NCBI RefSeq assembly: GCF_038446525.1
Contig: NZ_CP151792.1
Coordinates: forward strand, 2,852,001 to 2,916,000
Direction: 5' to 3'
DNA length: 64,000 nucleotides
DNA from: Methanolobus sp. ZRKC5
Lineage (GTDB): Archaea; Halobacteriota; Methanosarcinia; Methanosarcinales; Methanosarcinaceae
Below the pieces are notes generated by a model. It did no database searches, had not been told where the DNA came from, and was given only the letters and a program-made list of their open reading frames with translations. The position numbers were made by a program, and so were the translations under genes. The first letter of the stretch is position 1. Each line of letters starts with the position of its first letter. Below, in pieces: positions 1 to 64,000 of this stretch.

Positions 1-192
1 TTCGGTAATTACCTTTCCATCCACGTTCCTCAATAATGCTTCAAGCAAGACCCGAATCGAGTAAGGTAACCTGGAAATGTTGGCTATTCCAGCCTCTTCC
101 AGTTTTTTCAAGCTATAGATCGTTACCTCTTTACCATCTATATCGATGGTCTGTTTGGATCCGAAAGGGTCTTTAAAATCATCACATGTCAT
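1..192 (-). CDS. acnA: Aconitate hydratase, N-terminal fragment (cut by window edge)
   Basis: The first 64 codons of an aconitase, the cytoplasmic [4Fe-4S] enzyme that interconverts citrate and isocitrate. The translation begins [11 protein letters not shown] and contains [18 protein letters not shown], which matches the conserved N-terminal block of the AcnA/IRP family (RLPxSxxVLLExLLR). The ATG at 192 is preceded four bases away by AGGTGA, and a TATA-like ACTTATATGA lies at 231-240 on the coding strand. The catalytic cysteines lie beyond the edge and cannot be checked. In Methanosarcinales the enzyme is known from the oxidative partial TCA branch leading to 2-oxoglutarate. Confidence 0.88.
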
Positions 193-626
193 AATGTCAC
201 CTATTCAAATGTAATTTTTAATTATGATATTCATATAAGTTCAAAGCCGACTTTCTGTCGGAATTGTTTAGTACCTGTGCCTTATGGCACTCCTATCCAT
301 TCACATATATTCCCTGTCTATAATAGTAACTTGTATGCAGGGTGATGAGACTAGGGAATAAAAACCTGCATTGGAATAAATAAGTTTGCCCTCATGAAAC
401 GTGATTCATGAATTTTTCTTATGTTCAGGAGATAGTTCAAAAATATGAATTATATAAGTTGAAAGATGTTGGCATCATATTCCATATATTTTAGAGTAAG
501 CTAGCAATGGATAACTTTTTACTTACTTTTTGAATAGCAAGGAGAATATTTCTAATCGAATCCAGGACACCTAAGCAACAATATGAAATGAAATGGATGT
601 ATTGTTTTCATAAAGGGGAATGAGTA
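193..626. promoter_or_regulatory. Intergenic region with divergent promoters and two small inverted repeats
   Basis: No gene is visible here. It holds the aconitase promoter on the minus strand and, presumably, the promoter of the gene at 627. There are two short inverted repeats: CCGAC-N5-GTCGG at 247-261 and GTGCCTTATGGCAC at 277-290. The second lies about 40 bp upstream of the aconitase TATA-like box, where an archaeal regulator could bind. A TATATAAG stretch near 452 could serve the plus-strand gene, but it is far from its start. Confidence 0.4.
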
Positions 627-1064
627 ATGGAAAAAGGTCTTTCTTTAGTATTATTGATTGTTGCTGCCGGTATTATAATAGGGGCCGGTGCAAACATGTG
701 GTCATGCGGAATTGTTCCTGTGGAGGGTTTGTTTCTTGTCGATGGTTCATCTTCGATCGGTTCTTCCGATGGCAATAATTCCAGCAATCTTTACAAATAC
801 AATTTTACCCTTTTCAACAGCGGCCCTGATATTTATGTAACTACTGTTGAGCCTGTGCCTGCACAAAGTCCTTATATTGTCTCATCACCGGCTTCTCTTC
901 GCCAGCAACTAGATAAACTCGTGGTATCGGGGTCTTCTATTACAATTGAGGGAACCATTGAGCTTTACACTGAAAACGGTTCAAAGGAAGAAATAATGAA
1001 TTTGGAACCTATTGTTTATGTAAATGTTTCATCCACGCAAACAATACCCTATTTTGACCAGTGA
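627..1064 (+). CDS. Secreted or membrane-anchored hypothetical protein
   Basis: A 145-aa protein with one hydrophobic N-terminal segment (about residues 5-22, LVLLIVAAGIIIGAGA) followed by a Ser/Asn/Thr-rich domain with several N-glycosylation sequons (NSS, NFT, NGS, NVS). It probably faces the outside of the cell, anchored by or cleaved after that segment. No family is recognised. The start is an ATG with a weak GGGGAA upstream. It stands alone, with more than 150 bp free on both sides. Confidence 0.6.
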   Translation: MEKGLSLVLLIVAAGIIIGAGANMWSCGIVPVEGLFLVDGSSSIGSSDGNNSSNLYKYNFTLFNSGPDIYVTTVEPVPAQSPYIVSSPASLRQQLDKLVVSGSSITIEGTIELYTENGSKEEIMNLEPIVYVNVSSTQTIPYFDQ

Positions 1065-1229
1065 GATTTACAGGTCAATTGCGGTGCACAAGATACAGGT
1101 TTCATAATCTGGCATATGATCAGGTTATGCATGTCATTTTTCCCCGGTTATTATGGCACCTCATTTTTTGGATGATCGCAGATATATAATTAAATGTTAT
1201 AAGATTCATTATAGGGAGCAGGTGTTAAA

Positions 1230-1685
1230 ATGAAGCTTGAACAAAAAGATAAGGATGGGATAGTAGCAATAGTTGCATCCCGCTATTTCTCCGAACAGGG
1301 ATGGAAGTGGATAGACCTGAATACTGAGGCATCAAAGATACATAAGGCATATGATGACTTAATGGATCAGTATGCTGCTTACCCTTATATGAGCAGGGAT
1401 TGGTATGTAAGCAACTCTGCCACCAAAAGTATTCATATGTGTGAGAACTGGGATGAGTTGAGTGAACTTGTGGAGTTTCTCAATGCTTACGGTCAGCATT
1501 TTGATTTCCTTGTAAAGGATACTAAAAAATCATTATGTGTAGCAAGCACGGATGGATATCTGACGCCTGATGAGAAAGCCTCTATCTCCTTTGCACGCAG
1601 GTCCCGGTATAATGTCTTTGTTTTCAGGGTGGATGTACCTGATGATATTGACTTTGAGCTCATGCATATAGGAGGCGGGGTATAA
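1230..1685 (+). CDS. Conserved hypothetical protein with a possible inactive nuclease-like fold
   Basis: A 151-aa soluble protein, well supported by a GGAG/GGTG ribosome binding site and ordinary codon use. I do not recognise the family. The C-terminal half (DFLVKDTKKSLCVAS, then a helix, then YNVFVFRVDVPDDIDFELM) has the strand order seen in PD-(D/E)XK nuclease-like proteins, but the usual E-x-K is replaced by A-S-T, so any such relationship would be to a catalytically dead version. That reading is speculative. The gene precedes the pyrophosphatase gene by 200 bp with its own promoter between. Confidence 0.6.
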   Translation: MKLEQKDKDGIVAIVASRYFSEQGWKWIDLNTEASKIHKAYDDLMDQYAAYPYMSRDWYVSNSATKSIHMCENWDELSELVEFLNAYGQHFDFLVKDTKKSLCVASTDGYLTPDEKASISFARRSRYNVFVFRVDVPDDIDFELMHIGGGV

Positions 1686-1891
1686 CCAATGCCCTTTCTA
1701 TCGACACATTCATATTATGTGTGTCCTATTGCAGCCTACTTTTATATAGTATATACTGTATTATACCCGAAGTGGTTACAATTATGTAGCAAGTCATTCT
1801 GTCAATGACCTGCTGCTTTATGAATATTTATAAAAGTAAAGTTGATTAAAATTTAATATTTAAAATAAACTATATTGAGAGGAGTTTTAAT

Positions 1892-3916
1892 ATGGAATCT
1901 GAATTTTTAATTTATCTTGCCCCTCTTGCTGGTCTGATTAGTTTGTTATTTGCTGGCTTCTTTGCACGCAGTGTCCTTAAAGAGGACGCTGGTTCTGAGA
2001 AGATGCAGGAAATAGCAGGTGCTATCCAGGAAGGTGCAATGGCGTATTTGAATCGTCAGTATAAAACAATCGCAGTGGTAGCTGTAATTCTCGCTGTGCT
2101 GATCTATCTTCTCCTTGGAGAAGATGGAGGGAAAATAGCATTTGGTTTCCTTGCAGGTGCCATAAGTTCTGCAGCAGCAGGATATATAGGTATGAATGTA
2201 TCTGTAAGGGCAAATGTAAGGACTGCACATGCTGCATCAAAAGGTTTGCAGAAGGCAATGTCCGTTGCATTCCGCGGTGGTGCGGTCACAGGTCTTGCTG
2301 TAGTAGGTCTTGCACTTCTTGGTACAAGCAGTTTCTACATCCTTTTTGGTGATGTGGACCTTGTAATAGGATTTGGGTTTGGTGCCAGTCTTATCAGTCT
2401 TTTCGCAAGAGTCGGTGGCGGAATTTTCACAAAGGCAGCTGATGTTGGTGCCGACCTTGTCGGTAAGATCGAAGCTGGAATTCCAGAAGATGACCCACGT
2501 AATGCAGGTGTAATTGCTGACAACGTAGGTGACAATGTAGGTGACTGTGCCGGTATGGGTGCTGACCTCTTTGAAACATACGTAGTAACAGTTCTCGCAT
2601 CAATGCTTCTTGGATCACTTGTTCTTGACACATACGCAAATGCAATTCTTTACCCACTCATCCTTGGTGCAGTGGCAATCTTCGCATCCATTATAGCCGT
2701 CTTCTTTGTCAAGGTCGGTAATGATGGTAAGATCATGAAAGCATTATACAAAGGTGTGGCAGTTTCCGCAGTTTTGAGTCTCATTGCTTTCTACTTCGTT
2801 ACAACTTCCCTTATGGGGGATCTTACATTCTACTATGCAGCCCTTGTTGGTATTGTTATCATGGTGCTCATGGTGGTTTTCACAGAATATTATACCTCAA
2901 CATCTTTCCGTCCGGTAAAGACAATTGCCGCTGCATCCGAAACTGGTGCAGGTACAAACGTAATTTCCGGTCTTGCAATTGGTTTTGAAAGTACTGCACT
3001 TCCATTGATCATCATCGTTGCCGGTATCCTTGCTTCATTCTATGTCTCAGGCGGAGCAACAGATCCTGCACTTGGTATTTATGGAATAGCAATTGCTGCA
3101 GCTGCAATGCTTTCAACAACCGGTATGATCGTAGCACTTGACTCATATGGTCCTATCACTGACAATGCAGGCGGTATTGCTGAAATGGCAGGTATGCCTT
3201 CCAACGTCCGTAAGATCACCGATGCACTTGATGCAGTAGGTAACACCACAAAGGCAGTTACCAAGGGATATGCGATAGGTTCTGCGGCACTTGGTGCTCT
3301 GGCTCTCTTTGCAGATTACAGGCACAAGGTCGACCTCAGTGGTGCTGACCTCAGTCTTGACCAGCCACTTGTTCTTGTAGGTCTTTTCATTGGTGGACTG
3401 CTTCCATTCGTATTCAGTGCAGTTACAATGCGTGCTGTAGGTAAAGCAGCTTTTGAGATCGTGAACGAGGTTCGTCGCCAGTTCCGTGAGATACCTGGTA
3501 TCATGGAAGGAACTGGAAAGCCTGAATATGGTAAGTGTGTCGACATCGTCACAGCAGCAGCTATCCGTGAGATGGCTATTCCTGGTTTCCTTGCTATTGC
3601 TACACCACTATTCGTGGGACTTGTACTTGGTCCTGCAGCTCTTGGTGGAATGCTTATCGGTATCATAGTCTGTGGACTTTTGCTTGCACTTACAATGGAC
3701 AACGGTGGCGGTGCATGGGATAATGCAAAGAAGCTTATTGAAGATGGAGAATATGGTGGAAAAGGTTCAGATGCTCACAAGGCAGCTATCGTCGGTGATA
3801 CTGTTGGTGACCCATTCAAGGACACATCAGGACCTGCACTCAATGCTTTGATCAAGGTAGTGAACATGGTTGCAATCCTGTTCTCAACATTGTTCATAGG
3901 CGCAGGAATCTTCTAA
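1892..3916 (+). CDS. hppA: Membrane-bound proton-translocating inorganic pyrophosphatase
   Basis: A 674-aa polytopic membrane protein that couples pyrophosphate hydrolysis to ion export across the cytoplasmic membrane. It carries the family signature blocks: the substrate-binding [18 protein letters not shown] (about residues 187-204), [17 protein letters not shown], and the C-terminal [14 protein letters not shown]. Around residue 454 the sequence [10 protein letters not shown] has Lys and Thr at the two positions that separate potassium-independent proton pumps (K/T) from potassium-dependent enzymes (A/G), so I infer a potassium-independent H+ pump. The gene has a long AT-rich leader with TATA-like sequences near 1745 and ends in an exactly duplicated terminator. 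Length is normal for the family. Confidence 0.95.
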
Positions 3917-3929
3917 AACAAACAAATTC

Positions 3930-3967
3930 AATTTCCGGCAAAAGCCGGAAATTCTTTTCTTTTTTTG
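3930..3967 (+). terminator. hppA terminator hairpin, copy 1
   Basis: A perfect 10-bp stem AATTTCCGGC/GCCGGAAATT with an AAAA loop (3930-3953), followed by CTTTTCTTTTTTT. It lies 14 bases after the hppA stop codon. A T-tract is the main termination signal in archaea, and here it is combined with a strong hairpin. Confidence 0.8.
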
Positions 3968-3990
3968 ATTTTTCTAAAACAAACAAATTC

Positions 3991-4028
3991 AATTTCCGGC
4001 AAAAGCCGGAAATTCTTTTCTTTTTTTG
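3991..4028 (+). terminator. hppA terminator hairpin, copy 2
   Basis: Exact copy of the preceding hairpin and T-tract, 61 bp downstream (stem 3991-4000/4005-4014). It would act as a back-up terminator for the highly structured hppA transcript. Confidence 0.8.
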
Positions 4029-4475
4029 ATTTACTTCATCCTGTTATTTTTGCTATCAAGTAGAAGCAACGTACTTTTTTATATTCTGGTCGTTAAATTA
4101 TGGAAACAAATAACCTCACAAATAGATCAAATCTCTCAATCAAGAAAAGTTAAGGGATAAAAAACTTGGTAAAATAAAACGAGTATTTTGTCAATAGGTG
4201 CTTATTTTTCCTACAGAATGCCAGACCAATCGATCCTCACATGTTATAATGATATTAATCCATTTTACACTCAGGTGAATGCCTGATTTGACCTATAATA
4301 TTTTGATCTGGCAGTTTGTACTGTCTTTTCTTGAGCAGAAGTCTCAAACCCACAGGTATTTTTTATAAAATGATATTAAAAAATCTTAATTGCAGGAATC
4401 GTTTTTTTCAAATCCTCTTGCTTTCCATGCAGTAACAACATAATAATTTTTATGTAGATAAACAAAGAACCCATT

Positions 4476-4560
4476 TTGCACGGGTGGGGTATAATGTATT
4501 TGGGGAGTGGGGTTTAAGTGTGGGAGTGGGTTTTATGTATGAAAAGAGCCACCCGTGCAA
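4476..4560. other. Long-stem inverted repeat with a G-rich, quadruplex-like loop
   Basis: A perfect 12-bp inverted repeat, TTGCACGGGTGG at 4476-4487 and CCACCCGTGCAA at 4549-4560, encloses a 61-base loop with repeated G runs (GGGGAGTGGGG, then GGGAGTGGG). It lies in an otherwise gene-free stretch of about 680 bp (4033-4714). It could be a small structured RNA, a DNA-level G-quadruplex or a remnant of a mobile element. No ORF explains it. Confidence 0.5.
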
Positions 4561-4692
4561 TAACAATCATGAAAAGTCATTATGGTATTTAAGGTTTATG
4601 ATTTGATTGTACATTTTTAATTTACTCATCTTTGTATATACAATTTGTCTGTTTTTCCTATGGGATGCAACTAAATATTAGTGATACATAGA

Positions 4693-4708
4693 AACTCCCT
4701 CTGGAGTT
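4693..4708 (+). promoter_or_regulatory. Hairpin that pairs the ribosome binding site of the next gene
   Basis: AACTCC-CTCT-GGAGTT forms a 6-bp hairpin whose 3' arm contains the GGAG ribosome binding site, six bases before the ATG at 4715. When folded it would hide the binding site, so translation may depend on unfolding. This is visible in the sequence, but a regulatory effect is inference. Confidence 0.4.
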
Positions 4709-4714
4709 ATACTA

Positions 4715-5623
4715 ATGGTTGAGGACATTGGAACGGTTATTAGCAAAGGTTTTGGTACCTGGACAAAGAATCTTAACATCTGTGTCCCTTTTATACTTGA
4801 AATGATGACAGCAATTGCATTCTTTATTTTTTCATTGATTATTTTTACACTGATGTTTATCGTTCCGGTTGTTTCACAGCAGAATATTGACCCTGGAAGT
4901 ATATCACCGGAAGAAATGCTGAGCATGTTTTCGGACGTATTTTCAGAAAACATGTGGTTGCTGATTTTTGTGGGAATTATAATTTTCTTGCTTTACATGT
5001 TGGTGCAGTCCTTTTTTGCAGCTGGAGCTATAGGGATGGCAAGGGCAGCTTCTGAAAAAGGCAATACCAATCTTGGTGATATGTTCAACGCAGGCCGGGA
5101 AAACTTCCTTAACCTTTTCCTTGTAAATATACTTGTTTCCTTGCTCGCCATTGCAGGCCTGGTATTCCTTGTTCCGGGCATCATCTCATTAGGTGATATT
5201 AGCATTTTCCTTGCAAATCCTGATAGTGCAGTTGCAGGTGTTACAATACTGACGATCGGCATGTTGGCATGGGTTCTATACATAATTAGCCTGAGTCTTA
5301 TTTTTTTCCTTGTGGATTATGCTCTTGTTATTGATGGCCTTGATCCTATCGGTGCAATTGAACACGGAATCTCTGTCTTCAGAAACAATATATTTTCTGT
5401 TTTTCTAATGTGGCTTTGGGTAGTTGGAATAACTGTGGCTCTAACTCTGGTAGGAGAAGCAACGTCTTATGTGGATGTAGTAGCCCAGCTATGGTCGTTT
5501 GCAGAAATCATCCTCAGCACCATCGTAATACAGCCTCTGATTGTCGTATGGCTTACACGTTTCTACCTTAACAGGACAGAGAAGAAACTCTATTCCTTTG
5601 AGGATTATATGATGGACTACTGA
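4715..5623 (+). CDS. Polytopic membrane protein of the archaeal DUF7847-like type
   Basis: A 302-aa protein with about six hydrophobic segments: two near residues 18-45 and 82-105, two near 130-158 and 168-205, and two near 222-245 and 262-285. It resembles archaeal membrane proteins related to the membrane domain of glycerophosphodiester phosphodiesterases (DUF7847 type). No catalytic residues are apparent, and the function is unknown. The start is fixed by GGAG at 4703. Its last 7 bases overlap the end of the convergent thiolase gene. Confidence 0.7.
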   Translation: MVEDIGTVISKGFGTWTKNLNICVPFILEMMTAIAFFIFSLIIFTLMFIVPVVSQQNIDPGSISPEEMLSMFSDVFSENMWLLIFVGIIIFLLYMLVQSFFAAGAIGMARAASEKGNTNLGDMFNAGRENFLNLFLVNILVSLLAIAGLVFLVPGIISLGDISIFLANPDSAVAGVTILTIGMLAWVLYIISLSLIFFLVDYALVIDGLDPIGAIEHGISVFRNNIFSVFLMWLWVVGITVALTLVGEATSYVDVVAQLWSFAEIILSTIVIQPLIVVWLTRFYLNRTEKKLYSFEDYMMDY

Positions 5624-6537
5624 TCTCTTTTAAGAAGTTTGCAGGCCTGGCATACATCTTCTGTACACGCCTGTCCGCATATACTGCACTTTGAAAGTCC
5701 TTCCTGCGGGAATTCACGTCCGAGTATGCCTGATATTTTGTCAAACCCACTCAAAAGAGCATATTTTGTACCAGGATGCCTGACTTCAAATTCGTTAAGC
5801 ATAACCCTTATTTCCCTTCTCATTGCTTCATGGGCATATGGACATCCTCCAAAACCCAATGGCAGGTCATTCAAGTAAGCATAGAGTGCGACCTCTTTCT
5901 CAGGAATATGCCGCAAAGGTTTCATTCTAAGCACCAGTCCTTCCAGTTCTTTTGGGGGAGCAAGTCTTACCATGCGTGAAACATCACCTTTCAGGTGATT
6001 CAGGAGAAGTGTCTGAGCTTCATCATCAAGATTATGTCCGATTGCCAGTTTTGTAGCACCAATTTCAAGTGCGATCTTGTTAAGCAGGGATTTTCGAAGC
6101 ACACCACAATAGCTACATGCCCCCTTCTCTCGTTGCTGGGGTGCAATTTCATCCATGGTGGTGTCATATTCTTCCCTGAACGAGCGGACTATATGCCTTA
6201 TACCGAGTTTTTCTGTAAGCTCTTTTGCTGATTCTATTGTACTGGGGCGATACCCATCAATACCTTCATCAATGGAAATACCTACCAGTTCGATGTCCGG
6301 TCTTTTACCAAATATCTGGTGTAATATATGCAGAGTAGTACTGCTATCCTTTCCACCACTTAAACCAATTGCAATGACCTCATTCCTCTTGACGCTATAA
6401 TGTTTCCTGATCGTAAGCTTGATCTTACGTTCAACGTCTGCGATGAAGTGCTTCCTGCATAGGTGCATACCTGAGTATTTCTGAAAAATAATGGCATCAT
6501 TGTTACATTTACTGCATTTGATCATTTCGGTATCCAT
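5617..6537 (-). CDS. tRNA 2-thiolation protein, Ncs6/TtcA/TIGR00269 family
   Basis: A 306-aa cytoplasmic ATP-dependent sulfur-transfer enzyme for 2-thiouridine at the tRNA wobble position. It has an N-terminal zinc knuckle (CSKCNN, then HLCRKH), the PP-loop adenylation motif IGLSGGKDSS near residue 57, the internal CSYCGVLRKS motif that binds the catalytic cluster in this family, the GHNLDDEAQT block, and a C-terminal zinc ribbon (CSICGQAC, then CQAC). Length and order match archaeal NcsA-like proteins. It stands alone and is convergent with the preceding gene (7-bp overlap). The assignment to the tRNA thiolase branch is strong; the exact substrate tRNAs are inferred from homologues. Confidence 0.9.
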   Translation of the reverse strand: MDTEMIKCSKCNNDAIIFQKYSGMHLCRKHFIADVERKIKLTIRKHYSVKRNEVIAIGLSGGKDSSTTLHILHQIFGKRPDIELVGISIDEGIDGYRPSTIESAKELTEKLGIRHIVRSFREEYDTTMDEIAPQQREKGACSYCGVLRKSLLNKIALEIGATKLAIGHNLDDEAQTLLLNHLKGDVSRMVRLAPPKELEGLVLRMKPLRHIPEKEVALYAYLNDLPLGFGGCPYAHEAMRREIRVMLNEFEVRHPGTKYALLSGFDKISGILGREFPQEGLSKCSICGQACTEDVCQACKLLKRDQ

Positions 6538-6831
6538 TACTTTTAGGACATGGAATCTTATTATATAAACATTAGTGACCAGAATTTTATGGTGTCAGGC
6601 TGGGTGAAGAAGCTGTGTCAGGTGAGCAATACCAAGATCATAGCACATCAGTTTTGTGTCGGCATCGTTCTGTTGACGCGAATAACATTCATTTTTTCTC
6701 ACAAGGTACTAACTATTCGACTGTATATGTGTTGTTTTTGTGAAAATCAATTGAAATTCAATTTATAGATGCATAGGTTTAATAACTATGTCTGTTATGT
6801 TGGAGTCGCTTCACTAAAGCAAAATCAACGT

Positions 6832-6909
6832 GCTCCGGTAGTGTAGTCCGGCCAATCATTCCAGCCTTTCGAGCTGAAAACTCGGGTTCGAATCCCGGCC
6901 GGAGCACCA
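6832..6909 (+). tRNA. tRNA-Glu (UUC) with encoded CCA
   Basis: The acceptor stem GCTCCGG (6832-6838) pairs with CCGGAGC (6899-6905), followed by A and an encoded CCA (6907-6909). The anticodon loop CTTTCGA gives anticodon TTC, and the T-loop is TTCGAAT. The D stem and the outermost anticodon pair contain a mismatch or wobble, but the fold is otherwise canonical. No intron. Confidence 0.93.
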
Positions 6910-7096
6910 TACTATTTTTCAAATAATTCTTTGAAGTCGATTAAACCATACTTTCTGCACCATCAGACTCTGGCCGTATGGGAATTGTTCGGTGCTTTTT
7001 ACTTCCAAGTTATTCTATGTTTTGTTACAGGGTCATAGATCACTGCGTTGAAATTATTAAGTGACATTTATTTTAAAACAAAACAGTAAAAATTAA

Positions 7097-8718
7097 GTAA
7101 CTATTCAGCCTAGCTCACTTCCACCAAGCTGATTTCTTCATCCACGATCAATTCTGCAACTTTGGAACAAATGAATTGCCATAAAATATTGCACTAATTG
7201 CATCGATAACAGATTCAGAATTCTTATTAACAGTAGACACGTATCCTCTTATACGGCAGAAATTTTTTGCACCCTGTTCACTGCGGAAAGTACCTGATAT
7301 CTTCTGCTGTACTTTCGTCATTCTGATCTCTCTTTCAGCCTGATTGTTATCAAACGGAACGTTTTGGTCGTACATAAATCGCAAGATATCCTCTTTATGG
7401 CCAATAAACCTATCCAGCAAATTCTTTACCGTGGTCTGCTTCTTACGTCCTCGTTTTTTAGACCGCACATTTGATTCCGGATCAGGAGGATTTTCATTCA
7501 CTCCTAAACAAGTTATGTGATCATAATCCTCACTGAACCTTTGAATTAGCTCAGTATCTAAAAGATCATTATCAACATGATGTTTAATGCATATCAAGAG
7601 ATCACTCATTATCTTTGGCCACTGTTGATCCCTGTTTTCGGAAGCTCCAGTTAACTCTCGTAATAAATGTGCATTACATAATGAATGTTGACATTCATAT
7701 TTGTTGTACGGTTTCCAAAAATCATGTGTTGCAACACCAGTGTAACCTGGTAATATGCCCATAGCATCCATTGCTTCTGAGCCCCTTTTACGATGTGCAA
7801 AATAATAGGTCAGTTTGTCTGTACCTGCCACATGAAGCCAATTACGAACTGCATTTATTCTCATTCCTGTTTCATCCAGATTGATGACAGGAGATTCTTT
7901 CAGGAGATGTTTCACTGTATTTTCAAAAGCTCCAAGCTTCTCAAAACAACTACGTTCCGTGTTCACCAAAGTAGCAGGACTTATCTTGCATCCCAAAATA
8001 TCAGAGAACAACTTGGTAACACGCTGATAAGGAAGTAATTGGTAAGTGTGCAAATAAACTGCAAATGACTTAACTCGATGACCGTATTGAGTCGGCTGAG
8101 TTACACCATCTGGAAAAAGAGCTTTGTTTACATGAGAACATTTGGGACATGTTTTAATCTCGCAACGATGTTCAATGCAATTGATAGTTATAGGAGGAAT
8201 GTCAAAGACCTGTCTTCTTTCATAGTCAGAGGGAACAGAAGCTAACGATCTCCCACAATTGACGCATTGATTAACAGGATGAACAATAACTTCATCCGGA
8301 TCATCATTTATTCTTAATGTAGTACCAGGATGACCGTTTTGACCACCTACATGCTTATTGGTCTTTTTTCTTTGACTTTTAACGGTTGGTTTATTCCGTG
8401 CATAAGAATCAGTAGAAGGTGGTTTGCTACTGTTGCGACTATTCTTTTCAAGCATTTCTTCCAAATGCCTGACACGCTCTTCAAGTTGTGCAATTTGGAG
8501 AGATTGATGTTCAATTATCCCAAGTAATCGAGTTACAAGTTCTACTACTGCTTCTGGACCAGCTTCATAAACTGCAAGTATTTCTTCGCGGTCTATACAA
8601 ATCCCCTCAGATTGATAGACGTTTTTTATGATATTTTACTGAATATTTTTTAACACATAGAATGAAGCCATAGTATATTGTTTTTTGCATCATTAAAACA
8701 GTCAGGCTGAATAGTTAC
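7097..8718 (-). mobile_element. Complete IS66-family insertion sequence
   Basis: A 1622-bp element bounded by a 15-bp perfect terminal inverted repeat, GTAACTATTCAGCCT at 7097-7111 and its complement at 8704-8718. It is flanked by the 8-bp target duplication AAAATTAA (7089-7096 and 8719-8726), the duplication length known for IS66. It encodes only the transposase on the minus strand. It lies between tRNA-Glu and the frameshifted transporter, about 40 bp upstream of the latter's original start. The miniature elements at 54.6 kb and 56.0-56.9 kb share its terminal repeat. Confidence 0.95.
7148..8602 (-). CDS. IS66-family transposase (TnpC-type)
   Basis: DDE transposase of the IS66 class. It has an N-terminal coiled coil (IAQLEERVRHLEEMLEKN), the NSRNSSKPPSTD motif, zinc-binding cysteines (CVNCGRSL, then CEIKTCPKC), and a DDE core with VINLDETGMRI, then HSLCNAHLLREL and FDNNQAEREIRM. 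The reading frame is open upstream of the first ATG-like start and encodes the typical DREEILAVYEAGPEAV beginning. An ATT codon at 8602 preceded by GAGGGG seems the likely start, giving 484 aa; a TTG at 8464 would give 438 aa. The frame is intact, so the element may be active. Confidence 0.85.
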   Translation of the reverse strand: MCIDREEILAVYEAGPEAVVELVTRLLGIIEHQSLQIAQLEERVRHLEEMLEKNSRNSSKPPSTDSYARNKPTVKSQRKKTNKHVGGQNGHPGTTLRINDDPDEVIVHPVNQCVNCGRSLASVPSDYERRQVFDIPPITINCIEHRCEIKTCPKCSHVNKALFPDGVTQPTQYGHRVKSFAVYLHTYQLLPYQRVTKLFSDILGCKISPATLVNTERSCFEKLGAFENTVKHLLKESPVINLDETGMRINAVRNWLHVAGTDKLTYYFAHRKRGSEAMDAMGILPGYTGVATHDFWKPYNKYECQHSLCNAHLLRELTGASENRDQQWPKIMSDLLICIKHHVDNDLLDTELIQRFSEDYDHITCLGVNENPPDPESNVRSKKRGRKKQTTVKNLLDRFIGHKEDILRFMYDQNVPFDNNQAEREIRMTKVQQKISGTFRSEQGAKNFCRIRGYVSTVNKNSESVIDAISAIFYGNSFVPKLQN

Positions 8719-8767
8719 AAAATTAAGTACTAATCAAATATTCCTGAACAAAACGTAAAGGAAAACG

Positions 8768-10114
8768 ATGATGAGTATGCTGACAGATGTCCCCCCTGTG
8801 GGCATTTCTGGTATCTGTGATTACAGGTTACCTTTTAGGTGTGATTTCAGGGCTTGTGCCAGGTATCCATACCAATAATTTTGCACTATACTGCTTGCAT
8901 TTTCTCCGTTTCTTTCAGAATATGGATTTCCGGTCATCTGCATTGCAGCCATGATACTGTCAAATGCAATATCACATACGTTTCATGATATTATTCCATC
9001 GATCTTTCTTGGAGCACCTGGTGAGGACACGGCACTAGCAGTGCTTCCAGGTCATACCTTATTGCTTGAGGGTCAGGGTGCACAGGCTATTCGTCTCTCA
9101 GCACTGGGAAGTGCGGGTTCAGTGGTGTTTTCCATGTTTACTGTGATCCCTCTTTCACTTCTGTTTGTGAAAAGTTATAGTCTCATTCAGGAAAATATGG
9201 CCTTCATACTAATTTTCGTAGTATTTGTAATGGTCATGACTGAAAAAGATGAGTATTATCATGGTGAAGGAAGGCAAAAGGTCTGGAGAAAAAGAGTCTA
9301 TGCCCTTTTGCTCTTTGGCATGAGCGGTCTTTTAGGGGTATTTGCATTCAGGATGGATTATCTTGCCGTTCCTGTAATTGACTGGGGTCAGGGTTCAATA
9401 TTACTTCCACTACTAAGCGGACTCTTTGGAGCATCCCAGCTTATAGTAAGCTTGTTCTCAGATCCAGTTATCCCGACACAATATGACTCAAAGCCGGAAC
9501 TGGAAACCGGAAAGATCGTCAGGGGTATGGTTACTGGCAGTATCTTCGGTTCCATTGTTGCGTGGTTGCCGGGAATATCTTCATCTATAGCAACAGTATT
9601 TGCACGTCTTTTTGTTAAGCAGGAAGAAAAGAGTTCCAATTCCGGATATGGGAATAATGAGGCTTTCCTTAGTTCTTCAAAAGAGTTTATTGTATCCATT
9701 TCTGGTGTCAATACAAGTAACGCAATTTTCGGTTTGATGGCACTTGCATTTGTTGGAAAGACAAGAAGTGGAGCTATGGTAGCTATAAACGAACTGATAG
9801 GCGGTGTATCTCTTGAACTCTCATTGGTGGTGCTTTTTCTATGTGCAATACTGCTGACATCATTACTATCATACTTTTCCACGATCTATCTTGGTGATAA
9901 CATCCACCATGTACTGGAAAAAGTCGACTACCCGAAACTTTGTTATGGGATTATTTTCTTCCTTGCAGTAATGGTATTGCTGTCTACAGGGTTATTCGGA
10001 TTGCTGGTGTTTGTGATAGCAATTCCAATAGGAATGCTTGCACCATTTCTGGGAGTAAAAAAAAGCCATGTAATGGGAGTAATACTTTTGCCTGTGATCC
10101 TATATTTTATTTAG
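8768..10114 (+). pseudogene. TctA/DUF112-like membrane transporter, disrupted by two frameshifts
   Basis: Archaeal TctA-family permease (COG1784 type). The 387 codons from 8951 are intact and include the conserved HTFHDIIPSIFLGAPGE block. The expected N-terminus is present upstream but in other frames: MSMLTDVP from 8771, then after an extra C in the C6 tract at 8791-8796 the frame continues LWAFLVSVITGYLLG and VISGLVPGIHTNNFAL, and two extra bases near 8889 return it to the main frame at LLAFSPFLSEYGFP. The two shifts sum to three, but the unshifted frame contains a stop. It may be a real pseudogene, a sequencing artefact in a homopolymer, or shortened to a start at 8951. The IS66 copy sits immediately upstream. 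Confidence 0.75.
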
Positions 10115-10115
10115 C

Positions 10116-10481
10116 TTATTCAAGTATCTCAGTATCATCGTGTGAATAGGCAGGAGAACAGCAACACAGTAATCTGAGTTCTCTTTCTCCTGTATTTTTG
10201 ATATTATGGGGAGTTCCGGGGTGAATGCAGACCGAGTCTCCTTCATCGACTAAAATTGATTCATCCCCAAGTGTCATCAGACCACAGCCCGACAGAATAT
10301 GGTATATCTCTTCTGCAACATTGTGGCGATGCAAAAGTGTTGTACTTCCTGCTGGTACCGTAGCCTCAGCGAGACTCTGGGCTGAGTTACCATGCGCAAG
10401 AGGATGCATCAGTTCCCTGATGGATGAACCATCTTTTGTGATGTAAGCTTCTGTCGTCTTGCAGGAAGTTTTGACCATCAT
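10116..10481 (-). CDS. Small cupin-domain protein
   Basis: A single-domain cupin of about 121 aa, with motif 1 HRHNVAEEIYHILSG and motif 2 PGTPHNIKNTGE. These supply the His/Glu ligands for a divalent metal in a beta-barrel. The substrate is unknown. The ATG-ATG at 10481 is preferred over an upstream TTG at 10511, which would overlap the CooC gene. The gene follows cooC closely (14 bp from that stop), so the two may be co-transcribed. Confidence 0.8.
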   Translation of the reverse strand: MMVKTSCKTTEAYITKDGSSIRELMHPLAHGNSAQSLAEATVPAGSTTLLHRHNVAEEIYHILSGCGLMTLGDESILVDEGDSVCIHPGTPHNIKNTGERELRLLCCCSPAYSHDDTEILE

Positions 10482-10494
10482 GGAGATCACAAAT

Positions 10495-11265
10495 CTATTC
10501 TTCTGTCTCAAAACCTGCTATCATTTCAAGCATGCTGTTTTTGATATCTGTGACATAATCCACCCACTTTCCTCCCACATCGATTGGTGCAAGGCCATTG
10601 AAGTCAGCTTCCATAAGGTCAGGATCATATGGTATTTCTCCAAGTACAGGAATGCCGAGTTCTTCCAGTTTTGGTTTTATGTTTGAGGAAGTACCTTTGT
10701 TGATGATTGCAGCAAGATGCTTTACCTCAATACCTTCGGAAAGCTGCTTTATCCTCTGGGCAGTTTCAATTGACCGCATTCCAGGTTCAACAACGATTAT
10801 CATAAGATCTATTCCACGGGTGGTGCCTCTTCCGAGATGTTCTATCCCTGCCTCCATATCCAGTATCACAGCACTGGTATCCTTTAGTACCACATGTCTC
10901 AGGAAAGCCTTCAGGAATGCCGAGGCAGGACACATGCAGCCACTTCCGCCTGTTTCAACTGTGCCCATGACAAGCATTTTCACATTATCAGGACCAACAA
11001 CACCGAACTTGTCTACAATATCATCGACTTTCGGGTTGAATTTGAACATTCCTCCCTTTTCTCCTGCTCTCTCTTCAATAAGATCCTGATAGTCAGTGAG
11101 TGGTTCCGGAGCTTTATCTATTCCCAGGGAGGAAGCAAGGTTCATATCAGCATCAGCATCAATGGCAAGCACGTCATATCCATCCCTTGCCAACATTCTT
11201 GCAAGAGTTCCGGATAGTGTTGTCTTACCTACTCCGCCTTTTCCTGTGACTGCAATTTTTACCAT
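10495..11265 (-). CDS. cooC: CooC-like nickel-insertion ATPase for CO dehydrogenase
   Basis: A 256-aa MinD/ParA-class ATPase. The deviant Walker A GKGGVGKTT lies near residue 8, and DADADMNLA follows as the switch region. The GCMCP motif (Cys-x-Cys) near residue 110 is the dimer-interface metal site of CooC proteins, which load nickel into carbon monoxide dehydrogenase. Methanosarcinales need this for CODH/acetyl-CoA synthase. No CODH gene is visible in the window. It is followed by the cupin gene and starts at an ATG 45 bp from the lipoprotein gene's end. Confidence 0.85.
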   Translation of the reverse strand: MVKIAVTGKGGVGKTTLSGTLARMLARDGYDVLAIDADADMNLASSLGIDKAPEPLTDYQDLIEERAGEKGGMFKFNPKVDDIVDKFGVVGPDNVKMLVMGTVETGGSGCMCPASAFLKAFLRHVVLKDTSAVILDMEAGIEHLGRGTTRGIDLMIIVVEPGMRSIETAQRIKQLSEGIEVKHLAAIINKGTSSNIKPKLEELGIPVLGEIPYDPDLMEADFNGLAPIDVGGKWVDYVTDIKNSMLEMIAGFETEE

Positions 11266-11310
11266 GCTCAGAACTGATAATTTATATGAATTATATTTTC
11301 CGGTTGCATT

Positions 11311-12027
11311 TCATTCGATGGTACTTACAAGTTCCAGCATTTCATCCAGTTCGCTGTTTCCGTCAATTGAAAATAGTGTGCCATTTACTATTCCGGCATC
11401 AATATTGTACTCTCCATTCGGTACAACTCCAATAACAATGGTGCTTGTATCGCCATTTTCAAATGCAGTTACAAAACCTAACATTCTCATTCCGGAATCT
11501 GTTGAATTGCCAGCTGCAGAGAATATCTTTACAATGGTTTCCGTCCCATCATCAAGTATAAGTTTTTTTGTGCTTGTTTCCTCTACGTTGGTAACGTCAT
11601 TGTTTGCTTCCATTTCATCGATCTTGCTCTCCATTATTTTGGAAACAAGTTCTGTAGGTAATTTTGCTCCGGAAGGCAAAGAAAGACGATATGTGATTAT
11701 CTGGGCGCTCAAACTCTCAGGTATGTCTATGGAAACCGGCAGGTTATTGGATTCCTTAAAATCAAGAACTTGTTCATTGATATCTGCTGTAAGCCTGTCA
11801 TTATGATATTTTACAGTCGTGGAATTGAGAATTATGCTTGTTGAATCGGTAATTGTTTGTTCCAATGAGTTTTCCTCAATGGATAATTGTGACCATCCGT
11901 AGGCCAGTAGTGCATTCTCATCGATAGCTGCAGGAGTTGCCTGAGGAGTTTCAAGACATCCTGAGCTCAGGGAAATTATGAGTAGTAATGAAATCAGTAA
12001 ATGAGTTTTCTTTATATTCAGGACCAA
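11311..12027 (-). CDS. Putative lipoprotein, DUF6517-like
   Basis: A secreted lipoprotein of about 238 aa. Its N-terminus VLNIKKTHLLISLLLIIS is followed by the lipobox LSSGC, so it should be lipid-anchored on the outer face of the membrane. The body has the pattern of the archaeal DUF6517 family, with no catalytic motif. I prefer the TTG at 12027, five bases after AGGTGA, over the GTG at 12036, which overlaps that binding site. It reads away from the CDF transporter gene. Confidence 0.7.
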   Translation of the reverse strand: MVLNIKKTHLLISLLLIISLSSGCLETPQATPAAIDENALLAYGWSQLSIEENSLEQTITDSTSIILNSTTVKYHNDRLTADINEQVLDFKESNNLPVSIDIPESLSAQIITYRLSLPSGAKLPTELVSKIMESKIDEMEANNDVTNVEETSTKKLILDDGTETIVKIFSAAGNSTDSGMRMLGFVTAFENGDTSTIVIGVVPNGEYNIDAGIVNGTLFSIDGNSELDEMLELVSTIE

Positions 12028-12159
12028 AAAAATCACCTGAATATCTAATGTATTTATTAATATATTAAAGCACTTGGTGTTAACGATTGTTGGCTACCCT
12101 TCTTTTTTTAGACATAAAAATCATATACTTTATATTGTTGATGTTCAATATTCTTATTG

Positions 12160-13041
12160 ATGCACGACATTGACTCACGTTTCAGACAAATACGAAAAGT
12201 GCTGGTCTATGTGCTTTTCCTGAATCTGGTTGTTTCATTTGCCAAGATCGTCTATGGCTTTTATACAAATGTGCTCAGTATGCAGTCAGATGGTTTTCAT
12301 TCTCTTTTTGACGGTGTTTCAAACATTGTGGGTCTTATAGGGATACAAATAGCAGCCAAACCTCCTGATAAAGAACATCCTTACGGGCATCGTAAGTTCG
12401 AGACACTGGCTTCTGTAATGATCGCTGTGATATTGGCCATTGTTGCTTTTGAAATAGTCCATTCGGCATTTAACCGGTTTGGAAATGGCAGTCATCCGGA
12501 GGTAACTGCAATAAGTTTTGCAGTGATGCTTGGAACAATGTTAGTCAATTATTCAGTGACCACATATGAAAGCAAAAAAGGTAAAGAATTAAACAGCGAG
12601 TTACTCCTTGCTGATTCTGCTCATACTAGAAGTGACATATACGTTTCACTTTCTGTCATTATAGGCCTGATAGCTATCCGGCTCGGTTATCCTGTCATTG
12701 ATCCTGCAGTTTCGATATTAATAGCCCTGGTTATACTTCATGCAGGTGCAGAAATTATATTCCATAGTATATCTATCCTGATCGATGAATCCCAGATAGA
12801 TCCGGAAGATATCTCTCAGGTAGTCCATAATATAGAAGGTGTGGTTGGTTGCCATAATATACGCACACGTGGACCTCCGGGAAGTGTCTACGTGGACCTC
12901 CATGTTGAAGTAGACCCTGATATGAGCACTTATAAATCTCACACTATCTCTCATATTGTTCAGTACCGGATCAAGGAAAGTTTTGACGGAATAGAGGATG
13001 TCCTCGTGCACATAGAACCAGCTCACACACGGTCGATATAA
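12160..13041 (+). CDS. Cation diffusion facilitator (CDF) family transporter
   Basis: A 293-aa exporter of divalent metal ions. Six membrane segments span about residues 13-210. Metal-site motifs SDGFHSLFD (helix 2) and ADSAHTRSD (helix 5) follow the DxxHSxxD and HxxxD layout of the family. A cytoplasmic C-terminal ferredoxin-like domain follows ([15 protein letters not shown], then [12 protein letters not shown]). Zn2+, Fe2+ or Mn2+ could be the cargo; the sequence does not decide. ATG at 12160 is taken rather than the adjacent TTG. It ends 25 bp before aroC on the same strand, so read-through is possible. Confidence 0.88.
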
Positions 13042-13066
13042 ATATTATCAGGAACTCTATACGATT

Positions 13067-14164
13067 ATGCCAGGAAATACATTCGGACATTCTTTCAAGA
13101 TAACTACCTGGGGTGAATCCCATGGTAAAGCCCTGGGGGTCGTTGTTGACGGGGTGCCGGCAGGGCTTGAATTATCAGAAACTGATATTCAAAAAGACCT
13201 CGACCGCCGCCGGCCGGGGCAGAGTGAAGTATCCACACCTCGCTCAGAATCTGATTCTGTTGAAATATTATCCGGCGTAATTGAAGGCGTTACAACGGGA
13301 ATGCCCGTATCCATGCTTGTATGGAATAAGAATGCTAAATCCAGTGCATACGATTACATAAAGAACATCCCCCGTCCGGGTCATGCAGACCTTTTCTATT
13401 CTGAGAAATATGGTATCCGTGACCACAGAGGTGGCGGAAGGTCATCCGGCAGGGAAACCATTGGCAGGGTTGCAGGAGGCGCTGTTGCCAAAAAAATTCT
13501 TTCTCAGGCAGGTATTGAGGTATTTGCCCATGTTATCGAGCTTGGTGGTGTAAAGGCAAAACAGCTTTCCTTTGATGAGATACGCTTGAATGTTGAGAAT
13601 AGTGTTGTCCGCTGTGCTGACCCTGAGGCTGCTGAAAAGATGCTTGAGCAGGTGAATATTGCTCGTTTTGAAGGTGACAGTATTGGTGGTATTGTGGAAA
13701 TTATAGCTACGGGTGTACCTATAGGTCTTGGTGAGCCAGTATTCGGTAAGCTGGATGCTGATATTGCCTGCGCAATGATGGGGATTGGTGCTGTGAAAGG
13801 TGTGGAAATTGGTGCTGGTTTTGAATGTTCCCATATGAAGGGAAGCCAGATGAACGATCCATTTGTGCTTGAGAATGGCCAGGTAGTTCCAGGCACTAAC
13901 AACGCAGGTGGTATGATAGGTGGTATATCCACAGGGATGCCAATAATTTGCAGGATAGCAGTAAAACCGACACCTTCTATCTCAAAGACCCAGAAGAGCG
14001 TTGATATGGCTGCAATGAAAGAGATCGACCTTGAAGTCCATGGCAGGCATGACCCGACAATTCCTCCCAGAATGGTGCCTGTGGCAGAGTCTATGATGGC
14101 ATTGGTGCTTGCGGACCATATGGTAAAGAGTGGGCGTATAGGTCCTGATTCATTGCTAGGATGA
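13067..14164 (+). CDS. aroC: Chorismate synthase
   Basis: A 365-aa cytoplasmic enzyme that converts 5-enolpyruvylshikimate 3-phosphate to chorismate, using reduced FMN. It shows the family signatures: [18 protein letters not shown] near the N-terminus, [20 protein letters not shown], and the C-terminal [14 protein letters not shown]. Length is typical. It begins [18 protein letters not shown] as in archaeal homologues. It is the last step of the shikimate pathway and stands downstream of the CDF gene. Confidence 0.97.
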
Positions 14165-14230
14165 CTGTTTCCTTAATTCATATTTTTTTATATTTCTACT
14201 ACTACGTGTTTCAGTTGATTGAATAAATAA

Positions 14231-14254
14231 CATAGAACCATCTCTATGGTTATG
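14231..14254. terminator. Weak hairpin between convergent aroC and dapL
   Basis: A short imperfect inverted repeat (AACCAT-CTCT-ATGGTT core with outer CAT/ATG pairing) lies in the 153-bp space between the two convergent genes, with A/T-rich tracts on both sides. It may serve as a bidirectional terminator. The support is modest. Confidence 0.3.
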
Positions 14255-14317
14255 AAAATAACAATTTATTATGATAGCGTAAAAATAAAAAAAAGATAGA
14301 AGAAAAGGTAAGCAATA

Positions 14318-15475
14318 TCAGATATTTAATTTGCTCATCCTTTCTACTGCTTCATTGATTCTTTCAACGGAGCGTGTAAGTGCAAACCTGATGTAACCTT
14401 CACCGTAAGTTCCAAAGCCAACACCTGGTGTTGCCACGATTCCTGCGGTCTCAAGCAGCAATTTTGCAAATCCTACTGAATCATAACCATCAGGGACAGG
14501 TGTCCAGACGTAGAATGTTGCTTTAGGTGGCTTGACATCAAGTCCCAGTTCGCGAAGTCCTTTTAACAGTGCATCTCTTCTTTGTTCGTAAATGCGGTTC
14601 ATATCTGAAACACATTGCTGGGAGCTGCTAAGCGCGGTAATGCCTGCCATCTGGATAGCATCGAAGGCTCCGGAGTCCACATTGGACTTAACCTTACCGA
14701 TACCGGATATTATTTGTTTGTTACCAACTGCAAAGGCAAGTCTCCATCCTGTCATATTATATGTCTTGGAAAGGGAGTAGACCTCAATTCCCACGTCCAT
14801 TGCGCCGTCAACGCTTAAGAAACTTGGAGCTTTGTAATTGTCGTATGTCATTTCAGAGTAGGCGTTGTCATGTATGACCACGATTTCATTTTCACGTGCA
14901 AACTGTACAACCTCTTCAAAGAACTTTTTATCAGCAACGGCAGCTGTTGGGTTATTTGGATAGTTCAGGAACATTAACTTTGCTTTTTCAAGCTTGTCCT
15001 TTGGAATCGCATCCAGATCAGGCAGGAAGTCATTTTCTTCGAGAAGCGGCATAATATGGGCTTCTCCACCTGCGAATTCTGTTCCTATTTTGTATACGGG
15101 GTATGCGGGGTCCGGGCAAAGTGCTATATCACCTGGGTTGATAAAAGCAAGTGGTATATGTGCAATACCTTCTTTTGATCCTATAAAAGTAAGGGCTTCA
15201 GTTGCAGGATCTAAATCCAATCCTCTGCTTTCTTTACACCAGTCAGCAGCAGCTTTCCTGAAAGCAGGCATTCCTGCGTAGGAAGGGTACTTGTGTGTTT
15301 CAGGCTTACGTACTGCTTCGCACATTGAATCAACAATATGGGCAGGTGTTGGCTGATCCGGGTCACCGACTCCCAGGTCTATAACATCTACTCCTTTTGC
15401 TTTCATAGCTGCCTTAGACTCGTCTATTGTTGCAAACAAATATGGGGGCAATGAGTTTATCCTATCAGAATACAT
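14318..15475 (-). CDS. dapL: LL-diaminopimelate aminotransferase
   Basis: A 385-aa PLP-dependent class I aminotransferase that makes LL-diaminopimelate from tetrahydrodipicolinate in the short lysine pathway. It contains [15 protein letters not shown], the [11 protein letters not shown] substrate block, [10 protein letters not shown], and the PLP lysine in [12 protein letters not shown]. Length and motifs fit the methanogen DapL form rather than AspC. The ATG at 15475 is preceded by AGGTGA. A 12-bp palindrome at 15504-15515 lies within its promoter region. Confidence 0.9.
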
Positions 15476-15503
15476 TTATTCACCTATTATCCAAGCATTT
15501 TTG

Positions 15504-15515
15504 TGCCATATGGCA
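15504..15515. promoter_or_regulatory. Palindrome TGCCATATGGCA upstream of dapL, possible operator
   Basis: A perfect 12-bp palindrome 29-40 bp upstream of the dapL start, where a repressor would block the promoter or transcript start. It closely resembles GTGCCTTATGGCAC upstream of aconitase (277-290); both fit TGCC-WTAT-GGCA. Operator function is inference. Confidence 0.35.
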
Positions 15516-15657
15516 TTTATGGAACTCATTTATGGATTCCTATCTATTTAATAGCATAGTATAAGCAATTTTTTTCCGGGCAGTTGAAAAGTTATGTCCA
15601 AACAAAATCTATTAATATTAATAATATAAATTATAATATTATATTTTTAATCAATAT

Positions 15658-17607
15658 GTGGTGTGGATCATTACTTTCGAAGAAAAACTGGACACTATGA
15701 AAAAGAGGGAAAGGGAGCTTGAATGTATCTATAGTATATCAGATCTGTTCGATCTGCATGTACCGCTTAAGTCCCTTCTAAAAGGTATAATACAAAGGCT
15801 GCCATCAGCTTTTATTTATCCTGAACTTGCTGAGTCGTGTATAGTTCTGGATGGGGAACTATACCAAACAGGCATGTTTGAAAAGAACAAACAATCCTTG
15901 TCCAGCAATATTATAGTTCATGGCAATAAACATGGTTTTCTTAGTGTATCTTACCGTGAGGAATGCCCTTTGCATGATATTGGCCCATTCCTGGAAGATG
16001 AGCAACGGTTGCTGGATGTAATTACATCACGTCTCTGTAAAGTTATAGAAAAAAAACATGTAGAAGAGGCTCTTCTTAATTCTGAGAAAAGATACAGGAT
16101 GATATTCGATGTTTCTCCCCTTGGAATATTTATGGATCAAAATGGAACCATAAGTCATTGCAACAGAAGTTTTCTCAACATCTTTGGAGTTTCAAAAAAC
16201 GATGTTGTAGGTGCAGAGATTTTTGAGTTTGTAAATGATGACCGTTTAAATCAGCTTTTTGCCGGATATTTAGAGTCTTCATGTCCATTTTATGAAAATG
16301 AATACTCTGCACGAATATCGGGCAGGGATATATATCTGAAATCTTACTATGTTCCTTTGAGGTCAAAGGACAATATTATCGATGGTGGTATTGGTCTTAT
16401 TGCTGATATAACCTCAAACAAGAATTCAGAAGAAGAATTACAAAACCAGAAAGAACTTCTAACAAGTACTTTCAATGCCTTGCAGGATCTTATTGTTGTT
16501 GTGGACAGAGAAATGAAGATAGTTACCAGTAATTGGAAAAGTGACATGATATCTCCTCCGCAGAATGAAGGATCACATCCGCAGATGTATGATTGTTTTA
16601 CTCATAATCTGATGCCTTGTGACCCCTGTCCTGTAAAGGATGTTTTCTCAACAGGCAACATGAAAGAATTCGAGCATATTGACTCAGTTGACAACAAAGT
16701 GAGGGATTTCCGTATATTCCCTGTCTATGATACAAAAGGTGATGTAATAATGGCGGTAAGCCACATACGTGACATTACCGAGCGCAAGGAAACAGAAGAG
16801 GCCTTAAAGCAGTCAACAAGTGAACTAGAACGGGCATATGAAGAGTTAAAGTCTCTTGACCAGCTCAAGGATGAATTCCTTTCTAACCTGAGACATGAAC
16901 TTAACACACCGCTTACTTCCATAAAAGGATTCAGCGAGCTTTTGTATGATGGTACTCTCGGTTCACTGAATGATGGGCAAATGGATGCAATAGGGCGTGT
17001 TGTGACAAAATCAGGCAAGCTGCAGAATTTGATTGATTCCCTGCTTTTTGTAAGTACTAACCAGAACGGGACTATAAGATACAATTTTGAGCAAATCGAG
17101 CTTTCTTCTCTTCTTACTAATATTGTGAACCTTTTCTTTGATACGATCAAAGAGAAAAACATGCATATTCACACAGATGTTGATTTCGAAACATGTTTAA
17201 TTGATGCTGACAGGACATATCTTCCTCAGGTATTCACCAGTTTGGTGGATAACGCAATAAAATTCACATCCGACCATGGGACAATCCATCTCTCGGCATT
17301 TAAAGAGGACAAAGAAGTCCATGTGATAATAGAAGATACCGGCATTGGTATTTCTGAAAAGGATCTTCAAAATCTGTTCCAGAAATTCTATCAGATAGAT
17401 AGTTCATCAACCAGGAATTACGGTGGTAATGGTCTTGGGCTTTACATAAGTAAAGTGATCGTAGAAAACCACGATGGAAAAATATGGATAGAAAGTGAAG
17501 AAGGGAAAGGGACAAAAGTCCATGTACGTGTCCCCTTAAGGCAAAATCAATTTTCAGCTTCTTCCAGTTCACCTTCTATATCCTGTGAAAGACCTTTGCT
17601 AAGATAA
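15658..17607 (+). CDS. PAS-domain sensor histidine kinase
   Basis: A 649-aa cytoplasmic-looking kinase without membrane segments. An N-terminal region of unclear type (1-140) is followed by PAS domains at about 146-260 and 275-385. The second PAS carries a cysteine cluster (MPCDPCPV and an upstream Cys, about residues 313-328) that could bind a cofactor. A HisKA domain follows with phospho-acceptor His 413 in LRHELNTPLTSIKGFSE, then HATPase_c with DNAIKF, DTGIGISE and GGNGLGLYI. No response regulator is nearby. The start is uncertain: GTG at 15658/15661 or ATG at about 15697. Its last 61 bp overlap the end of the convergent decarboxylase gene. Confidence 0.88.
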   Translation: MVWIITFEEKLDTMKKRERELECIYSISDLFDLHVPLKSLLKGIIQRLPSAFIYPELAESCIVLDGELYQTGMFEKNKQSLSSNIIVHGNKHGFLSVSYREECPLHDIGPFLEDEQRLLDVITSRLCKVIEKKHVEEALLNSEKRYRMIFDVSPLGIFMDQNGTISHCNRSFLNIFGVSKNDVVGAEIFEFVNDDRLNQLFAGYLESSCPFYENEYSARISGRDIYLKSYYVPLRSKDNIIDGGIGLIADITSNKNSEEELQNQKELLTSTFNALQDLIVVVDREMKIVTSNWKSDMISPPQNEGSHPQMYDCFTHNLMPCDPCPVKDVFSTGNMKEFEHIDSVDNKVRDFRIFPVYDTKGDVIMAVSHIRDITERKETEEALKQSTSELERAYEELKSLDQLKDEFLSNLRHELNTPLTSIKGFSELLYDGTLGSLNDGQMDAIGRVVTKSGKLQNLIDSLLFVSTNQNGTIRYNFEQIELSSLLTNIVNLFFDTIKEKNMHIHTDVDFETCLIDADRTYLPQVFTSLVDNAIKFTSDHGTIHLSAFKEDKEVHVIIEDTGIGISEKDLQNLFQKFYQIDSSSTRNYGGNGLGLYISKVIVENHDGKIWIESEEGKGTKVHVRVPLRQNQFSASSSSPSISCERPLLR

Positions 17608-18389
17608 TTATTGTTTGTTGGTAGCTCCAGGTAGAAATTATCTGTACTGTCTATTTCTACAGTTCCTGAACTAATTGTATAGTCCAGTATATGTCCGCCT
17701 CCTGTCCTGTCCTGTGTGATGAAGTGCAGGTGGTAACCCGGTACATTTATGCCGTCAACATATTCAGGCATCCAATATCCGACTATTGTACCTTCAGTAT
17801 CATTAAACTCAAAAACAGACTGATCCTTGGTTACTTCAACAAGTCTGGGATAAGGTTTTTCCTGTCCTGCTACACTACGTGTTTTCATGTAGTCGAATTT
17901 GCCTGTTATCTTTACAGCATACATTACATTCTGACTTGGAAGAAGTGCTGTAATGTGTTCTGCCAACTGCTGGCTGTTCATTTGTTCATCTATTATATTT
18001 TCGATGTCAGTCTCAAAGAAAGTGACAGCTGCAAATGGTGATGTTACGGAATCTTCGACTTCATATATCTGGCCATCTGCTTTGACCTGATAGATTATGC
18101 CATCAAGTTCCAGCATTTCCCCGTCAAGGTTGTCAAATGTTCCGAGTCCGAAGTCACCTTTACTTTTCAGTTCCCCGCAGCTGATCTCACCGTCATAAAC
18201 ACCTTCAAGGAGAGCATCTATTATGGAAAACTGGTATATTATGTCGGTTTCGGCATTCAATACTTGATTGGCGGTAGCTATGCTCTTATCTACGGAGTCT
18301 ATGCTTTCGGTGTTTTCACTGACGCACCCTCCTGCTAAGATTGAAAGGATAACAAGCAGAGTGATAAGATAAAAGTTTCTTTTTTTCAT
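17547..18389 (-). CDS. budA: Acetolactate decarboxylase with a lipoprotein signal
   Basis: A 280-aa protein of the alpha-acetolactate decarboxylase family, which converts acetolactate to acetoin. It has the conserved YQFSIIDALLEGVYDG, FGLGTFDNLDGEM, and SPFAAVTFF blocks, and the zinc ligands of HLHFITQDRTGGGH near residue 220. Unlike the usual cytoplasmic enzyme, it begins with MKKRNFYLITLLVILSILAGGC, a signal peptide ending in a lipobox, so it should be anchored outside the membrane. The 3' end overlaps the kinase gene by 61 bp. The gene symbol follows the family; the physiological role in a methanogen is not known to me. Confidence 0.85.
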   Translation of the reverse strand: MKKRNFYLITLLVILSILAGGCVSENTESIDSVDKSIATANQVLNAETDIIYQFSIIDALLEGVYDGEISCGELKSKGDFGLGTFDNLDGEMLELDGIIYQVKADGQIYEVEDSVTSPFAAVTFFETDIENIIDEQMNSQQLAEHITALLPSQNVMYAVKITGKFDYMKTRSVAGQEKPYPRLVEVTKDQSVFEFNDTEGTIVGYWMPEYVDGINVPGYHLHFITQDRTGGGHILDYTISSGTVEIDSTDNFYLELPTNNNYLSKGLSQDIEGELEEAEN

Positions 18390-18637
18390 TTTCTTCCCTC
18401 TTTTTTATTGTTTCAGTTATTTACTTATTATATATTTATTTATTATATTTAGAACGTACAGCTTTAGCTATTTGTCTTTCATGTATGCTGCATAAATGAA
18501 CTATGAATGAGCTCTTTGCCATTTGTGTGTGTACATACAGAAGGTCTGACAAAAAGCAAAGTAAAGAAAAACAAAGGCTTCAGGCGTCTTTTAATTGTTA
18601 GCCCTTAAAAATCAAAAAATAAGAATATTGAATATGC

Positions 18638-19111
18638 TTACATTGCAGTTTCGCTTAGGATATTCTCAAGGTCAAGAAGGATGAGTAATCTGTCTTCTAG
18701 TTTGCCAACACCTTTCAGGTATTCTGCATTTATCTTCTGTGTGATGATCTCAGGTGTCTGGTCAATGTTCGATCCCTGCAGACGTATGACTTCACTGACA
18801 GAATCTACAACCAGTCCGATGACAGTGCCCTCTATGTCCACAACAACAACACGGGACTCATCAGTCATATCTTTTTGAGACATTCCAAAGCGTTTGTCAA
18901 GATCCATGACAACTATTATCTTACCTCTAAGATTGATCACTCCTTTTACGTAATCAGGAGACCTTGGAATCCTTGTAATTTCAGGCATTCGGATTATTTC
19001 CTGTACCTGCATTATGTCCACACCAAATTCTTCCAAACCCAGACTAAAAACTACAAGTTGATGGAGGTCCTCGTCAATATTATCCTGAAATGTTTCATTC
19101 ACATTCGCCAT
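18638..19111 (-). CDS. cheW: CheW chemotaxis coupling protein
   Basis: A 157-aa single-domain CheW that links receptors to CheA. It shows HQLVVFSLGLEEFGVDI, VQEIIRMPEITRIPRSP, VKGVINLRGKIIVVMDL and VDSVSEVIRL, all conserved in the family. It lies outside any chemotaxis operon in this window. A 248-bp space separates it from the decarboxylase, and repeat-bearing non-coding DNA lies upstream. Confidence 0.95.
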   Translation of the reverse strand: MANVNETFQDNIDEDLHQLVVFSLGLEEFGVDIMQVQEIIRMPEITRIPRSPDYVKGVINLRGKIIVVMDLDKRFGMSQKDMTDESRVVVVDIEGTVIGLVVDSVSEVIRLQGSNIDQTPEIITQKINAEYLKGVGKLEDRLLILLDLENILSETAM

Positions 19112-19281
19112 TTTTTTACCTCAATGAATACGGAACTGTATTAGCGCACAACACACTGCACATAAATATCTAAACTACTATTATATTGTAAATAGTATAA
19201 ATAGATTCTCTTAGGTGAAACTTCGTTTCCTTTATGAAAATGGTAGAGAAAAACAAATTGGTATGCACTTACGAAACAAAA

Positions 19282-19544
19282 ACATCGAAGTGATGAATTT
19301 GATGACGGATATTCACACAGGGGATAATGTGAAAGAGTGCACATGAACACAAAATGGACAGTTAAATTTGATATTAGGGGATGAAAAATCGAAGCAAAAA
19401 ACTGTGTTCGATTATGAATTTTATAGCATATCAATTGCTTGTAACTACAAATTTGTAAAATGGGGTGAAAGAAACGAACTCATTTGCAAATTATGTGTGA
19501 AGAAAATATCATCAAATTAGAATGGGAGGATTTATAAGCTAATT
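19282..19544. repeat. 265-bp direct repeat, copy 1
   Basis: About 90% identical to 20591-20856 in the same orientation. Both contain TTAGGGG followed by ATGAAAAATCGAAGCAAAAA, which reads as a short truncated ORF (MKNRSKKLCSIMNF start), and both end in AGAATGGGAGGATTTAT. The two copies flank the sensor-fragment gene. It looks like residue of a duplicated sensor gene rather than an insertion sequence, because no inverted termini are visible. Apart from this the 548-bp gap upstream of cheW holds nothing I can name. Confidence 0.8.
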
Positions 19545-19659
19545 ATTTAAAGATAAAAAAATATATAAATAAAGATTCATAAGTTGCAATAATACAATTT
19601 AGGACGGATTCGACCATGACAATTTCAATTGGAAATAAGATATTAGGGGATAGAAAGGT

Positions 19660-20598
19660 ATGTCACATCGAGATAGGATCATTGATAATATGATCAAAGC
19701 ACACAGGATAGGGGCAATGTGTATCTTTACACTATTGTTAATTACCATCGCTAGCATGCCTGCTCTTGCAGCAGAAGAAACAATCAAAATAGGAATTGAA
19801 GAATATAACCCAATTACATTCGTGGAAGATGGAGTTGTAAAAGGATTCAACGTAGATATTATTGAATACATCTCCGAAAAAGAAGATTGGGAGATAGAAT
19901 ATGTACCAAGTACGTGGTCAGAATGTATCGAGAATCTTGAAAGTGGCGAGATAGACCTGATAATGACAATGGTCTACACAGAAGAAAGGGATAAAAAATA
20001 CGATTACGCATCTGAACCATTCATCAATGATTGGGCACAGGTCTTCATAAGAAGTGATACGAAGATCCATTCCATAACAGACCTTGAAGGAACGACAATA
20101 ATAGGGATCACAGGTGAGCAAACCACGACATGGTTTAAAGAACATGCTGAAATGTACGAACTCGAGTATGAGCTGATAGAGGCTCAATCGATCAGCAGCT
20201 CATTGGAAATTATGGATGCGGAGGCTGCAACTGCAGTATTACTTTCTAGGATTTCAGGTAATGCTATGTCAGCAGAATATGAGATAGTGGGCACACCTAT
20301 AGAATCGCCACCTATCAAGATACATGCAGTTGCTTTAAAAGGAAATGATCAGGAAGTGCTATCGACCATTGGAAAGCATCTGGAGGTCATGAAAGAGGAT
20401 AAAAACTCTTTTTACTACACTACGTATGACAAATGGTTCCCAACTCTCACATCAAATGTGATCCCAAGCAGCATTATAATAATTCTAAAAATAATTACCG
20501 TATTGGCAGTCATTTTTCTAACAATAAATCTGATCCTTCGCAAAACTATCCAGAAAAAGAGAGATGAAATCGAACAGACAGAAGAAAAGTACATCTGA
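19660..20598 (+). CDS. Extracellular solute-binding sensor domain with one membrane helix, probably a truncated receptor or kinase
   Basis: A 312-aa protein. A signal peptide (about 18-38, FTLLLITIASMPALA) is followed by a type 2 periplasmic-binding fold of the SBP_bac_3 kind (IKIGIEEYNPITFVEDG at the start, DLIMTMVYTEERDKKYDYA in the middle), then a membrane helix (about 267-290) and a short charged coil ending EQTEEKYI. Full-length relatives continue into PAS or kinase domains at this point. Here the gene stops within a few bases of entering repeat copy 2, and a second frame stays open for a further 20 codons. It is probably the sensor half of a broken histidine kinase, though it could still act as a binding protein. 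Confidence 0.7.
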   Translation: MSHRDRIIDNMIKAHRIGAMCIFTLLLITIASMPALAAEETIKIGIEEYNPITFVEDGVVKGFNVDIIEYISEKEDWEIEYVPSTWSECIENLESGEIDLIMTMVYTEERDKKYDYASEPFINDWAQVFIRSDTKIHSITDLEGTTIIGITGEQTTTWFKEHAEMYELEYELIEAQSISSSLEIMDAEAATAVLLSRISGNAMSAEYEIVGTPIESPPIKIHAVALKGNDQEVLSTIGKHLEVMKEDKNSFYYTTYDKWFPTLTSNVIPSSIIIILKIITVLAVIFLTINLILRKTIQKKRDEIEQTEEKYI

Positions 20599-20856
20599 AA
20601 TGATGGATTTGATGAAGAATATTCACACAGGGGAGAATTTGAAAGAGTGCACAAGAACATAAAATGGACAGTTAAATTTGACATTAGGGGGAATGAAAAA
20701 TCGAAGCAAAAAACTGTGTTCGATTATGAATTTTATAGCATATCAATTGATTGTAACTACAAATTTGCAAAATGAGGTGAAAGAAACGAATTCATTTGCA
20801 AATTATGTGTGAAGGAAATATCGTCAAATTAGAATGGGAGGATTTATGAGCTAATT
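20591..20856. repeat. 265-bp direct repeat, copy 2
   Basis: Second copy of the repeat at 19282-19544, beginning at the 3' end of the sensor-fragment gene. The short ORF from ATG 20695 (MKNRSKKLCSIMNF start) stays open for 39 codons here against 25 in copy 1. Homologous recombination between the copies would delete the intervening gene. Confidence 0.8.
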
Positions 20857-20974
20857 TGATAATCTCAATTCGGCAACTTTCAAAAACCGATTCTTATTTA
20901 AGTATTTAGACCAATACCACGCTGCAAATCAAGGTTATTTTTACTACTAAAGAGATAAAGTTATTGAGGTTCAT

Positions 20975-22459
20975 ATGAGCGATATTTTACGCAGAGGGCG
21001 CCTGTCTTCCACTCCTGACAAGGATATAATGGATTTTACATCTTCAATGGCAGCTGACAAATGGATATTTGAGGCTGATGTTCTGGTGGATATGGCACAT
21101 AGCATCATGTTAAAAGAGCAGGGAATTATCAAAGAAGAAGATTGCAGTGCTATTCTTCAGGGTCTTTTTAAGATAAAAGGTGAGGGAATAGAGGCTCTTG
21201 ATTATAGTTATGAAGATATTCATATCTCACTTGAGGCCAGACTTATTGACATGGTCGGTGAAGAGGTAGGTGGCAGAATGCATTCTGGTCGTTCCCGCAA
21301 TGATGAAGTTGCAACTTGTATAAGGATCAGATTAAGGGATGAGTTGCTTTCTCTTATGGAAGAACTGGTTGCATTGCGTGCTTCTCTTATCGATAAAGCT
21401 GCAGATAACATCAATACTCTTATGCCGGGTTTTACACACCTGCAACATGCACAACCAACAACATTGGCTCATCATCTAATCGCACACTCTGATGCTCTGT
21501 CAAGGGATACAGCCCGTGTTTCAGATGCATTTTCAAGGGTAAATAAAAGTCCTCTTGGAGCAGCAGCTTTTGCATCAACTGGCTTTGATCTGAACAGGGA
21601 AAGGACTTGTTCTCTCCTTGGTTTTGGGGGAATTATTGAAAACTCAATGGATGCTGTGAGCAGCCGTGATTTTCTAATAGAATCCGCTTCTGTGATGGCC
21701 AATATCATGATAAATCTCAGTAAGATGGCAGAGGAGATCGTTATATGGTCCAGTACAGAATTCAATTTCATAGAATTGGATGATATGTATGCTTCTACAT
21801 CATCAATTATGCCCCAGAAGAAAAATCCGGATACTGCCGAACTCATGCGAGGTAAGTCAGGTGTTGCTGTGGGCTCTCTCATGACACTTTTGACCATTTG
21901 CAAAGGTCTTCCATTAAGCTATAACCGAGACCTTCAGGAAGCCACTCCAAATGCATGGCGTTCAGTTGAAACGACTCGAAGTGCTGTTCGTATCATGGCA
22001 GGAATGATCGGGACCATGAAGGTGAATGTTGAGGTTATGGCAGCACAATCAAGTACAGGGTTCACAACAGCTACGGAATTAGCTGACACAATGGTAAGGG
22101 CTGCTGGAATTCCATTCAGGACCGCACATCAGATAGTCGGAGTTCTTGCAAAGGGTGACGGAAATCCTTCTCTTGCCGAGATTGATGAAGTCGCACAGGA
22201 TGTTCTTGGTGGAAGTCTAAGTTCCAGAGGTCTGACTGCAGAGATGATCACAGAAGCTCTTGATCCAATACTGAATATTAATAAGAGGAACGTGACTGGT
22301 GGGCCAGCTCCAGATGAGATCAGCAGGGCAATCGCTGCACGTGAAGACACTCTTGAAGAAGAAAAGTTTGCAATAGCTGAGTTGAACATAAGGATTGAGA
22401 ATTCTCTTAGCCGATTATTTGCAGCAGCGCAGGAATGTATTGATCAGCAGGGAAAATAA
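20975..22459 (+). CDS. argH: Argininosuccinate lyase
   Basis: A 494-aa cytoplasmic enzyme that cleaves argininosuccinate into arginine and fumarate. It carries the N-terminal FTSSMAADKWIFEADV, HSGRSRNDEVAT, the catalytic-loop TGFTHLQHAQPTT-like block (PGFTHLQHAQPTTLAHH), and the fumarase/lyase signature SSIMPQKKNPDTAE. Length is typical. It is followed 25 bp later by gatD on the same strand, so the two probably form an operon. Confidence 0.97.
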   Translation: MSDILRRGRLSSTPDKDIMDFTSSMAADKWIFEADVLVDMAHSIMLKEQGIIKEEDCSAILQGLFKIKGEGIEALDYSYEDIHISLEARLIDMVGEEVGGRMHSGRSRNDEVATCIRIRLRDELLSLMEELVALRASLIDKAADNINTLMPGFTHLQHAQPTTLAHHLIAHSDALSRDTARVSDAFSRVNKSPLGAAAFASTGFDLNRERTCSLLGFGGIIENSMDAVSSRDFLIESASVMANIMINLSKMAEEIVIWSSTEFNFIELDDMYASTSSIMPQKKNPDTAELMRGKSGVAVGSLMTLLTICKGLPLSYNRDLQEATPNAWRSVETTRSAVRIMAGMIGTMKVNVEVMAAQSSTGFTTATELADTMVRAAGIPFRTAHQIVGVLAKGDGNPSLAEIDEVAQDVLGGSLSSRGLTAEMITEALDPILNINKRNVTGGPAPDEISRAIAAREDTLEEEKFAIAELNIRIENSLSRLFAAAQECIDQQGK

Positions 22460-22484
22460 TTATCGTTATTATTGAAGGGATATC

Positions 22485-23771
22485 ATGTCAAAGAATTGTA
22501 TGTTGCATAGCAGAACATTTGAAGAGGGCGACCGAGTAAAGGTTGAGAAAGATGGTGTTGAGTATGAAGGTATAGCAATGCCCAGCACCACCGGACATAT
22601 TGTGATCAAGATGGTCAGTGGTTACAATGCTGGTATTGACCCACGAGGTGCTACTGTTTCCGTGATCCAGCTAAAAGAGGATATGGAAGTTTCCGTTAAA
22701 CCAGCTCAAAAAACGGAGATAGAAACAAAGGGAAAATCCACTCTTCCGAAAGTGTCTATCCTGTCTACGGGTGGAACCATTGCCAGCAAAATAGATTACA
22801 GGACTGGTGCTGTGACCTCACAGTTCTCGGCAGATGATATTTTGCAGGCTATTCCTGAACTTACCGAAATCGCAAATTTCAGTGGAAAGGCTATCTACAA
22901 TATTCTTTCTGAGAACATGAAGGCTGAGTACTGGCAGGAACTTTCAAGGGCTGTTGTGGAAGAGATAAAAGGCGGTGCTAATGGTATAATAATAGCCCAC
23001 GGCACTGACACCATGATGTATTCTGCCGCAGCATTGTCATTCATGATTGACACCCCAGTGCCAATTGTGTTTGTAGGTTCACAGAGAAGTGCTGACAGGC
23101 CAAGCAGTGACAATGCTATGAATGCAATTTGTGCTGCAAAGGTTGCTGTAAGTGACATTGCCGAGGTTACAGTTGTCATGCACAGTGAAGCATCAGACGA
23201 CAAATGTTCAATTCATCGTGCAACCAAGGTACGCAAGATGCACACATCCAGAAGGGATGCATTTAGGTCGATCAACTCCGAGCCTATCGGCTATGTGGAC
23301 TATTCCACAGGAGAAATTCTTACGTCACTTCCTTACGTTAAAAGAGATGAAAAGGAACTGGCAATCAGTGATTCTCTTGAATCCAAATGTGCCCTTGTGA
23401 AATTCACTCCGGGTGCAAGCCCTGATATACTGGCCTACTTCATTGATGCAGGTTACAAAGGCATAGTTATTGAAGGTACGGGACTTGGGCATGTATCAAC
23501 TGACTGGGTACCACAGTTAGAGAGAGCCACATCACAACAGATTCCTGTTATAATCACTTCCCAGTGCCTTAATGGTCGGATATGTGACAGAGTCTATGAT
23601 ACAGGCAGGGACATATTGAAAGCCGGTGTCATCGAAGGTGAGGATATGCTACCTGAAGTCGCTCTTGTCAAGATGATGTGGGTACTTGGGCAGTCAGATA
23701 GTTATGACACTGCAATGGATATGTTGAAAGATAATATCAGGTCCGAGATAAATGAAAGAAGCTGTGATTGA
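22485..23771 (+). CDS. gatD: Glutamyl-tRNA(Gln) amidotransferase subunit D
   Basis: A 428-aa archaeal asparaginase-like subunit that supplies ammonia to GatE for making Gln-tRNA(Gln). An N-terminal AnsA-type beta domain ([19 protein letters not shown]) precedes the asparaginase core with the catalytic threonines in STGGTIASK and [11 protein letters not shown], and GTGLGHVS near the C-terminus. The partner gatE is not in this window. It is likely co-transcribed with argH. Confidence 0.96.
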
Positions 23772-23897
23772 ATCTTAATATTTGTTCCTGACGGGAGCAA
23801 ATCACTATAATTTTTAGTAATTAGGTTTATAACGCATAAATTAGCTATTGAAGCAAATCAGTTATTATAATAATATTAGTTAAATCAGGTGAATTAT

Positions 23898-25229
23898 ATG
23901 TCATTAGCAGCTCTTAGAACGCATTATACGTCACAGATCAACCCGGAGGAATTGGGTGACCAGAAGGTCACTGTCGCCGGATGGGTACATGAGGTACGTG
24001 ACCTCGGTGGAATTTGTTTTGTTGTGCTCAGGGACCGTGAAGGAAGGGCCCAGATCACACTGGTGAAAAAGAAGACTGATCCGGAACTTCTGGACCAGGC
24101 AAGGAAACTTGTCAGAGAATCAGTAGTATCTATTACAGGTAGCGTTAAACCGGAAGGAAAGGCTCCAAATGGATACGAGGTCATTCCTGATGAGATAACA
24201 GTTCTCAACGAGGCTGAGTCACCACTTCCAATGGATACAACCGGAAAGGTTGAAGCTGAACTTGACACTCGTCTTGATTCAAGGTTCATCGACCTTAGAA
24301 GGGAAAGGACCACAGCTATCTTCAGAATAAGACATGAAGTACTTCGGGCTGTCAGAGGTTTCCTCACAGATACCGGGTTCATTGAAACTTCCAGTCCAAA
24401 AGTCGTGGCAACAGCAACAGAAGGTGGAACATCCCTTTTCCCGATCACATATTTTGACAGGGAAGCTTTCCTCAACCAGAGTCCTCAACTCTTCAAACAG
24501 ATCCTTATGTCTGGTGGGCTTGACAGGGTATTTGAGATTGGTCCTATTTTCAGGGCAGAGGAACACGACACCCGCAGGCACCTTAACGAAGCAACATCAA
24601 TTGATATAGAAGCAAGCTTCTGTGATCACTTTGATGTAATGGAAATCCTTGAAGAGATGGTAGCTTACGTATATGAGCAGGTAATTGAGAATGCATCCGA
24701 TTCACTCACATCTATTGGTGTCGAGCTAAAGGTACCAGCACTTCCTTTCAAGAGAGTTACCTATGATGAGGCTATCGAAATCGTCAATGCAAACACTGAC
24801 GAGATGCTCAACTGGGGAGATGACCTTGGTACTGCTGCAGAACATACCATTGGTGAGTATGTTTTCAAGGAAACCGGTGAATCACACTACTTTATCATTG
24901 ACTGGCCAACCGAGATAAAGCCGTTCTACGCAATGCCTTATGAGGACAATCCACTTCTTTCAAAGGGATTTGACATGATGCACAGGACAATGGAACTCTC
25001 ATCCGGTGCACAGCGTATACACATTCCTGAGCTTCTCATAAGCAGAATTGAGTCACAGGGTCTTGACCCAGAAGGATTCGAGTTCTATCTTAAGGCTTTC
25101 AGGTACGGTATGCCTCCACACGCAGGATGGGGTATTGGATGTGAAAGGCTTGTCATGACCATGCTTGGTGTTGAGAACATCCGTGATGTCGTACTCTTCC
25201 CAAGAGACAGGCGAAGACTTTCTCCATAA
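23898..25229 (+). CDS. aspS: Aspartyl-tRNA synthetase, probably non-discriminating
   Basis: A class II synthetase of 443 aa from the ATG at 23898, which has AGGTGA five bases upstream; a GTG at 23889 lies within that site and is less likely. It has an OB-fold anticodon domain ([14 protein letters not shown]), motif 2 ([21 protein letters not shown]) and motif 3 ([15 protein letters not shown]). The His after GWV is the residue found in archaeal enzymes that charge both tRNA-Asp and tRNA-Asn, while discriminating enzymes such as that of Thermococcus kodakarensis have Trp. Together with gatD this suggests indirect synthesis of both amide aminoacyl-tRNAs. rpiA follows 26 bp later. Confidence 0.95.
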
Positions 25230-25255
25230 TAATATATCCACAGGATGAATATTTC

Positions 25256-25948
25256 ATGAAAGAAAGAAATCCAGTCGGAGAAAGTCCGGAAAAGAAGGCT
25301 GCAGGATTTGCAGCTGCTGACCTTGTCAAAGATGGTATGGTCGTCGGTCTTGGTACCGGCTCGACCACCGCATACACAATAGCCGAGCTTGGAAGGCGTG
25401 TTGCCGGTGGACTTGACATCATTGCAGTTGTAACATCATACCAGTCAGAAATGCTTGCTATTGAAGCAGGTATTACCCTGACATCACTTGCTGAGCATCC
25501 AGAGCTCGATGTAGCTATCGATGGTGCTGATCAGGTTGATGGTGCCTTGAATGTTATCAAGGGCGGTGGTGCTGCACACACACGTGAGAAGGTCGTTTCA
25601 CATTCTGCAAAGCGCTTTGTGATAGTTGCTGACGATTCAAAGGTAAGTGAACAATTGAATCACTATGTTCCACTGGAAGTGCTTCCTTATGCAAAAGAAT
25701 TTGTATCAAAAGAGATAAGGAAAATCGGAGGAGACCCGGTGCTGCGTCTTGCATCAAGAAAAGATGGTCCGGTTATATCCGATAATGGAAATTTCATAAT
25801 CGATGCAAGCTTTGGTGTAATTGAGGATCCAATTGCTATGTCTACTGTTCTTTCGCAGATCACTGGCATTGTAGAGCATGGCATCTTTACCAATACTGAC
25901 GAGGTCTATATTGGCAATAAAGATGGTTCAGTCACCATACTGAAGTAA
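25256..25948 (+). CDS. rpiA: Ribose-5-phosphate isomerase A
   Basis: A 230-aa cytoplasmic isomerase interconverting ribose 5-phosphate and ribulose 5-phosphate. Signature blocks are [16 protein letters not shown], the catalytic [17 protein letters not shown] with AHTREK, and [10 protein letters not shown] near the C-terminus. Length is typical. It lies 26 bp after aspS and is probably in the same transcript. Confidence 0.97.
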
Positions 25949-26004
25949 AAACAAAACAGAAAATTAGTTTTTACATAATTAAATGGATATCCTGATCGAT
26001 TCGA

Positions 26005-27216
26005 TCAGGAATTATTTTTATCGTCAAGTGGACAGGCACACATTTCAAACAATGCTTCTTCTCCTGTGCGTGAACCCCTGGCTACGAGTATATCACCTGA
26101 CTGGACAACTGTTCTTTTGTTAGGTCTGTAAACCCACCTTTCCCCTCTTTTAATTGCCATCACATGTACACCAGTTTCAGTTTCAAGCTTTAACTGACCA
26201 AATGTCTTCTCGACAATTGGTGAGCAGTCCTGAACAATCAGTTTGGTGATAACCTCGTCGGATTCTCTGACAGCTATGGTTATTATTGGGTGCAGATCGA
26301 TATCTCTGAGAACTGTATCTGCGATGGTGTAAGCGGCATCTGAGATTGCTTCAGCAGAATTTGCAAGCTGCAGGAGTCCACGAAGAATGTTCACATCAGG
26401 AACATGTTTTGCAGTTTCGAGTACCCAGTGCTGGAGCTCATGCTTCATGGAGTCCATTTCGGATTCAAGAGCTTTTACTTCATGCGCAATGTCTTCATTG
26501 TCGAATAACAGGGCAGAATAGGCAAGTCCTACGGAAAGTTCACCCATGTTCTTCATTTCCACAATAATATCAACAGCTTTCTCAAGATCTATCAGGAATC
26601 TCTCATGCTGCATTTCCCTTGGTACATACTTGAGATTTGTTACAAGTTCAATAAAAAGAGGAACACCTTCATCATGACCACGTGCAAAAAGCACATCATC
26701 AGGTCTTATGCGGGTATGATGACTCGGATCATATATCCATTCATCATTTCTGCGAATGGCGATTATCCACATTCCGGCTTCAGTATCGAATTCAATATCT
26801 TCCAGATTTCGACCTGCAATTACCGAGTCTTCACCTACAGTTGCCCTGGCAATAGTTTCGTCAGCTTCCCTCATTGCAAGATTTAGTTCCCTGGGGATAC
26901 CCATGTCCATTAGAACGATTTTGGCAATGTCGCCGGCTGCATTGGATATGTTTTCAGATGCACGAGCCACCTGAAGCACACCGGACATCTCTTCTGCCTC
27001 TTCAACACGTCTTGTACTGAGCATGGCTGCTATTTTCATGTGGTAATCAAGTGTATCCATCTTTTCTTCAAGACGGATCACTTCTTCTGCAATATCCTCG
27101 TCATCATAGACCATAGCTGAATACGCAAGGTCTACCATGAGTTCGGATGTATCCTTCATCTCTGTTAAAAGGTCTTTGAGATTGCGTGGAATATACTTTA
27201 TTTCCTTGGGACTCAT
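26005..27216 (-). CDS. Tandem PhoU-RCK_C (TrkA-C) regulatory protein
   Basis: A 403-aa soluble protein made of an internal duplication: a PhoU-like helical domain (about 10-95), a TrkA-C/RCK_C domain (about 110-195), a second PhoU-like domain (about 215-300), then a second RCK_C (about 315-395). Both halves share the ESDEVITKLIV/EADETIARATV and GDILVARG/DDVLFARG motifs. RCK_C domains bind ligands or ions and gate transporters. It lies directly downstream of the two mgtE-like genes on the same strand (57-bp gap), so I infer that it regulates that magnesium transporter. Confidence 0.88.
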   Translation of the reverse strand: MSPKEIKYIPRNLKDLLTEMKDTSELMVDLAYSAMVYDDEDIAEEVIRLEEKMDTLDYHMKIAAMLSTRRVEEAEEMSGVLQVARASENISNAAGDIAKIVLMDMGIPRELNLAMREADETIARATVGEDSVIAGRNLEDIEFDTEAGMWIIAIRRNDEWIYDPSHHTRIRPDDVLFARGHDEGVPLFIELVTNLKYVPREMQHERFLIDLEKAVDIIVEMKNMGELSVGLAYSALLFDNEDIAHEVKALESEMDSMKHELQHWVLETAKHVPDVNILRGLLQLANSAEAISDAAYTIADTVLRDIDLHPIITIAVRESDEVITKLIVQDCSPIVEKTFGQLKLETETGVHVMAIKRGERWVYRPNKRTVVQSGDILVARGSRTGEEALFEMCACPLDDKNNS

Positions 27217-27273
27217 AGATTTCTACCGTTCATTTATTCTTAATCTGTATTTGGCTTTAAATTATATTATATT

Positions 27274-27831
27274 TTAGATTATGTTCAGGATATGTATGGT
27301 TACGAATATTCCGATGACACCTATAAGGTCGCCAAGGGTGGCGATAAGTGGAATTACTGTGTCATCGGGGTCCACCCCAAACCTGTGAGATGCAAATGCG
27401 ATTGTGATGGTGGCTGAAAAGACAGCCAGTAGCTCAAATGAGCCGGCTATAAGGCACAGGGCCATGAGTGTTATGAATGGAAGTCCAATTCCAAGAATTG
27501 TTCCTGTGATCCATACTACTATACCCACAAAGAAGCAGGCACTAAGCCCTACTATAAGGGCTGCAAGAACACTGTTGCGGACAACCGGGTTTCTTCGAAG
27601 ATGACTTCCAAGACCCATGTGAAAGGATGATGACAGTCTTGCACCGAGCATGCTTCCTGTATCTCCCCCAATCTTGATCAGTGCAGGTATGAGCACAAGT
27701 ATGATGGGCATGGAGATCAGTTTCTCAATTTCAATATTGAGTATCTGGCCTGCGAATATGCCTATGACCGATGTGAGCAGAAGAATGGGGAAGCCTCTGG
27801 CCAATATTCCTTTGACTGTATAGTAGCTCAT
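27274..27831 (-). CDS. MgtE-type magnesium transporter, second membrane half
   Basis: A 185-aa protein with about five membrane segments equal to one MgtE/SLC41 membrane domain. It contains VLIPALIKIGGDTGSMLGARLSSSF-like sequence (PALIKIGGDTGSMLGARLSS) and HRFGVDPDDTVIPLIATLGDL, which holds the conserved acidic pore residues. It has no N or CBS cytoplasmic domains. Its start overlaps the stop of the preceding gene by 4 bp (ATGA), implying translational coupling and a two-subunit channel. Confidence 0.9.
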   Translation of the reverse strand: MSYYTVKGILARGFPILLLTSVIGIFAGQILNIEIEKLISMPIILVLIPALIKIGGDTGSMLGARLSSSFHMGLGSHLRRNPVVRNSVLAALIVGLSACFFVGIVVWITGTILGIGLPFITLMALCLIAGSFELLAVFSATITIAFASHRFGVDPDDTVIPLIATLGDLIGVIGIFVTIHILNII

Positions 27832-28451
27832 ATCATAAGCACCACCTTTGCAGCCAGAAAGAGCATTATCATGGATACGATGTCACCAATGGTGGCAATA
27901 GCAGGAGTTACCACGTTATCCGGGTCAAATCCGAAGCGGAACATACCAAGTGCAAGCAGGACCGCAACGAATGCAAGGATGAGCCCTGAAGATACTCCGG
28001 CTATGACAGCGATCAATGTCAAGGTGAATGCTCCTGCACTTTGCAGGCCAAGGCCCACGGTTATAAGATGACCTACTATTCCAAGTATAAAAGACATCGT
28101 CAGACTCAATAAGAGGGATCCTGAAACATTGTTTATAAGTTCAGGATTGCGGTCTATCTTTGTGATAAGGCCCATGTGTATGGCACTTCCAAGACGTGAT
28201 CCCAGTGTGCAGGATATGTTCCCTCTCATGCCAAGTACAGCGGGTGTGATGACTATTAATCCTGGTATTAGTTCCAGCTCATTGCTCATGCCTGATAAAA
28301 TAAGTCCTGAAATAACTCCTCCAATGGTTGCCATGAGTTCAAATGGTAAAGCCTCACGTACAATGGACCGGATACTACCGTAATCACCAATGTACTCCTC
28401 GACGAGTTCTATCTCGTAGTCTTCGTCTTCGTCACTTGAATCGTAAGGCAT
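27828..28451 (-). CDS. MgtE-type magnesium transporter, first membrane half
   Basis: A 207-aa protein with an acidic N-terminus (DSSDEDEDYEIELVEEY) and about five membrane segments of the MgtE/SLC41 fold. Key blocks are PAVLGMRGNISCTLGSRLGS and FRFGFDPDNVVTPAIATIGD, the latter with the pore-site acidic residues. It is first in the three-gene minus-strand run mgtE-like, mgtE-like, PhoU-RCK. The two halves together would form the two-repeat pore that SLC41 proteins carry in one chain. Confidence 0.9.
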   Translation of the reverse strand: MPYDSSDEDEDYEIELVEEYIGDYGSIRSIVREALPFELMATIGGVISGLILSGMSNELELIPGLIVITPAVLGMRGNISCTLGSRLGSAIHMGLITKIDRNPELINNVSGSLLLSLTMSFILGIVGHLITVGLGLQSAGAFTLTLIAVIAGVSSGLILAFVAVLLALGMFRFGFDPDNVVTPAIATIGDIVSMIMLFLAAKVVLMI

Positions 28452-28579
28452 TATTGCCCTATTTCACTTTGTTAGTATTTAAATACATATCAGCACTCTT
28501 TTTCAGGATATCGTATCCTTCATGGTGAAACATAAAAGACATAAGACATGTCAACATTTGTAGAAAAGAGGAAAATATC

Positions 28580-28882
28580 ATGCTAAAACATATTGTTATG
28601 TGGAAATTAAAGGAGCAGGCTGAAGGAAATACCAATATCAAGAATGCTCTGTTCATGAAGGAAATGCTTGAGACTCTCAAGAATTCGATACCTGAGATTG
28701 GGATGATCGAGGTGGGAATTAATATCAATTCTTCGGCTGTTGCTTACGATGTTGTTCTTTATTCCGAGTTTAAAAATGAGGAGGCATTTAAGATTTACCA
28801 GGACCATCCTGAGCACCTGAAGGTTGCCGAATTTGTTGGCAAGATCAATGAGGGCAGGGTTGTTGTGGACTATCTGGATTGA
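28580..28882 (+). CDS. Dabb-family stress-responsive alpha/beta-barrel protein
   Basis: A 100-aa dimeric ferredoxin-fold protein. It starts MLKHIVMWKLKEQAEG and continues with SAVAYDVVLYSEFKNEEAFKIY and HPEHLKVAEFV, the standard Dabb (Stress-response A/B barrel) pattern. Function in archaea is unknown. It is divergent from the mgtE-like pair and lies 69 bp before the quinone-reductase-like gene. Confidence 0.88.
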   Translation: MLKHIVMWKLKEQAEGNTNIKNALFMKEMLETLKNSIPEIGMIEVGININSSAVAYDVVLYSEFKNEEAFKIYQDHPEHLKVAEFVGKINEGRVVVDYLD

Positions 28883-28951
28883 GTTCCTTCAAACTTTCAT
28901 TTTTGAGATATATGTATGGATAAATAGGTGCCATTGGAAAGGTGGATGTGC

Positions 28952-29575
28952 ATGAAGGTTTCTGTTATACTCGGTCATCCTTATGAAGGGAGCTTCAATC
29001 ATGCTATTGCAAATACTGTAGTTAGTACTCTGGATTCTAACGGACATGATGGTTGTTTCCATGATTTGCATAAGGAAGGTTTCAATCCACTTCTCCAGGG
29101 TAAGGAGTTGGTAACTGACCAATCAGATGATCCACTTGTTCAATCACATTGTTCTGAGATCAGGGAGGCTGATGGAATTGTTATCATCCATCCAAACTGG
29201 TGGGGGCAGCCTCCGGCCATGCTGAAAGGATGGGTGGATCGTGTACTAAGAGAAAAGATAGCATACACGTTTGCAGAGGATGATGATGGCTCGGGTCTCC
29301 CCATCGGTCTTCTGAAAGCAAAGGCTGCTGTCGTATTCAATACTTCTAATACACTAGAGGAAAGGGAGAACACCGTTTTTGGCGATCCGCTGGAGAGGAT
29401 ATGGAAGGACTGTGTTTTTGATTTCTGCGGGGTCACTAATTTTCATCGCAGGATTTTTAGGACTATTGCGGGCAGTTCCGCGGAAGAGCGACAGGAGTGG
29501 CTTGCTGAGGTGGAAAATATGGTAAACATTAATTTCCCGCAAGATGATATTTGTTTAAACGGAGGAATGTCATGA
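28952..29575 (+). CDS. NAD(P)H dehydrogenase (quinone)-like flavoprotein
   Basis: A flavodoxin-fold oxidoreductase of the NQO/MdaB/KefF group, about 207 aa from the ATG at 28952 (AGGTGG lies six bases upstream); an in-frame start eight codons earlier is less likely. It has the FMN phosphate-binding turn GHPYEGSFNHAI, and HPNWWGQPPAMLKGWVDRVL, the flavin-contact block typical of this family. It would reduce quinone-like or other acceptors by two electrons. It is the last chromosomal gene before tRNA-Val and the island. Confidence 0.85.
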   Translation: MKVSVILGHPYEGSFNHAIANTVVSTLDSNGHDGCFHDLHKEGFNPLLQGKELVTDQSDDPLVQSHCSEIREADGIVIIHPNWWGQPPAMLKGWVDRVLREKIAYTFAEDDDGSGLPIGLLKAKAAVVFNTSNTLEERENTVFGDPLERIWKDCVFDFCGVTNFHRRIFRTIAGSSAEERQEWLAEVENMVNINFPQDDICLNGGMS

Positions 29576-29837
29576 GAATACCTGGGAAAAGTAACTCTCA
29601 TATACGAATGCATTATGGATAAAGTTGCAATTAGCAGGAGTGAAATCACTGAAATGACTGGTAAATTTTTAGGATACTAGTAGTCTGCATGCCTGTTATC
29701 TTAGCTAAAAAGGGCAGAAACAAAAGTTTTAGTTCATTTTTCCCGTTTCCATCAATAAAGGTTATATACAACTAGTTACATTAAGGAGTTGCTCGAGGGC
29801 GAAACCGTCACCGAACAACTTTATTCGCAAACAATGT

Positions 29838-29914
29838 GGGCCCGTGGTCTAGCTGGTTATGACATCGCCTTTACACGGCGAGGATCATGAGTTCGAATCT
29901 CATCGGGCCCACCA
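29838..29914 (+). tRNA. tRNA-Val (UAC) with encoded CCA, integration target
   Basis: The acceptor stem GGGCCCG pairs with CGGGCCC, followed by A (29911) and CCA (29912-29914). The anticodon arm TCGCC-TTTACAC-GGCGA gives anticodon TAC, and the T arm is ATGAG-TTCGAAT-CTCAT. The tRNA is intact after integration because the element carries a copy of its 3' part. Confidence 0.95.
29870..29914. other. Attachment core a (attL), 3' part of tRNA-Val
   Basis: The last 45 bases of the tRNA gene, from the anticodon loop to CCA, recur without mismatch at 45635-45679 and at 53339-53383. This is the usual footprint of site-specific integration into a tRNA gene by a tyrosine recombinase. Confidence 0.93.
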
Positions 29915-30207
29915 ATAAAATCTCTTTTTACTGATATTGATTCTTGTAATAGTGATAGCTGTTTTTCTAGTGATTCTACTCTTAATTCAAGGTCTGAGTT
30001 ACTACTGGGTTGTACAACTTGCAGTTCACCATCGAATTCTTCATCTAATGATATAATAAACAAAGTCTTGCCATTGCATTCGGTTTTGAATATGTGGGCA
30101 GTTTCACCAATTAAATCTGTGTATGATTGTGGCAATCTGATCAATGGATATGTAATATTCTTTTTAGGGCTGAGCCTTGTGATTTTGGATTTACCTATGG
30201 ATTTCAT
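29870..30207 (-). CDS. Integrase N-terminal part, int(N), of a split SSV-type integrase
   Basis: Starting at 30207, this frame encodes a basic N-terminal segment (MKSIGKSKITRLSPKKN) that looks like an AbrB-type beta domain (YPLIRLPQSYTDLIGETAHIF), then a heptad coiled coil (LELRVESLEKQLSLLQESI). It then runs antisense through the tRNA repeat as GGPDEIRTHDPRRVK. In the integrated state it ends inside the tRNA gene (stop at about 29857). In the circular form it continues at 45634: 293 nt + 45-nt core + 928 nt = 1266 nt, an open frame of 421 aa. It is not an independent protein. Confidence 0.8.
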
Positions 30208-30428
30208 TAACTATTACCTTCTTAATAAGAGGTTGTTATATAATATTTATATAACCAGTGATTGATTATGATTCCAAAAATCATCAATATCTACACAAAA
30301 TAAGAAAATATTATATGCCATTGAAAAATATTAGTGAGCTAATATGCATTAATCACCATCAATTTACTGGCCCTGCATAACCCCACGAAAAATAACACAC
30401 ATTAGATAAACACAGTGGATAAAATCAT

Positions 30429-33185
30429 ATGAGTACCAATCAGAGTCCAGAGCAGAAGGCCAGAGATATCATCGATAGAAAACTTAATTCCTCTGGCTGG
30501 GCAGTGCAAGAAAGAGATAAAATCAATTGGAATGAATCCTCAGGCATTGCTATCAAAGAATACTGGACCGATGTGGGACCGGCTGATTATGTGCTTTTTG
30601 TAGAAAAATCACCTGTTGGAATCATAGAAGCAAAAAGAGAGGAAGAAGGCCATCATTTGACTGCCGTTGAAGGGCAATCTTCTGAATATGCAGCGAGCAA
30701 GCTGAAGTACCTGAATAATGATCCCCTGCCTTTTGTATATGAGAGCACGGGGGGAGTGACGAGATTCACAGATTACCGTGACCCTAAGCCAAGGTCAAGG
30801 TCTGTTTTTTCATTTCATCGACCTGAAACATTCAGAGAATATCTCAAAAAAGGACATTCTTTAAGGGAAAGGCTGCTTTCAATACCGGAGTTAAGAATTG
30901 AAGGATTACGCGATTGTCAGATTATGGCAATTAACAACCTCGAGAATTCTTTCAAGGATAATCATCCAAGGGCTTTGGTCCAGATGGCCACAGGTTCCGG
31001 GAAAACCTATACTGCTATTACTTTCATTTACCGCTTGCTAAAGTATGCGGATGCTAAGAAAATACTGTTCCTTGTTGATACCAGAAACCTTGGCGAGCAG
31101 GCAGAGCAGGAATTTATGGCTTATTTGCCAAATGATGATAATCGCAAATTCACTGAGTTGTACAATGTGCAGCGCTTGCGTTCAAAATTTATTTCTTCGG
31201 ACAGCCAGGTATGCATTTCCACTATCCAGCGTCTGTATTCCATTCTTAAAGATGAGGAACTGGATGAAGAATCTGAAATTGAGAATCCTGCCGAGAAGAA
31301 ATGGCAGCCAAAGGAACCTCTTCCTGTAGTCTATAATGAGAAAATTCCTATTGAAGAATTTGATTTTATCGTGGTTGATGAGTGCCATCGTTCCATATAC
31401 AACCTGTGGCAGCAGGTAATTGATTATTTCGATTCTTTTTTGATAGGTCTGACAGCCACCCCGGATAAACGGACTTTTGGTTTTTTCAATGAGAATGTTG
31501 TGAGCGAGTACGGTCATGAGGAAGCGGTGGCTGATGGTGTGAATGTTGGATATGATGTTTACACTATTGAAACGGAGATCACAAAGAACGGAGCAAAGAT
31601 CGACGCAAAGGAATTCGTAGACAGGCGGGAGAAACTGACCCGCAGGAAAAGATGGCAACAACTGGATGAGGACTTCAAATATAATGGTAAGCAACTGGAC
31701 AGGGATGTGGTTAACCTCAGCCAGATAAGAAATATTATACGGACTTTCAGGGATAAGCTGCCTGAAATATTCTCGGGAAGGGAAGAGGTTCCAAAAACAC
31801 TGATCTTTGCCAAGACCGATAGCCATGCGGATGATATTATCCAGACCGTCCGAGAAGAGTTCGGGGAAGGTAATGATTTCTGCAAGAAGGTTACCTACAA
31901 GGTTGAAGAAGATCCGAAGTCTGTGCTGTCGCAGTTCCGTAATGATTACAATCCAAGAATTGCTGTGACGGTGGATATGATAGCCACAGGTACGGATGTT
32001 AAGCCGCTGGAATGCTTATTGTTCATGAGGGATGTGAAGAGCAAGAACTATTTCGAGCAGATGAAAGGACGTGGAACCCGGACAATGGGATTCGATGACC
32101 TGAAGAAAGTGACACCTTCGGCGGTTTCGGCTAAGACTCATTTTGTGGTAGTGGATGCTGTGGGAGTCACTAAGTCCCTGAAGACCGATAGCAGACCGCT
32201 GGAGCGCAAGAAAGGCATTGCTTTAAAAGACCTGCTGGCAGCTGTGACCTTTGGTGCTCAGGACGAAGACCTTTACATTTCACTTGCAAGCAGGCTGGCA
32301 AGACTGAACAAGCAAATCAGCGATGAAGAGAGAGAGACATTTGCTGAAAAATCTGGTGGAAAGGATATCACTGTGGCTATCAGAGACCTGTTCAGTGCCT
32401 ACAATCCTGATATCATAGATGCCACAGCTGCCGGTATTAAGCAGCAGCAACCCCAAATGACCTTAGACGTGGCACAGAAACATGCACAACAGGAATTGAT
32501 AGATGTTGCAAGGTCAACATTTAACGGAAAACTGAATGATTATATCGAGAATGTACGCAGGGAGCATGAGCAGATCATTGATACGGTGAACATCGACAGT
32601 GTGACAACAGCCGAATGGGATAAGGATGCTGTGGCAAAAGCGGATGAACTTATCATTGACTTCAAAGCCTATCTTGAAGCCAACAGGGATGAGATAACAG
32701 CACTCAGTATATTCTACAACCAGCCCTACCAGCGCAGGGATGTCACCTTTACCATGATAAAAGAGCTGCTGGATAAGCTGAAGATGGAAAAACCCTATTT
32801 TGCACCCCAGAGGGTCTGGAAGGCTTTCGAGCAGCTTGAAAAAGTTAATGGAAAATCCCCAAAAAGCGAGCTTACAGCTCTGGTATCCCTTATCCGCAGG
32901 GTCACCGAGATAGACCCCATCCTCTCAGCCTACGACCTGACCGTGAACCGCAACTTCCAGGAATGGGTTTTCAGCAAACAGGCCGGAACCCTGAAGTTCA
33001 ATGAAGACCAGATGAACTGGCTGCGCATGATAAAGGATTACGTTACCAATAGTTTCCATCTGGAAATAGACGATCTGGATTACACACCCTTCGATGCAAT
33101 GGGTGGACGTGGCATGATGTACCAGCTTTTTGGCAATGAGATGAAAGGGATTATCAGCGAAATGAATGAAGCATTGGCGGCGTGA
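30429..33185 (+). CDS. hsdR: Type I restriction enzyme, R subunit
   Basis: A 918-aa motor and nuclease subunit that translocates and cuts unmodified DNA. The N-terminal PD-(D/E)XK nuclease is seen as DYVLFVEKSPVGIIEAKRE (residues about 53-71). The SF2 helicase follows with Walker A MATGSGKT (about 187), the DECH box VVDECHRS (about 316), LIGLTATP, and motif VI QMKGRGTRT. The C-terminal EcoEI-type domain completes the protein. It is the first gene of an hsdR-hsdS-hsdM run on the plus strand, with a 33-bp gap to hsdS. All key residues seen are intact. Confidence 0.96.
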   Translation: MSTNQSPEQKARDIIDRKLNSSGWAVQERDKINWNESSGIAIKEYWTDVGPADYVLFVEKSPVGIIEAKREEEGHHLTAVEGQSSEYAASKLKYLNNDPLPFVYESTGGVTRFTDYRDPKPRSRSVFSFHRPETFREYLKKGHSLRERLLSIPELRIEGLRDCQIMAINNLENSFKDNHPRALVQMATGSGKTYTAITFIYRLLKYADAKKILFLVDTRNLGEQAEQEFMAYLPNDDNRKFTELYNVQRLRSKFISSDSQVCISTIQRLYSILKDEELDEESEIENPAEKKWQPKEPLPVVYNEKIPIEEFDFIVVDECHRSIYNLWQQVIDYFDSFLIGLTATPDKRTFGFFNENVVSEYGHEEAVADGVNVGYDVYTIETEITKNGAKIDAKEFVDRREKLTRRKRWQQLDEDFKYNGKQLDRDVVNLSQIRNIIRTFRDKLPEIFSGREEVPKTLIFAKTDSHADDIIQTVREEFGEGNDFCKKVTYKVEEDPKSVLSQFRNDYNPRIAVTVDMIATGTDVKPLECLLFMRDVKSKNYFEQMKGRGTRTMGFDDLKKVTPSAVSAKTHFVVVDAVGVTKSLKTDSRPLERKKGIALKDLLAAVTFGAQDEDLYISLASRLARLNKQISDEERETFAEKSGGKDITVAIRDLFSAYNPDIIDATAAGIKQQQPQMTLDVAQKHAQQELIDVARSTFNGKLNDYIENVRREHEQIIDTVNIDSVTTAEWDKDAVAKADELIIDFKAYLEANRDEITALSIFYNQPYQRRDVTFTMIKELLDKLKMEKPYFAPQRVWKAFEQLEKVNGKSPKSELTALVSLIRRVTEIDPILSAYDLTVNRNFQEWVFSKQAGTLKFNEDQMNWLRMIKDYVTNSFHLEIDDLDYTPFDAMGGRGMMYQLFGNEMKGIISEMNEALAA

Positions 33186-33218
33186 AGATGGAATAAAGAG
33201 TTGTAATAAACGATTATT

Positions 33219-34733
33219 ATGGAAACAAAAGTAATTTTGACATCTGAAAAAACCAATCCCTATCAAGAAAAAAAAGGATGGGAAAAAGTGAAATTAGGTG
33301 ATATCTGCAAACTCAAAAATGGTTTTGCATTCAAAAGTTCAGAATACAAAACAGAAGGAGTTCCTGTTATCAGGATTTCAGATATAAAAGAGGCTTCTGC
33401 TACTTGTAAAAGTGCAGTTAATGTACACCCTAAATCTGAATATGAAGACTACCTGATTGAAAATGGAGACATTTTAATAGCGATGTCTGGTGCAACCACT
33501 GGGAAGTTTGGAATTTTTAAGGATAAAGTTAAAGCATATCAAAACCAGCGTGTAGGCAATTTCAAATTGATTGATAATAACTTATTGTACAAATCCTTTC
33601 TTTTTTATCAATTACACAGTCTAAAGCGAAGAATTGAGAAGGATGCTTATGGAGGAGCACAACCTAATATCTCTTCTAAAAAAATAGAAGAAATGGAAAT
33701 TATCATTGCCTCTCTCCCCGAACAACGAGCCATAGTCTCCAAAATCGAGCTTCTCTTCAGCGAACTGGACAATGGCATCGCCAATCTCAAACTGGCACAG
33801 GAGCAGCTCAAGGTGTACAGGCAGGCAGTGCTGAAGAAGGCGTTTGTGGGAGATCTTACAAGAAAATGGCGGGAGCAGCAGGTGGGTTTGCCAAGTGCAT
33901 GTGAGCTACTGGAGGAGATTCGAAGGGAGAGGGAAGAAAGTATAAAATCTACAAACAGAAGAATGAAATCTGTAGTAAAACTCAATGAAGAAGAGATTGT
34001 AGATTTACCCAAGATTCCAGTTGGGTGGAAATGGGTCAAATTACAGGAATTATGCAATCTCAGAGGTGGAGTGACTAAAGGTCGAAAGTTAGAAGGGAAG
34101 AAAAAAATATCTTTGCCTTATTTGAGGGTTGCAAACGTTCAAGATGGCTATTTAGACCTTTCTGAAATAAAATATATTGATGTTTTGGAAGGAGATTTAG
34201 AGAAATATCGCCTAATTAAAGGAGATATATTATACACTGAAGGTGGAGACAAAGACAAACTTGGAAGAGGAACCATCTGGAAAGAACAAATCGAAGATTG
34301 TATCCATCAAAATCATGTTTTTCGTGCAAGACCATATTCAAAAAACCTTGTATCTGCATACATCGGCTATTTTTCACAAACACAAACAGCCAAGAGATAT
34401 TTCTTTAAAAATGCAAAACAAACAGTCAATCTTGCTTCAATAAATCTTACAGTACTTTCAAATCTACCTTTCCCTTTCTGCCTCCTCCCCGAGCAACAAG
34501 CCATCGTCAGTGAAATCGAAACGCGCCTTTCGGTCTGCGATAAAATGGAACAGGACATTGCGGAGAATCTGGAAAAGGCCGAGGCTCTTAGGCAGAGTAT
34601 CTTGAAAAGGGCGTTTGAGGGGAAACTGCTCAATGAGAGGGAGTTGGAGGAAGTGAGGAATGCGCCTGATTGGGAACCGGCTAATCTTTTGTTGGAGAGA
34701 GTGAAGACTGAGAAAGCAGAAAGTGGGAAGTAA
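33219..34733 (+). CDS. hsdS: Type I restriction-modification specificity subunit
   Basis: A 504-aa DNA-recognition subunit with two target-recognition domains (about 20-165 and 270-430). Each is followed by a conserved helical spacer (LPEQRAIVSKIELLFSELD at about 168, and LLPEQQAIVSEIETRL at about 426) and a matching tail (VLKKAFVGDLT / ILKRAFEGKL). The first domain begins VKLGDICKLKNGFAFKS and the second WKWVKLQELCNLRGG. The two recognition domains have lower GC than the spacers, as is common for exchanged specificity domains. It lies between hsdR and hsdM. Confidence 0.95.
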   Translation: METKVILTSEKTNPYQEKKGWEKVKLGDICKLKNGFAFKSSEYKTEGVPVIRISDIKEASATCKSAVNVHPKSEYEDYLIENGDILIAMSGATTGKFGIFKDKVKAYQNQRVGNFKLIDNNLLYKSFLFYQLHSLKRRIEKDAYGGAQPNISSKKIEEMEIIIASLPEQRAIVSKIELLFSELDNGIANLKLAQEQLKVYRQAVLKKAFVGDLTRKWREQQVGLPSACELLEEIRREREESIKSTNRRMKSVVKLNEEEIVDLPKIPVGWKWVKLQELCNLRGGVTKGRKLEGKKKISLPYLRVANVQDGYLDLSEIKYIDVLEGDLEKYRLIKGDILYTEGGDKDKLGRGTIWKEQIEDCIHQNHVFRARPYSKNLVSAYIGYFSQTQTAKRYFFKNAKQTVNLASINLTVLSNLPFPFCLLPEQQAIVSEIETRLSVCDKMEQDIAENLEKAEALRQSILKRAFEGKLLNERELEEVRNAPDWEPANLLLERVKTEKAESGK

Positions 34734-34816
34734 ACGAGCAAATTAATTACATCCATTAACTATCGACTTTGCGAAAAAGCATCAAATATATCAGTTTATT
34801 ATCAAGGGTCCAAAAA

Positions 34817-36307
34817 ATGTCTGAAAATACATCATCCATCGTATCCAAAGTGTGGAGCTTCTGTCATGTACTGCGTGACGGGGGAGTGAGCTATGGTGAC
34901 TATCTGGAACAGCTGACTTTTCTCATATTCCTGAAGATGGCAGAGGAGTACAGGAAGCCTCCTTATGGCCGGGATATTGGAATCCCTGAAGAATATACAT
35001 GGGATGTCTTGAAGCAGAAGCGGGGTGCTGAGCTTGACACCCATTACAAGAACCTGCTGGAGGAGCTTGGCAAGAAGCCGGGGATGCTCGGGCAAGTTTT
35101 CCTCAAGGCCCAGAACAAGATAAGCGACCCTGCAATGCTGTACAAGGTCATCGATATGATCGACAAGGAAAGCTGGGTCATGATGGGTGTTGACACCAAG
35201 GGCGAGATATACGAAGGACTCTTGCAGAAGAATGCAGAGGATACAAAAAGTGGAGCCGGGCAGTATTTCACACCCCGCCCTCTCATCAAGACCATGGTGG
35301 AGTGTCTGCAACCGCAGCCCATGAAGACAATAGGTGACCCCTGCTGTGGTACAGGCGGGTTCTTTTTGGCAGCCTATGATTTCCTTACATCACATGAGCA
35401 ACTGGATCGGGAGCAGAGCAGGTTTTTGAAGAACAAGACCTTTGGAGGCAACGAGATAGTAGCCGGAACACGAAGGTTGGCACTGATGAACCTCTTCCTG
35501 CATAACATCGGAGAGATTGACGGGCAGCCCATGATATCCAATTCCGATGCACTCATAGCCGATTCAGGGGAGCGCTATGATTACATCTTCACCAATCCAC
35601 CCTTTGGTAAAAAGAGCAGCATGACCTTCACCAACGAAGAAGGAGGACTGGAAAAAGAGGATCTGACCTACAACCGTCAGGACTTTTGGGTCACCACCAG
35701 CAACAAACAACTCAACTTTGTGCAGCACATCCACACCATCCTCAAAACCGGTGGCCAGGCAGCAGTTGTATTGCCGGACAACGTACTGTTCGAGGGTGGA
35801 GCCGGGGAGACCATACGCAAGAAACTCCTTGAGACCACCGACCTGCACACCATACTGCGCCTTCCAACTGGCATATTCTACGCCCATGGAGTGAAGGCTA
35901 ACGTCTTATTCTTCGAAGCAAAGGAAGCAGCTAAAGACCCTTGGACAAAGGAGGTCTGGATATATGACTACCGTACCAATGTCCATCACACGCTGAAAAA
36001 GAGTCCGCTGAAGTTCTCAGACCTTGAAGATTTCATCCAGTGCTATAATCCGAAGGACCGCCACAAGCGTGTTGAAAGCTGGAGCGAGGACACCCCAGAG
36101 GGAAGGTTCCGCAAGTTCAGCTACGATGAAATCATTGCAAGGGACAAGACCAATCTGGATATATTCTGGCTCAAGGACAAGAGCCTTGCAGACTTGGATA
36201 ACCTGCCAGATCCAGATGTGCTTGCAAATGAGATAATAGAGAACATCGAAGCATCACTGGAAAGTTTCAAGGAAATCATGGAGACCATTAATTCAAATGG
36301 GGAATGA
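34817..36307 (+). CDS. hsdM: Type I restriction-modification methyltransferase subunit
   Basis: A 496-aa N6-adenine methyltransferase. It has the N-terminal HsdM domain (YGDYLEQLTFLIFLKMAEEY), GQYFTPRPLIKTMV, the SAM-binding DPCCGTGGFFLAA and the catalytic NPPF motif in DYIFTNPPFGKKSS. The ATG at 34817 with AAGGGT upstream is chosen; a TTG at 34769 would add 16 residues. It methylates the host to protect it from HsdR, and HsdS provides sequence specificity to both. Confidence 0.96.
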   Translation: MSENTSSIVSKVWSFCHVLRDGGVSYGDYLEQLTFLIFLKMAEEYRKPPYGRDIGIPEEYTWDVLKQKRGAELDTHYKNLLEELGKKPGMLGQVFLKAQNKISDPAMLYKVIDMIDKESWVMMGVDTKGEIYEGLLQKNAEDTKSGAGQYFTPRPLIKTMVECLQPQPMKTIGDPCCGTGGFFLAAYDFLTSHEQLDREQSRFLKNKTFGGNEIVAGTRRLALMNLFLHNIGEIDGQPMISNSDALIADSGERYDYIFTNPPFGKKSSMTFTNEEGGLEKEDLTYNRQDFWVTTSNKQLNFVQHIHTILKTGGQAAVVLPDNVLFEGGAGETIRKKLLETTDLHTILRLPTGIFYAHGVKANVLFFEAKEAAKDPWTKEVWIYDYRTNVHHTLKKSPLKFSDLEDFIQCYNPKDRHKRVESWSEDTPEGRFRKFSYDEIIARDKTNLDIFWLKDKSLADLDNLPDPDVLANEIIENIEASLESFKEIMETINSNGE

Positions 36308-36405
36308 AAAAGTCATGCAGATGAACCTGCATGATTTCTAGTCCAGTTTGATGTAAGTATATGGTCAGTATTTTATAATTACAAATGAACTGCTTTCCAA
36401 CGTGG

Positions 36406-37383
36406 TCAATTACAAAAACTGCAGCGAACGCCAACATGCATATTTCCCTCTTCTTTTATATACCCCAAATTCAATAATATTTTGGATGTTATTTCATTTG
36501 GGGATTCAATAACAAACTTAGTATTTTCAGATTCAATTTCAAATGTTTTCTCAATTAACTGTGTTCCCAGGCCACCTTTTCTGAATTCTTTTCTTATGAA
36601 TATTTGCCTCAAACATCTTTTTTTATCATTGAAATCATTCCAAAAGATATATCCAGCAGGTATTTTTTCATCTGTAATTATATATAATTCGGCATTTTTT
36701 ACATGGAGGTCTAGTTTTCGAAATGACGTATCTTCTGTTTTTGCTATAACATTAAGCTGGCCTAGTAACATTTGATTTTTATTCAAATCGATCCTATGAA
36801 CGGCTATACTTTCTGAAATAATAAAATATTCTTCACTTTGAAACGCTTTATTAATAACGTCCTCCACAAAATATGTCATATGATCATTTTTATTGGGACA
36901 CATGACAATATTCTTTCCGCATAAAAGTGTAGAAACCACGCTATTCTCTTTACAGTTTTCAACTTCTTCACCACAAACCGGACATATAAAATAACCTTTG
37001 TATGGTTCAATATGTAAATCGAAAAATAAGCAAGACGATAAATGCCAATTGGGAGATATATGGTAACAAAAATAAGGATTTAATGCATGCGATGCCTCTA
37101 AGTGATTGATTATATCATTCTGAACTTTTAAACCAGTTTTCTTTATTGATTCATTTGGATACTGACCGTAGTTTGAATATTCCATAGAAAACTTCATACT
37201 CGGTTCATCCATATTCATGACAAAATCTAAGTTTAATTCTGGGTTCAAACGATGATTTTCATTGAATCCGGCCTCCGCTATATCCTTAATTTTACATATT
37301 AAGTTTCTTAAAAAATGTTTGTTGCTTCTGCCGTATATTTTTTCCCCTGCAAATAAAATATTCCCCTCTTCCATGTTAATCAC
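36406..37383 (-). CDS. GNAT-like acetyltransferase with an internal zinc-ribbon, unknown role
   Basis: A 325-aa protein. The N-terminal 110 residues are not recognised. A zinc-ribbon-like segment follows (CPVCGEEVENC near 136 and MCPNKND near 160). The C-terminal part looks like a GNAT N-acyltransferase: the AcCoA-binding helix RKEFRKGGLGTQLIEKTFE, then FVIESPNEITSKILLNLGY, ending in CSFCN. The start may be GTG 37383, directly at the previous stop, or ATG 37374. It is the last gene of a tight three-gene run with 37384-37862. Confidence 0.7.
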   Translation of the reverse strand: MINMEEGNILFAGEKIYGRSNKHFLRNLICKIKDIAEAGFNENHRLNPELNLDFVMNMDEPSMKFSMEYSNYGQYPNESIKKTGLKVQNDIINHLEASHALNPYFCYHISPNWHLSSCLFFDLHIEPYKGYFICPVCGEEVENCKENSVVSTLLCGKNIVMCPNKNDHMTYFVEDVINKAFQSEEYFIISESIAVHRIDLNKNQMLLGQLNVIAKTEDTSFRKLDLHVKNAELYIITDEKIPAGYIFWNDFNDKKRCLRQIFIRKEFRKGGLGTQLIEKTFEIESENTKFVIESPNEITSKILLNLGYIKEEGNMHVGVRCSFCN

Positions 37384-37590
37384 TTACTCCCCTTTATCGT
37401 AAATGTCGTCATCTTTGTCATTTGGAGCAACTACATTGATGATTACAATTTTATGGTGTGGATGCTCCTGCTTGTACTGTTCTATTTCTTCATCCAGCTC
37501 ATGGTCAATATTCACAAATGCTTTGAATTTTCCTCGACTATGTTTCTGTTCGATTGCTCCCATCCTTTTTTTGATATCTGCAAAAGTCAT
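37384..37590 (-). CDS. Small acidic hypothetical protein
   Basis: A 68-aa protein, MTFADIKKRMGAIEQKHSR at the start, rich in charged residues, with one possible strand (HKIVIINVV) near residue 45. No family recognised. Its start overlaps the stop of the upstream gene by 4 bp, and its stop touches the start of the GNAT-like gene, so all three are translationally coupled. Confidence 0.65.
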   Translation of the reverse strand: MTFADIKKRMGAIEQKHSRGKFKAFVNIDHELDEEIEQYKQEHPHHKIVIINVVAPNDKDDDIYDKGE

Positions 37591-37862
37591 GTACTACCAT
37601 CCTGTCCTGCTGATTCGAGCACATCCAATCTTACCTTGATTTCTTCCAGTTCCTGGTCCTTCAGGACTGAGTTATGTGCCTGTATAGCCTGAACCAGTGC
37701 TCGAACATATTGCAGTTTCACATTGTCTCCGTCACGTACTTTGAACCTGGCAACATCCAGCCTCATTCGAAGAGATTCCACTAGCCAGGAAGATATATCC
37801 ATTAATTGTGCACGATCAATATTTTTACGAATTACAGTTGTATTATCACTTGTTTCAGACAT
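37587..37862 (-). CDS. Small helical hypothetical protein
   Basis: A 91-aa, mostly helical protein from the ATG at 37862, which follows GAGG; a start 21 codons upstream is possible but less well placed. It contains AQLMDISSWLVESLRMRLD and VKLQYVRALVQAIQAHNSVL. No family recognised. First of the three coupled genes on the minus strand, downstream of the replication gene. Confidence 0.65.
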   Translation of the reverse strand: MSETSDNTTVIRKNIDRAQLMDISSWLVESLRMRLDVARFKVRDGDNVKLQYVRALVQAIQAHNSVLKDQELEEIKVRLDVLESAGQDGST

Positions 37863-37969
37863 TATACCTCGCTCCTCTTTTCTTTTGATTATGCTATGTC
37901 TCTTATCTGTTGGAAAAATTACCACATCGTGGTTAATTGTTGATTATGATCGCTTGGGAGTGTTCAGTA

Positions 37970-40633
37970 TCACCCCCTGATATCTTTATTATTGGAATTC
38001 TTGGCCTGACGTTCTTTCCACAATCGAGAATAACACAATATGCAGATGTGCTTGCATCCAGTATTATCGTGTATCGCCACGAACCCCCATTTTTTCTCGC
38101 CACATTCTTGACATGTGCGATATTTGGTCACAACAGAATCTTCTTGGTCATATGAAGGACACAAGGATTTATTTTCATTATCGTAATCAATGCCTTCATT
38201 TTTTTCGTTGATCACATTGGTCATATCATTTTGCACTATTTTTTCTACTATACCACTACTAACACAATTACTACTATCTTGTCTCGGATTATTAATTATT
38301 AAAGATTTGTTATGACCAGAATGCTCAATTGTATCATCAGTATCGGGAAAAACAGATTTTTTTTTTATGACCGGGTCCTGACCGCCTCCTCTTTTGATGT
38401 GACCATTCTCACGGGAATTTTCGTATGCTTCTATTTCCTGCTCAGCATTGAGGCCATGCCACCCGTTCTTCAATTCATATCCTTTATAGCATGTTAGGCG
38501 GACCTTGTTCACATATGGTCTTGTGGATATTATCTCGCCCTTGTATAACCCTCTGAATTTCTTGCCGAACACTCTTCTATCTATAACTGTGATATTGTTC
38601 AGTCGGCAGTACCGAATGTTAGCTGCATAGACTTCATCTATTGGTACTTCATTATCCTCACTCAGATGGCCACATTCATCTGCAAAAGCAGCTATTGGAT
38701 TGGATCTCTCTTGTGTATACGTCCGTGTTTTGCGAATACCCATAGAACACGAAAAATCACCCCTTTCCAAAAGAGCAGGCAAAACTTCCATGCACCTATT
38801 GAATATGCCTGACAGCTCCTCTGGGGTCGTCAATTTCTTGTAATAATCAAGTTCCGTGCATTCGTTACCAACTACACGCCTTTTAAACGGTATTAAAAGA
38901 AATCGCCTGTACCAGCTATCACTGTTATCCAGCGATTCAGGTATATAGTTCATGGAGAATACCATCTTTGAACGGTTGATAAATTTGAACGGTTTCCCAT
39001 ATATTTTCCTTGCAGTGACCTCATCCCCGCCGGTTAGTGATTTCACTGTACTGGTATCCTTAAGCTGCTGGTTTGACATATCGCCACATACATTCATAAG
39101 TTTTCCAAACAGCTCAGCTTTGGAATAACGATCATTTTCTATGTCCTGCATAGAAAGTGAAGACACGTTTTTTGACCCATACATGGCAGTGTTCACCTGA
39201 AGGTACACACCTTTACCATTACCACCATCTCCGTGCAGGTACAGAAACTTCTGAATCGGATATCCCGGAACAAAGCCATAAGCAATCCATTCGTATGCCG
39301 TGGCAATATACTCTGGCTCCAGCACTTCATTCAGAAAAGTATCGAATTGCGGACATGTTGCATTCCTATCATATGGGAATGGCAAAACATATGTAAATCT
39401 GTCCTCATGGCTGTGTGCACGGAAGTCGCGAGAGTATATATTATAGACACCGTTCTGGAGATTGATTTCTCCTGTTTGCTTGTCAAATACACTACGTTCT
39501 TCCAGAGTATCGTTTTTGATGTAAAACAGGGTTTCAGCAACCCTATGCTTTGTACTATCTTTCCCCAGCAATTCCTGTGCACGAGCCATTATCAGGTTGT
39601 CAGCACCTTCTTGGTAATATCTGCCATTCCAGTACACAGATGCACGGTCATCGTTAAAGGTGACTATATTCATCTCCTTCATGAGCGCCTTGGCCAACTC
39701 GGAAGGGAGGAATTTTCCTTTCTCACCGAAGAGTACACATCCTCCAGCACCATCTTGATTTTGCATACAAGGATTGTATACTTCTGTTAAACCGCCGATG
39801 GATGTTTGTATAGTCCTGCCCCTGTAATCACTGCGTTCCCACTTTGACCTGTATAGCTTCGATTTTCTGAACAGTCGATCTATCTGTGCGGAATTCTGGG
39901 TATAGAAAGCTAGAATAGTGCATAATGCCAAATCTGCCCTACTATCATCATTTTCGTGGCCTGATGTGCTACCATCCCATAATTCTTCGAATTTGTTGGC
40001 ATTCTTTGCTCCCATGCATAGTGAAAAGATTTCTTCGTCTGTAAGCGGAGGAGATACCTTTCTGCCACCCACAGGTTTACTTGTTTCCATTTTCTCCTTT
40101 TCATCTGGAGCAATTTTGTGGTATATGGATTTTAGAACTTCAGATGATGCGGGTTTTATTTCGAATGGCGTATTTTCAAGGTGATTCCCCGTCATCACGA
40201 AGAAACGTTCCTTATCGTACATTTCCCTGCAACCAGACCTACAGCGTTCCCCTGGTTTCTTTCCTACAGTTATAACATGCAGTCCCGTACCACTCTGTGA
40301 TATTTCCGCATAGCTGTCCAAGTCACGGATCTCTTGTATAACCTCAGGGTCAATATCTCCTGTTTCAGGATCCCTGACATTATCCCAGTCAACACCTATG
40401 TAGTCATCATCTTCTGAGAAAACAAATCCTATCCCATGATACAATCCAGTCTCAAGTGCTTCGATACAATTATCAAACATGTTCCATGTATCTGAATCAG
40501 TAGCACTGGCTCGAATATTATCAACCGTATACGGAATCTTTGAAGGCTTAGCCTGCTCAGGTCTATACTCCAGTTTCCACATTACCCATTGTGGAAGCTC
40601 ATTTAATTCAGGAGGAAAATTGTTGAAATTCAT
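37970..40633 (-). CDS. Replication protein: primase-polymerase fused to an SF3 helicase
   Basis: An 887-aa multidomain protein. The N-terminal archaeo-eukaryotic primase domain (about 1-190) carries the metal-binding GVDWDN and the ISQSGTGLHVI block. A PriCT-type linker follows (about 200-290, with NKFEELWDGSTSG). A D5_N-type region and SF3 ATPase come next (about 350-640), with Walker A LHGDGGNGKG near 470, then MNVCGDMSNQ and VFSMNYIPE. The C-terminus ends in a zinc ribbon (CQECGEKKWGF, then CKHICILC). This architecture initiates and unwinds plasmid or viral DNA. It is the probable replicon gene of the integrated element. Confidence 0.88.
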   Translation of the reverse strand: MNFNNFPPELNELPQWVMWKLEYRPEQAKPSKIPYTVDNIRASATDSDTWNMFDNCIEALETGLYHGIGFVFSEDDDYIGVDWDNVRDPETGDIDPEVIQEIRDLDSYAEISQSGTGLHVITVGKKPGERCRSGCREMYDKERFFVMTGNHLENTPFEIKPASSEVLKSIYHKIAPDEKEKMETSKPVGGRKVSPPLTDEEIFSLCMGAKNANKFEELWDGSTSGHENDDSRADLALCTILAFYTQNSAQIDRLFRKSKLYRSKWERSDYRGRTIQTSIGGLTEVYNPCMQNQDGAGGCVLFGEKGKFLPSELAKALMKEMNIVTFNDDRASVYWNGRYYQEGADNLIMARAQELLGKDSTKHRVAETLFYIKNDTLEERSVFDKQTGEINLQNGVYNIYSRDFRAHSHEDRFTYVLPFPYDRNATCPQFDTFLNEVLEPEYIATAYEWIAYGFVPGYPIQKFLYLHGDGGNGKGVYLQVNTAMYGSKNVSSLSMQDIENDRYSKAELFGKLMNVCGDMSNQQLKDTSTVKSLTGGDEVTARKIYGKPFKFINRSKMVFSMNYIPESLDNSDSWYRRFLLIPFKRRVVGNECTELDYYKKLTTPEELSGIFNRCMEVLPALLERGDFSCSMGIRKTRTYTQERSNPIAAFADECGHLSEDNEVPIDEVYAANIRYCRLNNITVIDRRVFGKKFRGLYKGEIISTRPYVNKVRLTCYKGYELKNGWHGLNAEQEIEAYENSRENGHIKRGGGQDPVIKKKSVFPDTDDTIEHSGHNKSLIINNPRQDSSNCVSSGIVEKIVQNDMTNVINEKNEGIDYDNENKSLCPSYDQEDSVVTKYRTCQECGEKKWGFVAIHDNTGCKHICILCYSRLWKERQAKNSNNKDIRG

Positions 40634-40734
40634 ACCAACCTCTCCATAAAAAAGCAGTTAATGGCTCACTTATAGCCTTGACAAAGCTCTTATTTCGATA
40701 AAAGAGCGAAGATTCTATAATATGAGAGGTTGTA

Positions 40735-40944
40735 TTATTCATTGGCACTCCTCTTGGGATGTGTCTGAACTCCAGTTACCTTTTGATCTTGGCGGGTCGA
40801 GGTAACTGGTGTCATAACAATTTTGTTCTCATTCAATTCAATGTCCATAACAGTTCCTTTTTCAATCCCCATTAATGCACACAAATGTGCGGGAATTGTT
40901 ACAAGGTGACTATCTTTTATTTGTTGTACATTTCGTCTCAACAT
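40735..40944 (-). CDS. AbrB/SpoVT-type DNA-binding regulator
   Basis: A 69-aa swapped-hairpin transcription factor. QQIKDSHLVTIPAHLCALMGIEKGTVMDIEL is the typical AbrB pattern (hydrophobic strands around V-T-I-P and G-x-x-x-G-x-x). It is divergent from the following plus-strand genes and 101 bp upstream of the replication gene, which it may repress. It could also be an orphan antitoxin; no toxin gene is adjacent. Confidence 0.82.
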   Translation of the reverse strand: MLRRNVQQIKDSHLVTIPAHLCALMGIEKGTVMDIELNENKIVMTPVTSTRQDQKVTGVQTHPKRSANE

Positions 40945-41031
40945 ATGTATATCTCCATATAGAGATTGGTGTACAGGTATATAAATGTAAAAAAGTTAAA
41001 AAATGGTGCTATACAATGGTATTGGTTTAGT

Positions 41032-41748
41032 TAAAAATATAAACAATGTTATGAAAGACTGGAAAATTATAACATCTCCCACACAGAAGAAATTAAGTTA
41101 GATTCTTGCAGTAGACTTTGCTTGGAGGTTGATTCAACTGAAAATATTGGAGATCTAATTATTGATGGTATAAAAGATTGTGATAGTCCAATTTTGTATA
41201 CTTGTTTGGTTGATTTACTATATGAAAAGTGTACGGTTAAAATTCATGGAGACAATGACCCTGAAAGCTTGAAGAAAAAGGTTAAGAGCCAGCTAAAAAA
41301 TTTACTCAACTGTTTTGATGATCCAAACGGCTTTTTGGAATACAATGATGGTTCAAATTCAAAAGATAACAGTCCTGGATATAATTCTGAAAAATACCTC
41401 CAAGAAATCCTTGATAATCCTTCATCTAACATAATAATTATTAATCAACCTGAAGACAACTTGGGTAATAAGTTCATAGCAGAAAAATTGGTGAATTTTA
41501 TTAGAGAACTAAAGTTTGAAAAACAGCTATTTCTAGTGACACACAACCCTGCAATTGTTGTTTATGGAGATGCTGAATCAATTATTTGTGCTCAAAATGA
41601 TAACAACATGATTTCGTACAAACAAATAAAGCTTGAAGATGTATCCTCTCAAAAAGAAATTTGTAGTATATTGGATGGTGGCGAATACATATTTGATAAC
41701 AGGGCGAGAAAATACAACATTCAAAAATTATTATACAAAGGTGAATGA
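41032..41748 (+). pseudogene. C-terminal remnant of a TrlF-type SMC-like ATPase
   Basis: An open frame from 41032 without a clear start codon, coding-like to 41748. It contains the ABC/SMC-type Walker B and H-loop pattern IIIINQPEDNLGNKFIAEKLV and FLVTHNPAIVVYGDAESII, then DILEGGE-like CSILDGGEYIFDNRARKYN. This matches the end of TrlF-family ATPases, but the Walker A half, several hundred residues, is missing. The typical acidic residue in Walker B is Asn (NQPED). I call it a truncated remnant. The broken small gene after it belongs to the same module. Confidence 0.65.
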
Positions 41749-41749
41749 C

Positions 41750-42055
41750 ATGGATACAATCACAATTAGTGCGTCTATCGAAGATTAAGATTTGATTCTT
41801 TCTTTTGAACCTAAAAGTGAAAGAAAAGAAAAAATAAAAATTAAAACAGGTGGAGATGTTGATTTTTCAGAATATGTAGAAGAGTTGACTTATCTTATTG
41901 CTGAGAAACCGAAGCTAATTTTTGATTCTTGTGACACTGATGATTCAAAGTTTACTCTTGTACAAGATACAATAAGTGATATTGTCAAATCGTTTAATGA
42001 AAGTATTGATGGAGAAGATGAACAAATCGGTGATGAAAATTCATTCAATGATTAG
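41750..42055 (+). pseudogene. Small partner gene of the TrlF remnant, interrupted by an in-frame TAA
   Basis: The ATG at 41750 starts one base after the TGA of the preceding gene and reads MDTITISASIED, then TAA (41786-41788). The same frame continues as DLILSFEPKSERKEKIKI to 42055, 87 codons more. The continuous frame and tight spacing suggest one original gene of about 101 aa broken by a nonsense mutation. A short protein from the TTG at 41792 is conceivable. Pyrrolysine read-through does not apply because the stop is TAA, not TAG. Confidence 0.6.
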
Positions 42056-42365
42056 AGTATCTCTTTAAATGTTTTAGTATTTTATGACGTAAACATGTAA
42101 TCTTAAACAAAAATAGTTGTAATTATGGGTTTAAATACAAAATTCCCACAACTCACCTGCACCCTCAAATCATATCTAAAATTGAATCATCGCTACATTT
42201 GAATACACCTGGATGAGGAGGGATATATATAACGTGAAAATTGTATGTCATAACAAGGTTAATTAATTGAGAATCTAATCTTTATCATACCTTTAAGAAT
42301 CCGATTGTATGGTGTACTAATAATTATAGGCAACTAATAATGTTTTTTATAATATTAAAGAAGTT
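42056..42365. other. AT-rich gap of 310 bp before the ATPase/HNH pair
   Basis: No convincing ORF. A TATATATAAC stretch near 42225 could be a promoter for the pair starting at 42366, but the distance is long. Otherwise nothing is visible. Confidence 0.4.
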
Positions 42366-43826
42366 ATGATTAGTGATAAAATGAAAAATGAATCTTTTAG
42401 ATTAATTAAACTTGAAATCGAAAATCATCAATTTCTTAATAAAATAAGTATTGATTTTATTGAAGATAAAAAATATTCTAATCACTTGAACAATCCATTT
42501 ACTACTCTTATCATCGGATCAAATGGTACCGGAAAAAGTCAGATATTAAGGATAATTATTGACATATTTAAAGAATTGGAATCACATAAGTATCCTGACA
42601 AAGAATTACGAACACGTCGTATACCAAAATATAATTATGAACTAAAATATCAAATAAATGATAATGTTTACGTTGTTGCAAGCAGAGGGAAGGCTAATAA
42701 AAAATGCTTAAAGAACTATGAAGTCATTAAAATTGATAATTTAGAGTTGCCAAACAGACTATTAGCTTCTTCTTTTATGGTTAACGATAAACACTTGTAC
42801 AGTAATAATGATTTTTATAAGTACCTTGGGATTAGATCGGTAGAAAATGCAGCATTTACAAAAGGTTTTGCAAAAAATGTAGCAAACGAAATTTTGGAAG
42901 CTACAGATAGATCTACATTTATTTGTAACCTAAAGAAAACATTAGAGTTTTTAGGATATGATCATTTTTTAAAAATAACATATAAGTTAAGAATCCCAAA
43001 GAGATTACGCGAAGAAGCAAGTATAGAAAACCTCCATTCCTATTTAGAAACAAAATCTAATAGTCAAGCACCTCTGTCTACAATATATAAAAGTTTGACA
43101 AATGAAGAAATACAGAATATTATAAGGTTGCTTAATAATCGTGCAAATGATAAATTTATTGAATACAACATATTATCTGAAAATGGATTTAATAAAAATC
43201 ATCAAAAAGAGCATGAATTACTGCAGGTTCTACAGAAATTAAGGCTGGTTTCGTCCCCAGTTATCGAAGTAAAAAAAGGACAGACATTTGGTTTAACTGA
43301 TGCTAGTTCAGGTGAATCACATTTTATCTTTTCAATGTTTAGAATAATAGCAAACATAAAAGATAATTCATTAGTTTTAATTGATGAACCTGAAATCAGT
43401 TTACATCCAAACTGGCAAATGAAATATATATATGCTTTAAACAATATTTTTTCAAACTATTCATCCTGCCACTTTATTTTGGCAACACATTCTCATTTTA
43501 TGATATCAGATCTTGAAAAGGATTCATCTTCAATAATTACATTGAGATTTGAATCGGATAAAGGAATTCAAGCTATCACTCATAAAGAGAATACATATGG
43601 TTGGACCGCAGAAGACATTCTATATAATGTCTTTAAAGTGCCAACAATAAGAAATTACTATTTAGCAAATGAAGTGGGAGAAATACTCTCAGCGATAAGT
43701 CAAAAAAATAGAGATATTGATGAAATTGAAAAAAGAGTTAGGAAGCTAAAAGAAATCAATACCAACTTAAAAGAAATCGATCCTATGAAGAGAATTATTG
43801 ATAAGATTATTGGGAAGTTTGATTGA
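42366..43826 (+). CDS. AAA/ABC-type ATPase, Septu PtuA-like
   Basis: A 486-aa ATPase of the SMC/RecF-like class. It has an N-terminal recognition strand (FRLIKLEIENHQFLNKISID), Walker A IIGSNGTGKSQ (about 52-60), the signature-like SSGESHFIFSMF, Walker B LVLIDEPEISLHP (about 340) and H-loop FILATHSHFMISD. The C-terminal GWTAEDILYNVFKVP and RNYYLANEVGEIL resemble PtuA-type ATPases of Septu defence systems. The HNH nuclease gene starts two bases after its stop. No strong ribosome binding site is seen; ATG 42366 or 42381 could be the start. Confidence 0.75.
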   Translation: MISDKMKNESFRLIKLEIENHQFLNKISIDFIEDKKYSNHLNNPFTTLIIGSNGTGKSQILRIIIDIFKELESHKYPDKELRTRRIPKYNYELKYQINDNVYVVASRGKANKKCLKNYEVIKIDNLELPNRLLASSFMVNDKHLYSNNDFYKYLGIRSVENAAFTKGFAKNVANEILEATDRSTFICNLKKTLEFLGYDHFLKITYKLRIPKRLREEASIENLHSYLETKSNSQAPLSTIYKSLTNEEIQNIIRLLNNRANDKFIEYNILSENGFNKNHQKEHELLQVLQKLRLVSSPVIEVKKGQTFGLTDASSGESHFIFSMFRIIANIKDNSLVLIDEPEISLHPNWQMKYIYALNNIFSNYSSCHFILATHSHFMISDLEKDSSSIITLRFESDKGIQAITHKENTYGWTAEDILYNVFKVPTIRNYYLANEVGEILSAISQKNRDIDEIEKRVRKLKEINTNLKEIDPMKRIIDKIIGKFD

Positions 43827-43827
43827 A

Positions 43828-44445
43828 ATGGTTCTTATTAAAACTCCCTATTCTTATACAAAAACTGATTTAAAAACATTGAGTATGGTTCATCCAGATA
43901 ATTATCGGAATTGGAAAAAAAAAGAGTATAAGAATGTTAAAAAAAATATTAAACATTATTTGTACTCTGAACAAAAAGGTATTTGCCCCTTTTGCCGATC
44001 CAAATTAAATATCAAAGATAAAGAAAATACAACAATTGAACATATTGCACCAAAATCAAAGCATCCTAAATTTATGTTCGAACCAAGGAATTTAGCCGTC
44101 TGTTGTTATAAGTGCAACAACAGTAAAAAAAATGAAGATACATTAAAAGATGGGTGTACCACAAATACTTACCCTAAAGAAAGTCAATGTTTTACTATTA
44201 TCCATCCTCATTATGATATTTACTCTGATCATGTCAGAATTGAAGATGATATTTTTTTGCGGTTAGTTACTTCAAAAGCTGAAAAAACTTTTGAGATATA
44301 TGATCTGAATTTGTTACAAATAACAGAAGAAATGATAGTCAATTCATCAATTCAAAATCAACCTGACGAATATGTAAAATGGTCAATGCAATTAGCAAAA
44401 AATGAAAATAATGATGTTCCCGATTCAATATTCAATTTATTCTAA
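43828..44445 (+). CDS. HNH endonuclease, Septu PtuB-like
   Basis: A 205-aa nuclease from the ATG at 43828. The HNH core is held by zinc cysteines CPFCRSKLN and CCYKCNNSKK, with the catalytic IEHIAPKSKHP and the Asn of EPRNLAVCC. This E-H, N and paired CxxC arrangement fits the McrA/PtuB type. It is translationally coupled to the ATPase gene, as in known Septu operons where ATPase and nuclease form one complex that cuts phage DNA. That function is inferred from layout and motifs. Confidence 0.78.
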   Translation: MVLIKTPYSYTKTDLKTLSMVHPDNYRNWKKKEYKNVKKNIKHYLYSEQKGICPFCRSKLNIKDKENTTIEHIAPKSKHPKFMFEPRNLAVCCYKCNNSKKNEDTLKDGCTTNTYPKESQCFTIIHPHYDIYSDHVRIEDDIFLRLVTSKAEKTFEIYDLNLLQITEEMIVNSSIQNQPDEYVKWSMQLAKNENNDVPDSIFNLF

Positions 44446-44706
44446 AATACTGTTGCATTTTTCAATAAAAAAGGTATGCTTTTTGCCAATTCCAAAGTTA
44501 TTAGCATACTCCTCATAGTCGCAGATACATTGACAGGCATTATAAATATACGGAATAAACAATACTTGCTAAGTACACAGAGATAGAATTCAGGGTATGA
44601 TTCTACCTTTATACTAATACCATGATTTGATAAGATAATGCATTGTACTACTCATATTATGAATCACACTTTGTAGGTATGAAATGTTCCAGCTGTTCTA
44701 TGTGTT

Positions 44707-45679
44707 CTAATTCTCTTCTCCATGAGTATTTCCTAGCTTGAAGTTAATTTGTCCAGATTGATCATCAACTATAAACTTCCCCACAATCCTCCTGTATTCT
44801 TCCTTCGCTCTTTTTACCTTATTCAAATAATGAGCACTGCCCACAGTCACAGGTGCCCTACCCTGAATAAAATCAGCAATACTCTCAGTCACACCTTCAG
44901 CTACCATCAAGTTAAGATGCCATTTACGAATGGTCTTTGAAGAAACACGATCATGCTTTGTCTTCTTCAGCAAGGAATCATAAGAATATAGATTATTGAA
45001 TTCTCTGAGCTCAGGGACAAAAGATGTTGGAAAGAATATCTGGAATGTTCGCTTTGTGCCACTTGAAAAGGAAGATGTTGGATAATGGGCAATATCACCA
45101 TCAATTACTATGTTGCGTTCATTGAAGTTTTCCAGCATAGCATGAATGTGGCTAAGTCGATTACCTGAGTATATCAGTAATTTTAAGATCGGTTTAACAT
45201 CCTCTGCACACGCATTGTATGCTTCCTGTACCTCTTCATCTGTAACATAGATTTCAACCACACCAGATTGCTTGATCTTGATGAATCTTCTCCATTTCTC
45301 AATGCTGTAGTTAGCCACATCATCGATATCTTCTTCTTCAAAGTAGTTCAAGAGATTTCGAAGTCCACGCTCTGCCTTATCGCCAAGTTGCTTTGTACGA
45401 AAGTCCTGTGGTCTGTGGACAATTGTAGTGTCGAAGAATTTGATTAGGGATCTGTAATAGTCTTTTTTGGTTCTTTCAGAGATACTTCTTGAATATAGCC
45501 AATCCTTGAAAGAATCTCTATGGTGGGCCCACATATCATTTAATAAAGCAGGTTGCAGTTTTTCCCCCGCAGTAGGTTGATTTCTGCCTTGACATTCGAG
45601 GGAATATACCTCGGAATCGCTATCAATGGCCTTCTTTACACGGCGAGGATCATGAGTTCGAATCTCATCGGGCCCACCA
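44707..45679 (-). CDS. Integrase catalytic part, int(C), of the split SSV-type integrase
   Basis: The tyrosine recombinase catalytic part, open from the attachment core (GGPDEIRTHDPRRVK) through DSFKDWLYSRSISERTKKDY (core-binding domain) to the catalytic domain. Likely active-site residues: Arg in YSGNRLSHIHAM, His in RKWHLNLMVAEG, Arg in FIQGRAPVTVG, and Tyr in SAHYLNKVKRA. A start at ATG 45534 would give 275 aa without the N-terminal part. Joined to 30207-29915 through the core it makes the full 421-aa integrase. It is about 90% identical to the second integrase at 52468. Confidence 0.85.
45635..45679. other. Attachment core b (attR of the 15.8-kb element)
   Basis: An exact 45-bp copy of the 3' part of tRNA-Val, lying within the integrase frame. 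It is the right boundary of element 1 and the left boundary of the next att-bounded segment. Confidence 0.92.
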
Positions 45680-45828
45680 TACTTCTTTTCCGATTCTAAG
45701 CTCTTAGAGAGTTTCTTTTCGTCAATCTCACAATGCGTAATGGAGTGGATATGGGCGTCTAGATGAGGCGGGGTTTGAATATGACTGGATTCAGCGTTAA
45801 TAGTATTGTCTTTGGATACTAATTTTAT
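45680..45828 (-). pseudogene. Remnant of a second integrase N-terminal part
   Basis: In the frame that leads into core b, the minus strand is open from 45828 (after a TAA) and reads QTPPHLDAHIHSITHCEID and KKLSKSLESEKKYGGPDE. The pattern HxxTHCxxDxKK and SEKxxGGPDE matches the region preceding cores c and d in the second integrase. No start codon remains. It is the int(N) side of the segment between cores b and c. Confidence 0.5.
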
Positions 45829-45846
45829 TTAATTAATATGTTGAGT

Positions 45847-48800
45847 TTATATTAAATACTCAAAACATGGCTCTGTAGAAATCCTCATTTGAATAATAAA
45901 AATAACCTTGACATACCTGTCAAGGTTATGGACTAATATCTTGAATTTGACTTCTTTCACTTGATTCCAATACTTGTCGAATAAGAAAGAGCGATTACTC
46001 GCCCTCCCTCTTCTAAGAACCGTACGTGAAAATTTCTCTTCATACGGCTCAAGCATTCTATAACCCTTTAAGTATCAGGCAGTTGTTAGACTTTCCATGA
46101 TATTTTGCTTCGACGCCACTAGTTTCTGTTTTCTCAGATAGCTTATTCTCCATTTAAAGTATTCTTTGTCTACATATGGGTTCTTATCCATTTTTATGCG
46201 TGGATGTCTTACAATCTTTGTATGTGCAAAAGATTTGAGTTTAAGCCCTTCTGTGGAGAATACCCATTTCCTTGACCCTACCCTATGCCAATATCTATCT
46301 ACTATCCAGTGGTGTGATTTATCTGGATGCCGCCTTTTAGCCCACGTCCATAGCATATCCCATAATCTGGAATCAAGCTTACTGAACGTATTTTTAGAGA
46401 CAACTGAACGGTGATATTCGCTCCATCCAGTGATAATAGGGTTGAGTTCCTTAATGAGAGAACTCTGAGACCGAGCTTTACCTTTCTTAATCACGTTGCT
46501 AATGCTTTTTGTGATATTCTCAATAGATTTGTTCGAGGGCTTGGTTAGAAGTTTACCATTATATTTCCGGAAATTCCATCCCAAGAAGTCAAATCCATCG
46601 TCTATGTGTGAAACAAGAGTTTTCTCACGAGATAGTTCTAAACCCCTATCTTTCAAGAATAGTCTGATAACCTCAGCAATATCTTTAGCCACTTCCTCTG
46701 AATCAGCAGTGACGATAAAGTCATCTGCGTATCTCACAAAATTGACTTTATGGGAATTATAACTTTTTTTGTTAATAGTTCCCTTCCTGTTTGTATGATA
46801 TTTGCATGCTATTGCATTTTTCATACCGTCCAATGTGATGTTTGCCAGTACTGGAGATATTATTCCACCTTGAGCAGTACCTGCTTTGGTGGGATTCAGA
46901 TGTCTATTATACACAAAACCAGCTTTAAGGAATTGCTTTAGTATTGACCGGTCCATAGGAATATTGTTCAAGAGCCATTCGTGATTTATATGATCAAAGC
47001 ATCCTTTTATGTCGCCTTCCAAAATCCATTGAGCAGAGTTTCTTTTACTCAGACATGCGAACAATTGAGCTTCTGCATCTTTTGAACTTCGATATTTACG
47101 GAATCCAAATGATGTTCTGTCTGCTGTGGTTTCTGCTATTGGGCTTAAAGCAAAAGCATATAATGCCTGCATTGCTCTATCGTACATTGTAGGAATGCTT
47201 AATGGTCGTTTTTTCTTCTTTCCTTGTTTCTCAATATAGATTCTTCTCAATGGTTTAGCTTTGTAGCTCTTACCAGACAGTTCTAGAACGGCTTTCATCT
47301 TAGATTTGGATGTTGTCCATTTTTCTCCATCGATTCCAGCTGTTCTTTTACCTTTGTTCTGTGTTACTTTCTTTACTGCCAATAATTTGGCATGAAAAGA
47401 ATTGGTAAGCAGGTATTGTAGTCGTTTAACTAAATGCCACTTCTTTTGTCTAACCGCTTTTACAATTCGGGCTTGCAGCTCATTAACGTTCCCTTCGACT
47501 GTTTTCCAGTCGATGTCCTCCCACTTGAATGGGATTGAATTGTCTGCAAGCCTCTCACCTGATGGTGTAGTCGAGTATCTTGCATTCATAAGTTTGCCTC
47601 CTTTCATGTAATAGAACACCTACGGTAAGTCTGCTCCCTTTCGGGACAAGGCAAATTTTGAACCTCTATGCACTCCATTACAGACTGCCATTTGCTTTCT
47701 ACCGTTTCCTTTATCCCCTGTGCTATTGTTCATTCTCACGAATTAACTACCTTTTTTTTTTTTTTACAGGAGCACATGGGACTTACCAAGTTCTATAATA
47801 TGAATAATCACGGAAACCTTAGAAGCCATCTATAGGCCGGGAATCTGTGTCCATTCTCCATAATGTGCAAAAAACCATTATGGCCTGATTCCATACCTTT
47901 TGGTCTAAGCGTATCATTCCATTTCGCTTATCAATCATAACGACCCTTACGATGATTTGCATTATACTCTTCATAGTTTCCTTATCCTAGCAGATAGTCA
48001 AGGATTGGAATTCCTTGCTTTCCACATTGTCCTGTGAGCTTAACACAATGATGTTACCATTCTATGCATCCCACAGTAGGATTATCCCGAATGGAAGGAA
48101 TAGCTGTTAAGCAATTCATATTGTAACTTCTTGTCACACTTTAGCCCTGATATCTTCACTATATTTTCTTTTCAAAACAGAAAACATCGTTTCTACCAAA
48201 TTTCTGTTATGATACAATGCTTTGTCAAATTCCCATACCATTTTTTTGCGATATTTGCCTCTGATTCTCTTCCTTTTTCTTTGTCTCAAAGGAATCATAG
48301 CTATCGAATCTAGTTGCTCTCTTGTTAGTGAATGTATGTCTTCTGAATCGTAACCTTTGTCCATCACATAGTACTTTGATTTGCGAGTTTTATGGCATTG
48401 CTTCAGTAATTTCATTGCATGTTTTGCATCATGCACAGGTTTACCTGATATTTTAAAACCAGTGACAATGAACTTTGCAGTATCAATAGAGATACTTGTT
48501 TTCAGGAAAGATCTTCGTTTCTTTCCTGTTCTCCAGGAATAATAGTAACTACAGTGGCCACTAGTAAACCCACTTGAATCAATAGCAGTAATCTCTATCT
48601 GCTCTCCGCGTGAATAGAATAGTTTTAGTGTTTGCTGCAATAATCCAGTGAAGTAGATAGATTTAATTCTTGTAATGAATTTATGCAGTGTAGTAAAATG
48701 TGGAACTTCTTTTAATCCAATTCTTGCTTTAACTTTATCCATCACTTCTACAAGTTCAACAATATCTCTATAATCTTCATCAAGATATTCTTTTAACAAA

Positions 48801-48925
48801 ACCAATGTCAATAGCTGGTGTTGGGTATATTTTCTTTTAGAATATTTACAACTATAAATCTGAAGGTGTGAGTTTCCTGATACAGCTAGCGCTGTATCAA
48901 CAAACTTTAAGTACTTGTTAGGCAA
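45847..48925 (-). CDS. IS5-family (ISH1-like) transposase in two exons split by a group II intron
   Basis: Exon 1 (48925-48140, 262 codons) and exon 2 (45975-45847, 42 codons plus stop) join in frame when the intron 45976-48139 is removed: EDIRAK then [12 protein letters not shown]. The 304-aa product has the DDE motifs of IS5: [21 protein letters not shown] and [18 protein letters not shown]. Without splicing, translation stops at the first intron codons (GTG TGA). The C-terminus reads through the IS end ([13 protein letters not shown]). Confidence 0.85.
46017..46050 (-). ncRNA. Group II intron domain V, copy 1
   Basis: The 34-nt catalytic hairpin: GAGCCGTATG pairs with CGTACGGTTC around a GAAA-containing distal part, and includes the AGC catalytic triad near the 5' end. 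It is followed by a domain VI-like stem and the intron 3' end at 45976. Confidence 0.85.
46075..47589 (-). CDS. ltrA: Group II intron reverse transcriptase/maturase, copy 1
   Basis: A 504-aa intron-encoded protein that helps splicing and reverse-transcribes the intron into new DNA sites. It has RT blocks [20 protein letters not shown] (with the first catalytic Asp), [15 protein letters not shown], and the [10 protein letters not shown] active site, then the maturase X domain ([30 protein letters not shown]). The C-terminus ends without an HNH endonuclease domain, so it is an En-minus form. The ATG at 47589 follows GGAGG at the right distance. Confidence 0.92.
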   Translation of the reverse strand: MNARYSTTPSGERLADNSIPFKWEDIDWKTVEGNVNELQARIVKAVRQKKWHLVKRLQYLLTNSFHAKLLAVKKVTQNKGKRTAGIDGEKWTTSKSKMKAVLELSGKSYKAKPLRRIYIEKQGKKKKRPLSIPTMYDRAMQALYAFALSPIAETTADRTSFGFRKYRSSKDAEAQLFACLSKRNSAQWILEGDIKGCFDHINHEWLLNNIPMDRSILKQFLKAGFVYNRHLNPTKAGTAQGGIISPVLANITLDGMKNAIACKYHTNRKGTINKKSYNSHKVNFVRYADDFIVTADSEEVAKDIAEVIRLFLKDRGLELSREKTLVSHIDDGFDFLGWNFRKYNGKLLTKPSNKSIENITKSISNVIKKGKARSQSSLIKELNPIITGWSEYHRSVVSKNTFSKLDSRLWDMLWTWAKRRHPDKSHHWIVDRYWHRVGSRKWVFSTEGLKLKSFAHTKIVRHPRIKMDKNPYVDKEYFKWRISYLRKQKLVASKQNIMESLTTA

Positions 48926-49041
48926 AACACAATCATCCCCTTTTGTGTTTCTATCGCAAGTAATAATCAGGGGATTTATCCTTTTTAAATTATTATGCTA
49001 AAATAAAATGTGAAGTAGGTTTTCTACAGAGCCCAAAACAT

Positions 49042-49167
49042 GGCTCTGTAGAAATCCTCGATATTTGGTCGATGATTTGAGTATTCAATAATTTGAAATG
49101 TATTACTCAATTGTGGTAATAACTACCTAGTTTGCCCTGTTGATATTGATAGTTTTTCTACAGAGCC
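49042..49167. mobile_element. 126-bp miniature element with IS5-type ends
   Basis: GGCTCTGTAGAAA at 49042 and TTTCTACAGAGCC ending at 49167 match the IS5-like element's termini but enclose only about 100 bp of AT-rich sequence with no coding. The neighbouring IS inserted immediately next to its left end. No target duplication of its own is evident. It is a MITE or an internally deleted IS. Confidence 0.6.
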
Positions 49168-49273
49168 ATCACAAGCATATTTCAAATAACTTAGTTTATA
49201 TCAAAAAAGAAAGGTATGGTCTTAAGGTTCCTCTTAGGACCATTCTTCATATTTGCTCTGTTAAGGCTGAATC

Positions 49274-52200
49274 TTATAATTTTTCCCTTCCATTAATCTT
49301 TTTCCAGAACATACCTAGCAATGCGGCCACTAGGAGAACAAATATAATTCCGAAGAACTTCCATTTATTGTCACCATCTGTAGGTATCTCAATATCTTCT
49401 CCTTCTAATACCATATTTTCTTCAGTTGCTTCAATGACAGCATCAGCATCTTCGGCGATGGTAGTTTCATCAGAATCACTACTTATAATCGTTTCATATT
49501 CTACAGCCGTTTCTGTATCTTTTGAGTCATCTCCAAATAGCAGATTCTTCAGGTAGACTGACATTCCATCGTCTCTTGAAGAAATAGGAGTGGAGGTGCT
49601 ATACTGGTAATCACATGTAATTGCGAATGGTGAAAAACCTGATATGTTCTTGACAATAAAGTAGGAGCATGTATCATCATTTCCGGTGAGATCAGGAGTG
49701 TATGATTCCCATTCTGGATTGTCCCAGTGTCTGAGACGTACTGTACTAACGATCAGCGTACCTCCGTTCTTATCGTTGAGAACCCTAAACGCAATGCTGC
49801 GATTGTTGCTTCCATCATTGGCTAGAGTCAAATTATTAAAACTAATATCAAGGTATTGATAGACGGAGTCAGCCAAGAAATTGATGCTCGACTCGTTCAT
49901 TAAAGAAGTGTTTAACACTTCTAGCTTTATCTGTATTCCATCGGTGTTGTTGGTTGTATTGAAAGATGCTCCTATAATACTGCATGGAATTCCATTGCTG
50001 TCCTCATCTTCATTGTTGGTAGTATTGAAATTCACACTCTTATTGCTTCCAACAACAGTTATCTGCGGAGTCTTATTTATCATTAGCTCTATATCTTCAA
50101 TATCAGTTGCAGAGGATTCTGTAACGGTCCATTCCCATGAGAAAGTGTCCGTCCTTCCAATCGTATTATTACTGGCATTTACAGATACATTGTAGATGCC
50201 CATGAAGAAATCAGTCTGGTTGATGTATTCACTGCTGTTTATGAGACAATATGACAGCTTTGATGAATCATTTGTATTGTTGTATAATGTGACACCACTA
50301 CCGTTTATAGGATTACCGTCAATGAACCATTCGTAACTTGCGAAAAGAGTGCTTTCAATGCTGAAATTTGCTTCATCTCCATATATCGATGTAGTCTCCT
50401 CATCCTCCGGTGACAATATGTATGTAGGCTCAGCAGCGCATCTGACGTTTAGGTAGTCTGTAGATGTGCCATTACTGTTCTCAACAGTGAGACTTACTGT
50501 GAAGTTACCTTCTCCAAACACGTTTGTCGGGCTCTGCTCTGTGGAGGTGTTTCCGTCACCAAAGTTCCACAACCAGCTAGCGACAAGTCCTGATGAATTA
50601 TCAGTAAAAGCAACTCCTAACGGTTGTGTTCCTCTCGTCATATTTGCGGAAAAGTCAGCTATAGGTAGAATACTGACATTGATTATTTCATTTCCTGTAT
50701 TGTTTAGGTTACCCAACGTATCGCCAAAGGTACAATTATAAGCTATAGAACTTACAAGTGTGCCGGAATCACTTGCAGGGATTGAAATGTTCCATGAGAA
50801 GTTTCCGGATTCTTCATTCATCTGGTACTCGTCGCCGTCGACTGTTATGTTGCACCAGTCAACACCTGCATTGTCTGTAACATTAATCAGGACAGTAACA
50901 TTCTCGCCTGTGCTGGCGTTAAGGACCTTTTCTATCCAGCTGTATGCAGGACCGTTTGAGTCTATTGAAAATGTTACATCCTTAGCAGAGGAATTGCTTA
51001 TTGTATCATTTGCATAAACACGGAACACAGCATCATTAGTATTGTCTTCCGGCAAAGTGAATGAACTGGTATTAATGCTCAGCATATCTCCTATCTTCAT
51101 CCATGTGCCATTAAAGAACCAAAGATCATATTTGATTGCATCGTTTTCGGGGTCTGTTGATGTTCCCCATCTTGCAGTAAGTGTCTCCCCGCCTTTGATT
51201 ATCTGAGTGCCTGTAGGCGAGATAAATTCTCCGGGAGTGGAAGGTGCCTCATTTACGGTCTTTAATAGATATTCTTCGTATGCTCCTCCCTCTGATGTTG
51301 CCTTTATTTGTATTGTAGTTATATCATCTCCAGGATATGAGAAGGCAACAGTGACATTTCCTTCTGAATCCGTGGTTCCTGTGCTTGGGGTTAAGGTTGC
51401 GTTAGTTGCTGTGAAAGTGACCGGCCAGTTTGATACGGTATTCCCATCTGAGTTTCTTACAGTAGCTGTCACATTACAATTAGTTGTATAATTGCCGGGA
51501 TTAAGTGCCATAAGCACCTGTGTTGGTGCCTCTGTATATGAATATTCATTCACATCTATTGGATCATGTTCATTTGAGAAATACCAGGAAAGAATATCAT
51601 GTTGTTCATATGCCCAACCTGTTGAGGATGTAAACCCAATATAGGTCTCATTACCATCTATTATGTCACGCAGATCCTGTTCTCCAAAATCATAAACAAG
51701 TTCTGGAGTAGATGGCCTTACACTTGTTGTATTGACCCTTACTTCTATTATGCTAGTACTTGAATTGTAATCTACCCATGCATGTTTGGTTGTTGTGGTG
51801 GCAAGGTCAAGATCGCCTACAAGGGGTGTGCTGTTTAAGGAGGTCACATTACCATTCTTATCGATTCCAACATGGCTTCCTGAGATATCCAGAGTATCAG
51901 GTTCATTATTCTTCCAGGTATCGAACTCTATGCCTATACTATTGTCTATATTGCCATATCCTATACCCCTTCCAACGCTGCCCTGGTCGTTCGAATTTGG
52001 TTGGATCACAAAAACAAACCCGTCTGCACCATCGTTTGCAGTATTACTTATCTGGAAGGAAAAATAAGTACTAAATGAACTATCTTCTCCAATGCCAATC
52101 TTCTTCTCAAGAAATGCGCTTCCGTAAATGCTTTCTGAACTGGGGGTCAAACGCAGTACATTACTTTGCTGAGATGCTTGTCCATTCAATTGGAATCTGG

Positions 52201-52348
52201 ATACATCTGAAAAGTTATCATACACTGCCGTAATTGTTTTAGTTGATTCAGCTCCTACAGTATGTGTAAAAGATATTACTATAAAAATGCTCAATAGTAC
52301 CATAATTATTTTTCTGTTCAGGTTCAAAATAATCCTTCCTTCATGCAT
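49274..52348 (-). CDS. Large secreted adhesin with L-type lectin, PKD and PGF-pre-PGF domains
   Basis: A 1024-aa surface protein. A signal peptide (about 8-33) is followed by a legume-lectin-like domain (about 40-265, with DGADGFVFVIQPN and IGIEFDTWKNNEPD), a Big_1/invasin-like Ig domain (about 275-365), Ig or Fn3-like repeats, a PKD domain (about 565-645, WLWNFGDGNTSTEQ), a PGF-pre-PGF domain (about 765-920, ending YFIVKNISGFSPFAI), an acidic spacer and one C-terminal membrane helix (about 998-1017) with basic residues after it. A TTG at 52327 after GGAAGG may be the true start. It shares its C-terminal half with 56999-60166. It lies between cores b and c. Confidence 0.85.
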   Translation of the reverse strand: MHEGRIILNLNRKIIMVLLSIFIVISFTHTVGAESTKTITAVYDNFSDVSRFQLNGQASQQSNVLRLTPSSESIYGSAFLEKKIGIGEDSSFSTYFSFQISNTANDGADGFVFVIQPNSNDQGSVGRGIGYGNIDNSIGIEFDTWKNNEPDTLDISGSHVGIDKNGNVTSLNSTPLVGDLDLATTTTKHAWVDYNSSTSIIEVRVNTTSVRPSTPELVYDFGEQDLRDIIDGNETYIGFTSSTGWAYEQHDILSWYFSNEHDPIDVNEYSYTEAPTQVLMALNPGNYTTNCNVTATVRNSDGNTVSNWPVTFTATNATLTPSTGTTDSEGNVTVAFSYPGDDITTIQIKATSEGGAYEEYLLKTVNEAPSTPGEFISPTGTQIIKGGETLTARWGTSTDPENDAIKYDLWFFNGTWMKIGDMLSINTSSFTLPEDNTNDAVFRVYANDTISNSSAKDVTFSIDSNGPAYSWIEKVLNASTGENVTVLINVTDNAGVDWCNITVDGDEYQMNEESGNFSWNISIPASDSGTLVSSIAYNCTFGDTLGNLNNTGNEIINVSILPIADFSANMTRGTQPLGVAFTDNSSGLVASWLWNFGDGNTSTEQSPTNVFGEGNFTVSLTVENSNGTSTDYLNVRCAAEPTYILSPEDEETTSIYGDEANFSIESTLFASYEWFIDGNPINGSGVTLYNNTNDSSKLSYCLINSSEYINQTDFFMGIYNVSVNASNNTIGRTDTFSWEWTVTESSATDIEDIELMINKTPQITVVGSNKSVNFNTTNNEDEDSNGIPCSIIGASFNTTNNTDGIQIKLEVLNTSLMNESSINFLADSVYQYLDISFNNLTLANDGSNNRSIAFRVLNDKNGGTLIVSTVRLRHWDNPEWESYTPDLTGNDDTCSYFIVKNISGFSPFAITCDYQYSTSTPISSRDDGMSVYLKNLLFGDDSKDTETAVEYETIISSDSDETTIAEDADAVIEATEENMVLEGEDIEIPTDGDNKWKFFGIIFVLLVAALLGMFWKKINGREKL

Positions 52349-52467
52349 GACATTCTAATAATTTATAGATACTCTTGTGCATGTCTATATATATTAACAT
52401 TTCTATTAAATTATCGGAAGTAACATTTCGATATCTCAACAAGAATCCCTTAGAATATGTTTAATTT

Positions 52468-53703
52468 TTACGAAATCATAAACTTTCTCACAATCCTCCT
52501 GTACTCCTCCTTTGCCCGTTTAACCTTATTCAAATAATGAGCACTTCCCACAGTTACAGGTGCTCTACCTTGAATAAAGTCAGCAATGCTTTCGGTCACA
52601 CCTTCAGCTACCATAAGATTCAGGTGCCATTTACGAATGGTCTTTGAAGAAACACGACCATGCTTTGTCTTCTTCAGCAAAGAATCATAAGAATACAGAT
52701 TATTGAAAGCTTTGAGTTCAGGGATGAACGATGCTGGGAAAAATATCTGGAATGTTCGCTTTGTACCACTTGAAAAGGAAGATGTTGGGTAATGAGCAAT
52801 ATCGCCATCAACTACAATGTTATTCTCATCGAAGTTTTCCAGCATGGCATGTATGTGGCTAAGCCGATTACCTGAGTATATCAGCAGTTTCAATATGGGC
52901 TTAATATCTTCTGCACAAGCATCATAAGCTGCCTGTATTTCCTCATCTGTAACATATATCTCAACCACACCTGACTGTTTAATCTTAATGAATCGCCTCC
53001 ATTTCTCAATGCTGTAATTGGCTACATCATCGATATCTTCTTCTTCAAAGTAGTTCAGCAGGTTTCGAAGTCCACGTTCTACCTTATCACCAAGCTGCAT
53101 TGTATGGAAGTCTTGTGGTCTGTGGACAATTGCATTATCAAAAAATTTGATTAGGGATCTGTAATAGTCTTTTTTGGTTCTTTCAGAGATACTTCTTGCA
53201 TATAACCACTCTTTGAAAGAGTCTCTATGGTGAACCCACATATCATTTAATAAAACAGGTTGCAGTTTTTCCTCAGCAATAGGTTGATTTTTGCCTTGAC
53301 ATTCGAGGTGATTTACCTCAGAATCGCTATCAATGGCCTTTACACGGCGAGGATCATGAGTTCGAATCTCATCGGGCCCACCATTTACAATTATCTTTTC
53401 TGATGCTGGTTTTTGCTTATTAACTATGTTCTTCTCGTTATCATTGTGGTGCTGAGTGTAGCGATACACTTCGATTCGCGCTTCCGAAGCGTCATCGGAG
53501 TTGTGAATCTCATCGGGCCCACCATTCACATTTATCTTTTCTGATGCTGGTTTTTGCTTATTAACTATGTTTTTCTTGTTATCATCACAATGCTGAGTGG
53601 AGCGCATGTGTTCATTTTGTATGCCTGGGGAGGCGGGGTTTATACACCACATAATTTCAGAATTTGGTATTTGTCTATTTCCAACACATTCTATAATTTT
53701 CAC
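52468..53703 (-). CDS. Second SSV-type integrase, spanning attachment cores c and d
   Basis: A 411-aa ORF whose catalytic part (DSFKEWLYARSISERTKKDY to the Tyr of SAHYLNKVKRA) is nearly the same as int(C) of element 1. Its N-terminal 140 residues contain a duplicated segment (KNIVNKQKPASEKI followed by VNGGPDEI, twice) because the frame passes through core d and then core c. It begins at a GTG (53703). It may be intact and active, or a fusion left after a deletion between two attachment sites. Its N-terminus differs from the AbrB/coiled-coil N-terminus at the tRNA. Confidence 0.78.
   Translation of the reverse strand: MKIIECVGNRQIPNSEIMWCINPASPGIQNEHMRSTQHCDDNKKNIVNKQKPASEKINVNGGPDEIHNSDDASEARIEVYRYTQHHNDNEKNIVNKQKPASEKIIVNGGPDEIRTHDPRRVKAIDSDSEVNHLECQGKNQPIAEEKLQPVLLNDMWVHHRDSFKEWLYARSISERTKKDYYRSLIKFFDNAIVHRPQDFHTMQLGDKVERGLRNLLNYFEEEDIDDVANYSIEKWRRFIKIKQSGVVEIYVTDEEIQAAYDACAEDIKPILKLLIYSGNRLSHIHAMLENFDENNIVVDGDIAHYPTSSFSSGTKRTFQIFFPASFIPELKAFNNLYSYDSLLKKTKHGRVSSKTIRKWHLNLMVAEGVTESIADFIQGRAPVTVGSAHYLNKVKRAKEEYRRIVRKFMIS
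53339..53383. other. Attachment core c
   Basis: Third exact 45-bp copy of the tRNA-Val 3' part, read antisense within the second integrase as GGPDEIRTHDPRRVK. With core b it bounds a 7.7-kb segment (45680-53383). Confidence 0.92.
53384..53616. repeat. Imperfect duplication of about 90 bp on the right side of cores c and d
   Basis: The sequence right of core c (53384-53475) and right of core d (53525-53616) is about 85-90% identical, sharing TTATCTTTTCTGATGCTGGT and TTTGCTTATTAACTATG. The attachment region was therefore duplicated with its flank, consistent with repeated integration and partial deletion. Confidence 0.75.
53505..53524. other. Partial attachment core d
   Basis: GAATCTCATCGGGCCCACCA, the last 20 bases of the tRNA-Val repeat, including CCA. 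It is preceded by unrelated sequence, so the core is truncated here. Confidence 0.8.
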
Positions 53704-53860
53704 TCAAAAAAGAGTATATGAAATAACGTCCAAATATTTAATAGGCAGGGACATGAAATGATATTCTCTTATCTGAATCAGCCGTAAACTGGATGCGGGG
53801 TTTCAGCTGTAATTAATTAAATCAACAGAATATAGGTGAATTAAAAGGAATGGGGACAAG

Positions 53861-54292
53861 ATGGATTCAATTAAAAAGACCACAGGAATCTTAGAAGATG
53901 TGAAGATAAATGTGAAGTTAAAGCTTTCAGCATTATGGGTTGCTGTGATGGGTTTATATGTATATGTAGATATTTTCGATTTATATAGGCCTGGAGAAAT
54001 GGAGCATATAATAGCGGGAAATATGGGACCTTTCCCAACTACTCAAGTATCGTTATTGTTAGCTATGGTACTAATGATGATTCCAAGCCTTATGATTTTC
54101 CTATCCATGGCATTACCGGCTAAAGCGAATCGCTGGACAAACATCATCGTGGGTATATTATCTATTGTTGTTGTGATAGGAAACGTGATAGGAGAATCCT
54201 GGGTATTTTATATATTTGGCTCAATTGTAGAATTTGTGCTTCTTTCACTAATTGTCGAATATGCATGGAAGTGGCCTAAACAGGAATTATGA
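53861..54292 (+). CDS. DUF6326-like small membrane protein
   Basis: A 143-aa protein with four membrane segments (about 22-40, 62-85, 92-112, 116-135) and the DLYRPGEMEHI loop. It resembles DUF6326-type proteins. No function known. ATG at 53861 follows GGGGACAAG. It lies between the integrase and the first miniature element. Confidence 0.65.
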   Translation: MDSIKKTTGILEDVKINVKLKLSALWVAVMGLYVYVDIFDLYRPGEMEHIIAGNMGPFPTTQVSLLLAMVLMMIPSLMIFLSMALPAKANRWTNIIVGILSIVVVIGNVIGESWVFYIFGSIVEFVLLSLIVEYAWKWPKQEL

Positions 54293-54360
54293 GTCACTTT
54301 CATCTGTTTTTAACTGTTTAGAGGAAAAGAAGTCATAATTGTGGAGCATACTAACAAAAC

Positions 54361-54600
54361 CTAACAATAAATTCTTATATGTGTCTCCACTTTTCCAAGC
54401 ATTCTCTTGTAGCTTGTTTTTGAAGAGTAATTACTTTTTTTGTTATTATTGCAACTCAAAGGCCCGGTTTGTGCTTCATCTGAGTCGTAGATGATGTCAG
54501 AATTGTATTTGTTTTCAACAATTTGACCATGAATTTGTGCCTGAATACCAAGAATCTCTATAAACCCAAAAAGAACTATAACTATAAACTCATGTGGCAT
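54361..54600 (-). CDS. Doubtful 79-aa ORF with a hydrophobic N-terminus
   Basis: It begins MPHEFIVIVLFGFIEILG, which could be a signal or anchor, and continues with a Ser/Asn/Lys-rich tail. No family or ribosome binding site is recognised, and the surrounding DNA is full of mobile-element debris. It may not be a gene. Confidence 0.3.
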   Translation of the reverse strand: MPHEFIVIVLFGFIEILGIQAQIHGQIVENKYNSDIIYDSDEAQTGPLSCNNNKKSNYSSKTSYKRMLGKVETHIRIYC

Positions 54601-54625
54601 ACAGGCTAAATAATTACAAAATCGT

Positions 54626-54819
54626 GTAACTATTCAGCCTGGCACGATTTGCCTATTGGTACTGATTTCATCGAAATAGAGATGTCTGCTCACTAACAAT
54701 CTAACAATCAAAAAAGCAATCAATAGCAACAATCAAAATAAATGATCCTAATGAAATTTACGTTTCAACTTTTTGTCAAGATTGTTATTGATAGCGTTTT
54801 TATCAGGCTGAATAGTTAC
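54626..54819. mobile_element. Miniature element A (194 bp) with IS66-type ends
   Basis: GTAACTATTCAGCCT at 54626 and its complement ending at 54819, the same 15-bp termini as the IS66 copy at 7097-8718. The target duplication AAAATCGT flanks it exactly (54618-54625, 54820-54827). It encodes nothing. It differs from element B by a single visible base. Confidence 0.93.
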
Positions 54820-54923
54820 AAAATCGTTTCACATGGTCACTACTTCAAGCTATTATCTGAAAAAGAATACAAAACAAACGTATTTTAAAAAAGTGCTTGA
54901 TTTTAAATTACCGGAGATATAGT

Positions 54924-55769
54924 GTGCTACCTACCGAAAATCTCGCGATTATTTTAGGACTTGCATCTGCCTTATCATGGGGTGCAGGGGATTTTGCAGG
55001 GGGGTATGCTGCCAAACGGACGAGTGCTTACACTGTGGTCCTGGTCACACAGATCATAGGTATTATTATATTCCCAATTCTTGCATTTGTATTTTCAGAG
55101 AGCCTGCCTCCACTGAACAACCTGATGTGGGGTGCTCTTGCAGGATTTTTTGGAGCTGCAGGGTTGATAGCACTATATATGGGTATGGCCAAAGGAAAAA
55201 TAAGTATAGTTGCTACTCTGGCTGCAGTAATAGCGGTGATCATACCTGTAATATATTCAGCTTTAAATGAAGGTATTCCTTCCATTTTTAAAATCACGGG
55301 TTTCATTTTTGCATTTATTGGAATCTGGTCTATTGTTCGTATGAATGCCGGACCCAATTTAAAAGCAAAAGATCTGGAATATTCACTAATTGCGGGTATA
55401 TTATTTGGCTTGTTTTTTATATCCATTGATAATTTCAGTGCCACTGCAATTTACTGGCCATTAACAGTTTCACGAATTTTAGCATTTATCCTGCTCACAG
55501 GATTCATAATGTTAACAAAAACTGCCAATAAACCCACGTCCGATGCAATTCTGGTAGTTATACTTGCAGGATTATTTAATACAGGAGGAGCTGCCTTATT
55601 TGCTCTGGCTTCTGAAGCTGGAAGATTGGATATTGCCACAATTCTCTCATCATTAAGTCCTGCAGTTACAGTATTGTTGGCATGTATATTATTAAAAGAA
55701 CAACTTGCTCCGCGTCAATGGGTAGGAGTTATAGCCGCTTTGTCCGCTATAATCCTTATATCGATCTGA
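54924..55769 (+). CDS. EamA/DMT-family transporter
   Basis: A polytopic membrane protein of about 281 aa with ten predicted helices arranged as two EamA repeats. The first begins LPTENLAIILGLASALSWG and the second runs from about residue 150 (SLIAGILFGLFFISIDNFSA) to the end. It would export small metabolites; the substrate is unknown. The GTG at 54924 with GGAGAT upstream is preferred over a TTG nine codons earlier. It sits between miniature elements A and B-E. Confidence 0.85.
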   Translation: MLPTENLAIILGLASALSWGAGDFAGGYAAKRTSAYTVVLVTQIIGIIIFPILAFVFSESLPPLNNLMWGALAGFFGAAGLIALYMGMAKGKISIVATLAAVIAVIIPVIYSALNEGIPSIFKITGFIFAFIGIWSIVRMNAGPNLKAKDLEYSLIAGILFGLFFISIDNFSATAIYWPLTVSRILAFILLTGFIMLTKTANKPTSDAILVVILAGLFNTGGAALFALASEAGRLDIATILSSLSPAVTVLLACILLKEQLAPRQWVGVIAALSAIILISI

Positions 55770-55880
55770 CAGTCCGCACGTACAAAGCAATAATTAAATA
55801 ATTTTAATGCTAACTTTTTTACATTTCTTTGGTGAGGATGGGCTAGATGATGGAAGAAAAGTAAGGTATGTGCCTCTATA

Positions 55881-55906
55881 TTTTCAAATGAAGATTTCTA
55901 CAGAGC
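55881..55906 (+). repeat. IS5-like terminal fragment
   Basis: CAAATGAAGATTTCTACAGAGC closely matches the end of the IS5-like elements (CAAATGAGGATTTCTACAGAGCC in two parts at 45869 and 62695-62719). It is a solitary end with no transposase, left by an older insertion. Confidence 0.5.
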
Positions 55907-56087
55907 AAATAATTAGGTTCTGTGAAATCCTATAAAAATCAAATATATGAACTGTTATTTGGAAATATCCCACAACTATGTATATTTTTCACATTTTTGC
56001 AAATTGTATTAGCACCCCCAATTTTGACAATGTTTCTTTTCTTGTAACTATTCAGCCTACCACAATTAGCCTATTGATACTAATTTA

Positions 56088-56281
56088 GTAACTATTCAGC
56101 CTGGCACGATTTGCCTATTGGTACTGATTTCATCGAAATAGAGATGTCTACTCACTAACAATCTAACAATCAAAAAAGCAATCAATAGCAACAATCAAAA
56201 TAAATGATCCTAATGAAATTTACGTTTCAACTTTTTGTCAAGATTGTTATTGATAGCGTTTTTATCAGGCTGAATAGTTAC
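56088..56281. mobile_element. Miniature element B (194 bp), inserted in E
   Basis: IS66-type ends at 56088 and 56281. The target duplication CTAATTTA is at 56080-56087; the right copy, CTAATTT, starts at 56282 and is itself split by element C, with its final A recovered at 56693. It belongs to the same subfamily as element A. Confidence 0.9.
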
Positions 56282-56288
56282 CTAATTT

Positions 56289-56684
56289 GTAACTATTCAG
56301 CCTACCACAATTAGCCTATTGATACTGATTTAATCAAAACGGAGATGTTTGCTCACTAACAACCTAAGAATCAAAAAAGCAATCAATGGCAACAATCAAA
56401 ATTAATGATCCTAATAAAATGTAGGTCTCAACTTTTTGTCAAGATTGCTAGTAACTATTCAGCCTACCACAATTAGCCTATTGATACTGATTTAATCAAA
56501 ACGGAGATGTTTGCTCACTAACAACCTAAGAATCAAAAAAGCAATCAATGGCAACAATCAAAATTAATGATCCTAATAAAATGTAGGTCTCAACTTTTTG
56601 TCAAGATTGCTATTGATAGTGTTTTTATCAGGCTGAATAGTTACGATTGCTATTGATAGTGTTTTTATCAGGCTGAATAGTTAC
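56289..56684. mobile_element. Miniature element C (194 bp net), inserted at the B/E junction
   Basis: IS66-type ends at 56289 and 56684, with target duplication CCTAATTT (56281-56288 and 56685-56692). It is interrupted by element D; the two pieces, 162 and 32 bp, add to exactly 194 bp. Confidence 0.9.
56451..56644. mobile_element. Miniature element D (194 bp), youngest, inserted in C
   Basis: IS66-type ends at 56451 and 56644, with target duplication GATTGCTA (56443-56450 and 56645-56652). It belongs to the same subfamily as C and appears identical to it over the compared length. Confidence 0.92.
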
Positions 56685-56998
56685 CCTAATTTAATCAAAA
56701 CGGAGATGTTTGCTCACTAACAACCTAAGAATCAAAAAAGCAATCAATGGCAACAATCAATGGCAACAATCAAAATTAATGATCCTAATAAAATGTAGGT
56801 CTCAACTTTTTGTCAAGATTGCTATTGATAGTGTTTTTATCAGGCTGAATAGTTACCTTTTCTTTACATCACAATGGTAGAATGTATATCAATAGCCTTT
56901 ATTTCATATCACATCTTTTACTATTTATGGTTTATTTTATATAATATAAGTAAATATTTGCTGAATAATATAATCATGTTCGCATTGAGGTTGTTCAA

Positions 56999-59900
56999 AT
57001 GGTTTTGAAAGGATTGCAAATATTGAGATATTCTATCTTATTGTTATTTTTGCTATCGTGTGTAGGTGTTGTATCTTCAACTGGGCTTACACCGGTGGTT
57101 ACTGAATATGGAAAAATCAACGTGTCAGTGGATGGTCTTGGAACTGCAGACACCGGAGTAATCCAGGTTGAAAAACCAGTTAATGCAACTGTAAGGGGAG
57201 CTTATCTTTTGGCAACGGGTACTCCTAGTGCTCAAATCGCAAATGGAACCATTAAATTTGAAGGCAACGGCATTAATTGGGATAGTATTATTTTATCAGA
57301 TCAGAGTTCGAATGATTGGTATAATTATTGGGCGGATGTAACTTCAATTGTCCAGCCAATTGTAGATTCTGCTCCTGCAGGAAGAGTAAATTTCAATATT
57401 GTAGAATCAATTAACTCTGGTCAAATAGATGGAGAAGTTCTTGCAGTAATATTTGATGATCCAAATCAGGCTGAAGACAATACAGTAATACTCTTATTTG
57501 GTGGACAGGACCCTACAGGAGATTCATTTGAAATTGGTTTATCAGATTCAATCAACAAAAGTAATTCTAATTTAGCTATTGACATGGGACTGGCTATATC
57601 CTACAGTTATCAAGGTAGTCAGGTAAGTTTAATAGATGTTAATGGTCAGCGTTTAACATCTTCTGCAGGAGGTCAGGATGATGGAGCAGGTTCTAATGGC
57701 CAGCTTATAACTGTTGGGGGTCTGGATGATAGCAACTCCAACCCTGTAGACCCTTCACTAACTTCTCCTCCTAACACTCGATATGATGATGAACTTTACA
57801 ATCTTCTACCCTTAGTCTCTAACGGGGACACAGATATATCAGTTTTTACGCAGAATCCTTCAAACGACGATAACATCTTCTTTTCATATTTCTTCATGAA
57901 ATCAACCACTGCAATTGTGGGTGAAGGAATAATCCTGTCTCCTTCAAATGCTACAGTTTACAAGAATACTCAGCATACTCTCACAGCAAGCTTACAGGAT
58001 GACAGCGGTGACCCCCTTGCAAATAAAGATGTCACGTTCACGGTAATTTCAGGTCCTCATAATGGAACAACGTTTACCAATACTACAGATTCCAATGGTC
58101 AAACGACATTTTCCTATACGGGAACTTCAGGTGGATTAGATACTGTCAAAGCAACCTTTGTTGGTGACAGTGATGAGACAATTACTTCTAATTTAGTAAA
58201 TGTGGGATGGACATCCCAGTACAGTGCTTTTATTGAGTTCAGTGAAAATGGGAACAGTACATATGCGACATCTCATGGCACTATTGTAAATGTCACAAAT
58301 AGTTCAGCCTATAATCAAAGTCTTCAGTATTCATGGATTCAAAACAGCAGTATAGGTGCAGTTGGATCGTGGACTTCATTCAACAATGGGGATCTTCTTA
58401 CAAAAAATTCAGTAAATGGTGATTGGTATCTTCATATAAAAGCCCTTAATGATGCAAGTAACGTTAATTATTCTATATCAAGTGCATTTAAACTTGATAA
58501 TGAGCTGCCTGTTTACAATTGGGTGCAAAAGATTCTGACTGCAAACACGGGTGAAAATATCACAATAGAGCTCAATGCAACTGACAATATCGAAATTGCT
58601 TTTGGTAATATTAGTGTGGATGGTCAAAATTACGAGATGGTGCAGAATTCATCCAATTATTTATGGAACATTTCCATTCCAGCAAGTAACTCAGGAACAC
58701 TTGTCAGTTCAATAGTTTATAATTGTACCTTTATTGACCTTGCAGGGAATATCAACACAACTGAGGATATCAATATTAATGTATCCATTCTTCCAATTGC
58801 AAATTTTTCAGTTAATGCAACAAGAGGTGTTTCCCCGCTGAGCGTATACTTCCAGGACAATTCATCAGGGCTTGTAGAAAACTGGCATTGGGACTTTGGA
58901 GATGGAAATACTTCCACTGACCAAAATCCAATACATGACTTCGGATCTGGCAATTTCACCGTAAACCTGACCGTATCAAATGGTAACGGAACTTCCATGA
59001 AGTACCTCAACATAAGGGCAGCACAAGACCCAGTTTACTCATTGTCACCGGAAGACAGTGAAATACTCTCTATTTATGGTGATGAGTTTAATTTTAGTGT
59101 AAACACTACTTTATTCTCTAGCTATGAATGGTTCATTGATGGCACTACAATTAATGGATCAGGTGTTGATTTGTATGCTAATCTAATGGACTCATCAAAG
59201 AACTCATACTGCAACATAAACACGAGTCAGTATATAGATCAGAATGATTTCTTCATGGAAGTATACAACGTTTCAGTGAATGTCAGTAATGAGAGCATTG
59301 GAAGAACAGATATTTTCTCATGGGAATGGACTGTTACAAATTCATCTGCAAACGATGAAAATGAAATTGATTTTCTGGTTAACAAAACTCCTGAAATAGT
59401 TGTTTTGGGAAACGAATCAAATGTTCATTTCAATAGTACAGATAATAACAGAACAGATTCTAACAGCATTCCGTTTAGTCTTCAGAATGTTTCATTTAAC
59501 ACTTCAGGTAACACAAGTGGAGTTATGTTAAAAGTGGAGGTAATGAATGTATCTTCATTAAATGAGTCTATGTTAGATTTCCCAATAGATTCTGTTTATC
59601 AATACTTTGACATTGGCTTCAATAATGAAACTCTGGTAAACAATGAAAGTAGTAATCAAACTCTCGAATTCAGGGTTTTGAATGAACTTAACAGTGGCAC
59701 ATTGATCATAAACACCGTTTACCTTAAGCATTGGACCAGTCTGACATGGGAATCTTATACTCCAGAACTTATTGGTAACGATGGAACATATTCTTATTTC
59801 ATTGTCCGGAACATTTCAGGTTTTTCACCATTTGCAGTAGTCTGTGATTATAGTCATTCTTCAGATTCAGTGTCAATTTCGGGAGATAGTCTTCCTGCTT

Positions 59901-60166
59901 ACATAAAGTGGTTGATGTTCCAGGAAAAAGCAGAAGGGCTTGAAGAAACTGAGACTAATGAAATATCTGAAAGTTTTGATGGATATAACCAGCAAACAGA
60001 AACTGGCACTGAAGGTAGTGCCTCTCAAGAAACAGCTAACGTAGAGGTACATAATACAACAGATGATAGTAATTCTGGCTATTTCTATTGGATTATGGGA
60101 ATAGGGCTTGTTCTGATACTTGGAATAGTTGTTACAAAAAAGCAGAAGGGTGGAGGAGGGCTTTAA
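56999..60166 (+). CDS. Large secreted surface protein with Ig-like, PKD and PGF-pre-PGF domains
   Basis: A 1055-aa protein. A signal peptide (about 8-28) precedes an N-terminal beta-rich domain (about 30-300, DUF3344-like, with WYNYWADVTSIVQPIV), a Big-type Ig domain (about 310-400), further Ig-like repeats, a PKD domain (about 600-680, WHWDFGDGNTSTDQ), a PGF-pre-PGF domain (about 790-950, YFIVRNISGFSPFAV), an acidic Glu/Thr-rich spacer and a C-terminal membrane helix (about 1026-1046). From about residue 500 on it is clearly related to the adhesin at 49274-52348 but has a different N-terminal binding domain. Many N-glycosylation sequons are present. Confidence 0.85.
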   Translation: MVLKGLQILRYSILLLFLLSCVGVVSSTGLTPVVTEYGKINVSVDGLGTADTGVIQVEKPVNATVRGAYLLATGTPSAQIANGTIKFEGNGINWDSIILSDQSSNDWYNYWADVTSIVQPIVDSAPAGRVNFNIVESINSGQIDGEVLAVIFDDPNQAEDNTVILLFGGQDPTGDSFEIGLSDSINKSNSNLAIDMGLAISYSYQGSQVSLIDVNGQRLTSSAGGQDDGAGSNGQLITVGGLDDSNSNPVDPSLTSPPNTRYDDELYNLLPLVSNGDTDISVFTQNPSNDDNIFFSYFFMKSTTAIVGEGIILSPSNATVYKNTQHTLTASLQDDSGDPLANKDVTFTVISGPHNGTTFTNTTDSNGQTTFSYTGTSGGLDTVKATFVGDSDETITSNLVNVGWTSQYSAFIEFSENGNSTYATSHGTIVNVTNSSAYNQSLQYSWIQNSSIGAVGSWTSFNNGDLLTKNSVNGDWYLHIKALNDASNVNYSISSAFKLDNELPVYNWVQKILTANTGENITIELNATDNIEIAFGNISVDGQNYEMVQNSSNYLWNISIPASNSGTLVSSIVYNCTFIDLAGNINTTEDININVSILPIANFSVNATRGVSPLSVYFQDNSSGLVENWHWDFGDGNTSTDQNPIHDFGSGNFTVNLTVSNGNGTSMKYLNIRAAQDPVYSLSPEDSEILSIYGDEFNFSVNTTLFSSYEWFIDGTTINGSGVDLYANLMDSSKNSYCNINTSQYIDQNDFFMEVYNVSVNVSNESIGRTDIFSWEWTVTNSSANDENEIDFLVNKTPEIVVLGNESNVHFNSTDNNRTDSNSIPFSLQNVSFNTSGNTSGVMLKVEVMNVSSLNESMLDFPIDSVYQYFDIGFNNETLVNNESSNQTLEFRVLNELNSGTLIINTVYLKHWTSLTWESYTPELIGNDGTYSYFIVRNISGFSPFAVVCDYSHSSDSVSISGDSLPAYIKWLMFQEKAEGLEETETNEISESFDGYNQQTETGTEGSASQETANVEVHNTTDDSNSGYFYWIMGIGLVLILGIVVTKKQKGGGGL

Positions 60167-60258
60167 GCCTTCCATTTATCTTATATTTTTAACTGTGGTG
60201 AACCTACAAGTTCAGTAGTTCTCTAATTTCATCACCTTTGCCTTTTCCTTTAATTGAT

Positions 60259-60447
60259 CTACCTTAAACACTGCACAACTAACTGAATCCTTAGCTTTCT
60301 TCTAAGCCATTCTCCAACAAACAGGATAAATCTATCAAATCTGAATTTGTCCTCATCAATTATCTGAGGGCCTTGTTTTACAATCGTAAAATGCTTTTTC
60401 TGAAGATGGAGCCAAATGTTTCTAAGCATAAATGATATCAATGCGAA
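60259..60447 (-). pseudogene. C-terminal fragment of a different transposase
   Basis: On the minus strand from 60447 the frame reads FALISFMLRNIWLHLQKKHF and ends near 60259 with RRKLRIQLVVQCLR. The FALI-x-F-M-L-R-N-I-W block resembles the end of DDE transposases of the IS4/IS1634 type. It is cut at the 5' junction of intron copy 2, and its upstream part is missing. Confidence 0.5.
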
Positions 60448-60998
60448 AGTGTGACAAGAAGTTACAATATGAATTGCTTAACAGCTATTCCTTCCATTCG
60501 GGATAATCCTACTGTGGGATGCATAGAATGGTAACATCATTGTGTTAAGCTCACAGGACAATGTGGAAAGCAAGGAATTCCAATCCTTGACTATCTGCTA
60601 GGATAAGGAAACTATGAAGAGTATAATGCAAATCATCGTAAGGGTCGTTATGATTGATAAGCGAAATGGAATGATACGCTTAGACCAAAAGGTATGGAAT
60701 CAGGCCATAATGGTTTTTTGCACATTATGGAGAATGGACACAGATTCCCGGCCTATAGATGGCTTCTAAGGTTTCCGTGATTATTCATATTATAGAACTT
60801 GGTAAGTCCCATGTGCTCCTGTAAAAAAAAAAAAAAGGTAGTTAATTCGTGAGAATGAACAATAGCACAGGGGATAAAGGAAACGGTAGAAAGCAAATGG
60901 CAGTCTGTAATGGAGTGCATAGAGGTTCAAAATTTGCCTTGTCCCGAAAGGGAGCAGACTTACCGTAGGTGTTCTATTACATGAAAGGAGGCAAACTT

Positions 60999-62513
60999 AT
61001 GAATGCAAGATACTCGACTACACCATCAGGTGAGAGGCTTGCAGACAATTCAATCCCATTCAAGTGGGAGGACATCGACTGGAAAACAGTCGAAGGGAAC
61101 GTTAATGAGCTGCAAGCCCGAATTGTAAAAGCGGTTAGACAAAAGAAGTGGCATTTAGTTAAACGACTACAATACCTGCTTACCAATTCTTTTCATGCCA
61201 AATTATTGGCAGTAAAGAAAGTAACACAGAACAAAGGTAAAAGAACAGCTGGAATCGATGGAGAAAAATGGACAACATCCAAATCTAAGATGAAAGCCGT
61301 TCTAGAACTGTCTGGTAAGAGCTACAAAGCTAAACCATTGAGAAGAATCTATATTGAGAAACAAGGAAAGAAGAAAAAACGACCATTAAGCATTCCTACA
61401 ATGTACGATAGAGCAATGCAGGCATTATATGCTTTTGCTTTAAGCCCAATAGCAGAAACCACAGCAGACAGAACATCATTTGGATTCCGTAAATATCGAA
61501 GTTCAAAAGATGCAGAAGCTCAATTGTTCGCATGTCTGAGTAAAAGAAACTCTGCTCAATGGATTTTGGAAGGCGACATAAAAGGATGCTTTGATCATAT
61601 AAATCACGAATGGCTCTTGAACAATATTCCTATGGACCGGTCAATACTAAAGCAATTCCTTAAAGCTGGTTTTGTGTATAATAGACATCTGAATCCCACC
61701 AAAGCAGGTACTGCTCAAGGTGGAATAATATCTCCAGTACTGGCAAACATCACATTGGACGGTATGAAAAATGCAATAGCATGCAAATATCATACAAACA
61801 GGAAGGGAACTATTAACAAAAAAAGTTATAATTCCCATAAAGTCAATTTTGTGAGATACGCAGATGACTTTATCGTCACTGCTGATTCAGAGGAAGTGGC
61901 TAAAGATATTGCTGAGGTTATCAGACTATTCTTGAAAGATAGGGGTTTAGAACTATCTCGTGAGAAAACTCTTGTTTCACACATAGACGATGGATTTGAC
62001 TTCTTGGGATGGAATTTCCGGAAATATAATGGTAAACTTCTAACCAAGCCCTCGAACAAATCTATTGAGAATATCACAAAAAGCATTAGCAACGTGATTA
62101 AGAAAGGTAAAGCTCGGTCTCAGAGTTCTCTCATTAAGGAACTCAACCCTATTATCACTGGATGGAGCGAATATCACCGTTCAGTTGTCTCTAAAAATAC
62201 GTTCAGTAAGCTTGATTCCAGATTATGGGATATGCTATGGACGTGGGCTAAAAGGCGGCATCCAGATAAATCACACCACTGGATAGTAGATAGATATTGG
62301 CATAGGGTAGGGTCAAGGAAATGGGTATTCTCCACAGAAGGGCTTAAACTCAAATCTTTTGCACATACAAAGATTGTAAGACATCCACGCATAAAAATGG
62401 ATAAGAACCCATATGTAGACAAAGAATACTTTAAATGGAGAATAAGCTATCTGAGAAAACAGAAACTAGTGGCGTCGAAGCAAAATATCATGGAAAGTCT
62501 AACAACTGCCTGA
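60999..62513 (+). CDS. ltrA: Group II intron reverse transcriptase/maturase, copy 2
   Basis: A 504-aa intron-encoded protein, identical in sequence to the product of 46075-47589. RT active site [10 protein letters not shown], maturase domain present, no HNH endonuclease. GGAGG precedes the ATG at 60999 by seven bases. Confidence 0.92.
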   Translation: MNARYSTTPSGERLADNSIPFKWEDIDWKTVEGNVNELQARIVKAVRQKKWHLVKRLQYLLTNSFHAKLLAVKKVTQNKGKRTAGIDGEKWTTSKSKMKAVLELSGKSYKAKPLRRIYIEKQGKKKKRPLSIPTMYDRAMQALYAFALSPIAETTADRTSFGFRKYRSSKDAEAQLFACLSKRNSAQWILEGDIKGCFDHINHEWLLNNIPMDRSILKQFLKAGFVYNRHLNPTKAGTAQGGIISPVLANITLDGMKNAIACKYHTNRKGTINKKSYNSHKVNFVRYADDFIVTADSEEVAKDIAEVIRLFLKDRGLELSREKTLVSHIDDGFDFLGWNFRKYNGKLLTKPSNKSIENITKSISNVIKKGKARSQSSLIKELNPIITGWSEYHRSVVSKNTFSKLDSRLWDMLWTWAKRRHPDKSHHWIVDRYWHRVGSRKWVFSTEGLKLKSFAHTKIVRHPRIKMDKNPYVDKEYFKWRISYLRKQKLVASKQNIMESLTTA

Positions 62514-62537
62514 TACTTAAAGGGTTATAGAATGCTT

Positions 62538-62571
62538 GAGCCGTATGAAGAGAAATTTTCACGTACGGTTC
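62538..62571 (+). ncRNA. Group II intron domain V, copy 2
   Basis: The 34-nt catalytic hairpin, GAGCCGTATG paired with CGTACGGTTC, as in copy 1. The intron ends 41 bases further on, after the domain VI-like stem. Confidence 0.85.
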
Positions 62572-62612
62572 TTAGAAGAGGGAGGGCGAGTAATCGCTCT
62601 TTCTTATTCGAC

Positions 62613-62719
62613 AGGTATTGGAATCAACTGAAAGAAGTCAAATTCAAGCTACTTGTGCATAACCTTGACAGGTATGTCAAGGTTATACTTGTTGTCAAAA
62701 TGAGGATTTCTACAGAGCC
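62613..62719 (+). pseudogene. 3' exon remnant of an IS5-family transposase
   Basis: Directly after the intron the sequence reads [20 protein letters not shown] and ends in the terminal repeat TTTCTACAGAGCC (to 62719). It is homologous to exon 2 of the split transposase at 45847-45975 but differs at several bases, so it comes from another copy of the IS. No matching first exon lies upstream. Confidence 0.75.
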
Positions 62720-63359
62720 GAAAGAAGGAAAATGGATAAATTAAATCGACGAAATAACGAAATTAATGCAATATATTTATCTCTCAAATACCCAACTAAA
62801 TTAATTTTTGCCCTTACCCAGTACCTTGGTCGAAAAATCCTATGTTTGAGGGATCTATTTTTCGTCAGTTTCTCCTTCTTTTTTGGTGGCGGCCCATAAC
62901 GAAATACTTTTCTAACCTCTTTGTGTAGTATCAGATGAGATAGGTTCGACTGAACCTTGTAGATAAGGAACGAATGTGACTGGTATATTGGTGCGTTGGA
63001 GTGAGTGAAGTTGAGTCTGTAGTATAATTGCCTGGTTGAAATAGACGTAATAAGTATTGGATTAAAACGAAACGTGTGAGATAATATTTTAAATATAATA
63101 TTAAACTAATATTTGATTTTGAGGAAACACTCTTTAAATGGTTTGCTATTGTGGCACATGGTAACAAGGATAAAATATAAAACAAGGCAGCCGTAAATTA
63201 TATTTGTACATGTATATTTAATAGTGAGTACATAAATTAATAATTTAGACTGAATTTTAATGAATTTGTGACCATACTATTAAATTATATGCACATAATT
63301 GAGATTTTCATGACATAACAGTTTAAACGATGTACACACAGTCCTCTCATTAGATTGTG
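62720..63359. other. Gene-free stretch of 640 bp
   Basis: No convincing coding region on either strand. It has AT-rich stretches near 63080-63300 with TATA-like sequences that may contain the promoter of the following gene. No repeats or tRNA were recognised. Confidence 0.4.
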
Positions 63360-64000
63360 ATGGGGCATATTCAAAAACGTCGGATACTTGTAGGAACAAT
63401 TTGTTTAATCTTGCTCCTGTTTACCATTCATACAACAGTAGCCAATAGCAATGATATTTCCACTGATATCGTATCCAGTTACAAATTACTTCCTGAAGAA
63501 GGGATTGTGAAAGTTTCCAAAGATATCACATTTTTTAATAACAACACTGATACAAAATACTGGAGAGGCTACTACTCCAACTACAATTATTATCTGCCGG
63601 AAGGGGCAATGAATATAAAAGCCCGCGACAATGAAAATCCAATTGTTTTCAAGATATCTCCTGACGGTTATTATGTGTTCAATTTCAACCAGAAGGTCTG
63701 GTATGAGGAAAATTACACATTCAATATAGATTATGAACTTGAGATAAACAGGAATACGGCTGTTTTTTCCTTAAACGAATATGGAGACAACATAGAGGTC
63801 ACACTTGAAGTGCCATCGGATTTTGATACGCAAATAGGTAGAGATGATTACAAAATAGAAGATAAAAAATATTCAAGTGTGTATATATTCGAGAAAGGGC
63901 AAAAATGGGACAAGTCCTGCATTGTCAATTCCGTAAGAGTATCGCCACGTCTGACATTAAAAGATACAGCTCATCTTACAGAAAGAGATGTGGATGTAGA
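63360..64000 (+). CDS. Secreted protein of unknown function, N-terminal part (runs off the edge)
   Basis: Open from the ATG at 63360 to the window end (213 codons). A signal sequence (MGHIQKRRILVGTICLILLL, then FTIHTTVANS) is followed by a beta-rich extracellular region (TDIVSSYKLLPEEGIVKVSK, YYLPEGAMNIKARDNENP). No strong ribosome binding site is seen. The family is not recognised; the pattern of short strands resembles N-terminal regions of archaeal surface proteins that carry transglutaminase or membrane domains later, but that cannot be tested here. Confidence 0.7.
   Translation, partial: MGHIQKRRILVGTICLILLLFTIHTTVANSNDISTDIVSSYKLLPEEGIVKVSKDITFFNNNTDTKYWRGYYSNYNYYLPEGAMNIKARDNENPIVFKISPDGYYVFNFNQKVWYEENYTFNIDYELEINRNTAVFSLNEYGDNIEVTLEVPSDFDTQIGRDDYKIEDKKYSSVYIFEKGQKWDKSCIVNSVRVSPRLTLKDTAHLTERDVDV

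Follow-up and report, generated by a model that had tools for sequence, protein, structure and literature searches.

The locus described here raises two questions: whether an ATPase gene and an HNH nuclease gene carried by a mobile element in a methanogenic archaeon constitute a genuine Septu defence system, and what such a system would recognise in a host of this kind. The window, i.e. the whole stretch of DNA analysed, comprises 64,000 nucleotides of Methanolobus sp. ZRKC5 (contig NZ_CP151792.1, positions 2,852,001 to 2,916,000). The genome, a single contig of 3.05 Mb, encodes methyl-coenzyme M reductase (PF02249, 1.1e-63; 2 of 14 control genomes match, both of them methanogens). It also has three rRNA genes that align end to end with the archaeal SSU model, a model which several bacteria match too. 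The gene pair is, very probably, a complete type I Septu borne by an archaeal integrative element (Table 1). Systems of this kind are well known from bacteria; the one described here is complete and unremarkable as a type I Septu, but its host is uncommon.

Table 1 Features of the Septu-bearing element and of the element adjoining it (positions in the window)
Feature	Position	Strand	Description
Integrative element with the Septu pair	29869..45679		in tRNA-Val(TAC), 15.8 kb, bounded by exact 46-nt repeats
46-nt repeat, 3' part of tRNA-Val(TAC), exact copies	29869-29914; 45634-45679; 53338-53383		no match in 100 shuffles
Type I restriction-modification R, S, M	30429..36307	+	PADLOC REase_I 7.6e-49, Specificity_I 8.5e-97, MTase_I 1.3e-195
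R; S; M	30429-33185; 33219-34733; 34769-36307	+	all open ORFs
Primase-helicase (P4/D5 type)	37970..40633	-	TIGR01613 1.4e-55; phrog_1829 3.2e-131
TrlF-like ATPase, C-terminal remnant	41122..41748	+	NCBIfam NF045780 6.9e-33
ptuA	42366..43826	+	ABC/Rad50-like ATPase, 486 aa, ATG start, open frame
ptuB	43828..44445	+	HNH nuclease, 205 aa, ATG one base past the PtuA stop
Integrase (Phage_integr_3 family), near the right end of the element	44707..45534	-	PF16795 2.1e-39; phrog_5127 integrase 1.1e-40
Second element, between the second and third repeat copies	45634-53383		adjoins the first, same tRNA-Val repeat
Group II intron RNA	45976-46052; 47941-48102	-	flanks the reverse transcriptase ORF, same strand
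Reverse transcriptase ORF	46075-47619	-	group II intron maturase domain (GIIM 1.1e-23)
DDE transposase ORF	48134-48925		in the second element
Second integrase copy	52468-53241		90% identical to the first, one internal stop

A first-pass annotation, made from the letters of the DNA alone, had proposed a coupled ATPase and an HNH nuclease with paired cysteines in the organisation of PtuA-PtuB, and the present analysis bears out this proposal. The ATPase carries a Walker A motif (GSNGTGKS, residues 51-58), a signature (SSGE, 314-317), a Walker B motif (LIDEPE, 338-343) and an H motif (ATHS, 373-376), whose residues show little or no variation when 60 relatives are aligned; the invariant columns include N53, K57, S314, G316, D340, E341, P342, H347 and H375. 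In PtuB, compared with 61 relatives, C53, C56, H72, N88, C93 and N97 are invariant and C96 is nearly so. The ptuB gene more probably starts at the ATG at 43828 than at the listed TTG at 43798, and the two genes then abut; the family profile scans of PtuB were run on the longer form.

An HMM search and a structural comparison, two of the checks that had been suggested for the pair, both led to the same family. The PADLOC model PtuA1 (PDLC00265) matched PtuA at 1.4e-115 in a single aligned stretch covering nearly the full length (residues 11-481), and PtuB1 (PDLC00325) matched PtuB at 2.7e-46 over nearly its whole length; E-values of the order of 1e-115 and 1e-46 exclude chance. The AlphaFold2 models of PtuA (pLDDT 90.8, pTM 0.90) and PtuB (pLDDT 89.7, pTM 0.81) were compared with the PDB. 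The top 20 entries for PtuA, with Z 18.2-21.7, were all PtuA or PtuA-containing complexes from Septu or type I-A retrons. Rad50 came after them (17.6), and one extra retron chain (9l7p_B, 16.5) ranked below Rad50. For PtuB the 11 best matches were chains of PtuA-PtuB complexes (Z 9.6-12.0), headed by 8eea_G, a chain from E. coli Septu, at 12.0, and the HNH domain of Cas9 came next at 6.6. The identity to solved PtuA and PtuB in the structural alignments was about 16-22%, and phmmer found no match to PtuB among PDB sequences at 0.01. The rmsd values of the full-length alignments were high (6.2 angstrom over 172 residues with 8eea_G, others up to about 10) and in Foldseek the TM-scores to PtuA and PtuB entries were low, about 0.35-0.55, which fits distant relatives with moving domains.

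A different pair was also considered, in which an unrelated HNH enzyme stands next to an ATPase of the OLD or PARIS type or to a repair ATPase resembling Rad50. Rad50 and AriA folds do reach Z scores of 16-17.6 against the PtuA model, and Pfam gives just general domains above or near the cut-off for the two proteins (AAA_15 and AAA_21, and HNH). However, PtuA structures and PADLOC PtuA models rank first, with matches that span almost all of the protein, and the resemblance of the second gene to PtuB continues past the HNH core. We therefore regard a different pair as very improbable.

One earlier suggestion found no support, namely that divergence in the middle region of the ATPase leaves room for a new subtype. 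Across residues 201-300 the mean identity of the window protein to 60 relatives is 17%, compared to 22% among the first 30 relatives mutually, and in most regions the window protein lies a few points below the relatives' own identity. Judged from these alignments, poor conservation of the middle region is a property of the whole family, bacterial PtuA included, and PDLC00265 aligns through the region without interruption.

The gene order is that of the family. Genome contigs of bacteria and archaea, scanned with a PtuA profile, gave at least 519 confirmed relatives, of which the best 80 were used; all 80 are bacterial records, and in all 80 the end of PtuA is followed, at no more than 400 bases, by the start of a match to a PtuB model (1e-3 or better; the model was made from eight pairs, the window included). 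Among these 80 the PtuA frame is broken in two, and in one the contig ends inside PtuB. The same PtuA-PtuB order is seen in seven neighbourhoods from plasmids or phages that were retrieved by similarity, one of them with PtuA and PtuB annotated as Septu by the depositor. In viral_contigs the profile scan found 147 PtuA relatives. A search by exact peptide words from this one protein recovered no relatives in genome_contigs or viral_contigs, where the profile scans did find some. Variation on the two-gene theme was also seen. On a Mesobacillus foraminis plasmid (L005, 3167-6804) PtuA has about 275 extra N-terminal residues and the PtuB-like protein, of 440 aa, has a long C-terminal extension. 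On a Pseudomonas aeruginosa plasmid (L007, 365-4997) a gene for an 850-aa ABC/RecF-like ATPase overlaps the ptuA start by 4 bases, an arrangement that is possibly a three-gene Septu variant.

PDLC00265 at 1e-30 matched 1 of the 392 genomes of an archaeal phylum sample, the window's own, and of 27 genomes of the genus 1 gave a match to the PtuA protein itself. The PtuB alignment matched 5 of the 392 phylum-sample genomes at 1e-10 and, at 1e-5, 2 of 111 genomes of the family. One of the five (L246) has an adjacent PtuA-PtuB pair matching other PADLOC models (2e-156 and 4.5e-70), and the same holds for a further genome of the family (L004; 1e-173 and 2.1e-65). In the three remaining PtuB-positive genomes no PtuA was seen on the short stretches at the loci checked (five of eight). 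The idea of a unique archaeal occurrence was dropped, as L246 and L004 carry Septu pairs of other subfamilies; since pairs of other models occur in archaea, archaeal Septu as such is not new. Type I Septu is among the systems most widespread by phylum according to the PADLOC authors (PMC8565338). Within the set of papers searched, a whole-word match found none on Septu in archaea or methanogens; absence from print is not claimed.

PtuA and PtuB also occur as the effectors of type I-A retrons (Septu type II), in which a reverse transcriptase and msDNA hold them. An ORF for such an enzyme, a reverse transcriptase, is found 1.6 kb from ptuB, and the fold search matches retron PtuAB complexes as well. 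This ORF, however, bears the maturase domain of group II introns and is flanked on the same strand by group II intron RNA; it lies outside the right repeat, which ends at 45679, on the strand opposite to ptuA, whereas Septu type II, as defined by PADLOC, requires a reverse transcriptase gene before ptuA (PMC8565338). Upstream of ptuA are the TrlF-like remnant, an AbrB/MazE-like gene and the primase, and no reverse transcriptase is among the matches listed for the 13 element ORFs scanned with PADLOC, Pfam and NCBIfam. The NCBIfam models for the PtuA and PtuB effectors of retron Ec78 score 75.7 bits against a cut-off of 500 and 47.7 against a cut-off of 150, so far under that the pair is not an Ec78-type effector. 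The retron reading, extremely improbable on this evidence, was dropped, and the nearby reverse transcriptase is assigned to the group II intron. As the sole reverse transcriptase seen in the vicinity is an intron ORF outside the element, we assign the pair to type I.

The first-pass annotation had also seen a small defence island in the combination of the Septu genes with a type I restriction system. This is supported; the R, S and M ORFs are open and belong to the same element. Further cargo consists of a GNAT-domain protein and the AbrB/MazE-like protein. The TrlF-like remnant covers just positions 840-944 of the 944 in NF045780 (114 bits, cut-off 350), which looks like the partial replacement of a previous defence cargo. 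In the interval 41122-42055 this fragment is followed by a small 87-aa ORF of no clear family, and the rest of the TrlF-like gene is missing. At 53364-53604 there are two copies, 90% identical and 141 nt apart, of a 100-nt stretch that begins inside the tRNA repeat, which is perhaps a trace of further integration.

Of the 111 genomes of the family, 31 have an integrase match at 1e-20, a count that includes the genome of the window. Eight neighbourhoods of related integrases were taken, and the tRNA-Val(TAC) gene was found in two of them. Ten ORFs were picked by eye from six of these neighbourhoods, and 7 of the 10, from four neighbourhoods, matched defence models at 1e-10; the cargo of L273, L275, L277 and L278 comprised PDC-S39, an Nsn-like nuclease, Gabija and an OLD-like ATPase with type I restriction. 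Such a selected sample of sequences indicates merely that elements of this kind can carry defence genes.

By analogy with bacterial Septu, an oligomer of PtuA would hold the PtuB nuclease, in a 6:2 complex of PtuA and PtuB according to the table of a review (PMC12948488). Infection would release or activate PtuB, which would cut nucleic acid and so stop virus growth, probably at the cost of the infected cell. In the E. coli Septu EcB88, substitution of K43 or D316 in PtuA, or of H75 or N91 in PtuB, is described as abolishing immunity (PMC13096335). The likely counterparts are K57, D340, H72 and N88; the H-N spacing is 16 residues in both PtuB proteins, H72/N88 here and H75/N91 in EcB88.

What the nuclease would cut is a separate matter. 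EcB88 is described as cleaving tRNA-Tyr upon infection, in the long variable arm (PMC13096335). In another source (PMC11555353) the PtuAB of retron-Eco7 depletes tRNA-Tyr also, that of retron-Eco4 probably does not target tRNA, and nicked DNA is given as the target of the Septu of E. coli ATCC 25922. The review (PMC12948488) has Septu degrade the phage genome and the PtuAB of Ec83 degrade single-stranded DNA. Since the published targets differ between tRNA-Tyr and DNA, the target cannot be read from family membership. In a survey of the host tRNA set, RF00005 gave 46 matches and 40 distinct tRNA sequences were parsed, the tRNA-Glu of the window at 6832 being left out; tRNA-Trp and some isoacceptors were not seen among these 40. 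One tRNA-Tyr was found, by ARAGORN with introns allowed; it was not reported by Rfam at the gathering threshold. It bears an intron and has a variable region of 5 nt, compared to 13 nt in the tRNA-Tyr of E. coli K-12 by the same measure, and thus the one host tRNA-Tyr found does not offer the long arm of an EcB88-like substrate. Long variable regions do occur in the parsed set in tRNA-Ser (16, 17 and 20 nt) and tRNA-Leu (14, 14 and 16 nt); for Val(cac) and Arg(tct) the lengths obtained seem to be artefacts of the parsing.

With tRNA-Tyr lacking the long arm, the Septu, if it is a tRNA nuclease, would have to recognise another tRNA or another feature, or else it may cut DNA; we infer this from a substrate feature that is absent from the host. 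It is conceivable, though rather doubtful, that the system works in the archaeon on a nucleic acid other than tRNA-Tyr, for example the long-armed tRNA-Leu or tRNA-Ser, or viral DNA. If so, PtuB would change its target to fit the tRNA set of the host. A clue from tRNA-Tyr decoys was left unused: human and S. aureus tRNA-Tyr both failed in phage rescue from retron-Eco7 (PMC11555353), and as both failed, short and long arms are not separated by the result.

As to origin, PtuA was placed in a tree of 70 rows, made by a quick method with SH-aLRT values only; besides the window protein all rows are bacterial, L246 and L004 having been left out. The window PtuA falls in a set of 27 rows from Bacteroidota, Bacillota and others (SH-aLRT 98), on a long terminal branch of 0.98 changes per column. 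In the PtuB tree no starred set contains the window protein. The G+C content is 27-30% at 41-44 kb, compared to 32-51% elsewhere in the element, measured in steps of 1 kb. Together these data suggest, weakly to moderately, a transfer of the Septu pair from bacteria; the direction is read from the nesting of PtuA in a bacterial set and from the low G+C, and from nothing else, and the suggestion is limited because the PtuA tree holds no other archaeal row.

Another reading is that the Septu moved in from bacteria and is no longer functional in the archaeon, its decay being yet to come. The low G+C and the bacterial placement of PtuA would agree with this, as would the remnant state of the adjoining TrlF-like gene and the absence of a long tRNA-Tyr arm from the host. 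On the other hand, both frames are open and the catalytic residues conserved in the family are retained, and the combination of a long end branch with intact genes suggests selection, albeit with the lineage in between unsampled. We thus consider a non-functional Septu unlikely.

The locus offers a well-bounded archaeal Septu that shares its tRNA-Val element with type I restriction genes, while the experiments cited for the family are bacterial. It is of interest mainly because nature here provides a test of Septu recognition, in a host whose tRNA-Tyr lacks the arm that is cut in E. coli.

One of the closest known systems is the type I Septu of E. coli (8eea, EcB88), with which the pair shares the two-gene order, the folds, the Walker A and B motifs, the signature and the HNH residues, and which likewise stands alone without a reverse transcriptase. 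The pair differs in its identity of about 20% to the 8eea chains in structural alignments, in its archaeal host and in that host's tRNA-Tyr without the long variable arm that EcB88 cuts. With the PtuA-PtuB of type I-A retrons (Ec78/Eco7 and Ec83/Eco4) it has the effector folds and the gene order in common; the element, however, showed no reverse transcriptase of the retron kind, and the pair scores far below the cut-offs of the NCBIfam Ec78 models. The PADLOC model PtuA1 (PDLC00265) is the best profile for PtuA, and PtuA proteins of Bacillota and Bacteroidota are the nearest rows of the tree, although identity is at most 37% among the 70 tree rows; a partial match in viral_contigs reaches 46% over 156 residues.
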